Shown here: piece after piece, positions 1 to 64,000 of the stretch
Position numbering within the stretch: the stretch's first letter is position 1
Layout: the number at the start of each line of letters is the position of its first letter
Assembly: GCF_000226115.1 (NCBI RefSeq)
Contig: NC_016461.1
Location: 2,790,001-2,854,000 of the forward strand
Length of the DNA: 64,000 nucleotides
Direction of reading: 5' to 3'
Source: Thermothielavioides terrestris NRRL 8126
Taxonomy: Eukaryota; Ascomycota; Sordariomycetes; Sordariales; Chaetomiaceae
Translations under genes and position numbers: made by a program
Notes under the pieces: generated by a model
Seen by the model: only the letters and a program-made list of their open reading frames with translations
What the model was told of the DNA's origin: nothing
Database searches by the model: none

Positions 1-282
1 ACTCGCAGCAGAATCCAAGGGAAATCTGCCGGCGGAATCTGTTCCAGTTAGCCAATCCAGTACGCATGCTGCATGCACCTCTCCTCCAATCGTGGCGGCT
101 ACCTGCAGCGGAACAAGGTGCGTCGTTTCATTGGCAACGTAGCCGCCAACCACTGGCGACCCCTGCTCAGGAGGGTGCCCAAGCCCTCCGAGACGCGACA
201 GCTTTTAAATGCGTCAGTCCGCTTGGGCTTGCAAGCGCTGTCTGAATATTTGTTCGTAGGGCGTAGATAGTCCACAGCCAGC

Positions 283-3200
283 ATGGATCCCGTCAGCGCC
301 ACGGCTAACATCGTAGCCATCGTTCAAGCCGCCAATCGAGTGATCACTCTGTGCAAAAAGTTTCTTGAAGCTGTGCGGGACGCGCCAGGCGATATTCGCC
401 TCATTCTTGTCGAAATCTCGACCCTCAGAGCCGTCTTGGACAACCTGCATTTCCTCGCGTCAGAAAGCGGCAGGCGTACAACGGCGTTGGATGCTCTCGC
501 CCGTGACCACGGTCCGATCGAAGGCTGTCGAAAGGCCATATTGGAACTGGAGCATCTCCTGCCATCCGAATCGATTTTCAGCACCGAGTCCAAGAGGAAG
601 GCCTTGTTGACTGCCATCGCCTGGACTTTGAAAGATTCCAAAGCCAAAGCCCTCTTGGACGAGCTGAGAGGATACAAAAGTACCATCACACTCGCGCTTA
701 CAACCGACTCCGTGTAAGTTGGGTGCCGCCTAGCATCTACGTTGTGAGCCGCACCTGACTCTAGATTCTGGTCTTTCTGGCGTCAGTTTCGATCTTAAAG
801 ACATCAAGGCTAGCACGGAGGAGATACAAACCACCACCAAGGTGATCCATGCCTCTCTAACAGGTATAGTTGTCCAAGTAGGCTGACCTATTGCTGTGCC
901 GTTAAGTTGACACGCTCGTCCAAGACATACAACGGCAGCAGGTCGACAGCTGGCTGCGCGTCACGGACACGTCCAGGCTCCACGAGAAGTCCTGCGCCGA
1001 GTATGAACCCGGGACCGGCGAGTGGCTGTTTCGCTCTCCCGAATGGATCTCGTGGCTCGAGGAGAAGACCCGCTGCCTCTGGGTGCACGGCATCCCCGGC
1101 GCCGGCAAGACAGTGTTAGCCTCCCATCTGATCGAAACTGTGAAGCAACATTGCGGGACGCGCGGCAGAGACTACGCCTGCGCCTACTACTATTGCTACT
1201 TCGGGCACGCGCAGAATGAAGCTGCGCCGATGTTGAGATCGGTGCTCTCGCAGCTCTGCCGGCAGCTCGGCGATGTGCCCATCGCTGTCTACGAGTTATA
1301 CCGCCAGGGCGGCGAGCCGAGCCTCGCTAGTCTCCTTCTCGCTCTAGGGAAGGTTGTCCAGGCCTTTCACCGGGTGTTCCTGTTCGTGGACGCCGTCGAT
1401 GAGAGCTCGCCCCGGCAGGACCTCCTCCGCGTGTTGCGGGACCTCGCAGTTGATCCACAATTTGACATGGTGCGCGTCCTAGCCACTAGCCGCGAGTACG
1501 TCGACATCGAGGAGGTCATGCTGGAGATCTCGACGCCGATATCAATGCGAAACGAGCTGCTCGACGAAGACATTACGCGCTATGTCGAAGCGAAGTTGGA
1601 GCAGAACCGCAGGGTGCGGCGCTGGCCGCAGAGTGTCCGAGAGGAGGCAGCCCGGGCGTTGTCTGCGAAAGCAGGCGGCATGTGGGTGACGCCCTTCTTG
1701 TCATTTGGCTCTGCAGAGCGCGGGGTGTGGCTGCTAACTGGATGTGAATCAGGTTCCGGTGGGTGGTCTGTCAAATTGATGCACTGCAACGGCTGAAGCC
1801 AGAGCGCAGCATCATCCAAGCTGCGTTGGCCGACCTGCCCCGGACGCTCGACGAAACATATGAGCGCGTCCTGCTGCGCATCCCTGAAGAAGCTCGCTCG
1901 TTCGTCCAACACGTCCTCCGGTGGATGAGCACCCATCGCGCCATACATCACAATATCCCTGGTGTGCAGCGCACATTTGGATGTAGCCTTTCCGCCGTGG
2001 ATATAGAGAGTGCCACCAACATCCCGTGCGCAATTCTCTTTCGGGCCGTCGAAGAGAGTCTGTCCAGGGAAGACTCGAGTGACAACATTGTTATGAGTGG
2101 CTATTTGATCGATGAAGAACTGCTCCGCGAGTTCTGCGGCTGCTTGGTAACGCTCACCAGGTACAGGGTACGGGATCCAACGACCACCGAGGAGATGACC
2201 GAAGTGTCCTTTGCGCACTACACGGTCCTCGAGTTCCTGGACTCGGCTCGGATACGGCGTGGCCCCGTGGCTGCGTTTGCACTTGACCGAGACCGGGTGA
2301 TGGCCGACCACGCCGCGATGCTCTTTCAGGGGGCAGTTGCGGAAATGGACCGCTGGGCCAGCGACGTGCCTCGACACCGCGGGCTCGACTTCTACACCGA
2401 CTTTGAGCGATACTGCGCTCACGCATCGGCAATGATATTGCACTGGCATGCCCGGATGCTCGAATCATCTGGGACGGCTGCGTGGATGACACCGGTGGTG
2501 CAACTGCTCGAGCCGCGCACGGCATCCCTGGGAAGCTACTTCTGGTACGACGACAATCTCAACAGCTACGATAGTCCTATGGCCTCGGCTATCCTGGCAT
2601 TTCGCCGGACCCATCGGCTCAAATTCCTCTGTGCCTCATCCGAACCGCATCTGGAAACGGCCCATTCGCATGCTTCAACTGGATACAAGAGGTTACCTGG
2701 CGCGAGCATTTCTGGCAAGGCTGGGTCTGGGCAACGACGCTTTCGCCAGCAAGATCGAGGTCCAGTTCGAGCCCGGGACGAGGTACCAGGACTTCACCAA
2801 CAACAGCTGGGCGACGTCAACCGACCGCATTGGTCGGAGGGACATCTTCAGTTTCCGAGGTTCCGCCTTGGAATTCTACGCTCAGTTGCCCGGTCTTGCC
2901 ACGCATCAGGGCCTCTCCGAGATTCTCGACTCACTCGCCGGCAGATTTGACCCTTCGACGCTTATGCTATTGGCCATTGCTCACCATATCCACAGCCCCT
3001 GGGAGGTCGAGTCGTATTGCTGGGGTTGTTGCGTTTTGAGGCAGCTCCTGCAGCTTGGCGCTCGGTCGACCGTCCCAGGTTACGCTGTCGGTTCATTGCA
3101 GATCGCGGCCTCGATGCTGGATGTTGCAGGAGTGAAGCTGCTGCTGGAGGCTGGGATTGACCCCAACGACGTGGGCGACGTGAATGGTGAGATTGGAACG

Positions 3201-3533
3201 CCGGACAAGGGTCCGATGCTCGGGTGGTTCGGACGGATGCGAGGCAAGAGTCCTCTGCGTATTGTCAGGAGCGGCGACTACGCAGAGCTGGGCCACGACT
3301 GGTTTCTGGTTAGCGGGACTGGCGACACCCGTCCTACGCAGCTGGAGGCCATCCTGATGCAATACGGAGGGAGGGATTTTGATCAGGTCTCGCTGATGGA
3401 GAATCTCCAGTCAGGCACCCAGGCTCTAGAGGACGCAGTCGAGGACGCTCGGCAACCCGAAGGAAAGGAAGGCCTTGATGGCGTTTTGATGCAAGATTTA
3501 CCGGTGTTTCCGCGGCTGACATCCAATCTTTGA
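283..3533 (+). CDS. NACHT/STAND NTPase with fungal N-terminal domain and ankyrin-like tail
   Basis: Likely exons are 283-713, 787-863, 907-1681 and 1753 onward; introns have GTAAGT, GTATAG and GTGGGT donors. The first ~170 residues look like the helical N-terminal domain common in fungal NLR-like proteins (MDPVSATANIVAIVQAANRV, then a DLKDI/TKVIHASL segment). A linker ending in EYEPGTGEWLF leads into NACHT: Walker A GIPGAGKT at about residues 231-238 and Walker B FVDAVDE around D331. After the third intron FRWVVCQIDALQRL continues the usual post-NACHT pattern. The tail from about 2,700 holds weak ankyrin-like units (LLQLGARS, KLLLEAGIDPNDV). Proteins of this class are cytosolic receptors in fungal non-self recognition; the trigger here is unknown. 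The frame changes between about 2,600 and 2,750, which may be an intron (possibly 2631-2691) or a real frameshift, so the last third is less certain. Confidence 0.8.
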
Positions 3534-4217
3534 ACTCAACATGGGAGTAGGCAAGAAGCAAAGAAGGCGGGAGAAGAAAACGCTGACATTATTTTGGATA
3601 CACAGCAAGCGCAGCTCAAGACAGCAACCAATCTTGGAACGCAAGTGGAGGTGCTACCTGAATGCGACTCCCGCTTAAGGTACTTACCTAGGTACCTAGG
3701 TAGGTAGGTAACCACCTAGGTTCCAGAAACCTGGGGCTTCGGGGAACAATGGGGTTTCTGCACTAACGTGTTAATGAAAACTCACGAGGTGCAACCATGC
3801 TACATGCACGCGCACCGATATACATTACCTTAAATGATCATAACTCCTAGGCTCGGCTGCGCGATCCGGTCCGTCGTGGCATCAACATTCCGCTGTCGAC
3901 TGCCCGATTCGGCAATATCTTGGCACCACCTGAGCCCCTGAATGATGTCTCCGCATAGGTGCCCCGCCTCCACGTTGGCTGCGGGAGCGCGGGTAATAAA
4001 GCGAGCCCGCTAAGTCGGATCTAGCTTGCGGCTCTTCAGCCTCCGAGAATGACACCTTTCTTCAAGACCCCGGGGCCCGCCGGTCGGCAACACTCCATCG
4101 CCAGTTAACACCTGAGTCGCAACCACGGTTCGCCAGACGTGAAGCCTGAAGACCAAACTTCCCCAGTTCCCATCATCACTTGTGGTTGTTGTTGTTGTTG
4201 CTGTCACCCTATCCAAC
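3534..4217. other. Intergenic region with CCTAGGT-type low-complexity repeat
   Basis: No gene is supported here. Around 3,681-3,722 there is a run of overlapping CCTAGGT/TAGGTAGG units. A short GTT/GCT-rich stretch at 4,182-4,203 lies just before the start codon of the next gene and is probably 5' leader. Confidence 0.5.
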
Positions 4218-6452
4218 ATGGCGGCAACAAAAGGTGCAGCAAAAGCCGCGGTCCCCGCCCGGAGACTGACCAAGGAGGAGCTGGTCAAAACACACGCGAC
4301 ACACCTGAAGAAGCAGAACAACTCGCCAAATGCGCCGCGGCCAGTGAAGCAACCCGTCATTTCGGACGCGTATCCGGCATCGACGAAGTCCATCAGAGAA
4401 CTCGAGATTGTGAATCGCCCCTTGTAAATTTCAAGGTTGCTCCACTGTCGAGACTCACACGGCGGCTGACTCGATTTTCCAGATCCCATTAAGTGAGCTG
4501 CAGCCAGAGACGCACCACCGGGGCAAGGGCATCATCGTCAGGGCCGTTAGCCCACCGTTTCTGGGAGCCGGCGCGGTCAGCATCGTGGAGGACGAGTTCG
4601 GCAATGCCGACAAGCTGGCCATTTACAACCAGCCCGACTCGTCCATCCTGTCGGCCGTCCCCGAGGGCTGCGTGGTGGCGGTCAAGGAGCCGTACTACAA
4701 GAACAACGGCGCGGCGGGCGACTACATGATCTGCGTCGACCACCCCTCAGACGTCATCCTCCTGAGGTTCACCGACCCGATCATCCCCGAGGCTCTGAGG
4801 CTAGGCCCGCTGCTCAAGACAGCCGACGAGTGGAAAAACGCGGGTGACCGGGCATTCATCGAAAAGGACTTCCCGACGGCCGTGTTCTGGTGGGAACCCT
4901 CACGTCCGACAAGTTAAAGCCCCTGCGTGCCGTCGCTGACCATTTTTCAAGCTATACCGAAGCGCTAGAAGCAGCAGCGGACGACGCCACATTCCAAGCT
5001 GCCATCTACGCCAAGCGCGCCGGCACCAACCTCATCCTAGGCCGGTACGACGCCGCCAAAGCGGACGCGCTCGCCTCGCGCACGGGCGGGCCCCAAGACT
5101 GGAAAGCCTACTTCACCGCCGGCCGCGCCGCCTACGGCCTGTGCAACTACGCCGAGAGCAACACCCTGCTCACCACCGCGCTCGACCTGCAGCCGTCCAA
5201 CCCGGCCATCCAGAAGGAACACGCGCGGTGCCAGGCGCGGCTGCACGAGGAAGCCACAGGCGAGTACGACTTCGCGGCGATGCACGCGTCGCTGGGCGGC
5301 GGCGTGCACTTGGACCGGGGGTCCTTCCTGCGGCACACGCGCGTGGCGCCGTCGCGGCACCACGGGCGGGGGCTGTTCGCGACGCGCGACTTCGCGGCGG
5401 GCGAGCTGGTGTTCGCGGAGAAGGCGACGCTGATGCCGAACCAGTACGAGCCGGCGCGGGCGTCGGCGGCGCTGTTCGCGCTCGTGGTGCGCCAGCTGTG
5501 CGACAACCCGTCGCTGGCCGGTGCCGTGCTGGCGCTGCACGCCGGCGAGGCCGCCGACGCGGTGCGCACGGGCATGGAGGGCGCCGTCGTCGACGGCGTG
5601 CCCGTCGTCGACGTGTTCGTCGTCGAGGGCATCCGCACCAAGAACTGCTTCAGCGCGCCGCGCTCGACCCTCGAGGACACCCGCCCGAGCGTGCCCGAGG
5701 GCTGGGCCGCCAAGGGCCTGTGGGTGCACGCCAGCCGCATGAACCACAGCTGCGTGCCGAACACGATGCGGTCGTTCGTCGGCGACATGCTGATCAGTCG
5801 CGCCACGCGGGATATCAAGGAAGGGGAGGAGCTGTTCCAGCAGTACGTGCCCGTCAAGGCACTGCCGGACGTGCGCAACGAGCAGTTCAAGAAGGGATGG
5901 GGGTTTGAGTGCGAGTGTGCGCTGTGCGCGAGCGAGAGGCGCAGCCCGGAGGCGATGCTGGCCAAGCGGAAAGAGCTGCTGGCCGCGGTGGAGAAGCTGT
6001 GCAACAAGAAGCTGCCGGGCAAGGAGCTGGTGCCGGACGCGACGATCCGGGCCGTGGACCGCCTGGCGAAGCAGCTCGAGGATGCGCACGAGCCGGACGT
6101 GTACGAGGGGGTGCCGCGGCTGACGCTGATCTACCCGTGCAACTGGCTAGTCGCGGCGCACCGCGGGCGGAAGAACCATGCCAAGGTCGTCAAGTATGCG
6201 CTGAAGGTGCTGCGGAATTTCGGGTTCAAGGTGCCGGAAGAGAGCGAGGCGTGGGACCCGCGGGAGATGTACGCAAAGTCGGGCGACGCAACGCTCATGA
6301 CTGTGCATGTGGTCGCTGCCCTCAGAACGCTGGCTGATGCGTACAAGGCGCTGGGTCACGACGAGATGGCAGAAAGGTGCATTGAAGCGGCCGAGTTTGG
6401 CTACATGATAGTCACTGGTTCCAAAAACGATCTGACGACACTGGATAAGTAA
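4218..6452 (+). CDS. TPR and SET domain protein (putative lysine methyltransferase)
   Basis: Proposed exons are 4218-4409, 4483-4889 and 4952-6452, giving 699 residues. The second intron (GTGGGA donor, TTTTTCAAG acceptor) joins a TPR helix pair reading DFPTAVFC|YTEALEAA; the first uses a GTGAAT donor and is less certain. Order: basic N terminus, a unique segment, TPR-like repeats at about 180-300, then SET. SET motifs are HHGRGLFATRDF near residue 337, NHSCVPN near 463, and a post-SET-like CECALC near 518. No MYND zinc-finger cysteine set is visible between the SET halves, so it resembles SMYD-type proteins without MYND. The family transfers methyl groups from S-adenosylmethionine to lysine; the substrate cannot be told. 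The start ATG has upstream context AACATGG. Confidence 0.82.
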
Positions 6453-6983
6453 AAAGCGGGAGGGGGCGTGGTTGGGGAAGCAAGCGTAAGCTGTAGCATT
6501 TGCTTCATTTTCGGGTACATATATTGGGGGTAATACAGACGGACTTCCACTCTGTTTTGTTCACCGAAGCTTTCATGTCCTGATCGAGACGATGCCAGCC
6601 GCCCTTGGGTGCTGGAAGTTGGCTTGCCGTGTCAGCAATACTGGCCTCCTGGTTGGTTTCAAGGCTTGGGAGTGAGGCATTTGCGGACGAGATTCCTATC
6701 CGAGCAGAATCCCTCATTCCGCTTTTCTTTGTTTCCGTGGGTTAGAGCCGGGTGGGACATCATGAGATCTCTCAAGTGGTAGCCACAGGCCCTCTTCTCA
6801 GTGCAAGACGCGGCGTGCTCTTTCAACCTTCACCCAGGTATAACATGCCGTTCCCCGGAGGGCTGTGCAGGTCTTTCCTGGTACTTGAATCGCGAGGCCA
6901 TCTTCTTGTGTTTTTGTGGGAGGCAAGATTCACAACCTGCGCTCTTGACTGGTAGTCGACTCTCTCACACATTGAGCTGCAAA
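6453..6983. other. Intergenic region
   Basis: I see no supported gene, repeat or RNA here. It probably contains the 3' end of the TPR-SET transcript and the 5' leader of the cysteine-rich gene. Confidence 0.4.
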
Positions 6984-8037
6984 ATGGAGGACAGCGATGC
7001 CGAGCGGCTGGGAACACCTCCACCTCCCTATGACAGCCTCCGGAGCGCCGGCCAACATCTGCGCCCTGTGACAAGAAGTCTTCTGGACAACAACTACTTC
7101 GACTATCGCGAAATCGAAGAGTACCTCGCCAATCCCTGGTCACCTCCATCGGCGCCTGGCAAGCAGATTGTGATAATGAACAAGTCCGAGCCGAAGTGGT
7201 TGCACTGTCACCACGTGGTATTTCCGGTGTACTGGCAGTGCCCAGCCTGCTCCGCTCATAACAAGTGGGACGTGAGGGCCATGCTGGGCCCTGACCAGAA
7301 CTACGGTCCTTCTTGCTCCTGCCATCGTTGCGGTGCCTTGGCTCACCGTGACACGGCGCTGCTCAACGCTCAGAAAGATGAGATCACAAAACTCTCTGGC
7401 CATAATCTTATGAGCACCCGACTCGACGCATCATACATGCGGTGCTGCGCGTGCCACGGCGTGCGCTTCCTCGAAGGGCCAGACCGGGGGAACGGTTGTG
7501 CTCACTGCGCCGATCCCCAGCGGAGCAGATGTCCAGACTGCGTCCTATGCAACAGGTTTCTGGAACCGCTCCAGTACTGCAACTGCGACCCGGTCAAACA
7601 CGGTGTCCTGGACCTGTGCCGTCGGGCACTGGGGAATGATCAACGGGTGAATGAGGCCCGCTGGCCGAGCAATTTCGTCGTTGACGACAGCGATGGCGAG
7701 TACGAGAGAGCCTGTTGGAAGGTGGCGTGCTCGTCCCTTTGTTTCGGGGGCAGTCTTCTCGCAATCAAGACGCCACAGCCCGCGCCTCAACGACATCGGG
7801 GACAGCCTGAACGTGAAGTACGACAAGAGATTCAACCTGACCGAGCCCCGATGGTTCGGGCGGATTCGCTTCCGCCGCCCAGGCCCGGAGACCAACATCA
7901 GTGGCGGCATATTACGGAACCCTTTGGGCCGATACCACGCCGCGGTCACACGTTCGACTCGGTCGGAGCCTTGGTGCATCCTGCAGAGTACAGGCTTTCG
8001 TGGTCCTGGAGGCCGGTTCTTCAGGATGAGAGGTTAG
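6984..8037 (+). CDS. Cysteine-rich protein of unknown function (frame change inside)
   Basis: Not recognised. The ATG at 6,984 opens a frame rich in Cys pairs: CPAC, then CSCHRCG, then RCCACHGVRF, then CAHC, CPDCVLC and YCNC, which suggests several zinc-binding knuckles over about residues 90-215. After about 7,720 the coding signature (C or G at third positions) moves from this frame to the next, and runs to a stop at 8,035-8,037 (segment with NDIGDSLNVKYDKRFNL). The original frame stays open by chance to 8,105. The junction could be a short intron (for example a GTGCTC donor at 7,727 with an acceptor at 7,769 or 7,778) or a frameshift. The first half is well supported; the join is not. Confidence 0.6.
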
Positions 8038-8496
8038 ACTTGGAGGTCTGGTGGAACCTGGAATCGGGCCCGGGCTCGAATACACATTTGCGGACGAGTC
8101 GGTGATGGAGGGAGCACTGGAGGTGGCCTTGAGAGCGCTCTGTGGTGGATGGGATTGCCGTAGGTAGGTTTGGGTGCAAGCATCGCTCGCGATGGCTGGA
8201 ACTTCGCATCAAGGGTGAGCTGGAAACTGGAGTTAGTTTGCAAGCGCAGATCCTGCGGCTGGTACCCGACGTAGGACATTTCGCAAGGCAACATGAAGCC
8301 TCCTGAGGAAATGGATGACGTGCACAGTTTGGCGATGCTCAGTGCTGCAACTGAAGATTAACTTTCTCCTGCCTCCCTATCACGTTCGCCAGTGTCGAGC
8401 TTTCCCGGAGCAATCGCTCGTCGCCGCCTGTCACGGTCACCGCTCGCCCTTCGTTTTGTTTCTCAGCCAAACGACAGAGATCTCCCACCCTCCCAC
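8038..8496. other. Intergenic region between convergent genes
   Basis: Lies between the 3' ends of the cysteine-rich gene and the F-box gene. No feature is supported in it. Confidence 0.4.
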
Positions 8497-9639
8497 TCAG
8501 GGACTAAATGTGACCCTGAACTCAACCCCTTGCTCATGAAATGCCTGCACAGTGTTCTCTTTCTCCTCCTTGAACCACTGAGCCCAGGGATCGGCCACGG
8601 CACCTGTCATGGTAGGACCTCTCAAGTCCATCGACACCCTCTTCAGCCTGGGCGCATGGTGCATAAGCAAGTCCCTTGCCTCATCAGGGTGAAACAGGAG
8701 CCGACTCACAGGGCCGCGGTACCGGAGCGTCTCCAGCCGGGGAAAGGCTTTCAACATTGCCCGTAGGCCGTCCGCGGTCATCGAAACATGGTGGAACTCC
8801 ACCTCCAGCACGCTCTCCGCGGTAACCTTCACGTCCTCGTGCGAGACGACGGTGAAGTTGAAGCCCCGGATCACCCTCAGATTCGGGGCCGCGGCGAACA
8901 GATGAGATATCCAAGGCAGGTAAAGGCAGGCCCACAAGTCGCAGTCGTCGCAGTTCGGCAGCTCGACCGTGTGCAGCCTCGGCATCGAACCCGGCGCAAA
9001 AAAGAGGGGGGGCATCGAACCCGGCGCAAAGAAGAGGGGGGGGTCGAACCAGCTGAGTCTGAACTCGAGGGTCAGCGCGTGGGGGCAAAGACTCGTCATG
9101 ATCGCCATTGCGCGTTGCTCGTAGCGGATCCGGCCGTCCGGGGTGCCAGCGAGATCATAGCTCCAGTTCTCCCAGTTGGTGTACTGCGAGTAGGTGGTGT
9201 TCTGGGCGTTGAAGTAGGCCAGGACTTCGGGGGGCACGGTGGAGTCGGCATTGGGCGGGGCGAATGCCAGTGGGAAGCAGAGGGCTTTAACGTGCTGGGC
9301 GAGACCTGGTCGGGCGAGGAGGGTGCGAGCCAGGAGCCCCCATTTGCTCAGATTCGGTCGGCGGTAGAGATGGCGGGTGAATACGGCGTTGAGGCGGCGA
9401 GAGGTGCGGCAAAGGATGGCAACGCCGCGGTCTCGGGCTTTTTGAACTTTCGACGCCTTATGGGGACAATAGCTCGCCAGCTCAAGAGCGACACCGGGGT
9501 CGGTGGACCCGGACGAGGCCCGATGGGTGCTGGGTTCGTCGACGAGCTGCTCGGCGACAAGCTCGAGGAGTTCGACGGGAAGGGTTTCCAACAAAGGCAT
9601 ACTGGCGGCTTTGATGGGTCCGTCGTAAGGCGATGACAA
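8497..9639 (-). CDS. F-box protein
   Basis: A single uninterrupted frame of 380 residues. The N terminus holds a typical F-box opening at residues 14-32 (LLETLPVELLELVAEQL), and the box seems to resume after an insert at about residues 74-97 (ILCRTSRRLNAVFTRHLYR). The rest shows leucine-rich, LRR-like spacing (LHTVELPNCDDCDL, LRVIRGFNF, LETLRYRGPV). F-box proteins recruit targets to SCF ubiquitin ligases; the target is unknown. A perfect ten-residue tandem duplication, PPLFFAPGSM twice, occupies residues 200-219. Alternative start: the Met at residue 14, directly before the F-box. Confidence 0.75.
   Translation of the reverse strand: MSSPYDGPIKAASMPLLETLPVELLELVAEQLVDEPSTHRASSGSTDPGVALELASYCPHKASKVQKARDRGVAILCRTSRRLNAVFTRHLYRRPNLSKWGLLARTLLARPGLAQHVKALCFPLAFAPPNADSTVPPEVLAYFNAQNTTYSQYTNWENWSYDLAGTPDGRIRYEQRAMAIMTSLCPHALTLEFRLSWFDPPLFFAPGSMPPLFFAPGSMPRLHTVELPNCDDCDLWACLYLPWISHLFAAAPNLRVIRGFNFTVVSHEDVKVTAESVLEVEFHHVSMTADGLRAMLKAFPRLETLRYRGPVSRLLFHPDEARDLLMHHAPRLKRVSMDLRGPTMTGAVADPWAQWFKEEKENTVQAFHEQGVEFRVTFSP
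8983..9042 (-). repeat. 30-bp in-frame tandem duplication in the F-box gene
   Basis: Two nearly identical 30-bp units encode PPLFFAPGSM twice in a row. They differ at one base visible in the A/G run (gcaaaaaag versus gcaaagaag), so the duplication is recent. Confidence 0.85.
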
Positions 9640-10521
9640 ATTTTGAGGGTAAAATAGCGTGGATTGCAGTTCGAATGATGATATCCGGGTTGCAGTCGAA
9701 GAAATGGGAGGGGTTGGGGAGCTTTGCCAGCTCTCTTTGAGCAGCTGGTTTTTCTGTTGCCTCAGCAGCTGTGCGAGAAAGCAGGCAGTTTTCCCATCTG
9801 AGCTTCAGTTCCACGCAACCCTGACGTTGAGAACCAAGTTCGAAACTACTTAGTTGTTTAGAAGCCACATTACGGATAGAAGAAATATATACCAGGTAGG
9901 TAGTCCCCCAGAACAAAGCCGCTGTAGGCCTTCTTTCACCCCCGACCTCAACGAGCAAGAACCCTGGAAATGAACCCGATTAAGCATACTGACATTGAGA
10001 CAGTAGGTGAAGCATCATATACCAAGTCGCGCTCCCCGTGCTAGCTTCCTGCTCGCCTGCCCGGCACAGTCACAGGTTTGGGGTTGAGAGAGTTCTCTTC
10101 ACTCCAGTTGGGGACTTTAAGTGGGTTCTGGCTAGGATTGCTTTCGAGCCATGCTTTCCAGTCGTTGCTACCACATTCTAGGAGCAAACCTGACGCAAAC
10201 CTGACGCTTTGCTGATCGTCGTGCCCCGGCAAACCGGAATAGCAATTCCCAATATTGGTCATCAGCCAGAATGCATATTAACAAACGTGAAGTTTTCAAT
10301 TTAGGCAAATTCATCCCCGGGCGGAGCAGTGGCCACCGGACACGTTCCCACTTGGGCTCCGGTCGCAGATCGACGGGTCCAAGACAACATGGCTTTTGCG
10401 CGAGAACAACGCCTGCTGCCTGAGCATTGGAGTCATCACTGCAGAGTAATTAGGCTTCTCCTGAACCTCAGAAGCATCGCTGCATCGAAAGCCGAAATAG
10501 CAAGTCTCATGGCAAACCACC
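9640..10521. other. Intergenic region between divergent genes
   Basis: Separates the divergent F-box and SET genes and should hold both promoters. I see no RNA gene or repeat beyond a short direct repeat of CAAACCTGACGC near 10,185-10,207. Confidence 0.4.
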
Positions 10522-11915
10522 ATGTATGCACGCCTTTTCCTTGCCGGACTTTGCGTTCTCGGCCTTGGAGCGTCGATTCAGTCAGACGTCGGCAATACAG
10601 CCAGCTGTCCATGGGGCCCATTACTGGCGAGTCGTGGCTATGACCATCAGTTCACATGTGCCGCCCCTCAACAACAGCAACCAAAACAACCCCAAACTCG
10701 ACAGGCGGACCGCCGCGAAGCCCAGACACCGGAGCTCTGGGACGAACGTGATGGGCCGTACCAACAGGCTCAAGGCTATGGGGTGTTGCCCCAATGGCAA
10801 GGCCCGGAGCACTGTGCCACAGAGTTTTGTCTCTTCTCCAACCGAGAGGCAGGCGAGGGCATCGCTCTCATCACCACCGCCCGAAACGCTTACCTCGCCT
10901 CCAACTACGTTCCCTCACCCACCACTGGCGTGGAGCCAACAGCATACTACGAAGCGGAAGTGCCCGGCAAGGGCCGCGGGCTTATTGCCAACCGCACCAT
11001 ACGCAGAGGCGAGATCATCATGCAGCGGTTGCCAGTGCTGCTGATACAAATGACTCCCCATGTCAACCTAGATCCGGAGCTGCGTGAGCAGCTGTACCAA
11101 GCCGCCGTTGACCGGCTGCCCGAGCCCACCCGTGCCCGATTCATGCGCCAGATGGGCGCCACCGTCTACGACAAGGTCGAGAAGAACTCGTTCCGTATGT
11201 TCGTCGACGACTCCCTTCACCTGGGCATGTTCCCGGACGTGAGCAAGTTCAACCACGACTGCCGACCGAAGTAAGTTTCTCCAGGCCCAACCCCACCCCC
11301 CCCAACCCCCCCTCCCCCCCCTCCTTCGCTTGCCACAAACCCTTCTAACACCATCCCCCTGCCTGCCCACCCAGTGTCCACTACCGCATCAACAACCTCA
11401 CCCACACCGCCATCGCCGTCCGCGACATCCCCCGGGGCGAAGAGCTGACCATAAGCTACATCTACCCACTCGCCCCGCTGTCCACGCGCCAGACGCAGCT
11501 GCGCGACTGGGACTTCACCTGCACCTGCGCGCAGTGCACGCTGCCGGCGACGGCCTCGGCGCAGTCCGACGCGCGGATCCGGCAGATCGCGGCGCTGGAG
11601 GACGAGATCGAGGCCATCATGGCGCGGCCCGGCGCGCCGGGCCTGCGCCCCGCCATGGGCATTCGGCTGATCGAGCTGCACCTCGAGGAGCGGCTGCACG
11701 CGTACCTGGGCCCGGCGTACACGCGGGCCGCGATCATCGCGGCCATGTTCGGCGACGAGGCGCGGGCGCGCGAGTACGCGGCCGAGGCGGCGCTCGCGCT
11801 TGAGAGGGAGGTCGGGCCGCATGCGAAGGATGCGAAGGCTATGAGGAGGCTGGCGGATGATGTGAGGGGCCACTGGGCTTGGGGCTTGAAGGTGGAGGGG
11901 CAGCGGCCGCTGTAG
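10522..11915 (+). CDS. SET domain protein with N-terminal signal peptide
   Basis: Two exons, 10522-11270 and 11375-11915, give 429 residues; the intron has a GTAAGT donor and a C-rich body and joins CRP|N in the hallmark motif. Residues 1-18 form a hydrophobic leader (MYARLFLAGLCVLGLGAS), followed by a Gln-rich stretch (QQQQPKQPQ) near residue 53. SET motifs: GKGRGLIANRTIRRGE at about 150-165, FNHDCRPN near 245, GEELTISY, and a post-SET CTCAQC. The family methylates lysines, usually on nuclear or cytosolic proteins, so a secretory leader is unusual; many ascomycetes do carry such predicted secreted SET proteins of unknown role. A start downstream of the leader is possible but no evidence favours it. 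Confidence 0.83.
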
Positions 11916-12282
11916 GGGCTGGTGAATGGGTGGGACGGTCGTGGGGAGGTGTGATGGGGTTGGTGGAAAGGGACTGGTATTTCAGGAGAGAGGGTTGGGC
12001 GTTGGCTCCGGCTTCTCCAGTAGCCTTTCTGCTGGCAAGGTCATTTGGGTCTGGATAGCTCGCTCGTCATGAAAGCCGGAGAACGTAGAGCGCTACTGAA
12101 ACCTCACTACCGTCACGGTTAAGGTGGAGCATCGTCATCACCCAATTCCAGAAGGCAAGTGCCTCGGTAAGGAAATAACTATTTCGGTACTACCCGGTGA
12201 TTTGTCCTCTCGAGCTACGTTTTGTTGCGGAATGGATCCCTCACCAGCGAGACCAAGTGCAGCCTCTACCCTGCCCAGCCGC
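11916..12282. other. Intergenic region between convergent genes
   Basis: Short stretch between the 3' ends of the SET and SUR7-like genes. Nothing further is supported. Confidence 0.4.
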
Positions 12283-13486
12283 TCACATAGGTCCGATTGA
12301 ATCTCGGAAAACTAGGTGGGAGGTCTCGTCCAGTCGGGAGTATTTCCTCAGCCTCCAAAGATCCCTGAGTTTCATCCCAGGCTTCGCTTTCCTCGCTCGC
12401 CACAGTTTCCAACCCCAATGCAACATCACGACCACCATCAAGGCCACCGCAGCTCCCACCAACGTAACCCACTTCGTCCCAACGGCCGCGCTCACGCCGA
12501 CAACCGCCCCGGCATCATTCACCCGCCGCTCGGCTACCAGGGAGGTAATGACGCCCACCAGCCAGCCAAGCACCAGGAGAAATGCCGTCGGTCCTGCGAA
12601 CGTGAGAATCCAAAACGCCACCCGTGCAACCGATCGGGGCTGATTGTCCTGGTACGCTAAGAGGCATAAAACGGAAACGACAAAGGCAAGTATGGTGCCC
12701 GCGATGCTGAGGAAGATGAGGCCCGCGGCGCCTTGGAGGACAGCATTGGAGTACTCCAGAGCCGACTTCAGGGACTGCGTGATGCCGATGTCAGAGAGGG
12801 AGATGTTGCGGCCGAGAGGGCCGAGATCCAAGGAGAGCGTGGCGTCGAGGAGCGCAGGGATCGTATTGGCATGGTCTGGGTAAAGAAAAGCTAAGTAACT
12901 GCACGATCTGATACGGATGGGCAGAGTGGCCAGGATGGAGGGGACCACTCACTGGGGCGGTAGGAGTGGCAGGTGGTGAAGTTACGACCCCCACTTGGGG
13001 TGAAATCCCCTTCACACATTTTCAGCGTGTAGAAGGCGTAAAAGTCGGGGATGTGAAGTTTGTCGGCCAGGCTGTTGGCAACGCTGTTGGCAATGCCGCT
13101 GGCCTTGTCCGCAGCGTCGCCGGCAGCGTTGTCAACGGCGGAGGATGCGCTGGCAACCGCTGAAGCGGCGCTGTCGCAGGCTTGACCGAGAAAACCGCCT
13201 GCATTGGAACAGTCGATCGCTGTGGTTCGAGTGGGCAACAATGTGTTAGGCACTGCGTCGATGGAGATGTTTTTGCCCAAGGCGGAGGTGTTGATCTGGT
13301 GGAGGGGACGCTTGTTAGTACGAGGGAGACAACTCGTACTTCCGGGAGCGGCTGGCTTACCAGTAGGAGCTCGTAGTCCTCCAGAAATCCAGGCTTGACG
13401 CCCGCAATGACAGCCACGATCATCAGGATGAAGGCTGTCAGGAAGCACGAAGCCGACAGGAGTTGGGGGACGATGAGCTTAGCCAT
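12283..13486 (-). CDS. SUR7/PalI-family membrane protein
   Basis: Three exons on the minus strand, 13486-13361, 13295-12953 and 12875-12283, give 353 residues; donors are GTAAGC and GTGAGT. Layout: a membrane helix at about residues 7-30 (LLSASCFLTAFILMIVAVIAG), a long extracellular loop, then three more helices in the last exon (GLIFLSIAGTILAFVVSVLCL; ILTFAGPTAFLLVLGWLVGV; WVTLVGAAVALMVVVML) and a basic cytosolic tail. The loop holds an Ala/Ser-rich amphipathic run (about 75-120) and a claudin-like pair of cysteines, FYTLKMCEGD...FTTC, as in SUR7/PalI proteins. These act in plasma-membrane organisation, eisosomes or pH sensing; the exact role here is not known. Confidence 0.78.
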
Positions 13487-14584
13487 CTTCCAGCCCTGAA
13501 AGAGGCAGGATATACGTTTCGAAGCTCAAAACTGGGGACGCTGTTAGGGGAGGGTGCCTAGGTCTGCAGTGACAAATCGCTGGCGCCCTTCAAGTAACTG
13601 AGTCCATGGCAAGCATGCCGAAACACAGAGGGCTTGACCGTCTTTATGGAAGCTGTGTATCTGTGTGGGCTCCTTTCGGGTGACCTGCGTCCCATATTCC
13701 CCAGATTCCGGTCATACGCCAGGGCAGGTAAGACCGTAAAAGGGTCGCGTATGCCTTGGTAAGATCTGATGGCATTCCGAAATAAGGTAATGTGGGAAGA
13801 TCTCCTGTTGTTCATGTCAGTTGTTGTCAAAGAAATGGAGGCCCAATCTGTGGCTTGCGCACTGGTGCACTTGCATGTCAAAGAAGGCTGGTGTGTCTGG
13901 CGATTCTGCGGGACAGGAATCAACGCCGCTGCATTGCACAATCCACCTGCCGGGTGTCCCACGTGATGGTTTAGATAGCAACACACAAGGAGTGATCGGT
14001 CAGCCCTTCAGACTGTATATTGTACTTCCTGTAAGCTTGTTTTGGCCCTCTGGAAAAGGCGCGGACCAAGCGGGCTGCCTTCTTGGGTCCCGGCTCCAAG
14101 GACTGTGTCACGAACAGACGGGATGGAGGAAGGAAAGGCCGGCAAAGAACAGACAGGTCAGTTTCAATTAATGAGAGGCTGCAATCAACGGTGAAGTACG
14201 GAATACAATGCTGAGAAACTTTGCGCTTTCCAGCTTGGCGGTGCAGTGGAGTTGCGGTGAGGCCGTGGACCTCTCAAACCGCTCGGAGCTTTCATTATGC
14301 AACAACTCCCCTTCGGCCATCAAGACAAACAACGTGAGTTCTCGCTAACGACACTGGTTCTGTTTTCAGGAAAAGCTGTTGGGGAAAAGGGCGAGTTAGA
14401 GCCTTGTTGCGGAGAAACGTTCGACCCACCCACCGAGTTTGCTTTACGCGCCAAGCCTGTCTTACTAAGGTAACACGGCAGATCAACCAGGTCCCTGCAG
14501 CGCGGGGGAGGGGCAGGGCCCCACTAAAATTTACGCAGTAGGCCCCGTTGTCGGAGCTCAGGTCCTGTCCTGCCGCCAACAGTT
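13487..14584. other. Intergenic region upstream of LYS2
   Basis: Lies between the divergent SUR7-like and LYS2 genes. Several short open frames cross it on both strands but none has codon bias, domain motifs or splice-consistent extension. Confidence 0.4.
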
Positions 14585-14591
14585 TGAGTCA
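14585..14591 (+). promoter_or_regulatory. Gcn4/CPC1-type bZIP site (TGAGTCA)
   Basis: The palindromic core TGAGTCA lies 115 bp before the LYS2 start codon. It matches the consensus bound by Gcn4/CPC1, the activator of amino-acid biosynthetic genes in general (cross-pathway) control, so its place in front of a lysine gene makes function likely. Binding itself is an inference. Confidence 0.55.
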
Positions 14592-14706
14592 CTGTGCCGA
14601 CTTGAGCAAAACTTGCACCCCATTGTCGAAGACGCCCGCGTCCCGTCCCGTTGTCAACCGCTTCGTGCTCGGGACCCTGACCTGTACACCTGAACCATCC
14701 TCGACA

Positions 14707-17700
14707 ATGGCCCAAATACCGGACCCCACGGTCGACCTCGACTGGTCGGGCTACGTGGGCTCGATCCAGGAGCATTTCCGCGCTCAGGCCGAGGCCCACC
14801 CCGAGCGCACCTGCGTCGTCGAGACGCGGTCGTCCACGACCCCCGAGAGGAGGTTTACCTACCGCCAGATCTACGAGGCTGCCAACACGCTGGCCTGGTA
14901 TCTGCACAATGCCGGCGTCACCAATGGCGACGTGGTCATGATCTGGGCCCACCGCTCCGTCGACCTGGTCGTTGCTTTGATGGGCATTCTGGTACGAAGC
15001 TCCACGACCAACATTGGCACTAGCCAGCAGCCGTTTCTAACTTTGTGCTCCAATTCAAGGCTTCTGGCGCCACCATGACCGTTCTCGACCCCGCCTACCC
15101 GCCCGCGCGGCAGCAAATCTACCTCGAAGTCTCCCAGCCCCGCGCCCTGCTGCGGATCGGCCGAGCCACAGACGAGAACGGCCCCCTTGCGCCCCTGGTC
15201 CAGAAGTACATCGATGACGAGTTGCAACTGAAGACGGACGTCCCCGACCTCCGGCTGCGCGACGACGGTATTCTCTACGGCGGCGAAGTGGGTGGCCAAG
15301 ACATCTTCGCCAGCGTGAGGCAGCTCGCTTCTTCGCCCCCAGATGTCATTGTTGGCCCCGACTCGAATCCCACGCTCTCCTTCACCTCCGGAAGCGAGGG
15401 CCGACCGAAGGGCGTTCTGGGCCGGCACTTTAGCTTAGTGAAGTACTTCGGCTGGATGGCTGAGCGCTTCAACCTCTCCTCCGAGAGCAGGTACACGCTG
15501 CTGTCTGGCATTGCTCACGACCCCGTGCAGCGCGACATTTTCACTCCACTCTTCCTCGGCGCCCAGCTCCTGGTCCCTTCCAGGGAAGATATCCAGCACG
15601 AGAAGCTTGCCGAATGGATGCGAGAGCACAAGCCCACCGTCACCCATCTCACTCCCGCCATGGGGCAGATCCTGATTGGTGGCGCCACAGCAGAATTTCC
15701 CAGCCTGGAGCACGTCTTCTTCGTTGGAGATGTTTTGACCACGAGAGATTGCCGGGCCCTCCGGCGGCTCGCGGTCAATGCCAACATCATCAATATGTAC
15801 GGCACGACCGAGACTCAGAGAGCAGTCAGCTACTACGAGATCCCGAGCCGAGCGCGGGATCCCGACTTCCTCGACAGGCTTAAGGACACCGTGCCTGCCG
15901 GCAAGGGCATGCAGAACGTCCAGCTGCTGGTCATCAACCGGGAGAACCGGACCGAGCTGTGTAAGGTGGGCGAGGTGGGCGAGATCTTCGTTCGCGCTGC
16001 CGGCCTTGCTGAGTGAGTTCAACCCAGCACGCCTTTGTGCGCGATGCCACTAACGTTGGTGCCTCAGGGGATATCTTGGGGACCAGGCACTGAACGAGCA
16101 GAAGTTCCTGATGAACTGGTTCGTCGACAACCAGAAGTGGGTGGAAGCCGACCAGAAGATCAACAAGGGCGAGCCGTGGCGACGATACTACAAGGGACCC
16201 AGAGATAGGTTGTACCGTACGGGCGACCTTGGAAGGTACCTGGAGTCCGGCGATGTCGAGTGCGTCGGGCGGGCCGACGACCAGGTCAAGATCCGCGGCT
16301 TCCGCATTGAGTTGAACGACATCGACAGCAACCTCAGCCAAAACCCGCTCATCCGGGACTGCAAGACGCTCGTCCGCAGAGATCGGAACGAAGAGCCGAC
16401 CCTCGTCAGCTATATCGTTCCCGAAAGCAAGGAATGGCAACGGTGGCTTGCCGACCGCGGGCTGGCCGACGTAGAAGATGAGGGTGTCGAGATGGGTCCC
16501 GTAACCGTTTTCCTCAAGAAGTACAGGAGGATGCAGACCGAGGTGCGAGATCACCTGAAGACGCGGCTGCCCACGTATGCGGTGCCGACCATCTACATCG
16601 TCCTCAACAAGCTGCCGCTGAACCCGAACGGCAAGGTAGACAAGCCCAACCTTCCATTCCCCGACGTGGCCGAGCGTGTCGAGGATGCGTCAGAGGACGA
16701 CATCAAGAGCTGGGAGTCTCTGACGGAAACGGAGCGCACCGTGGCTCAGCTGTGGGCCGATGTCATTCGCGGTCTCAACCCCAAGACTATCAGGAGGGAT
16801 AATGGCTTCTTCGATCTCGGAGGGCACAGTTTACTGGCCCAACAATTCCTCTTGACAGTCCGCAAGAGTCTAGGCACCGACGTCCCTATCACTACGCTCT
16901 ATGAGCACCCTAGTCTGGCTGGATTTAGCGCCCAGGTCGACAAGCTGCGAAGCCACGACACTAGCGCTGTAGGACCCGAGGCTGGTGAGGCTGCTTACGC
17001 CAAATCTCTCGACGAGCTGCTGAACCAGCTCCCGGAGAAGTACCAGTCCGCCGATCCGGAGGCTCTTGCCTCAGCTGAGCAGCTCACCGTCTTTCTCACT
17101 GGTGCCACCGGTTTCCTCGGTTCGTACCTTGTGCAGGACATCCTCAACCGGACTGCCCGGAGTGTCAAGCTTATCTCCCACGTCCGTGGGGTGAAGGACG
17201 CGTTGGCGGCCTTGGCACGACTGAAACGATCACTTCAGGGTTACGGGCTGTGGAAGGATGAATGGGCCGGAAGGCTGAGTGCTGTCGTCGGTGACCTGTC
17301 CAAGCCCCAGCTGGGTATCGACGACGCCACCTGGCAGAGCCTTGCGCAGGAGGTCGATGTGGTGATCCACAACGGTGCCATTGTCCATTGGGTCAGGAGA
17401 TACCAAGACATGATGGCAGCCAACGTGCTCTCCACCGTCGACGCCATGAGGCTCTGCAACGAAGGGAAGCCTAAGACGTTCTGCTTTGTGAGCTCGACCA
17501 GTGTCCTCGACACGGACTACTACATTGAGCTTTCCGAGAAGCAAACAAGAACCGGCCAGGGCGCTATTATGGAGGAGGACGACTTGAACGGAAGTCGCAC
17601 TGGTCTCGGCACCGGCTACGGCCAGACCAAGTGGGTATCAGAGCAGCTTGTCAGGGAAGCCGGCAAGCGCGGCCTGCTCGGCTCCGTCGTCCGGCCAGGT

Positions 17701-18354
17701 TACGTCCTGGGCGACTCCGAAACGGGCGTCTCCAATGTCGATGACTTCCTGATTCGCATGCTCAAGGGCTGCATCCAGCTCTCGGCGCGGCCGCACATCA
17801 TCAACACGGTCAACGCGGTGCCGGTCAACCACGTGGCGCGCGTCGTGGTCGCGGCCGCGCTGAACCCGCTGCCGGCCGGCGGCGTGCATGTCGTGCACGT
17901 CACGGCGCACCCGCGCCTGCGCATGAGCGAGTTCCTCTCGATCCTCGAGTACTACGGCTACACGGCGCCCGAGGTCAGCTACGACGCGTGGAAGGCGGAG
18001 CTCGAGCGCTTCGTCTCGGCCGGCGCGCTCGAGAAGGACCAGGAGCAGCATGCGCTCATGCCGCTGTACCACTTCTGCATGAACGACCTGCCCGCCAACA
18101 CGCGCGCGCCCGAGATGGACGACCGCAACGCCGTCGCCGTGCTGAAGGCGGACGCGGACCGCTGGACCGGCGTGGACGACAGCACGGGCCATGGCATCGG
18201 CAGGGACGACGTCGGCCGGTATCTGGCCTACCTGGTCGAGATCAAGTTTGTGAGCAGGCCCACCGGGAGGGGCAGGCCGCTGCCGGCGTTGAAGCCGGAG
18301 GTGTTGGCTGCGCTGGCGGTCGGCGGGACGGGTGGGCGTGGTGGTGCTCATTAG
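14707..18354 (+). CDS. LYS2: L-2-aminoadipate reductase (lysine biosynthesis)
   Basis: Three exons, 14707-14991, 15060-16012 and 16068-18354, encode 1,174 residues, close to the usual fungal length. Domain order is diagnostic. Adenylation domain: LSFTSGSEGRPKGVL at about 199-213, MYGTTETQ, YRTGDLGRY and the NPNGKVDK lysine motif. Peptidyl carrier: FFDLGGHSLL, with the pantetheine-accepting Ser at about 667. NAD(P)-binding thioester reductase: FLTGATGFLGSYL near 757 and YGQTK with the Tyr near 930. The enzyme activates alpha-aminoadipate with ATP, holds it as a thioester and reduces it to the semialdehyde in the fungal lysine pathway; it needs a phosphopantetheinyl transferase encoded elsewhere. 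Both introns have clean sites (GTACGA and GTGAGT donors, ACTAAC branch in the second). Regulation by general amino-acid control is suggested by the site upstream. Confidence 0.96.
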
Positions 18355-19580
18355 AAAGGTGTGCGTGGTCTGAAACGGAGGGGAGGGTTAAGAAGATAAA
18401 AGCGTGGTTTTGTTAGATGAAGTAGATCTCTCGCAACGTTGAGTACTGGGTAGAGACAATGTATGGACAGATATAGCGATGGAAAACTGTGTTCCTGCCT
18501 GCTCGGTTCTTTTCCTGTCTTGTTTGGCTATGCAAAGTGGCCTGGCCAAGACATGTTATAGCTCCAGTCCTTCAATGGCTTGAGCTTCGTGGGTTGTAGG
18601 CATTCAAGGACCGCTTAGCCTGCTCCAATGATTCCCTAATCGAGCGCAGGTGCTTACAATCTCCGTCAAAGTAGTTTCTTGTTGGCACACTCAACTCAGA
18701 AGAAACCCTTTTCTGCACTACTATCTGCCTCTCCACCGCCCGCTGCCCAGAGTCTCAGAGGACAATACTCTCGGTAGTTGTTGTAACTTGCGCTTGTCAC
18801 TGCATCGCCCTCGTGACCCCAAGTTGACCACCCAACAACGGCATTATCGGCTCTTTTTTGCAGCCCCGAAACCACCATCACGGGGTGCGGCAGTCATAAC
18901 CAAGAGGCTGGGCATCTGCCGGGGATGGCCACGCTCCCGTCCCTTAGCGCGCCGACTCTATACTCTTAAATTAACCGCGGCTTCTGAGAAGGGATAGCAC
19001 TGCTGTGTTGCCCGATAATACGGGGCAGCTATGCTTTGGGATATTGCTCAATACGGAAATAGGGCCCCGGACACCAGTAACGGGTGGCATCTTTAGCCGA
19101 GCGAATCGAGACTCGATCCAGTATGTACACTTCGGATCAGCTTTGCATACGGCATCTCTTCCGCAGACGGTTTAGGTCTGTGCCCACGGTTGTACTAAGA
19201 GGCTGTAGCACTTCCAACCTGGACGTCGAACGACCACAATATCTGGCGCAGTATACCATGTGTCCAGCCCATTTAGGCTCATCCTTCGCAGAGTGCTCTG
19301 TACGCAGAAGCCTTTCCCTGCGCCCCATCCAACTTAGCCATACACCGCTTCCCCACACAATGGATCCCTTTGCCCGGTTCTCGATCAAGCTCTAATTAGC
19401 AGCTAGCTACCGGGCCGGGGGCGGGCGCAAACATGAGTTGTTAAAAACAGGTCCCTCCCAGACCACCCAGGGAGGCCAGAGGAAGCTGTTTTCATGGTTG
19501 CGTGTGCTTTCCATAGGCACCGCCGATCTCACTTCGTCGCCGGGAGGAAACATCCAAGAGTCGAGCGACAAGCGGCCATC
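18355..19580. other. Intergenic region
   Basis: No supported gene. Short frames around 18,650-18,997 and 19,084-19,395 lack domain motifs and coding bias. It should hold the LYS2 3' end and the promoter of the S28 peptidase gene. Confidence 0.4.
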
Positions 19581-21651
19581 ATGAAGCTTTCGGCTGGCCA
19601 AGTCCTCCCTTTTGCGCCTTGGATCGCACCCAGGGCATCGGTGGCCGGCGTGCAGGATGTCGCGGCCGAGTCCGCCATGAGCGTGATCCGAGCGGCAGGC
19701 GACGCAGCCACCTGCGACTGGTTCAACCAGCCCATCGACCACAAGAACGCCAGCTCCCACATTTGGCAGCAGCTGTACTGCGTCAACCCGCAGTGGTGGG
19801 CCGGGCCCGGGTCTCCGGTAAAGCTGCGCGCTATTGTTGTTGCTTAACGCCGTCCCGCCCGCAAGACTGAATATTTCATCTGGCAGGTCGTGCTGATGAC
19901 CCCCGGTGAGAACCCAATCACGTCGGCCGTCGACTCGGCGCGTGGGTATACGTACCTTGACAACACGACCATGACTGGCGCGCTCGCGCAAGCTCTCGGG
20001 GCGGCAGTGGTCGTGCTTGAGCGTGTGTATTTTCCCAGCCATGCCCCGTCTACCGCACCAGGGGCACGAGCTGAGAAACGGTGGATGTCGATAGATCGGT
20101 ATTTTGGCGGATCATCTCCCTACGACGGTTTCGACGCGGAGACGCTGCAATACCTCACCATGGAGCAGTCGGCCGCCGATATCGTCAGCTTCGCGCAGAA
20201 CGTCACCTTCTCGTTCGACAAAAACAAGACCAGCGTTGCCTCCAAGACAGCAAGTTTTCGCCAAGCCCACAAAAGTTTGCCGTCCACGATTCTGACTTGT
20301 TTGACAGCCCTGGGTGTACTGGGGAGCCGGCTACTCGGCCACGCTCGGCAGCTGGATCGAGCACTTCCACCCGGGCGTCTTTCGTGCCTACTATCTGAGC
20401 GGTGCGACGGTCGAGGCCAACACGGAGAACTGGTACTACTACGATACGATCCGCAAGGGCATTGACGCGTTCCGCAACAGCACGGACTGCACCGACGCGC
20501 TGAGCGACGCCGTCGCGTACGTCGACAGCTTCCTGCTGGCCTCGCCCGTCAACGACACCAAGGTCTCGGCGCTGAAGCAGCTGTTTGGCGCGACCTATCC
20601 AATTGCCGACGACGACTTCGCCTAGTAGGTGTCTTCCCGTGATCATCACTCTCCGGAAATGTCCCCCTTAGAGCTTCTATGCTGACTGCTCTTTTTTCCT
20701 CTCAGCGCCATCGCGACGCCGTTCAGGTACTGGCAAGAGACCGGTGGCTATAAGGACCTGCTCGACATGTGCGACGCCGTGGTCGGCACCAACGACACGA
20801 TCGAGGACAAAGTCCTGGGAACGGTGCCCGCCTCGGTGGTTAACTACTCGGCCTATTTCAGGATGAACTTCCGGGACTCAAGTAAGCCCAACCCTCCCTT
20901 CCCCCCCTCTTCCCGCTCACTTGGAGAGAACTAAGACCAACCTCCCCGCGAACAAGCCTGCACATACTTCGACGTCTGGGGCCAGGACGACCCGCTGTGG
21001 TGCCTCAACACGCACGACCTGCTGAACCCCTTCTTCGAGGCGCGCACGCTGGGCAACCCGTGGCGGACGTGGTACTGGCTGCTGTGTAACGAGCCGCTGG
21101 CCTCGTGGGCCACGGCCGCGCCGCCAAGCCGGCGCTCGCTCGTGTCGCGCAAGATCGACGCGCCCTACTGGCAGCGCCAGTGCGACATGCACTTCCCGCC
21201 CACCAACGGCTTCAAGTACGGCAGCTCCGAGGGCCGCACGCCCGACACGCTCAACGAGGAGACCGGCGGGTGGGGGAGGAACTCGAGCTGGGTTATCTGG
21301 ACCAGCGGGTGAGTAGTGACTCTTTAGTCGCCTTGCTTGGTTTCGGTGTTCCGCTGGCGATCGCTGACAGGCTGCGTGTGTTTGTGTGTTTGTTGCTGTA
21401 GTGAATTTGACCCCTGGCGCGACACGGGCATGTCGAGCGAGCTGCGTCCCGGCGGGCCGCTGCAGTCGTCGGACAAGGTCGCTGTGTTTCTCATCAAGAA
21501 CGCCGAGCACGCCGACGATGCGTACACCGCCAGGGGGCTGGCCAACCTCAACCTGTCGGCCAACCCGGAGGTGACAAAGGTGCAGCAACAGTCGATTGAC
21601 ATCATCAAGAAGTGGGTTAGCCAGTCCCTAGGAGGGAAGAGTGGCGAATAG
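19581..21651 (+). CDS. S28-family serine peptidase relative, probable catalytic-serine loss
   Basis: Six exons, 19581-19817, 19887-20249, 20308-20624, 20706-20881, 20957-21308 and 21402-21651, give 564 residues. The second intron is of GC-AG type (ACA|GCAAGT...TTTGACAG|CCC), which alone gives an unbroken frame. S28 landmarks: WFNQPIDH near the start, PVVLMTPGE, the nucleophile region PWVYWGAGYSATLGSW at about 201-216, EFDPW with the Asp at 485, and IKNAEHADD with the His at 518. In the family the nucleophile sits in a GGSY motif; ungapped alignment puts Gly208 there, while Asp and His remain. The family are secreted or lysosomal-type Pro-X carboxypeptidases and aminopeptidases; this copy may be inactive. 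The N-terminal leader is only weakly hydrophobic, so secretion is uncertain. Confidence 0.82.
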
Positions 21652-22075
21652 CAGCGGGAAGCTGGCCGCGGGAGCGTCCGGGACGCCGGAAGGCAGGTGT
21701 GTTCGTTGGGAGTGGATTGATGGCATTCTACTACACCGCTGGCCTATGCAATCCGGTCGCCAGTTGGGAAGGCACTCTGCGTTCTACCCTGTTTACAGGT
21801 GCTGGGTGTTTTTGCACCTCGTTTCAGAGTGGCTCTCACCCATGGGATCACGAGCTGGACCTACATGCCCTGTGCTGCATTAACTTTCAGGCCGACTTGA
21901 CCGCATCCTCGGGCCACCTCAACCGGCTGACCATTTCCGAGGCAGAGTAGACGTGCTGTTAGACACCGCCGGCAGAACTGGCGTGGGGTGGCTTCGAAGG
22001 CAGCGCAAGCTGCGTTGAATAACCCTGTTTATTTTGCTGTGTTCCCTCCCTGCCCATTGCCACCTGGAGCGGCAC
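21652..22075. other. Intergenic flank left of the first transposon
   Basis: Unmutated host-like sequence up to the GGCAC target site at 22,071-22,075. No gene is supported. Confidence 0.4.
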
Positions 22076-22294
22076 TGATGCGGTGGCACGCAATCGTAGT
22101 ATGCAGATACAATGGTGGAATAAGTGATAATGGATCCAAAGTGGGGAGGCTCCCTCCACTGCCAAGATATTCTTGGCAGTGTATAGGGTGCGTATAGGCT
22201 ATACAGGGCTAACCCTACATAGAGCAACCCTAACCCAGAGCCTTCCTAGATAGGGTCATCATCTATTTACATATATAATACGGTTCCGGTATCA
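22076..22294. repeat. LTR, left copy of the outer Gypsy element
   Basis: 219 bp, TGATGCGG...GGTATCA, paired with 37797-38015. Preceded by the target duplication GGCAC. As the element reads on the minus strand, this is its downstream LTR. Confidence 0.93.
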
Positions 22295-25261
22295 AGTGCC
22301 GGGCCATAAGAAAAACATGGCAGTGCCCTCACTACGTTGCTCTTCGAATTAATCCTTCTTCCTAATCTGGTAGCTCACTCCTTCTAAGTATCCTCCTCGC
22401 GAGCGTATACGCTACGCTGTAGATTCGGGGCTAGGCTAGCTACTACAATAGTCGAAAGTACTGGCGAAGGCGGCTCTGGGATAGGCTCAACTAGTGCAGG
22501 TGCTTTCTTAGGCGTTGCAGGCTACAGCGCTATAGGTTGTAGCGCCGTTATATACTCAACCAGGGCCTTTGGCGCAGGTCTCTCCTCAGACGTACTAGGT
22601 CGCAGTACTATGGTCTTCGGCGCCGAGGGCTGCTTAGTCTAGGCTACTAGAGTAGGCACCTCCTATGAAGAAAGTCCTTGTCAATAGGGTGGCTACTACT
22701 AGGTCCTTTCAAAGGCGGCTACGTAGGCGCTTAGTGGGTGCTATAGCGTCTACGGTCTTCTCTATAGCCTTGTTGGCAGCCTTGTCTACAGCCTCTATGT
22801 CTTTCTTTCGGGGCTAGCTACAAGAGCGCTTAGCAGGTACTGCGGCGTCTTCCTTCTTCTACATTGCGCCTATAGGCAGATCGATACCTAGGCGCTTCTA
22901 GTACTCTTATACAACCTTAGGAGTATACTATATATTGTATAGTGATTTCTAAGCGTTGTAGTAGGTACCTAGGTTCTTCCACTAGATTAAATACTTGATC
23001 TATATACCTATAACCGAGTACTTAAGAATATACTCTACTTTATAGTTATCGCTAAACTTATAATCTTCAGACTAATTAGAGGCCTAAGAATCTTCAACTA
23101 GGCCTACCTCTAGCTCGACATGGCTATAAGGATCCTCTCCTAGTAGTATAGGCAAGAGGTGTTCTACAGAGATAACTAGGTAGATTCCTATATAGCTCGG
23201 AAGATCGAGTTTATAAGCTAGATGGCCAACGTAACGCTTAATAAGAAATGGTCTAGTACGCTATTGCGATAACTTCCAAGGCGGGTTACTAGGTAGGTAG
23301 TAGCTATAATAGAGCTAAAGGTAGACCTTGTCACTGACTTTAAATTCGACCTGGCGATGGCGGCTATTGTAACGACGTTTAGCTTACACCATTGCGAAAT
23401 CTATAGCCAACTAAGCCTCGTAGCGAAGATTATCTTACAGAGCTAGGAGGTCTACTAATGTTGTAGCGCCTAGATCAGCTATAAACACATTGAACGGACC
23501 TTATAGCTTGAATCTATATAGTTGCTTATATAGCGTAGATCGAATAGGAGCTGAATACACACTATTGAGGTTCCATTGTAGTAGAGGAATAATGTCGACC
23601 TAGTTACTAGTTGGGAATTCGAAGGTATAGAATCGTAGGGCGATTTCCACAGTTTAATTCTTACGCTCTGCTAGACCATTTGCCTACGGATAGTATATAG
23701 TTGTTATTAGTAGCTTAGTACTCTAATATTCCTATATACTAGTCTAGAGATCCAATATGAACTTACAGTTGCAATCTAAAATAATGGCTAATAGTATACC
23801 CTAGTCTAACAAGAGCAGTTAGTATATAAGAATATAGCCCTAGTCCTTCATAGAGTATTTGCTATTGCCTAGTAATAGGAGGGTCCGTTTACTGCTCTTA
23901 TAGGACATAGTTATCATTACGTTGAAGGTGTTGTATCCTTCTAGTTGCTAGGAAGAACCTTTTAATAGTACACTTAGAAGGCTTACAATAAAGTCGATTA
24001 CGATTATATACATTAGGAGCGTATCGCTTAGTTAGATCGGCTAGTATTCGCTAATCGGTTTCTATTGATCTATAGCATTAAGGCGGTATAACGGGCAGTG
24101 TGCTATATACTTTTTGACCTCCTAGGTTTTATTGACTATCGAGATACTATATAAGTCGTAGAGTATACGCTCTACACCGAAGTAATACTTAGCATTGTAA
24201 ACCAAGCTAAGGACTTCTTTGATTATACCAAATAGCATATAAAGAAGGCGTACGCTATATAGCTAGATGTTATAGATTAGGCTATTAATCATTGTAAAAG
24301 GTAGCCTAGGATATAAAAAAACTCTAGTGCCCTCACTAGTTTAGCTACCAGTGAGATCTTCTATAATAGCCTTGTATTTCGAATCCTCCTTGTAAATGGC
24401 GATAAACTTCTAGCAAAGCGATTCCTCTATATAAGCTTCTACAAAGGTAAACAATACATTGTCGAGCACTACTAGGCTTTCTAAACGCTCAACAGGATCC
24501 TACATTACCTTTAGGCGGCTTAGGGCATCTAGCACAAAGTTAAAGTGGCTAGGCAGATGGTATAGCCGAAGATCGTATTCTAAGAGGTAAACGGAGGCGG
24601 TAATTAGCCGCCAATTAGCCTAATCTGTAGATAAGGTGTCGAGCCGGGTCTACGCAACGATTCTATATATAGTGGCGTAATCTGTAAGCACGTTGACGGG
24701 GAGCTAGGCCGAATATATTATAGTACAGAGCTTTTTAATGGCCTACACCAGATATACCACCTTTTGCTCGGAGGGCCTATACTATATGTCGGCCTTCGTC
24801 AGGTATCGGCTGAGGAATTTTACTAGGAGCACCTAATTTAATAGAATCAGTGTACTAGGCTCCTACTCGTAGCTATCGCGTAGATAGAATACTATTATAC
24901 CAAATCCGCGCTCTAGGCAGCTATCGACCTATATAAAGAGCTGCTTATTAGGATCGAAGTGGTATAAAATAGTTAGATCTTCCTTGTATATCACTGCCTA
25001 GATCGCTTTAAAGGACAAGCGCTCTATAGGCGTAGGTTCAAAGGTCGTCTTTGCACAGTAAGCAATCCTCTTAGAGGCGTTACTAGTCTCGATATAGCCT
25101 TCTTCGTAGCCCTTCCTTAGCAACGTAGTTTTATAAGCCTATAGAGGCTCTACCAGCTATATATAGTATAGGATCAAAGTGCTATAAAAAGCTTGTAGCG
25201 CTAATATACTGCTTAAGTGCCTTGAGGTTACATAGAAAGGCGAGCTGCTTAAAGGCCTTGA

Positions 25262-25521
25262 TGTTACAGACCAGGCTATACCCGGGCTAGGTATATGGGG
25301 CTACGCCCAGGATCCACAGCGGTCCTATGACGGGCCCACCACAGGCCCGAGGCGGACCCGCCTCGCGCCCAGAATAACATTGGCCCGAGCCCCCTATATA
25401 CAAGCCCCTGAAAACTCTATACGTAAGAACCGTAGCCTATACTTCTCCTTTTCTCTCCTTAAGGTAGTTGAATAGAATATCGTACGCTTATCTATAGACG
25501 CTATAAGGCCAATATATTACA
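25262..25521 (+). repeat. 5' LTR of nested Gypsy element
   Basis: 260 bp beginning TGTTACAGACC. It keeps a GC-rich core (around 25,330-25,375) despite RIP around it. Confidence 0.92.
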
Positions 25522-28500
25522 GTTCAACTACCTTTAGGCAGATAGAGCAGTTGTTGCTTCTAGACATAGACGAGAGTAGTACACTAGGCGTTTCGACGCT
25601 AGTACTAAGTGGACTGGACGCTACTATAAACAACCTAGGCGTCTTGTAGATTCTAGACCTAGACTAGGTCTATAAACACTTCTAAGTCTTATAGGAAACG
25701 ATCGTATAGTAGAACGTAACTATCGAGGAACTCTGTATAGCCTAGATCGCTATAGCTTAGACTATAAACGCCCTTATAGTAGCCTATGCCCTAGCCTCGA
25801 CGATTGACGTCGTAGCTCCAGTAGCTTCTAGGATATAGTGGAAGCGCCTCCCTATAGGACAACCCTTCGACGATAAAAAGAAACTCTTTGTCGCCTAGAG
25901 AGCTACGATAGTATACGTCTTAGTGGTAGACTAGGACTTTATCGGAGGCCTCTACGACCAATAGGTGTTCATTTAGGGGAATCTTAGCTAAGGAGTTTAG
26001 GCTAAGGTCGTGGCCTTCTATAAGTTGGGAGGGCCCTACTATAATTACAACCTAGGAACGTTCTTTAAGTACTTTACAACTGTTTATATAGACCCCTATA
26101 AATAGGTTATAGCTTTAATGGAGCTAGATATACTTTACTAGGGAGATAACGAGCTATTCTTCTCCTTCTTTATTCGCTTTAAGGCGAAGCTATCGAAGGC
26201 TAGAGGACTCAATTAGAACAACGAAGTACAATTTATTAGACTATAACGATGCCTCTCCCTAAAGTTAAAATATATTATAGTAGAATAGGGGGTTCTATAG
26301 AACGACTATACTATAGCTATTATAAGGTATTATAAGATCGCTACTAACCTAGAGGCTCTTCGCCTAGAGGAACGATATTAGTGGTCCTAGGGTAAACGAC
26401 CAAGGCCTAATATAGATATAGAGAAGAATATAGATAGAGATATACCGATAACTAAGATTAACGTAGCCTATATTGCCCCTACCTAGGGAGGAGCTAATAG
26501 AGGCTATAAAGGAAAGTAGTAGTAGAACAGAGGAAAGCGAAGCGTAAATATACTATAGGCGAAGTAGGTAAGCAACGAAGTATATATAGCGTGTCAATAG
26601 GCTAGAGCCTATATCCATTATAGGCGCTAGGGTCACTTCGTAGCTACCTATCTCTTTACCCTAGCTAAGAGGCTAGCTCCTTAGGTCGATATCAACAAGC
26701 TAGAGGCTAAAAAATAGGTAGAGGAGGACTCCTCCTCTAAGGAGGAGGAGAGAAAAGAGTAGCCCCTATACAAAGTTTTATATAGGGGCCGAAAGGACCT
26801 AGCCACTTATAGAACAAGTTTATAAAAATTAGAGAGAGAATAGATAAGCTACCTTTTCTAATCCCTATTTTCCTAAACTCCTCTAGTTTTATAAACGTAT
26901 AAGTGGATAGTAGGTACTAGAGCTATAAAGCTATTAGCGAAAGAGTATATTAGCAGTTAGAGATTGAGCAAATAAGCTTACTAACTCCCTATATCCTAGG
27001 CGTTATAGTCAAGGGGGTATAAATTATAAAGAAAATTATATATATCGCCTAGGTTGTAATAGATATTAATAGGTAGATCAATACTACTATATTCTATATA
27101 GTCCTAAGACTAGCCTATAACGTTATTCTAGAGCTCCTTTAAATAAACTACTATAGGATTGTACTAGACCTAGCTAATAGGGTCCTCACTATCAATTTGT
27201 AAAGCGGCCTATAGGTATATAAATGCTCTTTACGATAGAAAGAAACTAACACTACTCTAATTATAGGTATAGTGTTTATAGGCTTAGCCTATAGGGTATA
27301 AAAGAAGAAGTCTAAAGGAGCCTAAGACACGTTCTTTGTCACTAGTATCTACGAGATAACTACTATATTAGGGGCGGCCGTCTCTTAGCCCAACGTCGAC
27401 CTAGACCTAAAGATCGCTCTACTAGAGGAGCTATAAGACTTCGTTAACCTCTTCGACAAAGAAAAGGTGAACGGTCTACCCCTCTATCGAAGGGAGGCCG
27501 ACCATTATATCCGTCTTAAGACAAGCCTAGATAAGAAACCTCCTAAGTTCCTATAAGGACCTTTATATAATATACTAAGGGACTACCTCCTAGAGATTTA
27601 GAAGTAGGTTATAGACCTAATAGATAAGGGATAGATCTAGATAAACTCCTTATCGATAGTCGCCTTAGTCCTCTTTGTAAAGAAGCTAAGAGGGGGATAA
27701 AGGTTCTATATAGATTACTAGGCCTTAAATAAGATTACTAAGCAAGATTAGTACCTACTCCCCTTAATTAAGGAGACCCTCTAGTCCTTAGCTAGGGCTA
27801 AATAGCTTATAAAGCTAGACGTTAAAGCTACCTTCTATTATATTTAAATAGCTAAGGGGGATAAGTACCTTATAGCGTTTCGTATAAGGTTTAAGCTATT
27901 TAAATAGCTAGTCTACCCCTTTAGGCTCGTAGATACTCCTATAATATTTTAGAGATATATTAACAACGCCTTTAGCCTAATGCTAAGGGACTATATAACA
28001 GTATACTTTAATAATATCTTAGTATATTTAAGTGAGAGCTAGAAGGACTATATAAGGAAGGTATATAAAGTCCTTTGGAGGCTAAGGGATATAGGCCTCA
28101 ACCTAGACCTTAAGAAGTATACGTTTACGGTAAAGGAAGTTAAGTACCTAGAGTATATTATAGAGGTAGGAGTCTATATCCGCCCTAACCCTAAGAAGAT
28201 CAAGGCTATCTATAAATAGAAGGTACCCTATAGAGTCTAAGAAGTATAGAGCTTCCTTAGGTTCGCTAACTTCTATTGTAACTTTATCCCCAACTTCTCT
28301 AAGAAGGTGGCCCTATTAATACGTCTTACCTATAAAAATATCTTATTCTACTAAGGCAAGGAGGAATAGAAGACCTTCGATATATTTAAGGCTACATTTA
28401 TATTAAAGCTAATCCTTGCCTAGTAGGATCCTAAGAAGGAGACGATCGTAGAAGCAGACTATTCTAGTATAGTACTTAGCAAGTACTTGTCTTAGTAGGG

Positions 28501-31500
28501 GGAGGACAAGGTCCTTTACCCTATAGCCTACTACTTTATAAAACTGAGCTCTACTAAATATAACTATACTATCTACAATAAAGAGCTATTAGCTATTATC
28601 TTATACTTTAAAGCCTAGTTGGCGAAGCTTCGAAGTATAGTAGCCCCCTTTACTATCTTGACTAACTATAAGAATCTTAAGTACTTCACTTAACTATGTC
28701 TAATTAGTAAACAATAGGCTAGATAGGCGGAGACACTCTTCTTATTCAACTTCGAGCTAAAGTACTAGCTAAGATCCTAGGCTTTACGCTCTAATACGCT
28801 CTCCTAGCGTAAGTAGAACGAGCCTAAAGACAACTAGTGTATTACCTAGCTACTTCCCCTAATTAAGGTATACTAGACTAGTGTATAGGAGGAGGCTAGG
28901 CTACCTATAGGAGAAACGCTTTTCAAAGATAAATAGCTCGCTACCCTATAGAACAAGGATATTGCTAGAGACGAGCACTACGCTTACTAGCTCTAAGCTA
29001 TCTACAACGGAGCTTAGAAGTTTCCTAAAGAGGCGAATATAGTATAGACCTAGATCGTAGACTACTCCTTTAATATATAAGGCGCGCTCTAGTTCTATAG
29101 CCGTCTCTAGCTCCCTATATAGGAGCCCTTAACTACTACGATCATCTAGCGGATTTATAATTCGGCTATATCGGGATACCTAAGGTATAATAGGCTATTT
29201 AAAATGCTTTAGAGAGATTATTACTAGGACCTTATATCGTCCAATATAAAGCGGTTTATTAGGAACTACAATTAGTACTATTGGAGTAAGATCTTCTAAT
29301 AACTATATCAAAGGCTCCTATAGCCCTTGCCTATCCCTAATCACTTCTAGAAATAGATCTCTATTGACTTTATAATCGACCTTCCTATAAGAGACGAAAG
29401 AACGTTTAACTACCTTATAGTAATTATCGACCGTCTCTCTAAATATATATAGCTCAAGGCAATATATTCGATAGGAGTGGAAGAGTATACCCTTCGATTC
29501 TATAATATATAGTAGCGTTTCTATAGGTTCCCAACTTAAATTATAACCAACTATAGATCGGACTAGCTAAGTAGGTTCTAGACTACGTTATATAAGGTGA
29601 TAGAGGTAGAACAACTTCTATCGACTTCTTACTATCCTTAAACGAATAGAGGGATAGAGTAGGTCAACTAAAAGGTATAGGTAATCCTTTGGATCTTCGT
29701 CTCCTTTATATAATACAATTAGCCTAAATATCTCCTAGCCTATTAGTTTATACTTAACAATAGGGACTCGTCTATAACCAGAGTAAGCCTGAACTACCTC
29801 CTCTATAGGTTCGATATAAGCCCTATATAGCTTATTACAATCTTAATAGCGTTTATAGTATCTTTAGAAGGTTACGTCGCTAGGTTCCTCCGTCACTTGA
29901 AGAAGGGGATAGAGTAGACCTAAGTAGCTATTGCATATATATAGCAACGGTAGTAGACGAATATAAACCACTCCTACCGCCTAGCTAAAAGGTTCTAGGT
30001 AGAGGATAAGGTATAGCTCTCTCTATATAATATAAAGACGAACTACCCTAGTAAGAAGCTCGACTAGCTAAATACTAAGTATAAGGTAATTATAGTACCG
30101 ACTCTACTAACAGTGACGCTCGATATACTAAGTGGTCTATACCTAACCTTCTATATTAACTTAGTTGAGCGAATAGCTTTCGACCTACTCCCTTTATAGA
30201 AAGTTATAGATAAGAGACTAGACCCTATATAGGTTATATCGAAGGAGGGTATTCCCTAATAGGAATATAGGGTAGAGGTAATCTTTAAAGCTTAGAATAT
30301 AAGAGGGAGAGGGAATAACTGTAATATATACGTTAAGTAGATAGGTTATAATAAACTAATGTAGAAGCCTTTAAAGAACTTCTTAGAGACTATTGTACTT
30401 AACGAGTTTGAATAGAAGTAGGGAGATATATAATACAATGACGGGCTAGTATTAAACTAGAGAAGGAAGGGGAAACGTTGTATTTATATATAGACTACCC
30501 TATAAAGACTAGCTACTTAGATAAATACAACTATATAGGTATAGGAAAACTATAATATATCTAAGTCTAGTTATCCTTTTAAACCTAGATAGAACGGAAC
30601 TATATATAAAAAAACAATAGGACGTACTAGTAGCGTTATTTATTTAGAGTCTATAACAGGACCTATATCGGTAATCTCTTCTTTATCTTCGAATAGGTAT
30701 ATAGGTAGAACGGGCGTGTAAGGGGGTGGAGTAGCGACGCGAGAGGTCCGAGGCAAGGGCTATATATACGCTTGACAGGTGTATAGTACATTCTTTACTA
30801 GGGAGGAAGGGCGTCGACTATAGTATAGGTTATAGGTAGGGGAATGTATATAGGGAGAGTGGCAAAGGCGGGACCCCCAAGGGGTATAGACGGGCAAGAG
30901 GGCAATAAGCGTAATAATATAGTTTGTAAAGTGTAAATTTGTCTCTAGGACGGTTGCCTAAGACTATACTATAGTATAAATAGCCTCTATAATACGCCGA
31001 TTCTCTTGCTAGGAAGAATCGAGATATTATACTATATACTTAACTAGACAGTTATAATACTATATAGCAAGGTTGTCCTAAGGAGCCTAGTATAGAACTA
31101 AGGCTCCTTACTAGCCTAGGGTCGAAGGAGATGAAGGAGGGGCTAGAAGTACGTTGGATACAAAGGTAGAGCGTACTAGAGATTAATATTATAGAGCTAT
31201 ACTAATCGCATTATAGAAGCTATATATAAAAGTACTAAATTATAATGTTAAGATAGTACGATAGGCTAGCTTAGTCTTAGTCTTCTTCTAAGTAGGCTTA
31301 ACGATAGCTTGGTTATTAGCGTAAAACTTGACTAAACGTTTTAGACTAGCGTATAGAAAGGTGTTCGTCGCCTAGAGTACTAGATCCTAATAGCACTTAG
31401 TATAGGCTTTAGTATATTCTAAGCAGCTTTCTCCCTAGCCTTAAATACAATCTACTAAGTTACTACGAAGAAGCCGCTTAATACAATTGAGATAGACGTC

Positions 31501-32558
31501 TCCCTCCTCCTTCGAGAGGGCGTTATCCTTATTGTTAAAATCTCCTTCTATAATATAGCTACCAATAGTATAATAAAAGGAGTTGCTACAATTATTACAG
31601 TTCTATCTAAGATACTATTAGCTTCTAGTCTAGGGCCAAAGTAGGCCTAATATAGGGTAATATATATTACGATCTTAGTTGTCGTCCCCTCTAGGACAAT
31701 GTCCTTCGCTACTATCTTTAAGAGAAGTGACTACTATTAACATTATAGTAGGTAAGTCTTAGGAATATATTAGAAATATAAGGGAAATAGGAAACTACTA
31801 TAGAGGGCAAAGCGAATAGATAGAATATATATAAGCTATATATATAGAGGAGGCGGCTAGGGGACTAAGCGAGTATAAAGAGGAAGGATTATAGGATAAG
31901 TCGAGTATAAAATAGAAATATAGCGAATATAGTTAGTAAAGTAGTCGAATATATAATAACGACGATAGGGCTAATATAATAGGAGTATAGACGCTAGACG
32001 ACTATATAGCTTATATAAGAAGAGGCCAACAATATATAAGGTAAACGCTCGACGGAACGAGTAGGAGGCGAGAAAAAACACAAAGGGCAGAAGATATATA
32101 TAGAATAGAAGCGTAATAAATAAAGAACGTATATAAAGTAGGATAAAGAGAGAAATGTCGATATATAAGTAGGAGGAAGACAAAGTTGTAGAAATAGGGA
32201 GAAGGCGTATACTAGAAACGAGAAGAGAACGTAAAGAGCGAGTTCGTATAAGGGGAGGGGTTTTATTGGCAATGGGTAGGAGGTCTGTTGCACCCGATTA
32301 GTAGGTACGCCTTATATAATACAGCTACTACGAAGGAGAGTATAGGGCGAGGAAAGGGCCAATCAACGTCCCGTAAAAGCGAGGTAAATAAATAACCCGT
32401 GGCTAGGTAGTAGGATTATAGGCAGTAGTGCTAAGCTACTTAAATACTGGGTTGGACACCGACGTTCGCTATGATCGACCCTACGCTACGCTAGATCTAC
32501 GCCTAGCGCTACGCTACGTATATCCTAAACTAGCTCCCTATCCGGGAAGGGGGGGGTA

Positions 32559-32818
32559 TATTACGGACTAGGCTATACCTAGGCTAGGTATATAGGGCTA
32601 CGCCTAGGATCTATAGCAGTCCTATAACGGGCCTGCCACGGGCCCGAGGCGGACCCGCCTCGCGCCTAGAATAACATCGGCCCAAGCCCCCTACACGTAA
32701 GCCCCTAAAAACTCTATACGCGAGAACCGTAGCCTATACTTCTCCTTTTCTCTCCTTAAGGTAGTTGAATAGAACATCGTGCGCTTATCTGCAGACGCTA
32801 TAAGGCTAGCACGTTACA
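32559..32818 (+). repeat. 3' LTR of nested Gypsy element
   Basis: 260 bp matching 25262-25521. It begins TATTACGGACT, so the terminal TG has become TA by a RIP-type change, and ends ACGTTACA. Confidence 0.92.
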
Positions 32819-35800
32819 CTTGACTCGCTATACAGTGGTTGTAAGGCCTAGGCTGTCGATATAGAACCTAAGCAACTCTACACTTAGATATCCTATATAT
32901 AACTTAGCTAGCGAGAGAGCGATATTCTTATTGGCGAAGAGGCTGAATATTATATCTAGATAGCGTATATAATCCTTGGCATTATCTAAGTAGATTACAA
33001 TGTTATCGATAAAGGCGTATATATATATGAAATACAGCCTTAGAAGCCGGTCTATAATACATTAAACGTACGCTAGAGAGTTATAGTAGCCTATTAGGCA
33101 CACTATAGGCTGCTCTACGCTATGTAGACTGATTAGAGTAAATCGATCGTAGTATAGAGAATAAACGCCAAACTAGTAGAAAAATAAAGTAGTATCGATT
33201 ACTATAATAAAGTGCTTACTATACAATTTAGCAATAATTTCTAACTATAAAGGTAGAGGGTAGTTATTAGGCACCGTCATATAGTTTAAACTCCGTAGAT
33301 CGATTACAACTCTACCTTGAAGTTCTCTATTGCAGCTAGGTCGCTATACTACGAATATAGGGTATACGAAAGGTATAGCTCGGGTAGCCTAGATTATACG
33401 TCCTTGCTTATATAAGCTATCGAAGGTCTTGTCGAGTACCTTACGATCCTTTCTACTTAGCGGATAGGATTAGGCGTTGACCTTTTGATTTTGCTAGCCC
33501 TCTACCAGTGGTACGCATATCAGTTCGTCTAGGCTCTGCTAGACGAGGCCTTTATCCTTCTAGAGGCTAGGATATTGCTCGATGACTTTAATAAAGCGGT
33601 TGGCGATATTAGGATCTTTGGCATATATATATACTCTATCTTTAGTAATAATCTCAGATAGGCTCAAATCTATATAAAGGCCTAAGGTGGACTGCTTTTC
33701 TAGAACAAATAGCTTGCCTACTAGTTCGTTAGGGTCATTGGCCTATACTAGTTGGAAGATATAATCGCTTATTAGCGTAGTAGAATCAGTATCGTTAAAC
33801 TCGTCTATAGAGACGGCCTTTACGAGGTTAATAGCTAAGGGCATCAATAACTTGTCGTAGCTATACCGAGCTACGGCTATAATACAGTCATCGAACATAA
33901 ATTCACTATTAACTAACATGACTATAGCAGACTACGCTACTAAAGAAGGAGGTTCAATATCTATAGCTATAGCTAGCGTAGCCATCGTAGCTATCGCTAT
34001 ACTGGCCACTAGCGTTGTTAGGGCAGAGGTCTAGGAACACACTAGGAAACCGCTGTCCTCGCATTCGCAGATCTTGCCTACTAGATATCGCTTTAAAATC
34101 TTAATAATGCTGTGCAAGGTGTTCTTAATAGCAGCTACTTTGACGGTCTTGGCCATCACCACTGTATAGTAAACGGCTAGGTGCTCCGAGTGGAATATAA
34201 AGGATCGGCCCTTCGGTAGAAGCTTATATTCGACTAGAATCTCCGCTTCTTAGTTGGGCAAAAGTATAATAGTACGTATAGTTTTGACCTTATGTACGTA
34301 TAGCGTGGAATGTACGTTGATAGCGAACAGGATAGTAAATTTAAGGGCTTAGAGGTCAACCTTTTTCGTATTATAGTCGATCAAGGCTCAGTAGCTATCC
34401 AGGAAGTCATTGCCAAGTAGTAGATTAGGTCCTAGGGAATCTACTACCTAGGCGGAGTAGGTAAACTTATATAAAGTGGGCTTCCCATTCTCTATACTAG
34501 CTAGGAAGATAGTAAAAGTGGCCTATTGCGAGAGGGCTAGCTTCTTATCGTTAACACCTATCACTTTGCCCTTATAGCGCTCGATAGAGTAGTTAAGCAG
34601 GTTCAACAGGTTGTAGCCAATGATTGAGCAACTAGCTCCTAGATCGAGGTATACTTCTAGTTTATCGCTATCTTCCTTTATATAAGCAGCGATACAGAGG
34701 TACGTATAATTGCCTAAAGGGCTATCGATACTATCGTTCAATTCCGGAGCTAGGGCTTCCTTGACTTAGTACACTATAACTTCGGGGGTCTCTAGCTCGT
34801 GCTCAATAGCCGTTTTGCCTACGGGTTCTATAGGTTCGAGACCATCGAGCCCTACTAGGTGGCGAAAAATGCTATTCTTTACGTCCTTGCAATGCTTCAA
34901 ATAGCAGAAAAGAGCGTTGCGTAAACCTAGAGTAGTAGCACAATAGCCATAAGTACAGTGTTTAGACGTAGCTTGGTTAGCTATATAGTTCTTCTAGATA
35001 TACCTTGGACCTATACCCTTACAAGCCTTGATATACTAGCGGACCTCTGACTTAGCTTAGAAGGTCTTATAGCACTTATAGTATATAAGCTCCAAGTTGA
35101 TAACTATATATACAATCTCCGACTTGGAAGACGAGACGGAGGCGCTAGAAGTAGTAGAATAGTCCAACGTAGTATCTAAGGTATTAGCTTCGTTCTCGGA
35201 TTCAGGATCGCTGGCGAAATATATATAGTCGTAGGGTTGATCGTACTTATAGTCGTTACAACGATCCCTCTGGTCGTCGCGCCAATGTTTCCGATTATTG
35301 TAGCGGTAGTTATCCTTCTTATAGTTACGGTCGTAGTTGCGGTCGTAGCGATTATAGTCTTGGGCCTAGCGCTCGTCCCAATCACAGTTAGCTAGGCGGT
35401 AGTAGTCGCCGCTATAGCGATAGCGGTCCTTATAAGCCAAGCTTCGAGATTTATTAGCCTAATACCAAGGTGCTTACTTTGCCTTTTCTTCCTTCTCCTT
35501 GCTACTTAGCTTCTTCTATACGTTGAGATACTTCTTCGTAGCCACTAACTTCAATATAGCTTGCAATTGCTCCTATTCGTATAGGTATTGATCAAGCGAG
35601 GTGAAAAACTAAGGGTGACGAATACAACGCTAAATGTTCAGATCTATATATTCCTAAATTTGATATATAGTGCTTTACTAGTTAGAGCTATCTATATTAT
35701 TGTTTATTATATACACCTAGCGTAGTTTACATTTAATAAACTCTATAAAGGCTTCTTCGTTAATAGTGATATCCTTGAGATATAGGAACGTAGTATTGAA

Positions 35801-37796
35801 CTTCTTTATAGCTACTATTGAATCTAGCTTAAAGCGCTTCCTTAGAGCCTCTAGTATCGCCTTAAGGCCTTGCTCTTTAAGAAAATGACAGTAGCTATTA
35901 GAGATTCCTTTGGACTACCAGGACTAGGCCCTGCCTTCGAGGAGCGTAGGAAACATTTTAACGATCTATCGCTTAATAGATCTATCGTCGTTATCCTTAA
36001 TAAAGGTCTTAATATGGGCTTGAAAGCGATAAGCATCAGTATAGGTAATAGTCTTGCCTTCGCGAATCACTCCTAGACTGTTAGGATCTAGGTAGAACAG
36101 GTCGAAGACTCCAATGTCCTCGCACTTAACCTTGAATTCGGTTTAGCCTACTATATAGCTAGAGTCGTAAGTACCGTTATAGTACTAGCGGCTATTGGAC
36201 ATTAGGCTATCGCTTCGAGGGTTTGGTCAATAACGTAGTTCCGCCTAACGTAGGCTGCTATAAGCGAGGTTATATTATAAGCCGATAGCTATACCTTCTT
36301 CAGGGATCGGGTACACAGTTTGAATAGGTATAGGCACAGATTGTACAGGCGTAGCCTAAGCTGGTAGATAAGGCTATACCAGCTAGTGAGGCTATGCTAG
36401 ATACGTAGATGCCTACTAATGCAAATCCGAACCGAGATACAATATAACCAGTGTAGTTGTAGCTAGCTATGCTAGAGGCGTTGGTGGAAGACGGTCGACC
36501 AGCGAGGCCTAGGTCAGCTAGGCCTACCTATAGTAGTCCTCCATCACCACACACTGCCTCGGCATACGCTATAGGCTGTTCAAAGTCAAATTGTCGAGGC
36601 CTAGAACAGCGGGCTAAGGTTGAGGCTAAGCTTAAGGCGGTAGAATACCCATATATAGGCGATCCATAGCTTCCTAATAGGCCTGTCGAGATGCCTAGGA
36701 ATTGGTTCTCGCAGAGCAAGCCACAGATTGTCCTTCAAGATATATAATATAGGAGTCTATCTAGCGTATAGTCTAGTTCAGTTCCTTTATATTCGCCTAG
36801 ATTACTTTAGCTACTCAAGACGTTAAGGTGTCCGTCAACTTGATTTAACTATATTCTAGGCGGTCGATATATCGATTTATATATTCTATAGTCCGCTTGT
36901 TTCGGCCAAGTGTTGTAGGCTTCGAGGGAGTTTCTTCGTCGTCAAGATAGTTAAGTCCTTCGTTATCAAAGTCCTCAGATAAGTCTTGCCTAGTGACGAA
37001 GGATGCCTTAGCTTCCTATATATCGTAGTCGAGAGTTGTGCTCTCCCAGGTATCGTAGCTCTAAGCGGCTAGGATAGGCGGGTACTTAGCTTATATACGG
37101 TGGGTATTACAGGCTTCGGCTACCCAGTATTCTCTGCCTAGATCGCACTCTTTGACTTACTCTATCAGAGGTATGGTCGGAGCTATAGATGATTGAGCGG
37201 TAGCGGGCAGGTTCTCAGGAAACTCGCCTAGCATATCTACATCCTTCGGGTCCTACGGCCTGGAGGGCTTTTCCAGGCCTTTAGCCGCTTTGGGAGGCAT
37301 ATTTCACATCAGCCAACGCAACCAACAGACCAACCAAGCGACTGTACAATAGTAGTGGATATAGATTGGAAAGGGGCAGCCAACAACCGTATAAAACATA
37401 GTGATAGCTTGGGATACTAGCTATATACTAGCTAGGGGACTCCGTAGCGTCGAGGGTATCGTCGAGTACAAGTAGGACACAAGCGCTCAGCGAGCCTCGG
37501 ATCAGGAGGGAGCAGAGTTGCTAGGATATAGCCTTCTTGACTGTATAGAACACAGGGGCTACAACGCTCGGCAAGAGACAGGAGGTGTAGTGGCCGTCGA
37601 AGTCCTTGTCGGACCCGACCGCTTGGTGGAGATGGTTGCAATTAACTTCCATATAGTACACAGAGGCCTCCTATAGATAAGCTGTCGCGAAAGATCGTAG
37701 ATACTCGAGTAGTTCGATCGAATTAAAAGGATCCGATCGATCAAATAGATTGAAAAGGATAGCGGTCAGCGCGATCGAATAGTCGCAGCTACTATT

Positions 37797-38015
37797 TGAT
37801 ACGGTGGCACGCAATCGTAGTATACAGATACAATGGTGGAATAAGTGATAATGGATCTAAAGTGGGGAGGCTCCCTCCACTGCCAAGATATTCTTAGCAG
37901 TGTATAGGGTACGCATAGGCCATGTAGGGCTAACCCTGTATAGAGCAACCCTAACCCAGAGCCTTCCCAAATAGGGTCATCATCTATTTATATACATGAT
38001 ATGGTTCTGGTATCA
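37797..38015. repeat. LTR, right copy of the outer Gypsy element
   Basis: 219 bp, TGATACGG...GGTATCA, followed by the GGCAC duplication at 38016-38020. It is the upstream LTR in the minus-strand reading direction. Confidence 0.93.
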
Positions 38016-38020
38016 GGCAC

Positions 38021-39907
38021 TTAGTTATGAGTCAGGAACGGCATGCTGTCAGCCTGTACCAGGGCATCGACGCAGCCATCTGATAGGAGCGCAGTGCAGC
38101 CAAGGACGAATTACACTACAGGCGCAGTTGGCTTGCCTATGGAGGCAAATCAATCACTGTGAATACCCCGTACCCCTGAAACAGGGGTCAGAAGCCTTGG
38201 TCCACATCGCGTGGATCTGCGTTGTGATCCTTCGGGCCTCCACAGTCATGACGTCCGGGGAGGGCTCCCTGCACCTCAGCTCACAACGTTAAGCGTTCTC
38301 AAGGATGGCGGGGAAGCGGAGTTCAGTCCACAGAGATCGACATGTCTTTATGCAACACAGTTTCACGATTTCTACTCAGCAGGGAAAGCTCTCAATGGTT
38401 AGGCATCTGGGACAGAGCTTACTGTGAAGAGGCAAATGCTCACTCGTAACTCGCCTGGATTTGCATGACTGTTTCGAGTTGATCGGCAGGGCCTGCCTTG
38501 CTCAGAAGGCGGCCGGAAGTGGTATTCAGGACGAAGAACAAACTAATTTAAAGAGAAGAACGTGGCCGAGTTTGGTATGCCGGTCAGCTTTACATCAATT
38601 ATTAATTGAATAACATAACCGAACTTCCGCCAGTCGCCGTCAGGGCCAGGAACCACGACTCGTGCTCTGCGCTGTCATGGTGTGCAGTAGCGTAGGGGCA
38701 AAATCTTGGCACCGGCAACGCGCTCCCAGCCGCGGGTGGCTTCAAACAAGTATACAGGAATCCGTACTTGGCTACGCTTACCAATCTCGGTGCGGCTGGT
38801 TGTTATATCTAGCCTAGGCTCTTATCTTAGTCTGCGGAGCGAGAGAAAAGCAGCTGCCGTCGTTGCCGTTCACGGTTCCCCGGATTGCTTGCTCAGTGGC
38901 CAAGGCCCGACCGAGGCGCTGCAGCTTCTCATTTGAGGAAGCGTGACGCAGTTTGCGCCAAGCCGCGCTAATCTTGGTCGAATGACGCTGCGCACTACGT
39001 CATAGGCAGGCCCTTTCGACCAATCTGGCAAGATCTGCCTGGAAATGCTCGGCCATCAAAGCCTTTGCGCACCTGCCCTTCTCGCGCTGTGCCAAGCTTG
39101 CGCGAACTTGAACTTTGCGCTTCTGAACCCTGGATCGAAGCAGCACAAAGCCGTCTCAACTCTCCGCTGCACTCCTGTGTCGGCCATTCTACACGGCGCT
39201 TCCACCTGGCATTCAGGCTTTACCGGGCCTTGTTCTGCTGAGCTTCCCAGTTCGCCTCAACTGTCTTGCCCGGTGTCCCCGCCCGGAGTCGCGAGCACCA
39301 ATTCTTTCCGGCGCGTTCTCGCCAGGTGACCACTGACCCGCAAGTCAACCACGCCGATGATGACAGCGGGTGCCCGGGAGAAAACCACAAGGTATCGCCC
39401 ACGGAAGACTTCTTGGTTGCCTTCGCCGCCGGCCCTTTGCCCGTCAGCGCCTTGCTTTTGGTTGCAGCCTCCGCAACCTCAAATGCCTATTTCCCTTCTC
39501 CGATCCCACCGACCTTGAATCAGGGCCTTTCACCCTTTGCGTTCTGCTCAGCAAAGCTTCGACCCGTCGCCGTCCCCACCCGGTCCGCTGCAACGAAGGT
39601 CAATACAACGGTCAGGGCATTTCTCTCGTTTGCAATCACCATTACTAGCGCGAGACTCGGGGAACTTAGCCCATTCAACGCATCATCGCGTCTGTGCTCT
39701 TCCGGCGCCAGCCGCTGAATTGGGCCCCGGTTCGACGGCACTGGGAGCACCCGCGCCGGTTCCTGAATTTTCGGGCGCCTGCACGCCCGAGCCACCGACT
39801 GCCCCACCTCGGCCGCTCTCAGGGTGGCTCCATTGCCGCGGGCGCCCGAGTATCAGCTCGACCCGAGGGAAGGAGCACCAGATCAAAGAGCATTTTCACG
39901 AGCCAGG
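38021..39907. other. Intergenic region and probable long 5' leader of the kinase gene
   Basis: No gene is supported. From about 39,040 the plus strand is C/T-rich with many short open frames and no coding bias, as often seen in long fungal 5' leaders. RIP-type mutation appears to stop at the LTR boundary. Confidence 0.4.
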
Positions 39908-42188
39908 ATGTCGACTATACAGCAGCTGAAAAATTTCATCCGTCTTGGTGGGTTGCCCCTCCCGGCTCGTGACTGGCGCCAACATTCGGCTTGCAGCCGG
40001 CGGACGGAAGGGCTGATCTGAAGATGATCGTCGCGATAGGCAAGCAAGCACGAATGGCCGATGAATCGACGCGAACCAAGCGTGACCCCTCTCCGCCGAC
40101 CCAGGACTCGCAAGCGAAGACGACCATGACCTCTCGAGCTACGGAGCCCGCCCTTGCGGCCGCCTCCGCTGAGCACGGTCATGCCGCAGAATACCAAACC
40201 AAGCGAGAATCGCTCCAAGCGGCGGAGGGAAAAACGGCGCAACACAAGCGGATTCCCGACGACAACATCGCGAAACTTGTCGCCGAGGAGAACGAAAGCA
40301 AAAGAAAGTTCCCCGATTACCCGGGGCTTGAGCGGTGGGAACTCATCGAAAAGATGGGCGACGGCGCCTTCAGCAATGTCTATCGGGCGAGAGATCGCGA
40401 GGGCAGCGCTGGCGAAGTTGCAATCAAGGTTGTCCACAAGTTCGAGATGAACAGCATACAGGTATGTGATGGGCGTGGGGACACGAGCTTGTTTTAGCCA
40501 ACCCCAGTTTCCTTGCTATGATCCGTCTTCCATTCCTGTCCGAGTTCCCTTTACCGACTCCAGCTAGAGCCATAAACATCTCCATCCCGACTTTAAGCCA
40601 AAAGTACCGAAAGCCGCAGAGGTGCGAGGAATCTCACTTTTCGTCGCATATGAAGGCGGCATGTGCCTTACAGACAGCTTGCTCCAGTCACTCCTCGAGG
40701 CTGTCGGTGGCTTGTTTTTAGACGCCACACCCCCCCCCCCCGAGTCAAGCGCCGGGATCGCTGCGATCAGCTTTGTGCACGCTGATGAGTGCTAACCACC
40801 GCTGCTGCAGAGAGGAAACGTCTTGAAGGAGGTGCAGATAATGCGCCAGATCGATCACCCAAATATCATCAAACTGATCGACTTCCACGAGTCGCGCCAG
40901 TACTATTACATCATCCTCGAGCTGGCACCAGGTGGAGAATTATTCCACCAGATTGTGCGCCTGACGTACTTCAGCGAGGATCTAGCGCGCCACGTCATCA
41001 CTCAGGTAGCGAAGGCGCTGGAGTATCTGCACGAAGAAAGAGGGATCGTTCACCGGTAGGGAGTAGCCCCTTCGACATGCGGCGACTTTATCTGCTGACA
41101 ACAACACTGGTAGCGACATCAAGCCAGAGAACATCCTCTTCGTCCCCATACCTTTCATCCCCTCAAAACACCCCAAGCCGAAGCAACCCGGGGATGAAGA
41201 CAAGGTTGACGAGGGTGAATTCATCAAGGGGGTCGGCGCTGGCGGAATTGGGCAGATCAAGATTGCCGATTTCGGGCTTTCCAAGATCGTATGGGACACC
41301 CAGACCATGACACCTTGCGGCACTGTCGGGTATACGGCTCCCGAGATCGTCAAGGATGAACGGTACTCCAAGTCGGTCGACATGTGGGCGCTGGGATGTG
41401 TGTTATACACGCTGCTGTGCGGATTCCCGCCGTTTTACGACGAGAGCCTGCAGGTGCTCACCGAGAAGGTCGCCAAGGGCCAATACACCTTCCTGTCCCC
41501 GTGGTGGGATGACATCAGCCACTCGGCTCGGGACTTGATCTCGCACCTGCTCTGCGTCGACCCGGAGAAGCGGTACACGATCAGGGAATTCCTCGCCCAC
41601 CCGTGGATCCGCGAGCCAGGGCAGACGCCCCGAGACGAGAGGAAGGCGATATCTAGCGACCAAGCCCTGCGCGCCTTCGACGCTGGCAAGCTTGTGGAAG
41701 GCGACAAGCGCTACGACTACCGGTCGCCCGCTGCCATCAACCTACGTGAGGTCTTCGATGTGGGTTACGCTGTGCATCGCCAGGAGGAAGAGGGCAAGCG
41801 GCGCAGACAACTGGGTGCTAAGGCCGGTGTGTCGCGCCTCGGCGAGCTCGATGAAGACGAGGAGTTGGAGGACGAGGACGGCGGCGTGGCGTACGTGCGC
41901 AAGGCCAATACCAGCCACAGCTCTACGCAGCAGCTCGAGCAGAGCATGCGCAACGCCCAGATTCGCGACCAGGAACACCGCGGGCGCGACCGCGAGAGGA
42001 AGGCGCATCCGCCCTCGGCCGCGGCGGCCGGGCAGCGCGGGTACGGCCAGCACTCGGCGGCCGTTGCCGCCGCCGTTAGGCAGCAGGTGCGGGAACGCAA
42101 CCGACAGAAGGGCGTGTTCGAGCTCAACCTGGAAGGCGCCACGCTGCTAGGGCGGCGGGGCATGAAGCCGGCTGCGAGGGTGGCGTAG
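39908..42188 (+). CDS. RCK2: RCK2/Srk1-type CaMK-group Ser/Thr kinase
   Basis: Four exons, 39908-39947, 40040-40461, 40811-41055 and 41114-42188, encode 593 residues. The tiny first exon (MSTIQQLKNFIRL) splices to GKQARMADE, a fungal N terminus I recognise from this family. Kinase motifs: GDGAFSNVY near 120, VAIK Lys143, HRDIKPEN with Asp237, DFG Asp288, then CGTVGYTAPEIV. Between HRDIKPEN and DFG there is a long insert (PIPFIPSKHPKPKQPGDEDK ... GVGAGGIGQIKIADF), the hallmark of RCK2/Srk1 kinases. These act below stress-activated MAP kinase (Hog1/Sty1) in stress response and translation control; that role is known for the family and inferred here. The C terminus has an acidic patch and a basic coiled-coil-like stretch. 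Intron 2 is long (349 nt) with a C-rich run. Confidence 0.88.
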
Positions 42189-43523
42189 GACGCTAGCCCG
42201 CAGCTGGAGGAGGACATCCATCCCCAAGCCGAGGATCGGCCCCAGTCCGGGTAGCGAATCTCCGTCCCAAGCGCCAGCCCACCGATTCCCATCTCGGGAG
42301 GTGTTGCGTCGGTCCGATTTCCGAAAACGGGCGGCCGGTCGCGCACGGCGTGAGGGGGGCGTAGTTGGGTATCGGGAAGTCGACCAGGTGAAATACTGGC
42401 GCTGTGTATGGCATTGGGTTGTTGGTCTGTAGCCCAACTGGATTGCGAGTTGGGAAAGTGGGATTCTCTATGGGAACAGCGTTTGCGCCGGCTAAGGGAC
42501 GCAAAGGTACACAAGGGAGCGGTTGGCAACAGCATCTTTTCGGCATACTCGGAATCCTTCTACACATTTTTTTTTCTTTTTCGCCGCTCGTTTTGTCAAT
42601 CATCTATATCGCCTCTTGTTCGGCATGTACGGTGTAGGTCCTGTCGATGGCTGGCTAGGGTCGTTCGGAATTCACTGTGATGGGCCGCAAGGAAGGTGCT
42701 TGCGGCCTCTCTAAATTAAAGACTTGCTTTTCTTTCAATGATTGCCATGAGCGGTTTTGTTCGGTTACGAAGTGTCGCCCGTTGATGGAAACCATATCGA
42801 GCACCGGGGGCATGTTTCTGTCTTGTCGCAACCGTTGCCCAGGGGATTCAGGGGTTGGCGGTCCGTTTACTTTACCCCTAACCCTAGGTATCTGATGATC
42901 CTGACCCCAACCTCCTCCGCTCCCGGGTTAGCGAATGTCGCCCTAGTGCGAATGAGGAGTGACTGTGGTGGTCTCTAACTGCTGGCCGCAGGTGCGGAGA
43001 CCGCCCGCACTCGTCCGCTGAACACAGGTTGGACGACGACAACCGGGAAGGCAAGGCGCCGTGGCGTTTCCCGCACTCGCACGGTACCAGCTGCAGGTGA
43101 CGGTATGATGGCCACAGGGGCTGAGACTTTATCAGGCAGCTCCCGTGTCACAAACCCCGCATCACGACATGAAATGGGCACTTCGCAGCAAGCCGCCAAC
43201 GGACTGTGCCGCGCGGGCCGGGTCCTTGGGGGATCCCGTGGTGGCAACCCCCGTGGGTTGTGGCTCACAGACATCTGCGGAAATCGACGATGTTCACATG
43301 CGCAAACAAGAGATGAATCCTCTAGGGTACAGTATAATACCCTGATAAGCCAAGAGCTAAAGCCAAAGTCAAAGGGAACGCCGGCAATGCCTGGTCGAAA
43401 AACTGACTGAGCCTCCCAATCTGGTCCATCCGTCCGTCTGTCCGTCTGTGTGTCCATCTGTATCCAAGTCCCGTCCTTTCCCTTCCCTTTCCTTTCGTAG
43501 GCAAAAAGAACAAAAAAAAAATG

Positions 43524-43554
<31 letters not shown>

Positions 43555-43641
43555 TATGGCAACAGCCCCCCGCCTGCCGCCCGCCCGCTTCACTCGAAAT
43601 ATCACACGAGGTTTGATATTACACGAAGTGTGTGTCCGCCC
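42189..43641. other. Intergenic region between convergent genes
   Basis: Separates the kinase from the gasdermin-like gene. It holds an A-rich run near 43,502-43,558 and C/T-rich tracts. A long open frame on the minus strand (42,975-43,562) translates the A-rich run into poly-Phe and is judged spurious. Confidence 0.4.
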
Positions 43642-44541
43642 TCAAGCAGCTGCTACGATCGCCTTCACAGTTCCGTCCGTGAGGATCTCATTTTCCTCCA
43701 CATCTCCTTCTCCATCGCCAAACGCATAGGGAAAGAAAGGCGGGTCCCCAACCTCCAGCTCGCCCTCGTCGTCGCCATTGTTTAGCAGATCCGGGAGATA
43801 GGTTCTCAGCGTGTCGCCACCCGTGTACACCTTCTGGCGCACCCCCATGCGGTACTTGATCTGGGTGCACTGGTACGCGAAAATGAAGTCGTTGGCGCTG
43901 TCGAAGGAGGAATGGTCGTAGCTGGCCTGCGACAGCCGGGCTCCGACGCCCGCGCTGGCAGTGATGCCGGTGCCGACGGTGCCCGGCCAGCGGGCGTTGA
44001 CATCAAAGCCGGCGCCGCTATCGGACGACGTGGCCGAGACGGCCTCCATGCGCGCGCCCCGCGCGATCCGCACGCCCGTGACGATGTACAGCGGCGGGTA
44101 CGCGCGGAAGAACCAGCTCGACCGGCGCTTGCTGTCGATGTACTCGCGCACCAGCGGGTGCCGCAGCACCGCCGCCACGTGCCGGCTGTCGAAGCTGGTG
44201 GCCCGGTCGACCAGCGCGTCGAAGTGCCACCGGAAGGACGCGCCCTGCATCTCGGCCGCGCGCAGCTCCGCGTCGGCCGGGATGCCCAGGGTCGAGACGT
44301 TCGCCCACAGGTTGAAGCAGCGGGCGAGGTGCGAGTGCATGCCCATCGTCACCCCGTTGACTTGGTTCTCGGCGACAGACATGCCCTCCATGACGGGGGG
44401 AGGCGCCACGGTCGACGCGAACAGGGGGTTCTGCGGAAGGCGGGGGTCGGTGAGCACCTGGCCCAGCTGCAGGCGGATGTCGTCGGGCGGGAAGCTCGTG
44501 CACTGGATGAGGATCCATGTACGGGGATCGTGGGACTTCAT
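43642..44541 (-). CDS. Fungal gasdermin-like pore-forming protein (putative cell-death executor)
   Basis: A single exon of 299 residues, divergent from the neighbouring subtilisin-like gene. I recognise the overall pattern of fungal gasdermin-like proteins: an N-terminal half with FPPDDIRLQLGQVLTDP, a Trp/Phe-containing helical middle (WHFDALV...VREYIDSK), the strand LYIVTGVRIARGAR at about 149-162, a Gly/Ser/Ala-rich amphipathic beta stretch to about 205, then DFIFAYQCTQIKYRMG near 215-230. The tail is acidic (NNGDDEGELEVGD, GDGEGDVEENE). In fungi these proteins permeabilise the plasma membrane after a neighbouring protease removes a short C-terminal part. Similarity is judged from memory, so the assignment is probable, not proven. 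Length and single-exon structure fit. It could otherwise be an unrelated fungal protein of unknown function. Confidence 0.62.
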   Translation of the reverse strand: MKSHDPRTWILIQCTSFPPDDIRLQLGQVLTDPRLPQNPLFASTVAPPPVMEGMSVAENQVNGVTMGMHSHLARCFNLWANVSTLGIPADAELRAAEMQGASFRWHFDALVDRATSFDSRHVAAVLRHPLVREYIDSKRRSSWFFRAYPPLYIVTGVRIARGARMEAVSATSSDSGAGFDVNARWPGTVGTGITASAGVGARLSQASYDHSSFDSANDFIFAYQCTQIKYRMGVRQKVYTGGDTLRTYLPDLLNNGDDEGELEVGDPPFFPYAFGDGEGDVEENEILTDGTVKAIVAAA

Positions 44542-45218
44542 GGTGTCGGCAAGGCGGAGGGGAGTTGTGGTAGTGCTCAGTGATAGTATGTTTGTCGTGC
44601 TTGTGGCGGCGGTAATGTCTTGCTTGAAGAAATATTGCTGCTCCTGCTGCTGCTGCTGCTGCTGATGACGATGATGATGAACCTCGAACGGGCAAGGAGA
44701 CGCCGAGTGGGCGCCCCGGGCTTAAATGTCTGGTCTTAGCAGGCTGCCTCCCTCGAGTAGCCGCCCATTGCGATGGAGGCGGCCGCCCGACACATTTGTA
44801 ACCAACTGATGCAGGTGACCGAGGCGCGGGCTGGCAGAGTGCATGCAGGGCTGGGCTTAGCCGACGGGTTATTCTTAGCCGGGGACATGCAGGAGATGAT
44901 CACCAGGTTCAGAGGCGAGGCCATGTACAGTGCGATATCGTGCAGTGTGCCCTGCGATGGATGAGGGGGGGAGAGGGAGGGGACGGGAGGGGTGGCCCTG
45001 ACAGCAGTGGGCGCAGGGGAATGAGCCAGGCTCTCGCACACCCTCACTCACAGGAGAGTTGGAGTCCTCCCGTTCGGCTGCGACTCGTATCAGTTCTGGT
45101 AGGGTCCCGAATCATTCAATAATATGCGCCCCCTCCTCCTTACGTCGTGGAGAGTCCCTCACCACCCTGCAGTGGCTTGCGATGCTCCAACCCCGGAGCT
45201 CAGTTGATTTTGGGAACC
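44542..45218. promoter_or_regulatory. Shared upstream region of the divergent gasdermin-like and protease genes
   Basis: 677 bp between two divergent start codons, so it probably drives both. A (CTG)n/(GAT)n microsatellite sits at about 44,640-44,680, in the likely 5' leader of the gasdermin-like gene. No specific factor site could be assigned. Confidence 0.5.
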
Positions 45219-48200
45219 ATGGCGCTCTCCTGCTACCGGCAGCTCGAAAACATCACGCTTGGACAGATCTTGTGCACAACAGCGCCTGTTTTGGCCGGCT
45301 TTGCGAGGGAGGCCGCGGGTCTGGCCGCCCAGGGTCAGGGCGCCGCCCAACTCGGTTGGAAGACAGACCCAGAAATGAAGGCGCGTTCTCTAAAGGCCCT
45401 GGCCGAAGACCTAGAGGCCATTTACTCGAGTGTTCGATTTCACAGCAGTCCAACTTCGGCCGATAGGTTCGCGATTCACAGCCTGCTCTGGAACGAGGTA
45501 TTCCGTGAAGTCATCAGCCTTATCCCTCAACAAGCACTCGACAACGCAATCGACAAACACTTTTCCCAAGTCGGACAAGGCAGTCGCGAAGACTTCGACG
45601 ATCAAGTTAGTTGCCTTGTGCTGTAGGTATTCATCCTGGGTTCTGCACAGAGGGCTAACGCCCATCGTCCGCACCTGGGCAGGTGGACAGCATCATACAG
45701 TCAGAAGTCGGGCGTGTGGCCACAGACCCCGTCTGCAAGTTATTCTGCTACCTCCGATGGACTCGGGAGCTCAATGAAACCACAACCGCGGGGATAGGCC
45801 GAGATCTGTTCCGCACGGATCTTGGGACCTACGGACCTAACTCTCTAATCCGGAACGACGACAAGGAGTGCCAACAATCAACCGGCTTGCGCACGCACGG
45901 GCAGGGCGAATCAGAGTACCCGACCTGGAGTCCAAGTGGTTGCGAGATCACCTGCAACAACCTAAAAGCACTTCTGAGCGCCGTTAAGGAGACTTGGGGG
46001 TCAAAGGCTACCAGAAGCCGCGATCTCAACAGTCATAGCCTAGCGGGCCGCAGCTCAGGGCGCCTGTCTCAGATTACGTCGGTCAAGCTGCTCATGGAAG
46101 GCAATTGGAGTGAAAGCCCATCAGGGTCTCACTGCTTCAGGATGCTCTTTGGATGTCCCCAAGGACTGCAAGAGACAGTAGTGGACACCAACAGAATGAG
46201 GTAGGTAACAAGTGCCGATTAAATTAAATCATTATGCCTCTGTTCTAACCACCACCTTGGGACGCAGGACCGAGCAGTGGAAAAGCGCCCGAGATTTTCA
46301 CCTTCTCAGCGCACGGATATACAACTGGGGCGTCGGCAACAATGGAGACATTGGTGCCGACCCTTCGGCGCCTCACGACCGCAGGCATCACCCAAGCTGG
46401 GACAGCGCGCTGGAGCTTAGCCTCGCCGAGGTCCTGACGGAAGAGCTGCATCACCAAGAAAAAATGGTACTGTGCTGGCATATCGCTCGCGCTGTCCTGG
46501 ACCTGTTTGCCACCGGCTGGCTGGCTCCCGACTGGGGCATCACGGACATAGTCATCTTCGGTTGGGCGGACGGCAACTCCCGCCATCTTGACTTGCGCCA
46601 CCCCTATCTCTCGGTCGACTCCATCGACGACGCGGCAGCATGGCTGGATCGGGCTCACATATGCTCGCCAGATCTGGACCCCGTACACCCCTTCCCGCAC
46701 ATCCTGAGCCTCGGCGTTGTGCTCTTGCAAGTGCTTCTCGGGGACAGGCTTGAAAAGCTCGGCCTGGGCGGAGATGAGAAAGGCGACATGCGCCGTAAGA
46801 CGGATCAGGCTCACAGACTACGGTCCGAGTGCGAGCTCCGGTTTCCGTCGAGGTGGCCGATCATGGAGGCCGCCAACCTCTGTATCGAATTCCGCGCGTC
46901 TTCGTGGGGACCGGCGAGCCTCGGCAGTACCGTTGCCACGAGAGCAAACCTCTTGCGGGCGTGGAAAAATGTCGTTTCCTGCCTCGAACGAGGGGTCCTG
47001 GATAACCAACGCCTTCCTCAGACGAACTTCGGTCTCTCCCGGTTCTTGGAGGAGTCGCACGCGCCACGCAAATCAGTGCTTGGAGACCTCGAGCAGTTCA
47101 TGTGGCGGCTGCAGTTCATCAGGAAACACAAGGCAGATGTAACCCAAGATCCCTCGGCCGACCATCCGATTGGGAAAACTGGAAAAACCGAGATAACATT
47201 ACCGATCATCACCAAGTCTCCCAAACTTACCCGGAGTCTCGAGCATTCGCCGAGCCTCATTGCCCTAGCGTACGCCCACCGTCGCCACTGTCCACACTGG
47301 TCTCTCTTATATGCTGACTTGCCTATCCCTCACAGTAACAAGTTCCTGGCGCCGTTAAGGGCCATCTCGAACGGTCTGCGAGCGATCGGTGACAGGGATA
47401 TGGACGGTGCCTTCCGGCCCGATAGGGTGTGGGACAACATGGTCCGCGTCGCCATCCTGGACACGGGCTGCAACTTTAGCCAGCCGCTCATGAAGGGGCT
47501 CATCGTGGGCCACAACGGCGGGGATAGCGAGATTCCAAAGACCCAGCGCCGGCCAGGCATCGTAGGGTGGAAGGACTTTGTTCGCGGCGAGGCAGCCCAG
47601 CCAGGAGAGCCCCTCAGTGACACGGCGGAAAACCAACACGGGAGCGTTATGACGTACCTGTTCACGCAAACCATGTCGCATGCCAAACTCTACATTGGGC
47701 GGGTCATGGAGCACGCGTCAAGCTCAGACCCGCTGACCCCTGAAAGGGTTGCCGAGGTGACCACTCCCGCCCCATCGGTCCAGAAGATAAGAACAAAACG
47801 GAGGCTGACAACTTTATACCCAGGCTGCCGAGTATGCCGTCAACGTGTGGAAGGCAGACATCATCTCGATATCCATGGCCATCGACGCAACGTCGGAGCA
47901 TGTCCGCGAGCGGCTCGACGCGGTGAGCAGGCGCGCGCTGGTCTTTGCGGCGGCGGGCAACAACCGCGGGCCGGACCGGAGCCCGATCGCGTACCCGGCG
48001 TCGTCGGGAACGGCCATCTGCGTGCACTCGCACGACGGCCACGGCAAGCCGTCGGAGTTCAGCCCGGACCCGCAGCCCAACGCGCCCAACTTCCAGGTCA
48101 TCGGCCAGGACCTGCGGGTCCCCAGCCTAAGCCAAAGCGTCCACGGCAGCGAGGAGGTTGTTCAAGGCACGTCGTGCGCCACGGCCATCGCCGCCGCCAT

Positions 48201-48537
48201 CGGCGCGCTCGTGCTCGACTTTGCGCGCGCGTACGCCGCCGTCGAAACGGAGAAGCAGCCCTCCCTGGCCGACCCCGAGGGGCCCAAGGACTACATGTCG
48301 TGGATCCTGCACCTGCTGGTCACGAAACACGACCTCCTCAGAAAGGAGCAGGTCATGAAGCAGGTGCTGTACTATCTCATGACGACGACGTCGCTCCGCG
48401 CGTTCGGCAAGTTTAACATGGTGAAGCCGCAGTTGCTGTTCCGCGTGGGCGAGCCCGGCTGGATAGAGCGCGCGGCGGTGCAGCTCGGGCAGGAGCTGGA
48501 GAAGGTCCATGAGAATCGTGATCCCCAGCGTTTTTGA
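45219..48537 (+). CDS. Large subtilisin-like (S8) protease with N-terminal helper region
   Basis: Exons 45219-45605, 45683-46200, 46268-47756 and 47824-48537 give 1,035 residues; a further in-frame 66-nt intron (47270-47335) is possible. Residues 1-300 are a helical N-terminal domain (MALSCYRQLENITLGQILCT). Residues about 300-600 include SLAEVLTEELHHQEKMVLCWHIARAVLD and HILSLGVVLLQVLLG, resembling the DUF7580-type region of fungal NLR-associated proteins. The protease follows: VAILDTGCN (Asp700), QHGSVMTYL (His759), FAAAGNN (oxyanion Asn) and GTSCATAIAA (Ser915), so the triad is complete. No signal peptide is seen, which fits a cytosolic regulator rather than a digestive enzyme. Fungal gasdermin-like genes are known to sit beside subtilisin-like genes (HET-Q1/HET-Q2 in Podospora); this neighbour arrangement is the same. 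Confidence 0.85.
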
Positions 48538-48990
48538 TGTCATTATTAAACGTTCAGTTCAAACTTTCAAGGTTTATGCATGGGTTATGGTAGGGGATTT
48601 GCATGAAAGGGCGAGCATTGCATGGGACCTGGGGCTACAGGGACTCGGTATGGCATATTCAGGATAATTGATGTCCAGTCGGAAGCATTGACATGTACTA
48701 TTAGCTTATAGACGATACGGGATAGGGGTGAACATGCTCTCACATATTCACGTCAAATTGTAACCCCCATGAGTCCGGCTCACGACCGCGCTTTGCACGA
48801 ACAATACCTTATGCTCCGCACTCCTGAGCGGGCGGTATCCTCGCCAATGAACCAGACTGTCTCTGCGTCGAAGCCATGGGTGGGAATCACAGCATACCCC
48901 CTCTGGTTGGCCACGATTCTCTGTCTAACGTAATCGGTAAAGTTTGCATCGGTCTAGCATTCCTCAGCTGTCAGGCCGGTTTCGAATCCC
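48538..48990. other. Intergenic region downstream of the protease gene
   Basis: No gene is supported. It ends at the foldback element. A GGTTTCGAATCCC string just before the element resembles a tRNA T-loop but no cloverleaf can be built around it. Confidence 0.35.
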
Positions 48991-49493
48991 TTGTCGTTTC
49001 CAAACACCAGGCGAAAGTGGGTTTTCCAAGCACCAAGAGAAAACACAGGTTTTTTGCAGAAACCAAAAAACAGATTCTACAACAGTAGCTCACACAACGC
49101 CTGCGTGCAGTATAGAGAGCTTTAAATATACATATTCGATGCCGTAGAATCTAAATCCACCGTCAGATTGATGGCGCGCAAATGCGCGACGTGATATTGA
49201 TAGGCGTAAAATTACAGGTATTTTACACAAAATGCAGGGGTTTCTAGTGTATCTTACGGTATTATTACACTCATCATTATCTTCGCGCGTATTGCGCGCA
49301 CCATTAATTTGACGGTGGATTTGAATTGTACGGCATTGAATATATATATATAGACATCTCTATACTGCGCGTAGCCGTTGTGTGGGCTAATATTGTGGAA
49401 TCTTGGTTTTGGATTCTGCGAACAACGTGTGGAAAAAGGGTGTGTGTTGCAGACTTCCTGGACCCACTTTCGCGTGGTGTTTGGAAACGACAA
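48991..49493. mobile_element. Foldback / MITE-like element with long imperfect inverted repeats
   Basis: The two halves are reverse complements over about 250 bp each, meeting near 49,240. The outer ends match best: TTGTCGTTTCCAAACACC at 48,991 and its complement ending at 49,493, each followed inward by CGAAAGTGGG. Inner matches include AGTATAGAGA, ATGCCGTA, AAATCCACCGTCA and GCGCGCAA. The middle holds a short hairpin of its own (GTAAAATTACAGGTATTTTAC). It has no coding capacity. No target duplication longer than 2 bp (CC) is seen, so the superfamily cannot be assigned. Confidence 0.7.
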
Positions 49494-50419
49494 CCAACGT
49501 CAAAGCGCTCTAGGGAGCATATCCGTTCCTTTGTCGAGTGTACAGCTGTAACCAGCCAGGTGAGCCTGAGGAGCCCGCCACAGTGCCCCGAATCGATAAG
49601 TATCACTCTGGCTTCGTCCGTCGCTTCCGGCGACGCACTGCTGTGGCATCACTACCCTCGTCTTGCGCCATCATCTTTCGCACCTGACTGGGAGAACGGG
49701 CTCGATGGGCAAGTCGGTGCTGGATCTTGACCCTCTGCTTGAGGAAGCTCTTGAGGAAGCACCACGCCCTGGTTTCGAACGCTTTTCGCTGCAACAGACG
49801 TTCCATTCGGTTGTGTGCGGAGAAGGCTCAGCAGAACCGGCGTGTTGGGCCATTGCAAGCGCGACCCGGCAGGGGGGTGCATCGTTAGGCGCCTCGAGAC
49901 TCGCCGAACTCTGTTGTGATTCGTGGTCTTCCGCAGCCAGGAAAGCCCGAGCCTGATGGCGCGTGGAGGGTGGTCGCTGGTTTCACCCGACATCACCATC
50001 ACAGCCACAGCCCCCCGGGGTCGATGCCGGGGGGCCAGCCCTCATTTTCAGCCCGGCGCTTCTGGCAGTGAAAGTTCCCCCAAAAGGATGAACTCTAAGC
50101 GCCCAGAGTTTCCCATCCATGAAACACGTGTTAGTGATAGCAAACTGCTTTTTGCAACAACTTGCATGCAACCAAGCGGCTGGCCCCTGCTTCGGCTGTG
50201 GAAGGTTGACATTGGTGCATACCTGACGCAGGATGCCTTTCTATAAATATCAGGAGGTAGCCGTCGTGCGTGCCTCCGGCTCTCGCGTTTGTTCACTCGA
50301 CCACGCTCAAAACGATCAGTGATTATTTCTTGAATTATTGCATGAATTCGGCCGGTCGAGTTCAAAGGCACGAGCAGCCAGAATCGGAGAGCGAAGTCGA
50401 CTACCTGTACACAGACAGC
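49494..50419. other. Intergenic region upstream of the dynamin-like gene
   Basis: Several short open frames on both strands, none with domain motifs. Probably contains the promoter and 5' leader of the dynamin-like gene. An upstream in-frame ATG at 50,342 could extend that protein by 26 residues. Confidence 0.4.
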
Positions 50420-53400
50420 ATGGGCTCTCTCGAGACTCCGCCGCCGCCGCAGGTGGATCTTGATGCTGAGTCGCTGGCGCAACTCAACGACCCCCAGGCG
50501 AAGGCGCTGCTCGACACCATTGACAGTCTCCGGGAGATCCATGTCGGCGACATCGTCAACCTGCCGCAGATCATCGTCGTCGGCGACCAGTCGTCGGGCA
50601 AGAGTTCCGTGCTGGAAGCCATCTCGCGCGTGCGCTTCCCCGTCGACGGCGACTTGTGCACGCGCTTCGCCACGGAGCTCGTTCTGCGCCGCGCCAGTGA
50701 GACAGCCGTGCAAGTCAGCATCCAGCTCGCGGACAGCGCGCCCGGGCCGGTTGGGCAAGGATCCGTCTTGGGCCAGCCATTCCATAGGGAGGCCTTCGAC
50801 CGGGAGGCCTTGCCCGACATAATCCGCGAAGCCAAGACGCGCATGGGCGTTTGCGAGGGGAGCGCCAAGAGATTCTCACGGGACATCTTGCGGGTCGAGA
50901 TTTCCGCACCAGACGTGTACCCTCTGACGCTGGTCGACCTTCCTGGCATTTTCCACAGCGCGACGGCCGACCAGAACCAGGCCGACAAGGAGATCGTCGA
51001 CCAGCTGGTGGCGAGCTATATGAGCCAGCCGAAGAGCATCATCCTCGCCGTCGTGGCCGCAAACAATCAGCTCGCCAACCAGGCGGTTCTGCAGGTGGCT
51101 CGGAAGCACGACCCGTCCCGCGAGCGCACCATTGGCGTCATCACCAAGCCCGACCTGGCCGGACCTGGGTCGGCTAACGAGCGCAAGTACCTGGACCTGG
51201 CCAAGGGCCTCGAGAGCATGCACAAGCTCACCCTCGGCTGGTACGTTCTGCGCAACCCGTCCGAGAGCGAGAGGTCTTCGGGGGTTGACGCCCGAGATGA
51301 TATCGAGCAGCGCTTCTTCCGGTCCGGCGCCTGGAGCTCCATCCTGCCGGCGAACAGGGGCGTCGAGAGCCTGCGGAAGCGTCTGAGTAAAGTCCTTCTC
51401 GACCACATCAGGACCAACCTACCGGGCCTGATCCAAGATATCGAAGCAAATCTGAAGAAGCGCCAGGAGGCGCTGGATCGTCTTGGCAGCTCGCGGTCGA
51501 CGCCCGAGGAGCTCCGCTCGTACTTGCTCGGCATCGCCGAGGACTTTCAGTGGCTGGCCCGCGACGGGATTGAGGGTCGGTACAGCAATGAGGACTTCTT
51601 TGGGGGCATCGAGGAGCAGAAGACAAAGCTGCGCGCCAAGCTGCGCAACATGAACCGCGCTTTTGACGCCGTCATGAATCTCAAAGGCGCCCGATACAAG
51701 ATCCTGTGGGACAACAGGGGTGCTGCTGACGAGAATCCGGGCGATGAGGATGGCGACTACGACGAGAACGACGAGAACGACGACTACGACGAGAACGACG
51801 AGAACGACGGGAACGACGACTACGACGAGAACGACGACAAAAACGATGATGATGTTGAAGACGCACCAAAATATCCAGCCTACCTGCGGAAACTGATGGA
51901 CGAATACGACGTGCCACACCCAGAACCCAAACGTGAAGCAGAGCTCAATGCGGAGCTGCAGCTGCAGGCCTCGTTCAACCTGGGCCGCGAATTCCCCGGC
52001 GAAGCCAACAGCGAGCTCGCCCTCCAGCTGTTCAAGAAGCAGGCCAAGCCGTGGAAGAACATCGCCTGGACTCACCTCCGGAAAGTGTTGAAGGTCTGCG
52101 AAGAGTTCGTTGAGGAGGCCTTCCGGCACGTCATCGGCACCGACGAAACCACCTTCAGTGCTGTCCTGAGCGACTGCGTGGACCCCTTCTTTGCCGAGCG
52201 GGAGGAGCTGCTACGTAAAAAGATGCAGGAGCTGCTTCTTCCCTACGAACAGAGTTACGGGTTGCCACTCGAGGACGAGTTCAGCCTCAAAATGGAGGAA
52301 AAGACGCTCCGCCGACTGGCCGGTCGGCTCGCCGATCACCTTGGAGAAGTCCACCCTGAACTGTTCCGAAACAAAGCGCGCCTGAGCCGACAGATGCTCC
52401 AGAAGGCCGTCCGTAACCTGGGCCAGGTTCGGCGGGACGAATTTGCCGCCTCGAGAGTGATTGATATGGCCATCTCTCATTATGAGGCGAGTTGAAAAGC
52501 CTCCCTTGATTGCCCCTTCCGCGTTTCTCTGAAGCCCGCCATGGACTATCTTGGCTAACGCCGTACAAACATGCCAGATGTCACTGCGGACCTTTGTCGA
52601 CAACATCATCAATCTCGCAGTCGAGGGCTGTCTGGTCTGCGACCTTCCGAACATCCTGACACCGAGGAAGGTCGACAAGATGAGCGCTGACCAGCTGACG
52701 GAGCTGGCCGCCGAGTCGGACGAGGTGCAGAGCCAGCGAATGGTTCTCCGGAGAGAGGTCCGCATCCTCAGGGAGGGCCTGCGCAGGTGCCAGAGGAACA
52801 GGCCGAGAGAGCTGACAGGTGGGTCAGTGACATTCAACACAGGGAGCGCCGGTCTTTCGGGAGGCTCAGACCCCGGATGCCGAGCCGCCGCTTCCACCAT
52901 GACTCACCGGCCTCCGGCTGCTGCCGGTTCCGGACAGGAGTCGCCGAAAACAGATACCTATTGAGGGCAGAGCCTTGTTCAGGACTAACAGTCGTCTCAG
53001 CACCCGCCGTGCCCTCCACGCCAACGGCTCTCGCGGGGAATCCGACGCGGCCTTCAGCGTCAGATAGCAGTCAGCAGCAGGCAGTGACCACAGGGTCACA
53101 ACCCCGTCTGTCACCGAGTCCAGCATCTCCCGCGTTAACACCCGCTGCGGACACTCAGGCCCCTGCAAAGCCCTTCCCCTTCCTGTTCCAGTTTCCAGCT
53201 ACCACCAGCGCCCCTCCTCAGACCTCCGGCACGGGGTCTATCTTCAGCCATTCGGGAGGCACCACATCTATTTTTGCTGCCGCTTCAGCACCAGCAGCGG
53301 CCTCCGCTCCGCCCGGAACTAGCCTTTTCTCGTCCTTCAAGTTCAGCGACGCCCTCAACGCTTCAGAGGGAAAACACCCCCCTGCCCATCCTCCCGCTGC

Positions 53401-53773
53401 CCACGCCCGTCGACCTGCCCAGCACGCTGCAAACCTTCGTCCCCGCATCCGCGTCCGCCTCCCGCCTTCCACGCTCTTCCCTTCCACGTCCAACTCGACC
53501 GCGACGCGATCTAACGTCACCACCTTCGGCACCCCCAGCAGTAAGGCAAGCATATCTGGTCTGTTTGGCGCCCCGAATCCAGAGAACAAGGCCGCTGCCG
53601 CAAGCGGCACCAGCGCACCGTCACTGCTTGGAGCGAACGCGACAGCTGCGCAGGCCACGACGAGCACAGCCACTACCCCCACAGCCGGTAAAGGTGGGAG
53701 TCAAACGAGTACGGGCCGCAGCACAAACAACGTCATTACCGGCGGCGGCGGAGCGGGCGTTGTCGGTGCGTGA
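50420..53773 (+). CDS. Dynamin-like (Mx-type) GTPase with acidic repeat and FG/Ser/Thr-rich tail
   Basis: Proposed exons: 50420-52486, 52578-52818, 53001 to about 53,765. The start at 50,420 has A at -3 and G at +4. GTPase motifs: GDQSSGKSS at residues 55-63, DLPG at 173-176 and TKPD at 242-245; LPQIIVVGDQSSGKSSVLE is typical of fungal dynamins. The middle/stalk follows, interrupted by an Asp/Glu/Tyr/Asn repeat (DDYDENDEND units, 51,740-51,850). The GTPase-effector part spans intron 1 (...VIDMAISHYE | MSLRTFVDNIINLAVE), which appears to be GC-AG (GAG|GCGAGT). The tail, reached through a GTGGGT-donor intron (52819-53000), carries GSIF, SIFAA, SLFSSFKF, FGTPSS and GLFGAPNP, recalling FG nucleoporins. 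Dynamins self-assemble to remodel membranes. The 3' end is unresolved (see the exon at 53,926). Confidence 0.82.
51739..51850 (+). repeat. Acidic minisatellite in the dynamin-like gene
   Basis: Repeated GAC GAC/GAG TAC/AAC units encode runs such as DYDENDEND. They lie in the stalk-loop part of the protein, where length can change in frame. Confidence 0.8.
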
Positions 53774-53925
53774 TGCTCGCTCTGCTTCTCCCAGTTAGTG
53801 CCTGCCTTTCCTGCCTCACTGCTACACCCTACAACCCCATGAGCATGTGTATAAGAAAAAATTCCCGTGGCTACGAGACTGGCTCCGGGGAGCGTGCTAA
53901 CTAACCGTGTTCCTCGGCTTGGCAG

Positions 53926-54102
53926 GCTCCTCATTCTCCCCCCTCCACCCCCGCCACCGCCGCCACCAACCAGTCATTCCTGTCGCCATCCAACGGGGAG
54001 CATGCCCAAGAGCTGAAGGAAGAGTGGGAATTTTCGCAGCCCTCTGTTCTAGAAGAAGAGGGGGCTGCGAATCTCTTCTGGAAGAAGAGACGGCTGCGAT
54101 AA
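53926..54102 (+). CDS. Possible terminal exon of the dynamin-like gene
   Basis: After a clear branch and acceptor (GCTAACTAAC at 53,896, then GGCTTGGCAG) a frame with good codon bias reads APHSPPSTPATAATNQSFLS, then QELKEEWEFSQPS, and ends in a basic run before a stop at 54,100-54,102. No donor upstream gives exactly this phase: GTGCGT at 53,766 leads to a different, poorer frame. So either the donor is missed, or the gene ends at 53,773. Confidence 0.35.
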   Translation, partial: APHSPPSTPATAATNQSFLSPSNGEHAQELKEEWEFSQPSVLEEEGAANLFWKKRRLR

Positions 54103-54763
54103 TCCTCACTTTTTCCTTCAGCCCTCGGGTAATACCTATTCAGGACGCTGACAAGCTGAGATATGCCGGGATGTGAGCATGTGCCGCTGCTGGACACGTC
54201 GGGCGCGACAGATTGCGTGCGACTCTTTGCTGGTGGCTGCTACAGGGATGGGTTATAGGAGCGGGTAATGTATGCCTGCGCACAGGACAGTTGGCAGATG
54301 CGGTCCCCTGAGGAGTTGTGGCTTAAGTGGATGATGGAAAGCGATAGGGTAAAGATGAGTAATGTCGTATAGGGGCTGGGATGGCTAGGTAGTTGGGTAC
54401 CACGGATCGATGGGTTGTAAGTGATGGGTATGTACAGTTCAAGTGAGGGCAGAGACTTGTAATTGTATGTAGGATAGGTGCTTGGTCCGTTACATGTCGA
54501 ATTGAATACCTATGGTAACTTCCTGTGATTGTGCCATGGATAGATTACTTTCGTCGGCGTGGCACAAACGAATGACGGAAATAGGAGGCATCCACCTGGG
54601 GAGCTAGCGGTGACCTCTCGAACAATCAGCGGGGTACCTAGCCATTGTGACCATGGGTCTGCCCGGATTGTAATTGGCAATACACAACCCAATTGCTGTG
54701 TATATGTACTCCACAGTGCAGTGACTCCAGAGCGGGCGCGCCAAGTGCCGACGTCCTAGATTT
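54103..54763. other. Intergenic flank left of the Copia element
   Basis: Host-like sequence with no supported gene. It ends at the GATTT target site (54759-54763). Confidence 0.4.
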
Positions 54764-54982
54764 TGACAGAGCTACTACGCTGGATAGAGACAAGGAAGCT
54801 ATCACGAAGTGCCTAATATACAGAGACGGCGATCAATGATGGTGTTGTTCGTTGTTGTTGATCAAAGTGTATGTAGAAGAGGGCTACTCTGGGCATCTAG
54901 ATCTATAGCTCTAGTGGATCCTAATTACGGCAGTATGGCCCGTGGGTGCCGAGCCCCTAGTATTGAGGCCTAGGTTCTGATA
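54764..54982. repeat. LTR, left copy of the Copia element
   Basis: 219 bp starting TGACAGAGC and ending TCTGATA; the terminal CA has become TA by a RIP-type change. Confidence 0.92.
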
Positions 54983-57900
54983 CACCCCCCTAGGTCGAGC
55001 TATAGCTTTGGCCTGTTTACTGTATTTAGTAATCTTGATGCTATCACTATCCTTATAATCTTCCTAATTCGGTTGTTCTATAGTGTTGAGGTCTTTCTAT
55101 CGCCTAGATCCTTCTAAGTGCCTACCTATCTTAATTCTATACGCTTAAGTAGTAAACTAAACCTTCTTTTTAGCTATAGCTATTGGCTTGTTCGCTAGTT
55201 GTTCTGTCTTACGTACCTAGTTGGTATATAGTTCGATTAGGTACTTAATATTAATTAGATTGTATATAGCAATGAACTGCTTATAAAGCTCTAGGCTTAG
55301 CGCCTTTGTTAAGCTATCTACTAGTATTTCCTTAGAGGGTATATATTCCACTTTAATCCTCCTATTCTACGCTTCCTAATATAGCTAGTAGTTGTAGATA
55401 TTAATGTACTACAACTTAGTCTATAGAGCAGCCACTTTAGCTATAATTAGCCTAATCGTCTAGCGGTTGTTACACTAAATAGAGAGGTGGTAGTCGTTCA
55501 GTTCGATCGATAGCTCCTTTAATAGGCGCTATAGGAATATACCTTCCTTAGCTACCTACGCTAGGGCGAGGAGTTCTACCTCTATAGTTGATATAATAAT
55601 AGTATCTTATTTACTAGCTTGCTATATAATAAACCTACTAAATAGTATAATTATATAACCTTATAAGCTCTTATAGTCAAGGCTATTGTTAGCGAAGCTA
55701 GTATTGCTAGCTACAATTAGGATATCGCTATTGCCTAGTTGAAGTGCTAGGAACTATATATTATAGAGGTAATATAGCACTCTGTTAGCTACCTTATAGT
55801 GTTCTAGTTTAGGGTTCTAATTGAACTATACGAGCTATAACGTTGCAAAGGCGATATCTAGCTATATATTAATAGCTATATATAGAATAGAGCTGATCTT
55901 CCTTTGATATAGGCCTACTGAACCGTTGATTACGATTTCCAAGTATAGGAGCAGTTCCTTTGTATCTATAGGCGTTTTCTCTTTCTTCTAGTTTTATATA
56001 AGCTAATAGATCTTCTTGATATACGCTGTTTAGCTAAGCTATACTAGGCGCTTTATTCGATTGTAGTAGACCTCTATTCTAAAGAACCAATGTAGGTCAT
56101 CGCTACCTATAAGTTTATAATAGGCCCTTAGGCCGTTGATCAGTTCTCCTATACGCTTATAGTCTCTCTTACGGTATATAAGGACGATGTTATCGATATA
56201 GAAGAAGATGATAATGCCTTTGTTCGTTATAATACAAGGTTCCTAAGGTATAGCTTGGAAACCTAGGCTCTTAAGCGTATTGGTTAGTGCCCTCTACTAG
56301 AGGAGGGGCGACTACTATAGGCTATATAGAGCCTTCTTTAGCTTTAATACCGTTCTAGGCTTGCGATAGCCCTGTGGTATATATATAAAGACATCCTTAT
56401 CGATCTCTATATTTATAAACGTATTGATAGCATTAAATTGCTTTAGTTTGAGGTCGAAGTGTACTATAGTTGCAAGGACTGTTTTAAACGATTATATAGC
56501 TAGAGTTGCTATATAGTTCTCTTCCGCCAAAGTCCTCTATTGCTAATCGCTATAGACAACTAGTCTTACTTTACATTTGACGAGATGCCCTATTTTATTA
56601 AGCTTATAGATATATACCTATATACTATCAAGGATCTAATTGCCGCTAACTTGATTGTTGTAATAGCTAACCTCCTCTTAGGATTATTTGATCTTATAGC
56701 TACGTAGGTAATTACATTTAGCCTCTAGAAAAAGCTCTCCTAGTAGATAGTCCTTAAGGTCTATATACCATTTTAGCTCTAGCAGTAGCTATAACTAGTA
56801 GATAGTATTTAGCTTATTTATTTGCTTTAGCTAGGCGACCTTTTCGTATATAAGCTTTCTTTCTTCCTCCTTCTATTTAGCTAGGTAGGTTATCTTCCTA
56901 ATTAGGCGCCTCGCTTCCGCCTTAGGACCTAGCGTTCCTATATAGAAGGCCACCTACTATAGCTCGAACTTATACTTAGCTTCAGTTCTAGGTACGCTAG
57001 GGGCGCTCTTCCTCTGTTTAGAGGAGGGTAGTAGAGAGCCAACGAAGGCTACTACTATAAGTATAGCTAGTAACGTTGGCGGTAGTGTTAGATAAAGGAA
57101 CTTAGGGAAGGTCCTAGAGGCATCGCCCTTTACTACAATAGTATCTAGGGCTTCTTCGATAGTAGTGATTACTTCTGCTTGTTCAGTCTCTAATAACGTA
57201 CCTATCGTTATAGTAGACTCCTCTTCTTCTTCTTCTTCTACTATAGGCAATAGTTCGTTATCGCTTTTATAATTGGCATTATCTATATGTCTAGCTTAAA
57301 GCTAGCGTTTCAGCTCTTTAAGGTCCACCTAGACAAGGCTTTAAGCGATTTTATATTTATTGCTAGAGAACACTTGCCTCTTATCAAAGATGATATCGTA
57401 GGTATAAATCACTTAGTTAGTAGATAGGTTTTAGATACAATAGATATTTAAAGAGTTATATCCAATAAGATATCCGACCTAGGCTTTTGGTTAAAGGCGC
57501 TCTAGGCGCTTCTACTTCTTCTTTATAGTATCCGTTATTGCAAACGCCTTACAACTATAGACTTTTAGGTGGCCTTGGTACAGCTTATACTCTAATGCGT
57601 TGAGGCTATCTCTAGTAGCCAAGGAGCTATAAAAGCGCTTTAGTAGTATTCTCTATTTAGTAGTTAAACGAGGTATTCTATTGTATAGATATACTACTAC
57701 TCTAGTGATCTTTAGCCACAGTTGCCATAGTAACTACGTACCGTTGGCCATTGCTCTAGCCTTCTCCTTAATTATATCTCCTAAGCGCTCGACGCCGCTA
57801 TTCTAGGTAGGGGTATCAGGTATAGAGGGCTCTATCTTAATACCCTACTTGTATACCTAGTTGGTAATAATACTTGCCTAGGTGAACTCGTTATTATACT

Positions 57901-60750
57901 CTAGAACTTTAATCTATAGTTTGTACTACGTTCTAAGGAACTATATAAGGTACTTGATAGCTACTAGGATATTGGCCGCCTTATAGTTGCGTAGGTAGTA
58001 ATCCTATATAAGATCTAAGTAACGGTCTATTGCTAGGAGCAGGTATTTGAAGTGCTATCGGCCTTCTTTATAAGGATGAAGATCTAGGGCGATCCTCTCG
58101 CCTAGGCCGAAGTCAAATGGCTATAGTATTTAGCTAAGGCAGCGTTTTGACTTGCTAAGGCTATAGCCATTACACTTAATAGTTGGGATACCCTTGATTT
58201 AGCCTCCTTTTAAACAGTTGACAAAGTGTTCTAACGCTCTAGGGCCTATATAGCTAAGGCGTAGATACTACGTTATAGTATCTGCTATACTCTCTATATG
58301 CCTTATAAGGCGCTTAAGCTTCTATATTCTAATTACAAAGGCTATAGGCGTATAGTCCTCTAGTATATACTTAAGGACATATTGTTAATAAAGCTTAGTA
58401 GTGTATCCGAGGAGGGAGTGATTATACCGCCTAAGAGGGTAGTTTAGAGTACTCTATAGGCTATTGTCCTACTAGATCCCTCACTAGTTAAGTTGTTCTA
58501 GCAACACGATATTATAAACGAAAGTTGGGCAATATATAACGTTGTATAGCGTAACGATCGCAATACCCTTGTTGTTCTATAGTTTAATATCTATCTCGCT
58601 ATAACTCTCGATCTAAATAGGGTACTTGCCTACCTAGATATACTTATCTAGCGCTACTAGTCTTAGAGAGCGTTTAAACCTACTAAGGTGGTTAGTAATA
58701 TAAATAGTTAACTCTGAATCTAGGATCACTAAGTTAATTAGGGGATATAATTCTCTTGCTTAGTATATTATTTAGATCGCTATAAAGCTTGTTAAGCATT
58801 TGCCTATAGCTCGCTATATATATCTACGAGCTATTTAATAGCTAAACAGGGCGATATTGCTTAGTCTATTTAAAGGGGTAGTATTGTTGTTCAATCTGTT
58901 TAGAGCTATACTTAGCTCCTAGGCAGCCTAGTTGGCATTACGCCTAGCGTTCTAGTATTTAGGAGCAATGCTTGGCTCCTAGGCAGCCTGATTGGTATTG
59001 CGCCTATTAGTATAGTGTTTAGTGCCTTGGCTAGTATTATACCTATTGGTATAATCTTGATTCTAGTGTTTAGTGCTTGTATTTTGTACCTATTGGTATA
59101 ATGCTACCTAGTTCGATAGCTACAATGCCTTCGAAGGCGGTGCTGCCTAAACTATGGCTAGTCAATATAATTTATCGCCTCTATTGCTTTTAGAGTTGTA
59201 GTTGATTGTAGTTCTAGACCTCTTTATATAGAGCCTATTCGCTTTAGCTTATAAGGAGGAATTGCTCCTTAGATTCGCTTCTATATATGCCTTAATGTAA
59301 GGTCTAGCTTCCTAGCTATCTAGTATATTCTTTGGATATAGGTAGTAATATAGCTTAGTAACGTAGAAGTGATTATAAGTATAGTACCTAGGTATATCTA
59401 GAGACTATACTATAGGAATAGTAGACGTAGGAGCTATACTGAGCTTCCATTTAGCCTATAATCTTCCGCCTTTAGCTCCCTCTTTACAAGAGCTCTAATA
59501 AGCGTAGTCACCCTATTCTTCTTAGTAGTTAGTAGTATTGTTCTCTTTCTTATAGGCTCTGTATATTGTAAAGGAGCCTTTACTAACGTAGCTAGGAGCT
59601 TTCTTAAGGAACAGTTCAACGCCCTTACAGACTACTATAGCGATATCTCTAAACCTAAGCCTTTTAATCTAATCTATCTAGTTCGTCTAGTAGTATAAGA
59701 CAAATATTAGGATAGGGTTTATAAGGGCCTACATTAGTTTAGTAAACTAGATACTTAGATCCTTAGCTTTAGTAAGCCCTTAGGTAGTCGATTCATCTAT
59801 TAGGTTTTCCTACTTGACGATCTACCTCTTAAACTTAGTAGCTTTTATATATATGTTCCTAGGGTACTTAAGTATATCGAGGTAGGTCTAGAGGCGCGTT
59901 TAGAGCTCGAGTTCAGTCTCTATAGTAGGTTTTACAATCTTCTTAAGGTTATAATACTACGTTTAAAGGGAGTAGCCCTTTAAGAAGTATATAGTATAGT
60001 AGTTTACTAATATAGTAGTAGTTATAAAGTGCTTTATCTAATTGAGCTAGTAGCACTAGAGCTTATACTTCTAGTTATAGTTGTTGCGCTCTTTATAAAT
60101 TATTACAACGAATATAGTAATATTGCTCTTAAGTTCCTTCTTAAAAGCCCTATATACCTCCTAGTTAGCTATATTAAGAGACTCTACTATAAGTATCTTA
60201 ATTGACAAAGGTCTATAGCGCTATTCGTCGATAGAGTAGTCGTCGTTATTGCAAGTGTAGTAGCTAGGCACAGTGACGGATTAGCGGTCTTAGCGATCGT
60301 CGTTATAGGGCGGTTGATCGCTCTAATCGCTAGCTTCTACGCTAGGAGTACAATTATAGGCTTTGTTACGAAGCGCGTTGTATACCTCCTAGGCTATATG
60401 GCGAGCCTTAGCCTTCTCGATGTCCTTTAGTTCGATAAAGTAGGCTCGGAGCTTCTGATTAATATGCTCTTAGGCTATATTGTAGGCGTTAACACTTTCC
60501 GAGGTAGGGCGGAGACGCTCCTCCTTATCTTCGAAGTAGTCTATAAGTTCGTAGTATATAGCCTTGTTGACGAACTAGCGATACTAGGGCACCTAGTTAT
60601 CGGGGCTCGCTAGAATAATATCAACCTTTATATCGGTCTTCGAAGATATAGTAGTTAATCAGAGGTATCGCTAAGGGATTTTATTGATCGTTGTATATAG
60701 AGCTATATAGTGTTGTTTAATAGGTTTTCAAAGCAAATGAGACTCTTAAT

Positions 60751-60969
60751 TGACAGAGCTACTACGCTAGATAGAGATAAGGAAGCTATTACGAAGTGCC
60801 TGATATATAGAGACGGCGATCAATGATGGTGTTGTTCGTTGTTATTGATCAAAGTGTATATAGAAGAGGGCTACTCTGGGCATCTAGATCTGTGGCTCTG
60901 GTGGATCCTAATTACGGCAGTACGGCCCGTGGGTGCCGAGCCCCCGGTATTGAGGCCCAGGTTCTGACA
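60751..60969. repeat. LTR, right copy of the Copia element
   Basis: 219 bp starting TGACAGAGC and ending TCTGACA, followed by GATTT. It is less mutated than the left copy. Confidence 0.92.
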
Positions 60970-60974
60970 GATTT

Positions 60975-61567
60975 CTCGACGCCTCCGGCATGCTGGCGCT
61001 CACTTAATTGTTAGTCCTTAACTACTCTATGCCAGAACTGACCAGGCACTAACAGCGCATTTGAGTGCTCGCCATCTCGCTGGCTGTTGCCATGGCTCAT
61101 CGGCCTTTATCGGCTTTTTACATCTACTCCGCCAACATGATCTCCCGCTGTACATCTCCGTCGGCTGTATCTTCGCCGTCTCGCTGCTACGGGCACCGTA
61201 CAAAATGCATCTTCTTGAGGCCCACATTCGAAAGAAGGACAAAGAAGGATTTAATCGTCATCTCGCCTCGCTTCCTGTGTCCGTTTAGCCCCCAACGGTC
61301 CTACACAACTGACTGCTCAGCTGTTTATCTAGCCTCCTACGGAATAGTTATAGTGGCAGCAACAATCCTAGCGACCGGGGGGTATTGGGCCCTGCCAGAC
61401 CTGGATGCTCATATGCCTTGCATTGATGGATACGCTCGAATGTACATAATCAAGAAACTCCCCATCGACTTTGCCCGTGGCCAGACTCAGCTCCCTCAAC
61501 TCCTCGCCACAAACACTGAACCCGCTTGAACCGGCCCTGTCCGTCTGGCGTTCCTTGAAATTTCACC
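60975..61567. other. Intergenic region between the Copia element and the small secreted protein gene
   Basis: Host-like sequence. Overlapping short frames at 61,061-61,529 have no shared coding signal and are not called. Confidence 0.35.
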
Positions 61568-62000
61568 ATGCACCTTCTTCCAACTGTCATTTCTGCCGCG
61601 CTCTCCCTTGCGGCCAGTTGTCATGCCTGGACCAAGGACGGCAATGGGGTTTGGACGGCAAACAACAACTTCTACAAGATTGGGGATGGTGAGTGGCCCT
61701 GCCAGGGGAGGAGAGAGGTCCTGGCGAGCTGAGCGAGTCCGTACTGACTGGAACTCCTCGCGCGCTGTGTAGTGTGGGTGCATGAATATTGCACCAGGAT
61801 GAACACGAATATCATTCTAGATGAAGTTCCCTGTGCTTTCTGGATCGATTCTCACGGTTACATTTTCCGCGGAAGTGAGTGACTTGGTCAACCAAGCTAC
61901 AGTGTGTCGAATTGGACTGACAACCTATATTCTGTACACAGCGTGCTATGGCGCCATTGTGGGCCAGGTTCTCTGCCTTCCCAATGGTGTGCCACGTTAA
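61568..62000 (+). CDS. Small secreted cysteine-containing protein (effector-like candidate)
   Basis: Three small exons, 61568-61688, 61773-61874 and 61942-62000, all joined with matching phase (GTGAGT donors twice; acceptors TGTGTAG and GTACACAG), give 93 residues. Residues 1-20 form a clear signal peptide (MHLLPTVISAALSLAASCHA) with a likely cut before WTKDGNGVW. The mature part of about 73 residues holds four cysteines (HEYC, EVPC, GTCYG, QVLC), which could form two disulfides, and is rich in Trp, Tyr and Gly. I know no family for it. Small secreted Cys-containing proteins near transposon-rich DNA are often candidate effectors or antimicrobial proteins, but that is only a suggestion. Confidence 0.65.
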
Positions 62001-62816
62001 GATTGGAGCGCTCTTGTGTAATAAAACTGTATGGTGGATTTGCGATAAGCTGGCTTTGACGCCATACACACAATGCGGACGGCGCTTGAAAGTGGTGTTC
62101 GTTGAAGAACAAACCCACTATTATCAGCTCCCGCCGGCAAGACGCCTCGTCTGCATCAGCTTCGGCCTGTTTCTCCTGTACAACAGCCAGAGCTGCTCCG
62201 TCGCAACATGGTATCCCCAGCGCGCTAGTCGAAGGATCGTCCGTGTTCGTATTGCATGAGCTGCCAAAGTCGATGACGATGTAGTTAGAATTCTGTGCCC
62301 TATTCCCAATCAGGTGAGTGCAATATAGCCTATTATCGTCGTACGCGGCCCCCAGCTGTGTATCACGGGCTATGTCGGCGCAGAGGTGTCGAAACGCCCT
62401 GTTGGCAGCTCAGTAGGACATTGGTTGGCTGGCGGTAGGTGAACGACGTGAGGCACCGCCTTCGGCACAACTAATAACACTCCTCCCTCTTCTCCAAGGC
62501 TCAAGACACTCCAAATACAAACATAAGGCAACCCTTCATACCCTATTACCCTTGAGCTGAGGAGCCAGGGAGTGGGAAGCAGTTCAATGATGTAACTCTA
62601 CAAGAGGAGGCAAATTTACCTAGGGGGCAACTTTACTAGGTACACTCAGGATCAATGCTCGCGGAGCAGCCGAAAAGTCGCGCTCATTGCCCCAGGATTG
62701 CAAAGTCCGCGAGGTCGCAACGAAGCGACAAACGACGAGCGGAATGCTTTCACCGTTTACGGATCTCGAGAGTCTATCGAGAATCTCTGGGCTTCTACTC
62801 TGTGCAGTTTCTGTCA
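62001..62816. other. Intergenic region
   Basis: Short open frames on both strands lack motifs and bias. Nothing further is supported. Confidence 0.35.
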
Positions 62817-64000
62817 CTAGCAAATGCACAAAGAAGCCTTGCACAAGCTAACATCAAAACGCCTCGTCCAAGACTCCCACGCGACTCCCGTCCATCGCTC
62901 ACATATCAACGTCGACTCCTCCCCCACCCCATTCTGCAACAGCACGGTAACATGGTTGATTCTCCTCTCACCCGGCACCACCGACAGGACGCTGGCCGGT
63001 TCCACCTCTGCATATCCGTTGTCATAGCTCTCCCCTCCCTCTTCCATCTCCATGACCTGCCGCGCCACATACGCAGCCACTTCCCCATCCCAGACGCCCT
63101 CCTTGTGTGGCATTGACATGAGCAGCTCGATGGCCCGGCGGCGGAGCCGCGGCTCGCGGCACTTGAGCGCGACATAGTAGAGCGGGGGGACGTGGCCCAT
63201 GTCCAGCGTGAAGCTCAAGTTCGGTGTTTGTTGTCGATTGTTGCCTGGCGGCGCGCTCGTGAGTTGGGTCCACTGGCGGAAGAGCTCGACCGCCTGCGCG
63301 AGCATGTTGCTGAAGCCCTGGGTGCGGAGGTCGAAGACGGTCTCGTCGGTGAGGCGGAGGCAGGTGGATGCCATGATGGAGGCCATGGTGTGGTAGAGGC
63401 GGAGTAGGAGGAGACTCAGGCTTGTCTTGGTGTTGCCGCTCGAGGCCAGGGATGGGAGGCTGGTGGTGTAGGTGCATAGCCAGCGGGCCAGCGAGGCTTG
63501 CAGCAGTTCCTTCTGCCGGACGACGTCCTCCGGGATGGGACAACGCATTTCGTTGGACCTGATCTGCGCCGAGAGGAATGACACCCCGTCGATCAACTGG
63601 TCGAGGTGTTGCCTTGCGGCGCCCACGGTTTGGAAGATTCGAGGCATGGCATGAACTGCTGATGATCTGTAGCCAGGAACAGTGTCCTGGAGGTATCCAG
63701 GCCCTGGGCAGAAGAGGGCGGAGTGGATGTGGAGTCGAGCGAGGGCCTCGATTAGCTGGTCGTCAACCGAGGCGCGTTGGGGCGGCGCGACGAAACTGTC
63801 CTCACCGTCATTACACTTCCCTTCGGCCCGACCTGTCCGTCTGGGATGGTTCTGCATGTCGCTGAGCAACTTGAGGCCGCTTTGGAGGTGCGCTTGGGCG
63901 GTCCGGTACCTGCACCTAAGCAGCTCGAGACAAATGAAGACCACGCAGGCGACCAAAACGGGCCGTAGCGACTGTTTGTCTCGGCTCTTGCCGAACCCAA
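62817..64000 (-). CDS. Fungal transcription-factor-like regulator, C-terminal part (truncated at window edge)
   Basis: The minus-strand frame is open from the right edge to a stop at 62,817, about 394 residues. The start of the visible part, VLVACVVFICLELLRCRYRTAQAHLQSGLKLL, is typical of the C-terminal half of Zn(II)2Cys6 fungal regulators. There, a conserved helix with CLE and a HLxSGLxLL motif follow the zinc cluster. Later parts (PPLYYVALKCREPRLRRRAIELL, then SMPHKEGVWDG) fit the same group. The zinc cluster itself would lie beyond the edge at 64,000, so DNA binding is inferred. Such proteins are nuclear; the regulated genes are unknown. Confidence 0.75.
   Translation of the reverse strand, partial: GFGKSRDKQSLRPVLVACVVFICLELLRCRYRTAQAHLQSGLKLLSDMQNHPRRTGRAEGKCNDGEDSFVAPPQRASVDDQLIEALARLHIHSALFCPGPGYLQDTVPGYRSSAVHAMPRIFQTVGAARQHLDQLIDGVSFLSAQIRSNEMRCPIPEDVVRQKELLQASLARWLCTYTTSLPSLASSGNTKTSLSLLLLRLYHTMASIMASTCLRLTDETVFDLRTQGFSNMLAQAVELFRQWTQLTSAPPGNNRQQTPNLSFTLDMGHVPPLYYVALKCREPRLRRRAIELLMSMPHKEGVWDGEVAAYVARQVMEMEEGGESYDNGYAEVEPASVLSVVPGERRINHVTVLLQNGVGEESTLICERWTGVAWESWTRRFDVSLCKASLCIC

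Follow-up and report, generated by a model that had tools for sequence, protein, structure and literature searches.

A gasdermin gene and a neighbouring S8 protease gene in Thermothielavioides terrestris: a further example of the fungal two-gene clusters

In the window (the whole 64-kb stretch of T. terrestris DNA that was analysed), a gasdermin-family gene on the minus strand and a large S8 protease gene on the plus strand lie head-to-head, with start codons at 44541 and 45219. The divergent layout given by the initial annotation is thus confirmed, and the region between the two genes may allow their joint expression. The gasdermin side of the locus comprises the following features:

43642..44541, minus strand: gasdermin-family gene, single exon, 299 aa (open reading frame; 7/7 PDB chains gasdermins; fold match)
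43822..44541, minus strand: predicted pore-forming part, approximately residues 1-240 (AlphaFold2, 119 sequences)
44197..44376, minus strand: predicted first long beta-hairpin, residues 56-115 (model strands 56-84 and 87-115)
43903..44052, minus strand: predicted second long beta-hairpin, residues 164-213 (model strands 164-183 and 195-213)
43747..43809, minus strand: poorly conserved linker, residues 245-265, the putative zone of the activating cleavage (low identity in five sequences; analogy with HET-Q1 F238)
43693..43722, minus strand: acidic tail motif FGDGEGDVEE, residues 274-283, a putative inhibitory or docking element (five-sequence conservation)
44542..45218, no strand: shared upstream region, 677 bp between the divergent start codons (start codon coordinates)

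The 299-residue protein had been called gasdermin-like from its strand pattern, and two of the checks proposed at that time, a profile search and a structure prediction, agree with this assignment. All seven PDB chains matched by a 119-sequence profile were gasdermins, with E-values of 2.4e-13 for RCD-1, 4.1e-7 for HET-Q1, and 1e-5 for the bacterial gasdermins. The structure was predicted with AlphaFold2 from the 119-sequence alignment (an earlier 6-sequence model was too poor and was discarded), and this predicted model matched gasdermin structures, including RCD-1 and bacterial ones, in Foldseek and VIA-align. Confidence values reached 76-96 in the blocks covering residues 11-230, except for 181-200 (63-64), and 58 for 231-240, and residues ~11-230 are accordingly predicted to adopt the pore-type gasdermin fold with two long hairpins. 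The 59-residue C-terminal tail is acidic, as initially described (net charge -13, residues 241-299), has low confidence in the AlphaFold2 model and is predicted to be disordered. Within it, F274, G275, D280, and E283 are identical in 5/5 sequences, while the motif is missing from a sixth (P0007). We infer that the conserved FG...GDVEE motif acts as an inhibitory or docking element and, by analogy with HET-Q1, that the activating cut would fall in the variable linker, at approximately residues 240-265.

The protease gene (45219-48537) was modelled from sequence and homology, and consists of five exons separated by four GT-AG introns of 77, 67, 66, and 67 nt, the 66-nt intron being placed by comparison with the public 794-aa model of the same gene (P0126) and the Humicola protease (P0127). 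It encodes 1013 aa, which would lengthen the public model by 219 residues:

45219..45605, plus strand: protease exon 1 (gene model)
45683..46200, plus strand: protease exon 2, missing from P0126 (gene model; alignment with P0127)
46268..47269, plus strand: protease exon 3 (gene model)
47336..47756, plus strand: protease exon 4 (gene model; preceding intron backed by P0126 and P0127)
47824..48537, plus strand: protease exon 5, including the stop codon (gene model)
46416..46895, plus strand: DUF7580 (PF24476) match, residues 352-511 (Pfam E 1.9e-10)
47442..48249, plus strand: Peptidase S8 domain, residues 672-918, with one intron inside (Pfam PF00082 E 1.8e-17)
47460..47462, plus strand: catalytic Asp678 codon (alignment with relatives)
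47637..47639, plus strand: catalytic His737 codon (alignment with relatives)
48172..48174, plus strand: catalytic Ser893 codon (alignment with relatives)

A large S8 protease ending at 48537 therefore stands as first annotated, its structure being refined from a single open reading frame to five exons. The protease search gave seven relatives among the 7996 scored candidates sharing most words, including proteins of Coniochaeta and Xylariaceae. The triad (D678, H737, S893), already reported as intact, is conserved together with the oxyanion Asn822 in 8/8 aligned sequences, the protease of the window among them. Against the best PDB chain only the Asp region of the 1013-aa protein aligns well; His737 and Ser893 were assigned via the alignment with fungal relatives. 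The description of the protease as leaderless appears consistent with the charged N-terminal start of its Humicola relative. Its N-terminal region, ~670 residues that include the DUF7580 match, had also been labelled NLR-associated, a label that is unsupported because Pfam shows neither NACHT nor NB-ARC; membership of the NLRs was rejected, as only Peptidase_S8 and DUF7580 were found along the 1013 aa at E ≤ 5. The DUF7580 region is likely the sensor or transducer part. Fusions to kinase-like domains are mentioned for Q2L proteases in the available part of one source (PMC12881547); a 5-sequence profile of DUF7580 retrieved no kinase from PDB, its only matches being AlkD glycosylases (E 1.1-1.2), and the name DUF7580 was absent from the literature searched. 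The N-terminal region is 26% identical to that of the Humicola protease, vs. 55% for the protease domain.

In order to place the pair among its relatives, other genomes and other loci of the same genome were considered. Humicola hyalothermophila carries both genes under consecutive gene numbers and on contigs of equal length. The pair is nearly unchanged in the second T. terrestris genome compared, where a contig of 8,402,141 bp is given for both proteins. Of what the initial annotation had suggested surveying, co-occurrence was thus found in Humicola and the second T. terrestris genome, while allelic polymorphism was not seen between the two T. terrestris genomes: their gasdermin alleles, in this comparison of only two genomes, are identical at 298/299 residues. 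The results show that each protein belongs to its family by sequence, that the catalytic triad is conserved, that the two genes are divergently arranged, and that they occur together in another genus.

The genome of the window holds two further, paralogous gasdermin-S8 pairs at other loci, and a fourth gasdermin adjoining a HET-domain gene, which may be a chance neighbour as there are 35 HET matches in the genome. One of the pairs (C2) was first met around S8 genes, and a search without that bias also gives it (E 0.0086). Two candidates were not counted as gasdermins, i.e., the weak single-protein match C1:9711140, which had no profile match, and C6:3523996 (E 0.012), which was unconfirmed by profile; the weak single-protein matches C2:6237004, C1:5276086, and C4:2806314 were also left out of the count. 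Stretches of 10 kb surrounding the two CHAT matches contained no gasdermin profile match, and no tRNA was found within the 64-kb window. An alternative reading is that the gasdermin merely happens to lie beside an unrelated intracellular protease. While the shared promoter is itself only inferred, an S8 gene lies within 5 kb of 3/4 full-frame, profile-confirmed gasdermins. For 13 S8 loci spread over 36.9 Mb, the chance of at least three out of four being so placed is ~2e-7 if uniform placement is assumed; as the pair also recurs in Humicola, we consider a chance neighbourhood extremely improbable.

In the portions of the literature available to us, approximately 80% of fungal gasdermin genes are reported to adjoin a protease gene, and an S8 protease with an extra N-terminal region beside a gasdermin gene is the commonest layout described. 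A Q2L protease would be expected to have an S8 or CHAT domain with intact catalytic residues and a gene within 10 kb of the gasdermin gene. As gasdermin-protease clusters have already been described in fungi, the gasdermin and its neighbouring S8 protease are a further example of these two-gene clusters and an added member of a known system. The T. terrestris protease, with its intact triad and N-terminal addition 677 bp from the gasdermin, shows no categorical difference from the Q2L clusters. Gasdermin was nowhere mentioned together with Thermothielavioides or Thielavia terrestris in the literature searched. HET-Q1/HET-Q2 of Podospora anserina likewise combine a gasdermin with an S8 protease, and HET-Q1 (278 aa vs. 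299 aa here) has a similarly short C-terminal tail behind the pore-forming part, cut at F238 according to the accounts available. In those same accounts, however, HET-Q2 has 388 aa, unlike the 1013-aa protease with its large N-terminal part, and HET-Q1/HET-Q2 are idiomorphs at one locus, whereas in T. terrestris the genes stand side by side in one genome; idiomorphs of this type were not seen, the two genes being together in both T. terrestris genomes compared. Bacterial gasdermins share the fold, a weak but clear sequence match, and a two-gene logic with adjacent proteases, as partial accounts describe them, although their sequences are distant.

The comparison with RCD-1 of Neurospora crassa raises a different possibility, namely that activation of the gasdermin needs no proteolysis but an encounter with a divergent allelic partner once cells have fused, the protease being unrelated in role. 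RCD-1 is the best sequence match and the closest solved structure of the 299-aa protein, and the accessible part of PMC12881547 describes its activation by allelic partners, with no cleavage needed. The same source, however, gives RCD-1 proteins 244-257 aa, vs. 299 aa with an acidic tail here, the sole second T. terrestris allele seen differs at one residue, and a related protease accompanies the gasdermin in Humicola, so that we regard this activation as quite unlikely.

Very probably, the pair is instead a gasdermin switched on by the neighbouring S8 protease, which would remove its tail and so lead to pores and cell death. The protease would sense some signal, with DUF7580 and the N-terminal part presumably keeping it inactive until triggered; once activated, it would likely remove the acidic C-terminal tail of the gasdermin, and the predicted pore-forming part, once freed, would come together as pores in the membrane, likely killing the cell. 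For the T. terrestris pair these steps, from removal of the tail to the death of the cell, are predictions. A real pair could also serve another membrane task without death, e.g., unconventional secretion or development, and secretion is raised as a role to explore for such clusters in the consulted part of PMC12881547; RCD-1 and HET-Q1, the characterised fungal gasdermins in the accounts available, nevertheless cause death, and a non-death role seems unlikely. With regard to the tail-removing protease, we tentatively propose that DUF7580-S8 proteins could represent a separate and so far undescribed class of receptors that activate gasdermins, in which a fast-diverging N-terminal region would read the threat, DUF7580 would relay it, and the protease would cut the variable linker ahead of the FG...GDVEE latch. 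On this view T. terrestris would couple its gasdermins to several different kinds of sensor, perhaps with a HET-domain protein that has no protease among them.

T. terrestris is thermophilic, and its proteins may for this reason be stable enough for structure work. The pair offers a clean, apparently intact gasdermin-protease example, suited to the study of the least understood step, the sensing of the trigger by the N-terminal part of the protease.

The cell-death gene pair proposed in the initial annotation was located in the window as follows:

43642-44541, minus strand: open reading frame of 299 aa, the gasdermin
45219-48537, plus strand: divergent protease gene of the S8 family

The 677-bp divergent spacing was borne out by the start codons at 44541 (gasdermin, minus strand) and 45219 (protease, plus strand). 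The 299-aa protein was identical at 298 of 299 residues to a protein assigned to T. terrestris, and it matched no Pfam family. An initial protein search yielded six sequences, including the near-identical T. terrestris copy; with that copy set aside, the remaining five and the window protein went into a small profile (A1). Searched against the PDB (E ≤ 10), A1 retrieved 9 chains, with RCD-1 (Neurospora crassa) or HET-Q1 (Podospora anserina) in the top five rows (2e-12 to 9e-4). Bacterial gasdermins filled three of the lower rows (0.04 to 0.47) and a ribosomal protein the other (0.18). From a wider search the best 120 of 133 proteins were taken, among which the organism-named entries were fungi, the sole exception being labelled Bathyarchaeota archaeon. 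The window protein and the sequences of both searches, without P0002 (a near-duplicate), P0099, P0118, P0121, P0124, and P0125, formed an alignment of 119 sequences, whose profile matched seven PDB chains (E ≤ 10), all gasdermins, with the bacterial ones at 1e-5. This search upheld the identity first suggested from a strand pattern, and the 299-residue protein is, judged by its sequence profile, a gasdermin.

The protease stretch contains three changes of reading frame, and an initial model of 1035 aa placed three GT-AG introns (77, 67, and 67 nt) in it. An additional in-frame intron of 66 nt (47270-47335) was revealed by comparison with P0126 (a public 794-aa protease model from a second T. 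terrestris genome) and P0127 (the protease relative of Humicola hyalothermophila), and the final model, predicted from sequence and homology, has five exons and 1013 aa. P0126 shares 793 of its 794 residues with the window protease, and the 219 residues absent from it form a single gap (the remainder of exon 1 plus exon 2). These exon parts were retained because the Humicola protein can be aligned there (common stretches include KLL.E..WS and P.GLQE), though with an identity of only 26% over residues 1-300. At E ≤ 5, Pfam families found in the 1013-aa protease were Peptidase_S8 (residues 672-918, E 1.8e-17) and DUF7580 (PF24476; residues 352-511, E 1.9e-10), and no others. Asp678, His737, Asn822, and Ser893 were kept in all eight aligned sequences, the window's included. 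The observation of a divergent gasdermin/S8 pair was confirmed. The only solved structures matching the protease by sequence at E ≤ 0.01 were two chains named intracellular serine protease, and the best match of the Humicola relative, among 31 chains at E ≤ 0.001, was likewise a chain of this name; in the alignment of the window protease with the PDB chain the Asp region was matched up and the His was not. Identity to the Humicola protease was 55% over residues 671-1013, 41% over 301-560, and 26% over 1-300, a gradient that, in this one comparison, is as expected if the N-terminal part were a changing sensor.

The two genes also co-occur in two other genomes. In H. hyalothermophila, the gasdermin relative (VTK26DRAFT_9013) and the protease relative (VTK26DRAFT_9012) are each listed on a 62,207-bp contig, their adjacency being deduced from the consecutive gene numbers and not from contig sequence. 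The second T. terrestris genome has both copies listed on an 8,402,141-bp contig, a size shared by none of the contigs examined in the window's genome, with one difference from the window in each protein (S55T in the gasdermin; T965A among 794 aligned protease residues). Taken with the gasdermin chains (7/7) and the S8 domain with its kept triad, the pairing in Humicola supports the reading as a gasdermin-protease module.

The genome of this thermophilic fungus (G000; 36.9 Mb, six contigs; window at C5:2790001-2854000) holds 17 matches to the S8 family (grouped into 13 loci), 7 to DUF7580, and 35 to HET. Gasdermin profiles were run on 10-kb stretches at 11 other S8 loci and at four other DUF7580 places, on the C6 locus, and on further stretches. 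Four gasdermins with a full open frame were confirmed by profile, the window's and those at three further places:

G000:C6:3194356-3198277 (L003): paralogous DUF7580-S8 gene with a gasdermin (~3.197 Mb) 0.8 kb downstream, same strand, in tandem
G000:C2:5135867-5139719 (L010): third pair, gasdermin (~5.139 Mb) upstream of an S8 gene, same strand
G000:C5:446975-450532 (L020:4476-8033; ~447 kb): fourth gasdermin, HET-domain gene ~0.7 kb away, same strand

An S8 gene lies within 5 kb of three of the four gasdermins (chance about 2e-7 under uniform placement), and 10 of the 13 S8 loci had no gasdermin by profile in the stretch examined. The genome may contain further gasdermins, since single-protein searches of it are limited in reach. 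The fourth gasdermin, which lacks any S8 or CHAT match within 10 kb, could represent a protease-free gasdermin-HET pairing or chance neighbours. Within the C2 pair, an intervening frame without a Pfam family carries a GLVFFGTP motif, which is known from alpha/beta-hydrolase-like fungal receptors. A gasdermin-like frame at G000:C6:3523957-3524640 (L019:4958-5641; E 0.012) was not confirmed by the gasdermin profile; it is overlapped on the opposite strand by a short frame with a subtilisin-like VIDTG motif, in which Pfam found no S8 domain, and the two may be relics of a former gene pair.

Three reviews (PMC10197012, PMC10989679, PMC12881547) put the fungal gasdermin genes clustered with protease genes at ~80% or more, two of them give about 60-63% for clustering with S8 proteases, and one (PMC12881547) mentions protease fusions to kinase-like domains. 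With such clustering already described, the window pair is a further case of this kind, and its biology belongs within the described class. HET-Q1/HET-Q2 is an idiomorph pair, whereas the window pair is not of that type as far as two genomes show. In the literature searched, gasdermin was never joined with Thermothielavioides or Thielavia terrestris, and DUF7580 appeared in no paper. A five-sequence profile of the DUF7580 region, run against the PDB to look for kinship with kinases, retrieved AlkD glycosylases at E 1.1-1.2 and no kinase.

The acidic tail of the gasdermin was likewise borne out (net charge -13 over residues 241-299 vs +4 over the first 240). When the window protein is compared with its four close relatives, residues 245-265 are weakly conserved and D266, F274, G275, D280, and E283 are identical in all five; the C-terminus of a sixth sequence (P0007) precedes this conserved tail motif, and the C6 paralogue has no clear copy of it. 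HET-Q1 (278 aa) is cleaved at F238 with the loss of 40 residues (PMC10989679, PMC12881547). By analogy, the activating cut would probably fall within about residues 240-265, and the tail motif is likely a latch or docking site. In the proposed mechanism, the protease would perceive a signal through its N-terminal region, and the S8 domain would then cleave the tail of the neighbour-encoded gasdermin, as HET-Q2 does with HET-Q1; following RCD-1 and HET-Q1, the released part, with its predicted pore-forming fold, would assemble in the plasma membrane, leading to death of the hyphal compartment. The common 677-bp upstream region may permit joint expression of the putative module.

The surroundings of the pair include the following frames:

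15024-18351: two adjacent frames with adenylation, carrier, and NAD-binding reductase domains (PF00501, PF00550, PF07993), a set as in alpha-aminoadipate-reductase-like or NRPS-like enzymes
41307-42188: frame for the C-terminal portion of a protein kinase (PF00069), adjoining the gasdermin gene
50270-52495: dynamin-family GTPase (PF00350, PF01031) with a long acidic Asp/Glu/Asn insert, just past the protease

Downstream of the protease, a big imperfect inverted repeat (48991-49493; 136-nt arms, 81% complementary, and outer 32-nt arms, 97%) looks like a small transposon-type element. The pair lies within a 16-kb GC-rich island flanked by AT-rich blocks (22001-38000 and 54001-62000; GC 36-47%), in which TpA/ApT is raised (up to 1.9) and, in most, (CpA+TpG)/(ApC+GpT) is low (down to 0.28), a signature resembling that left by repeat-induced point mutation.
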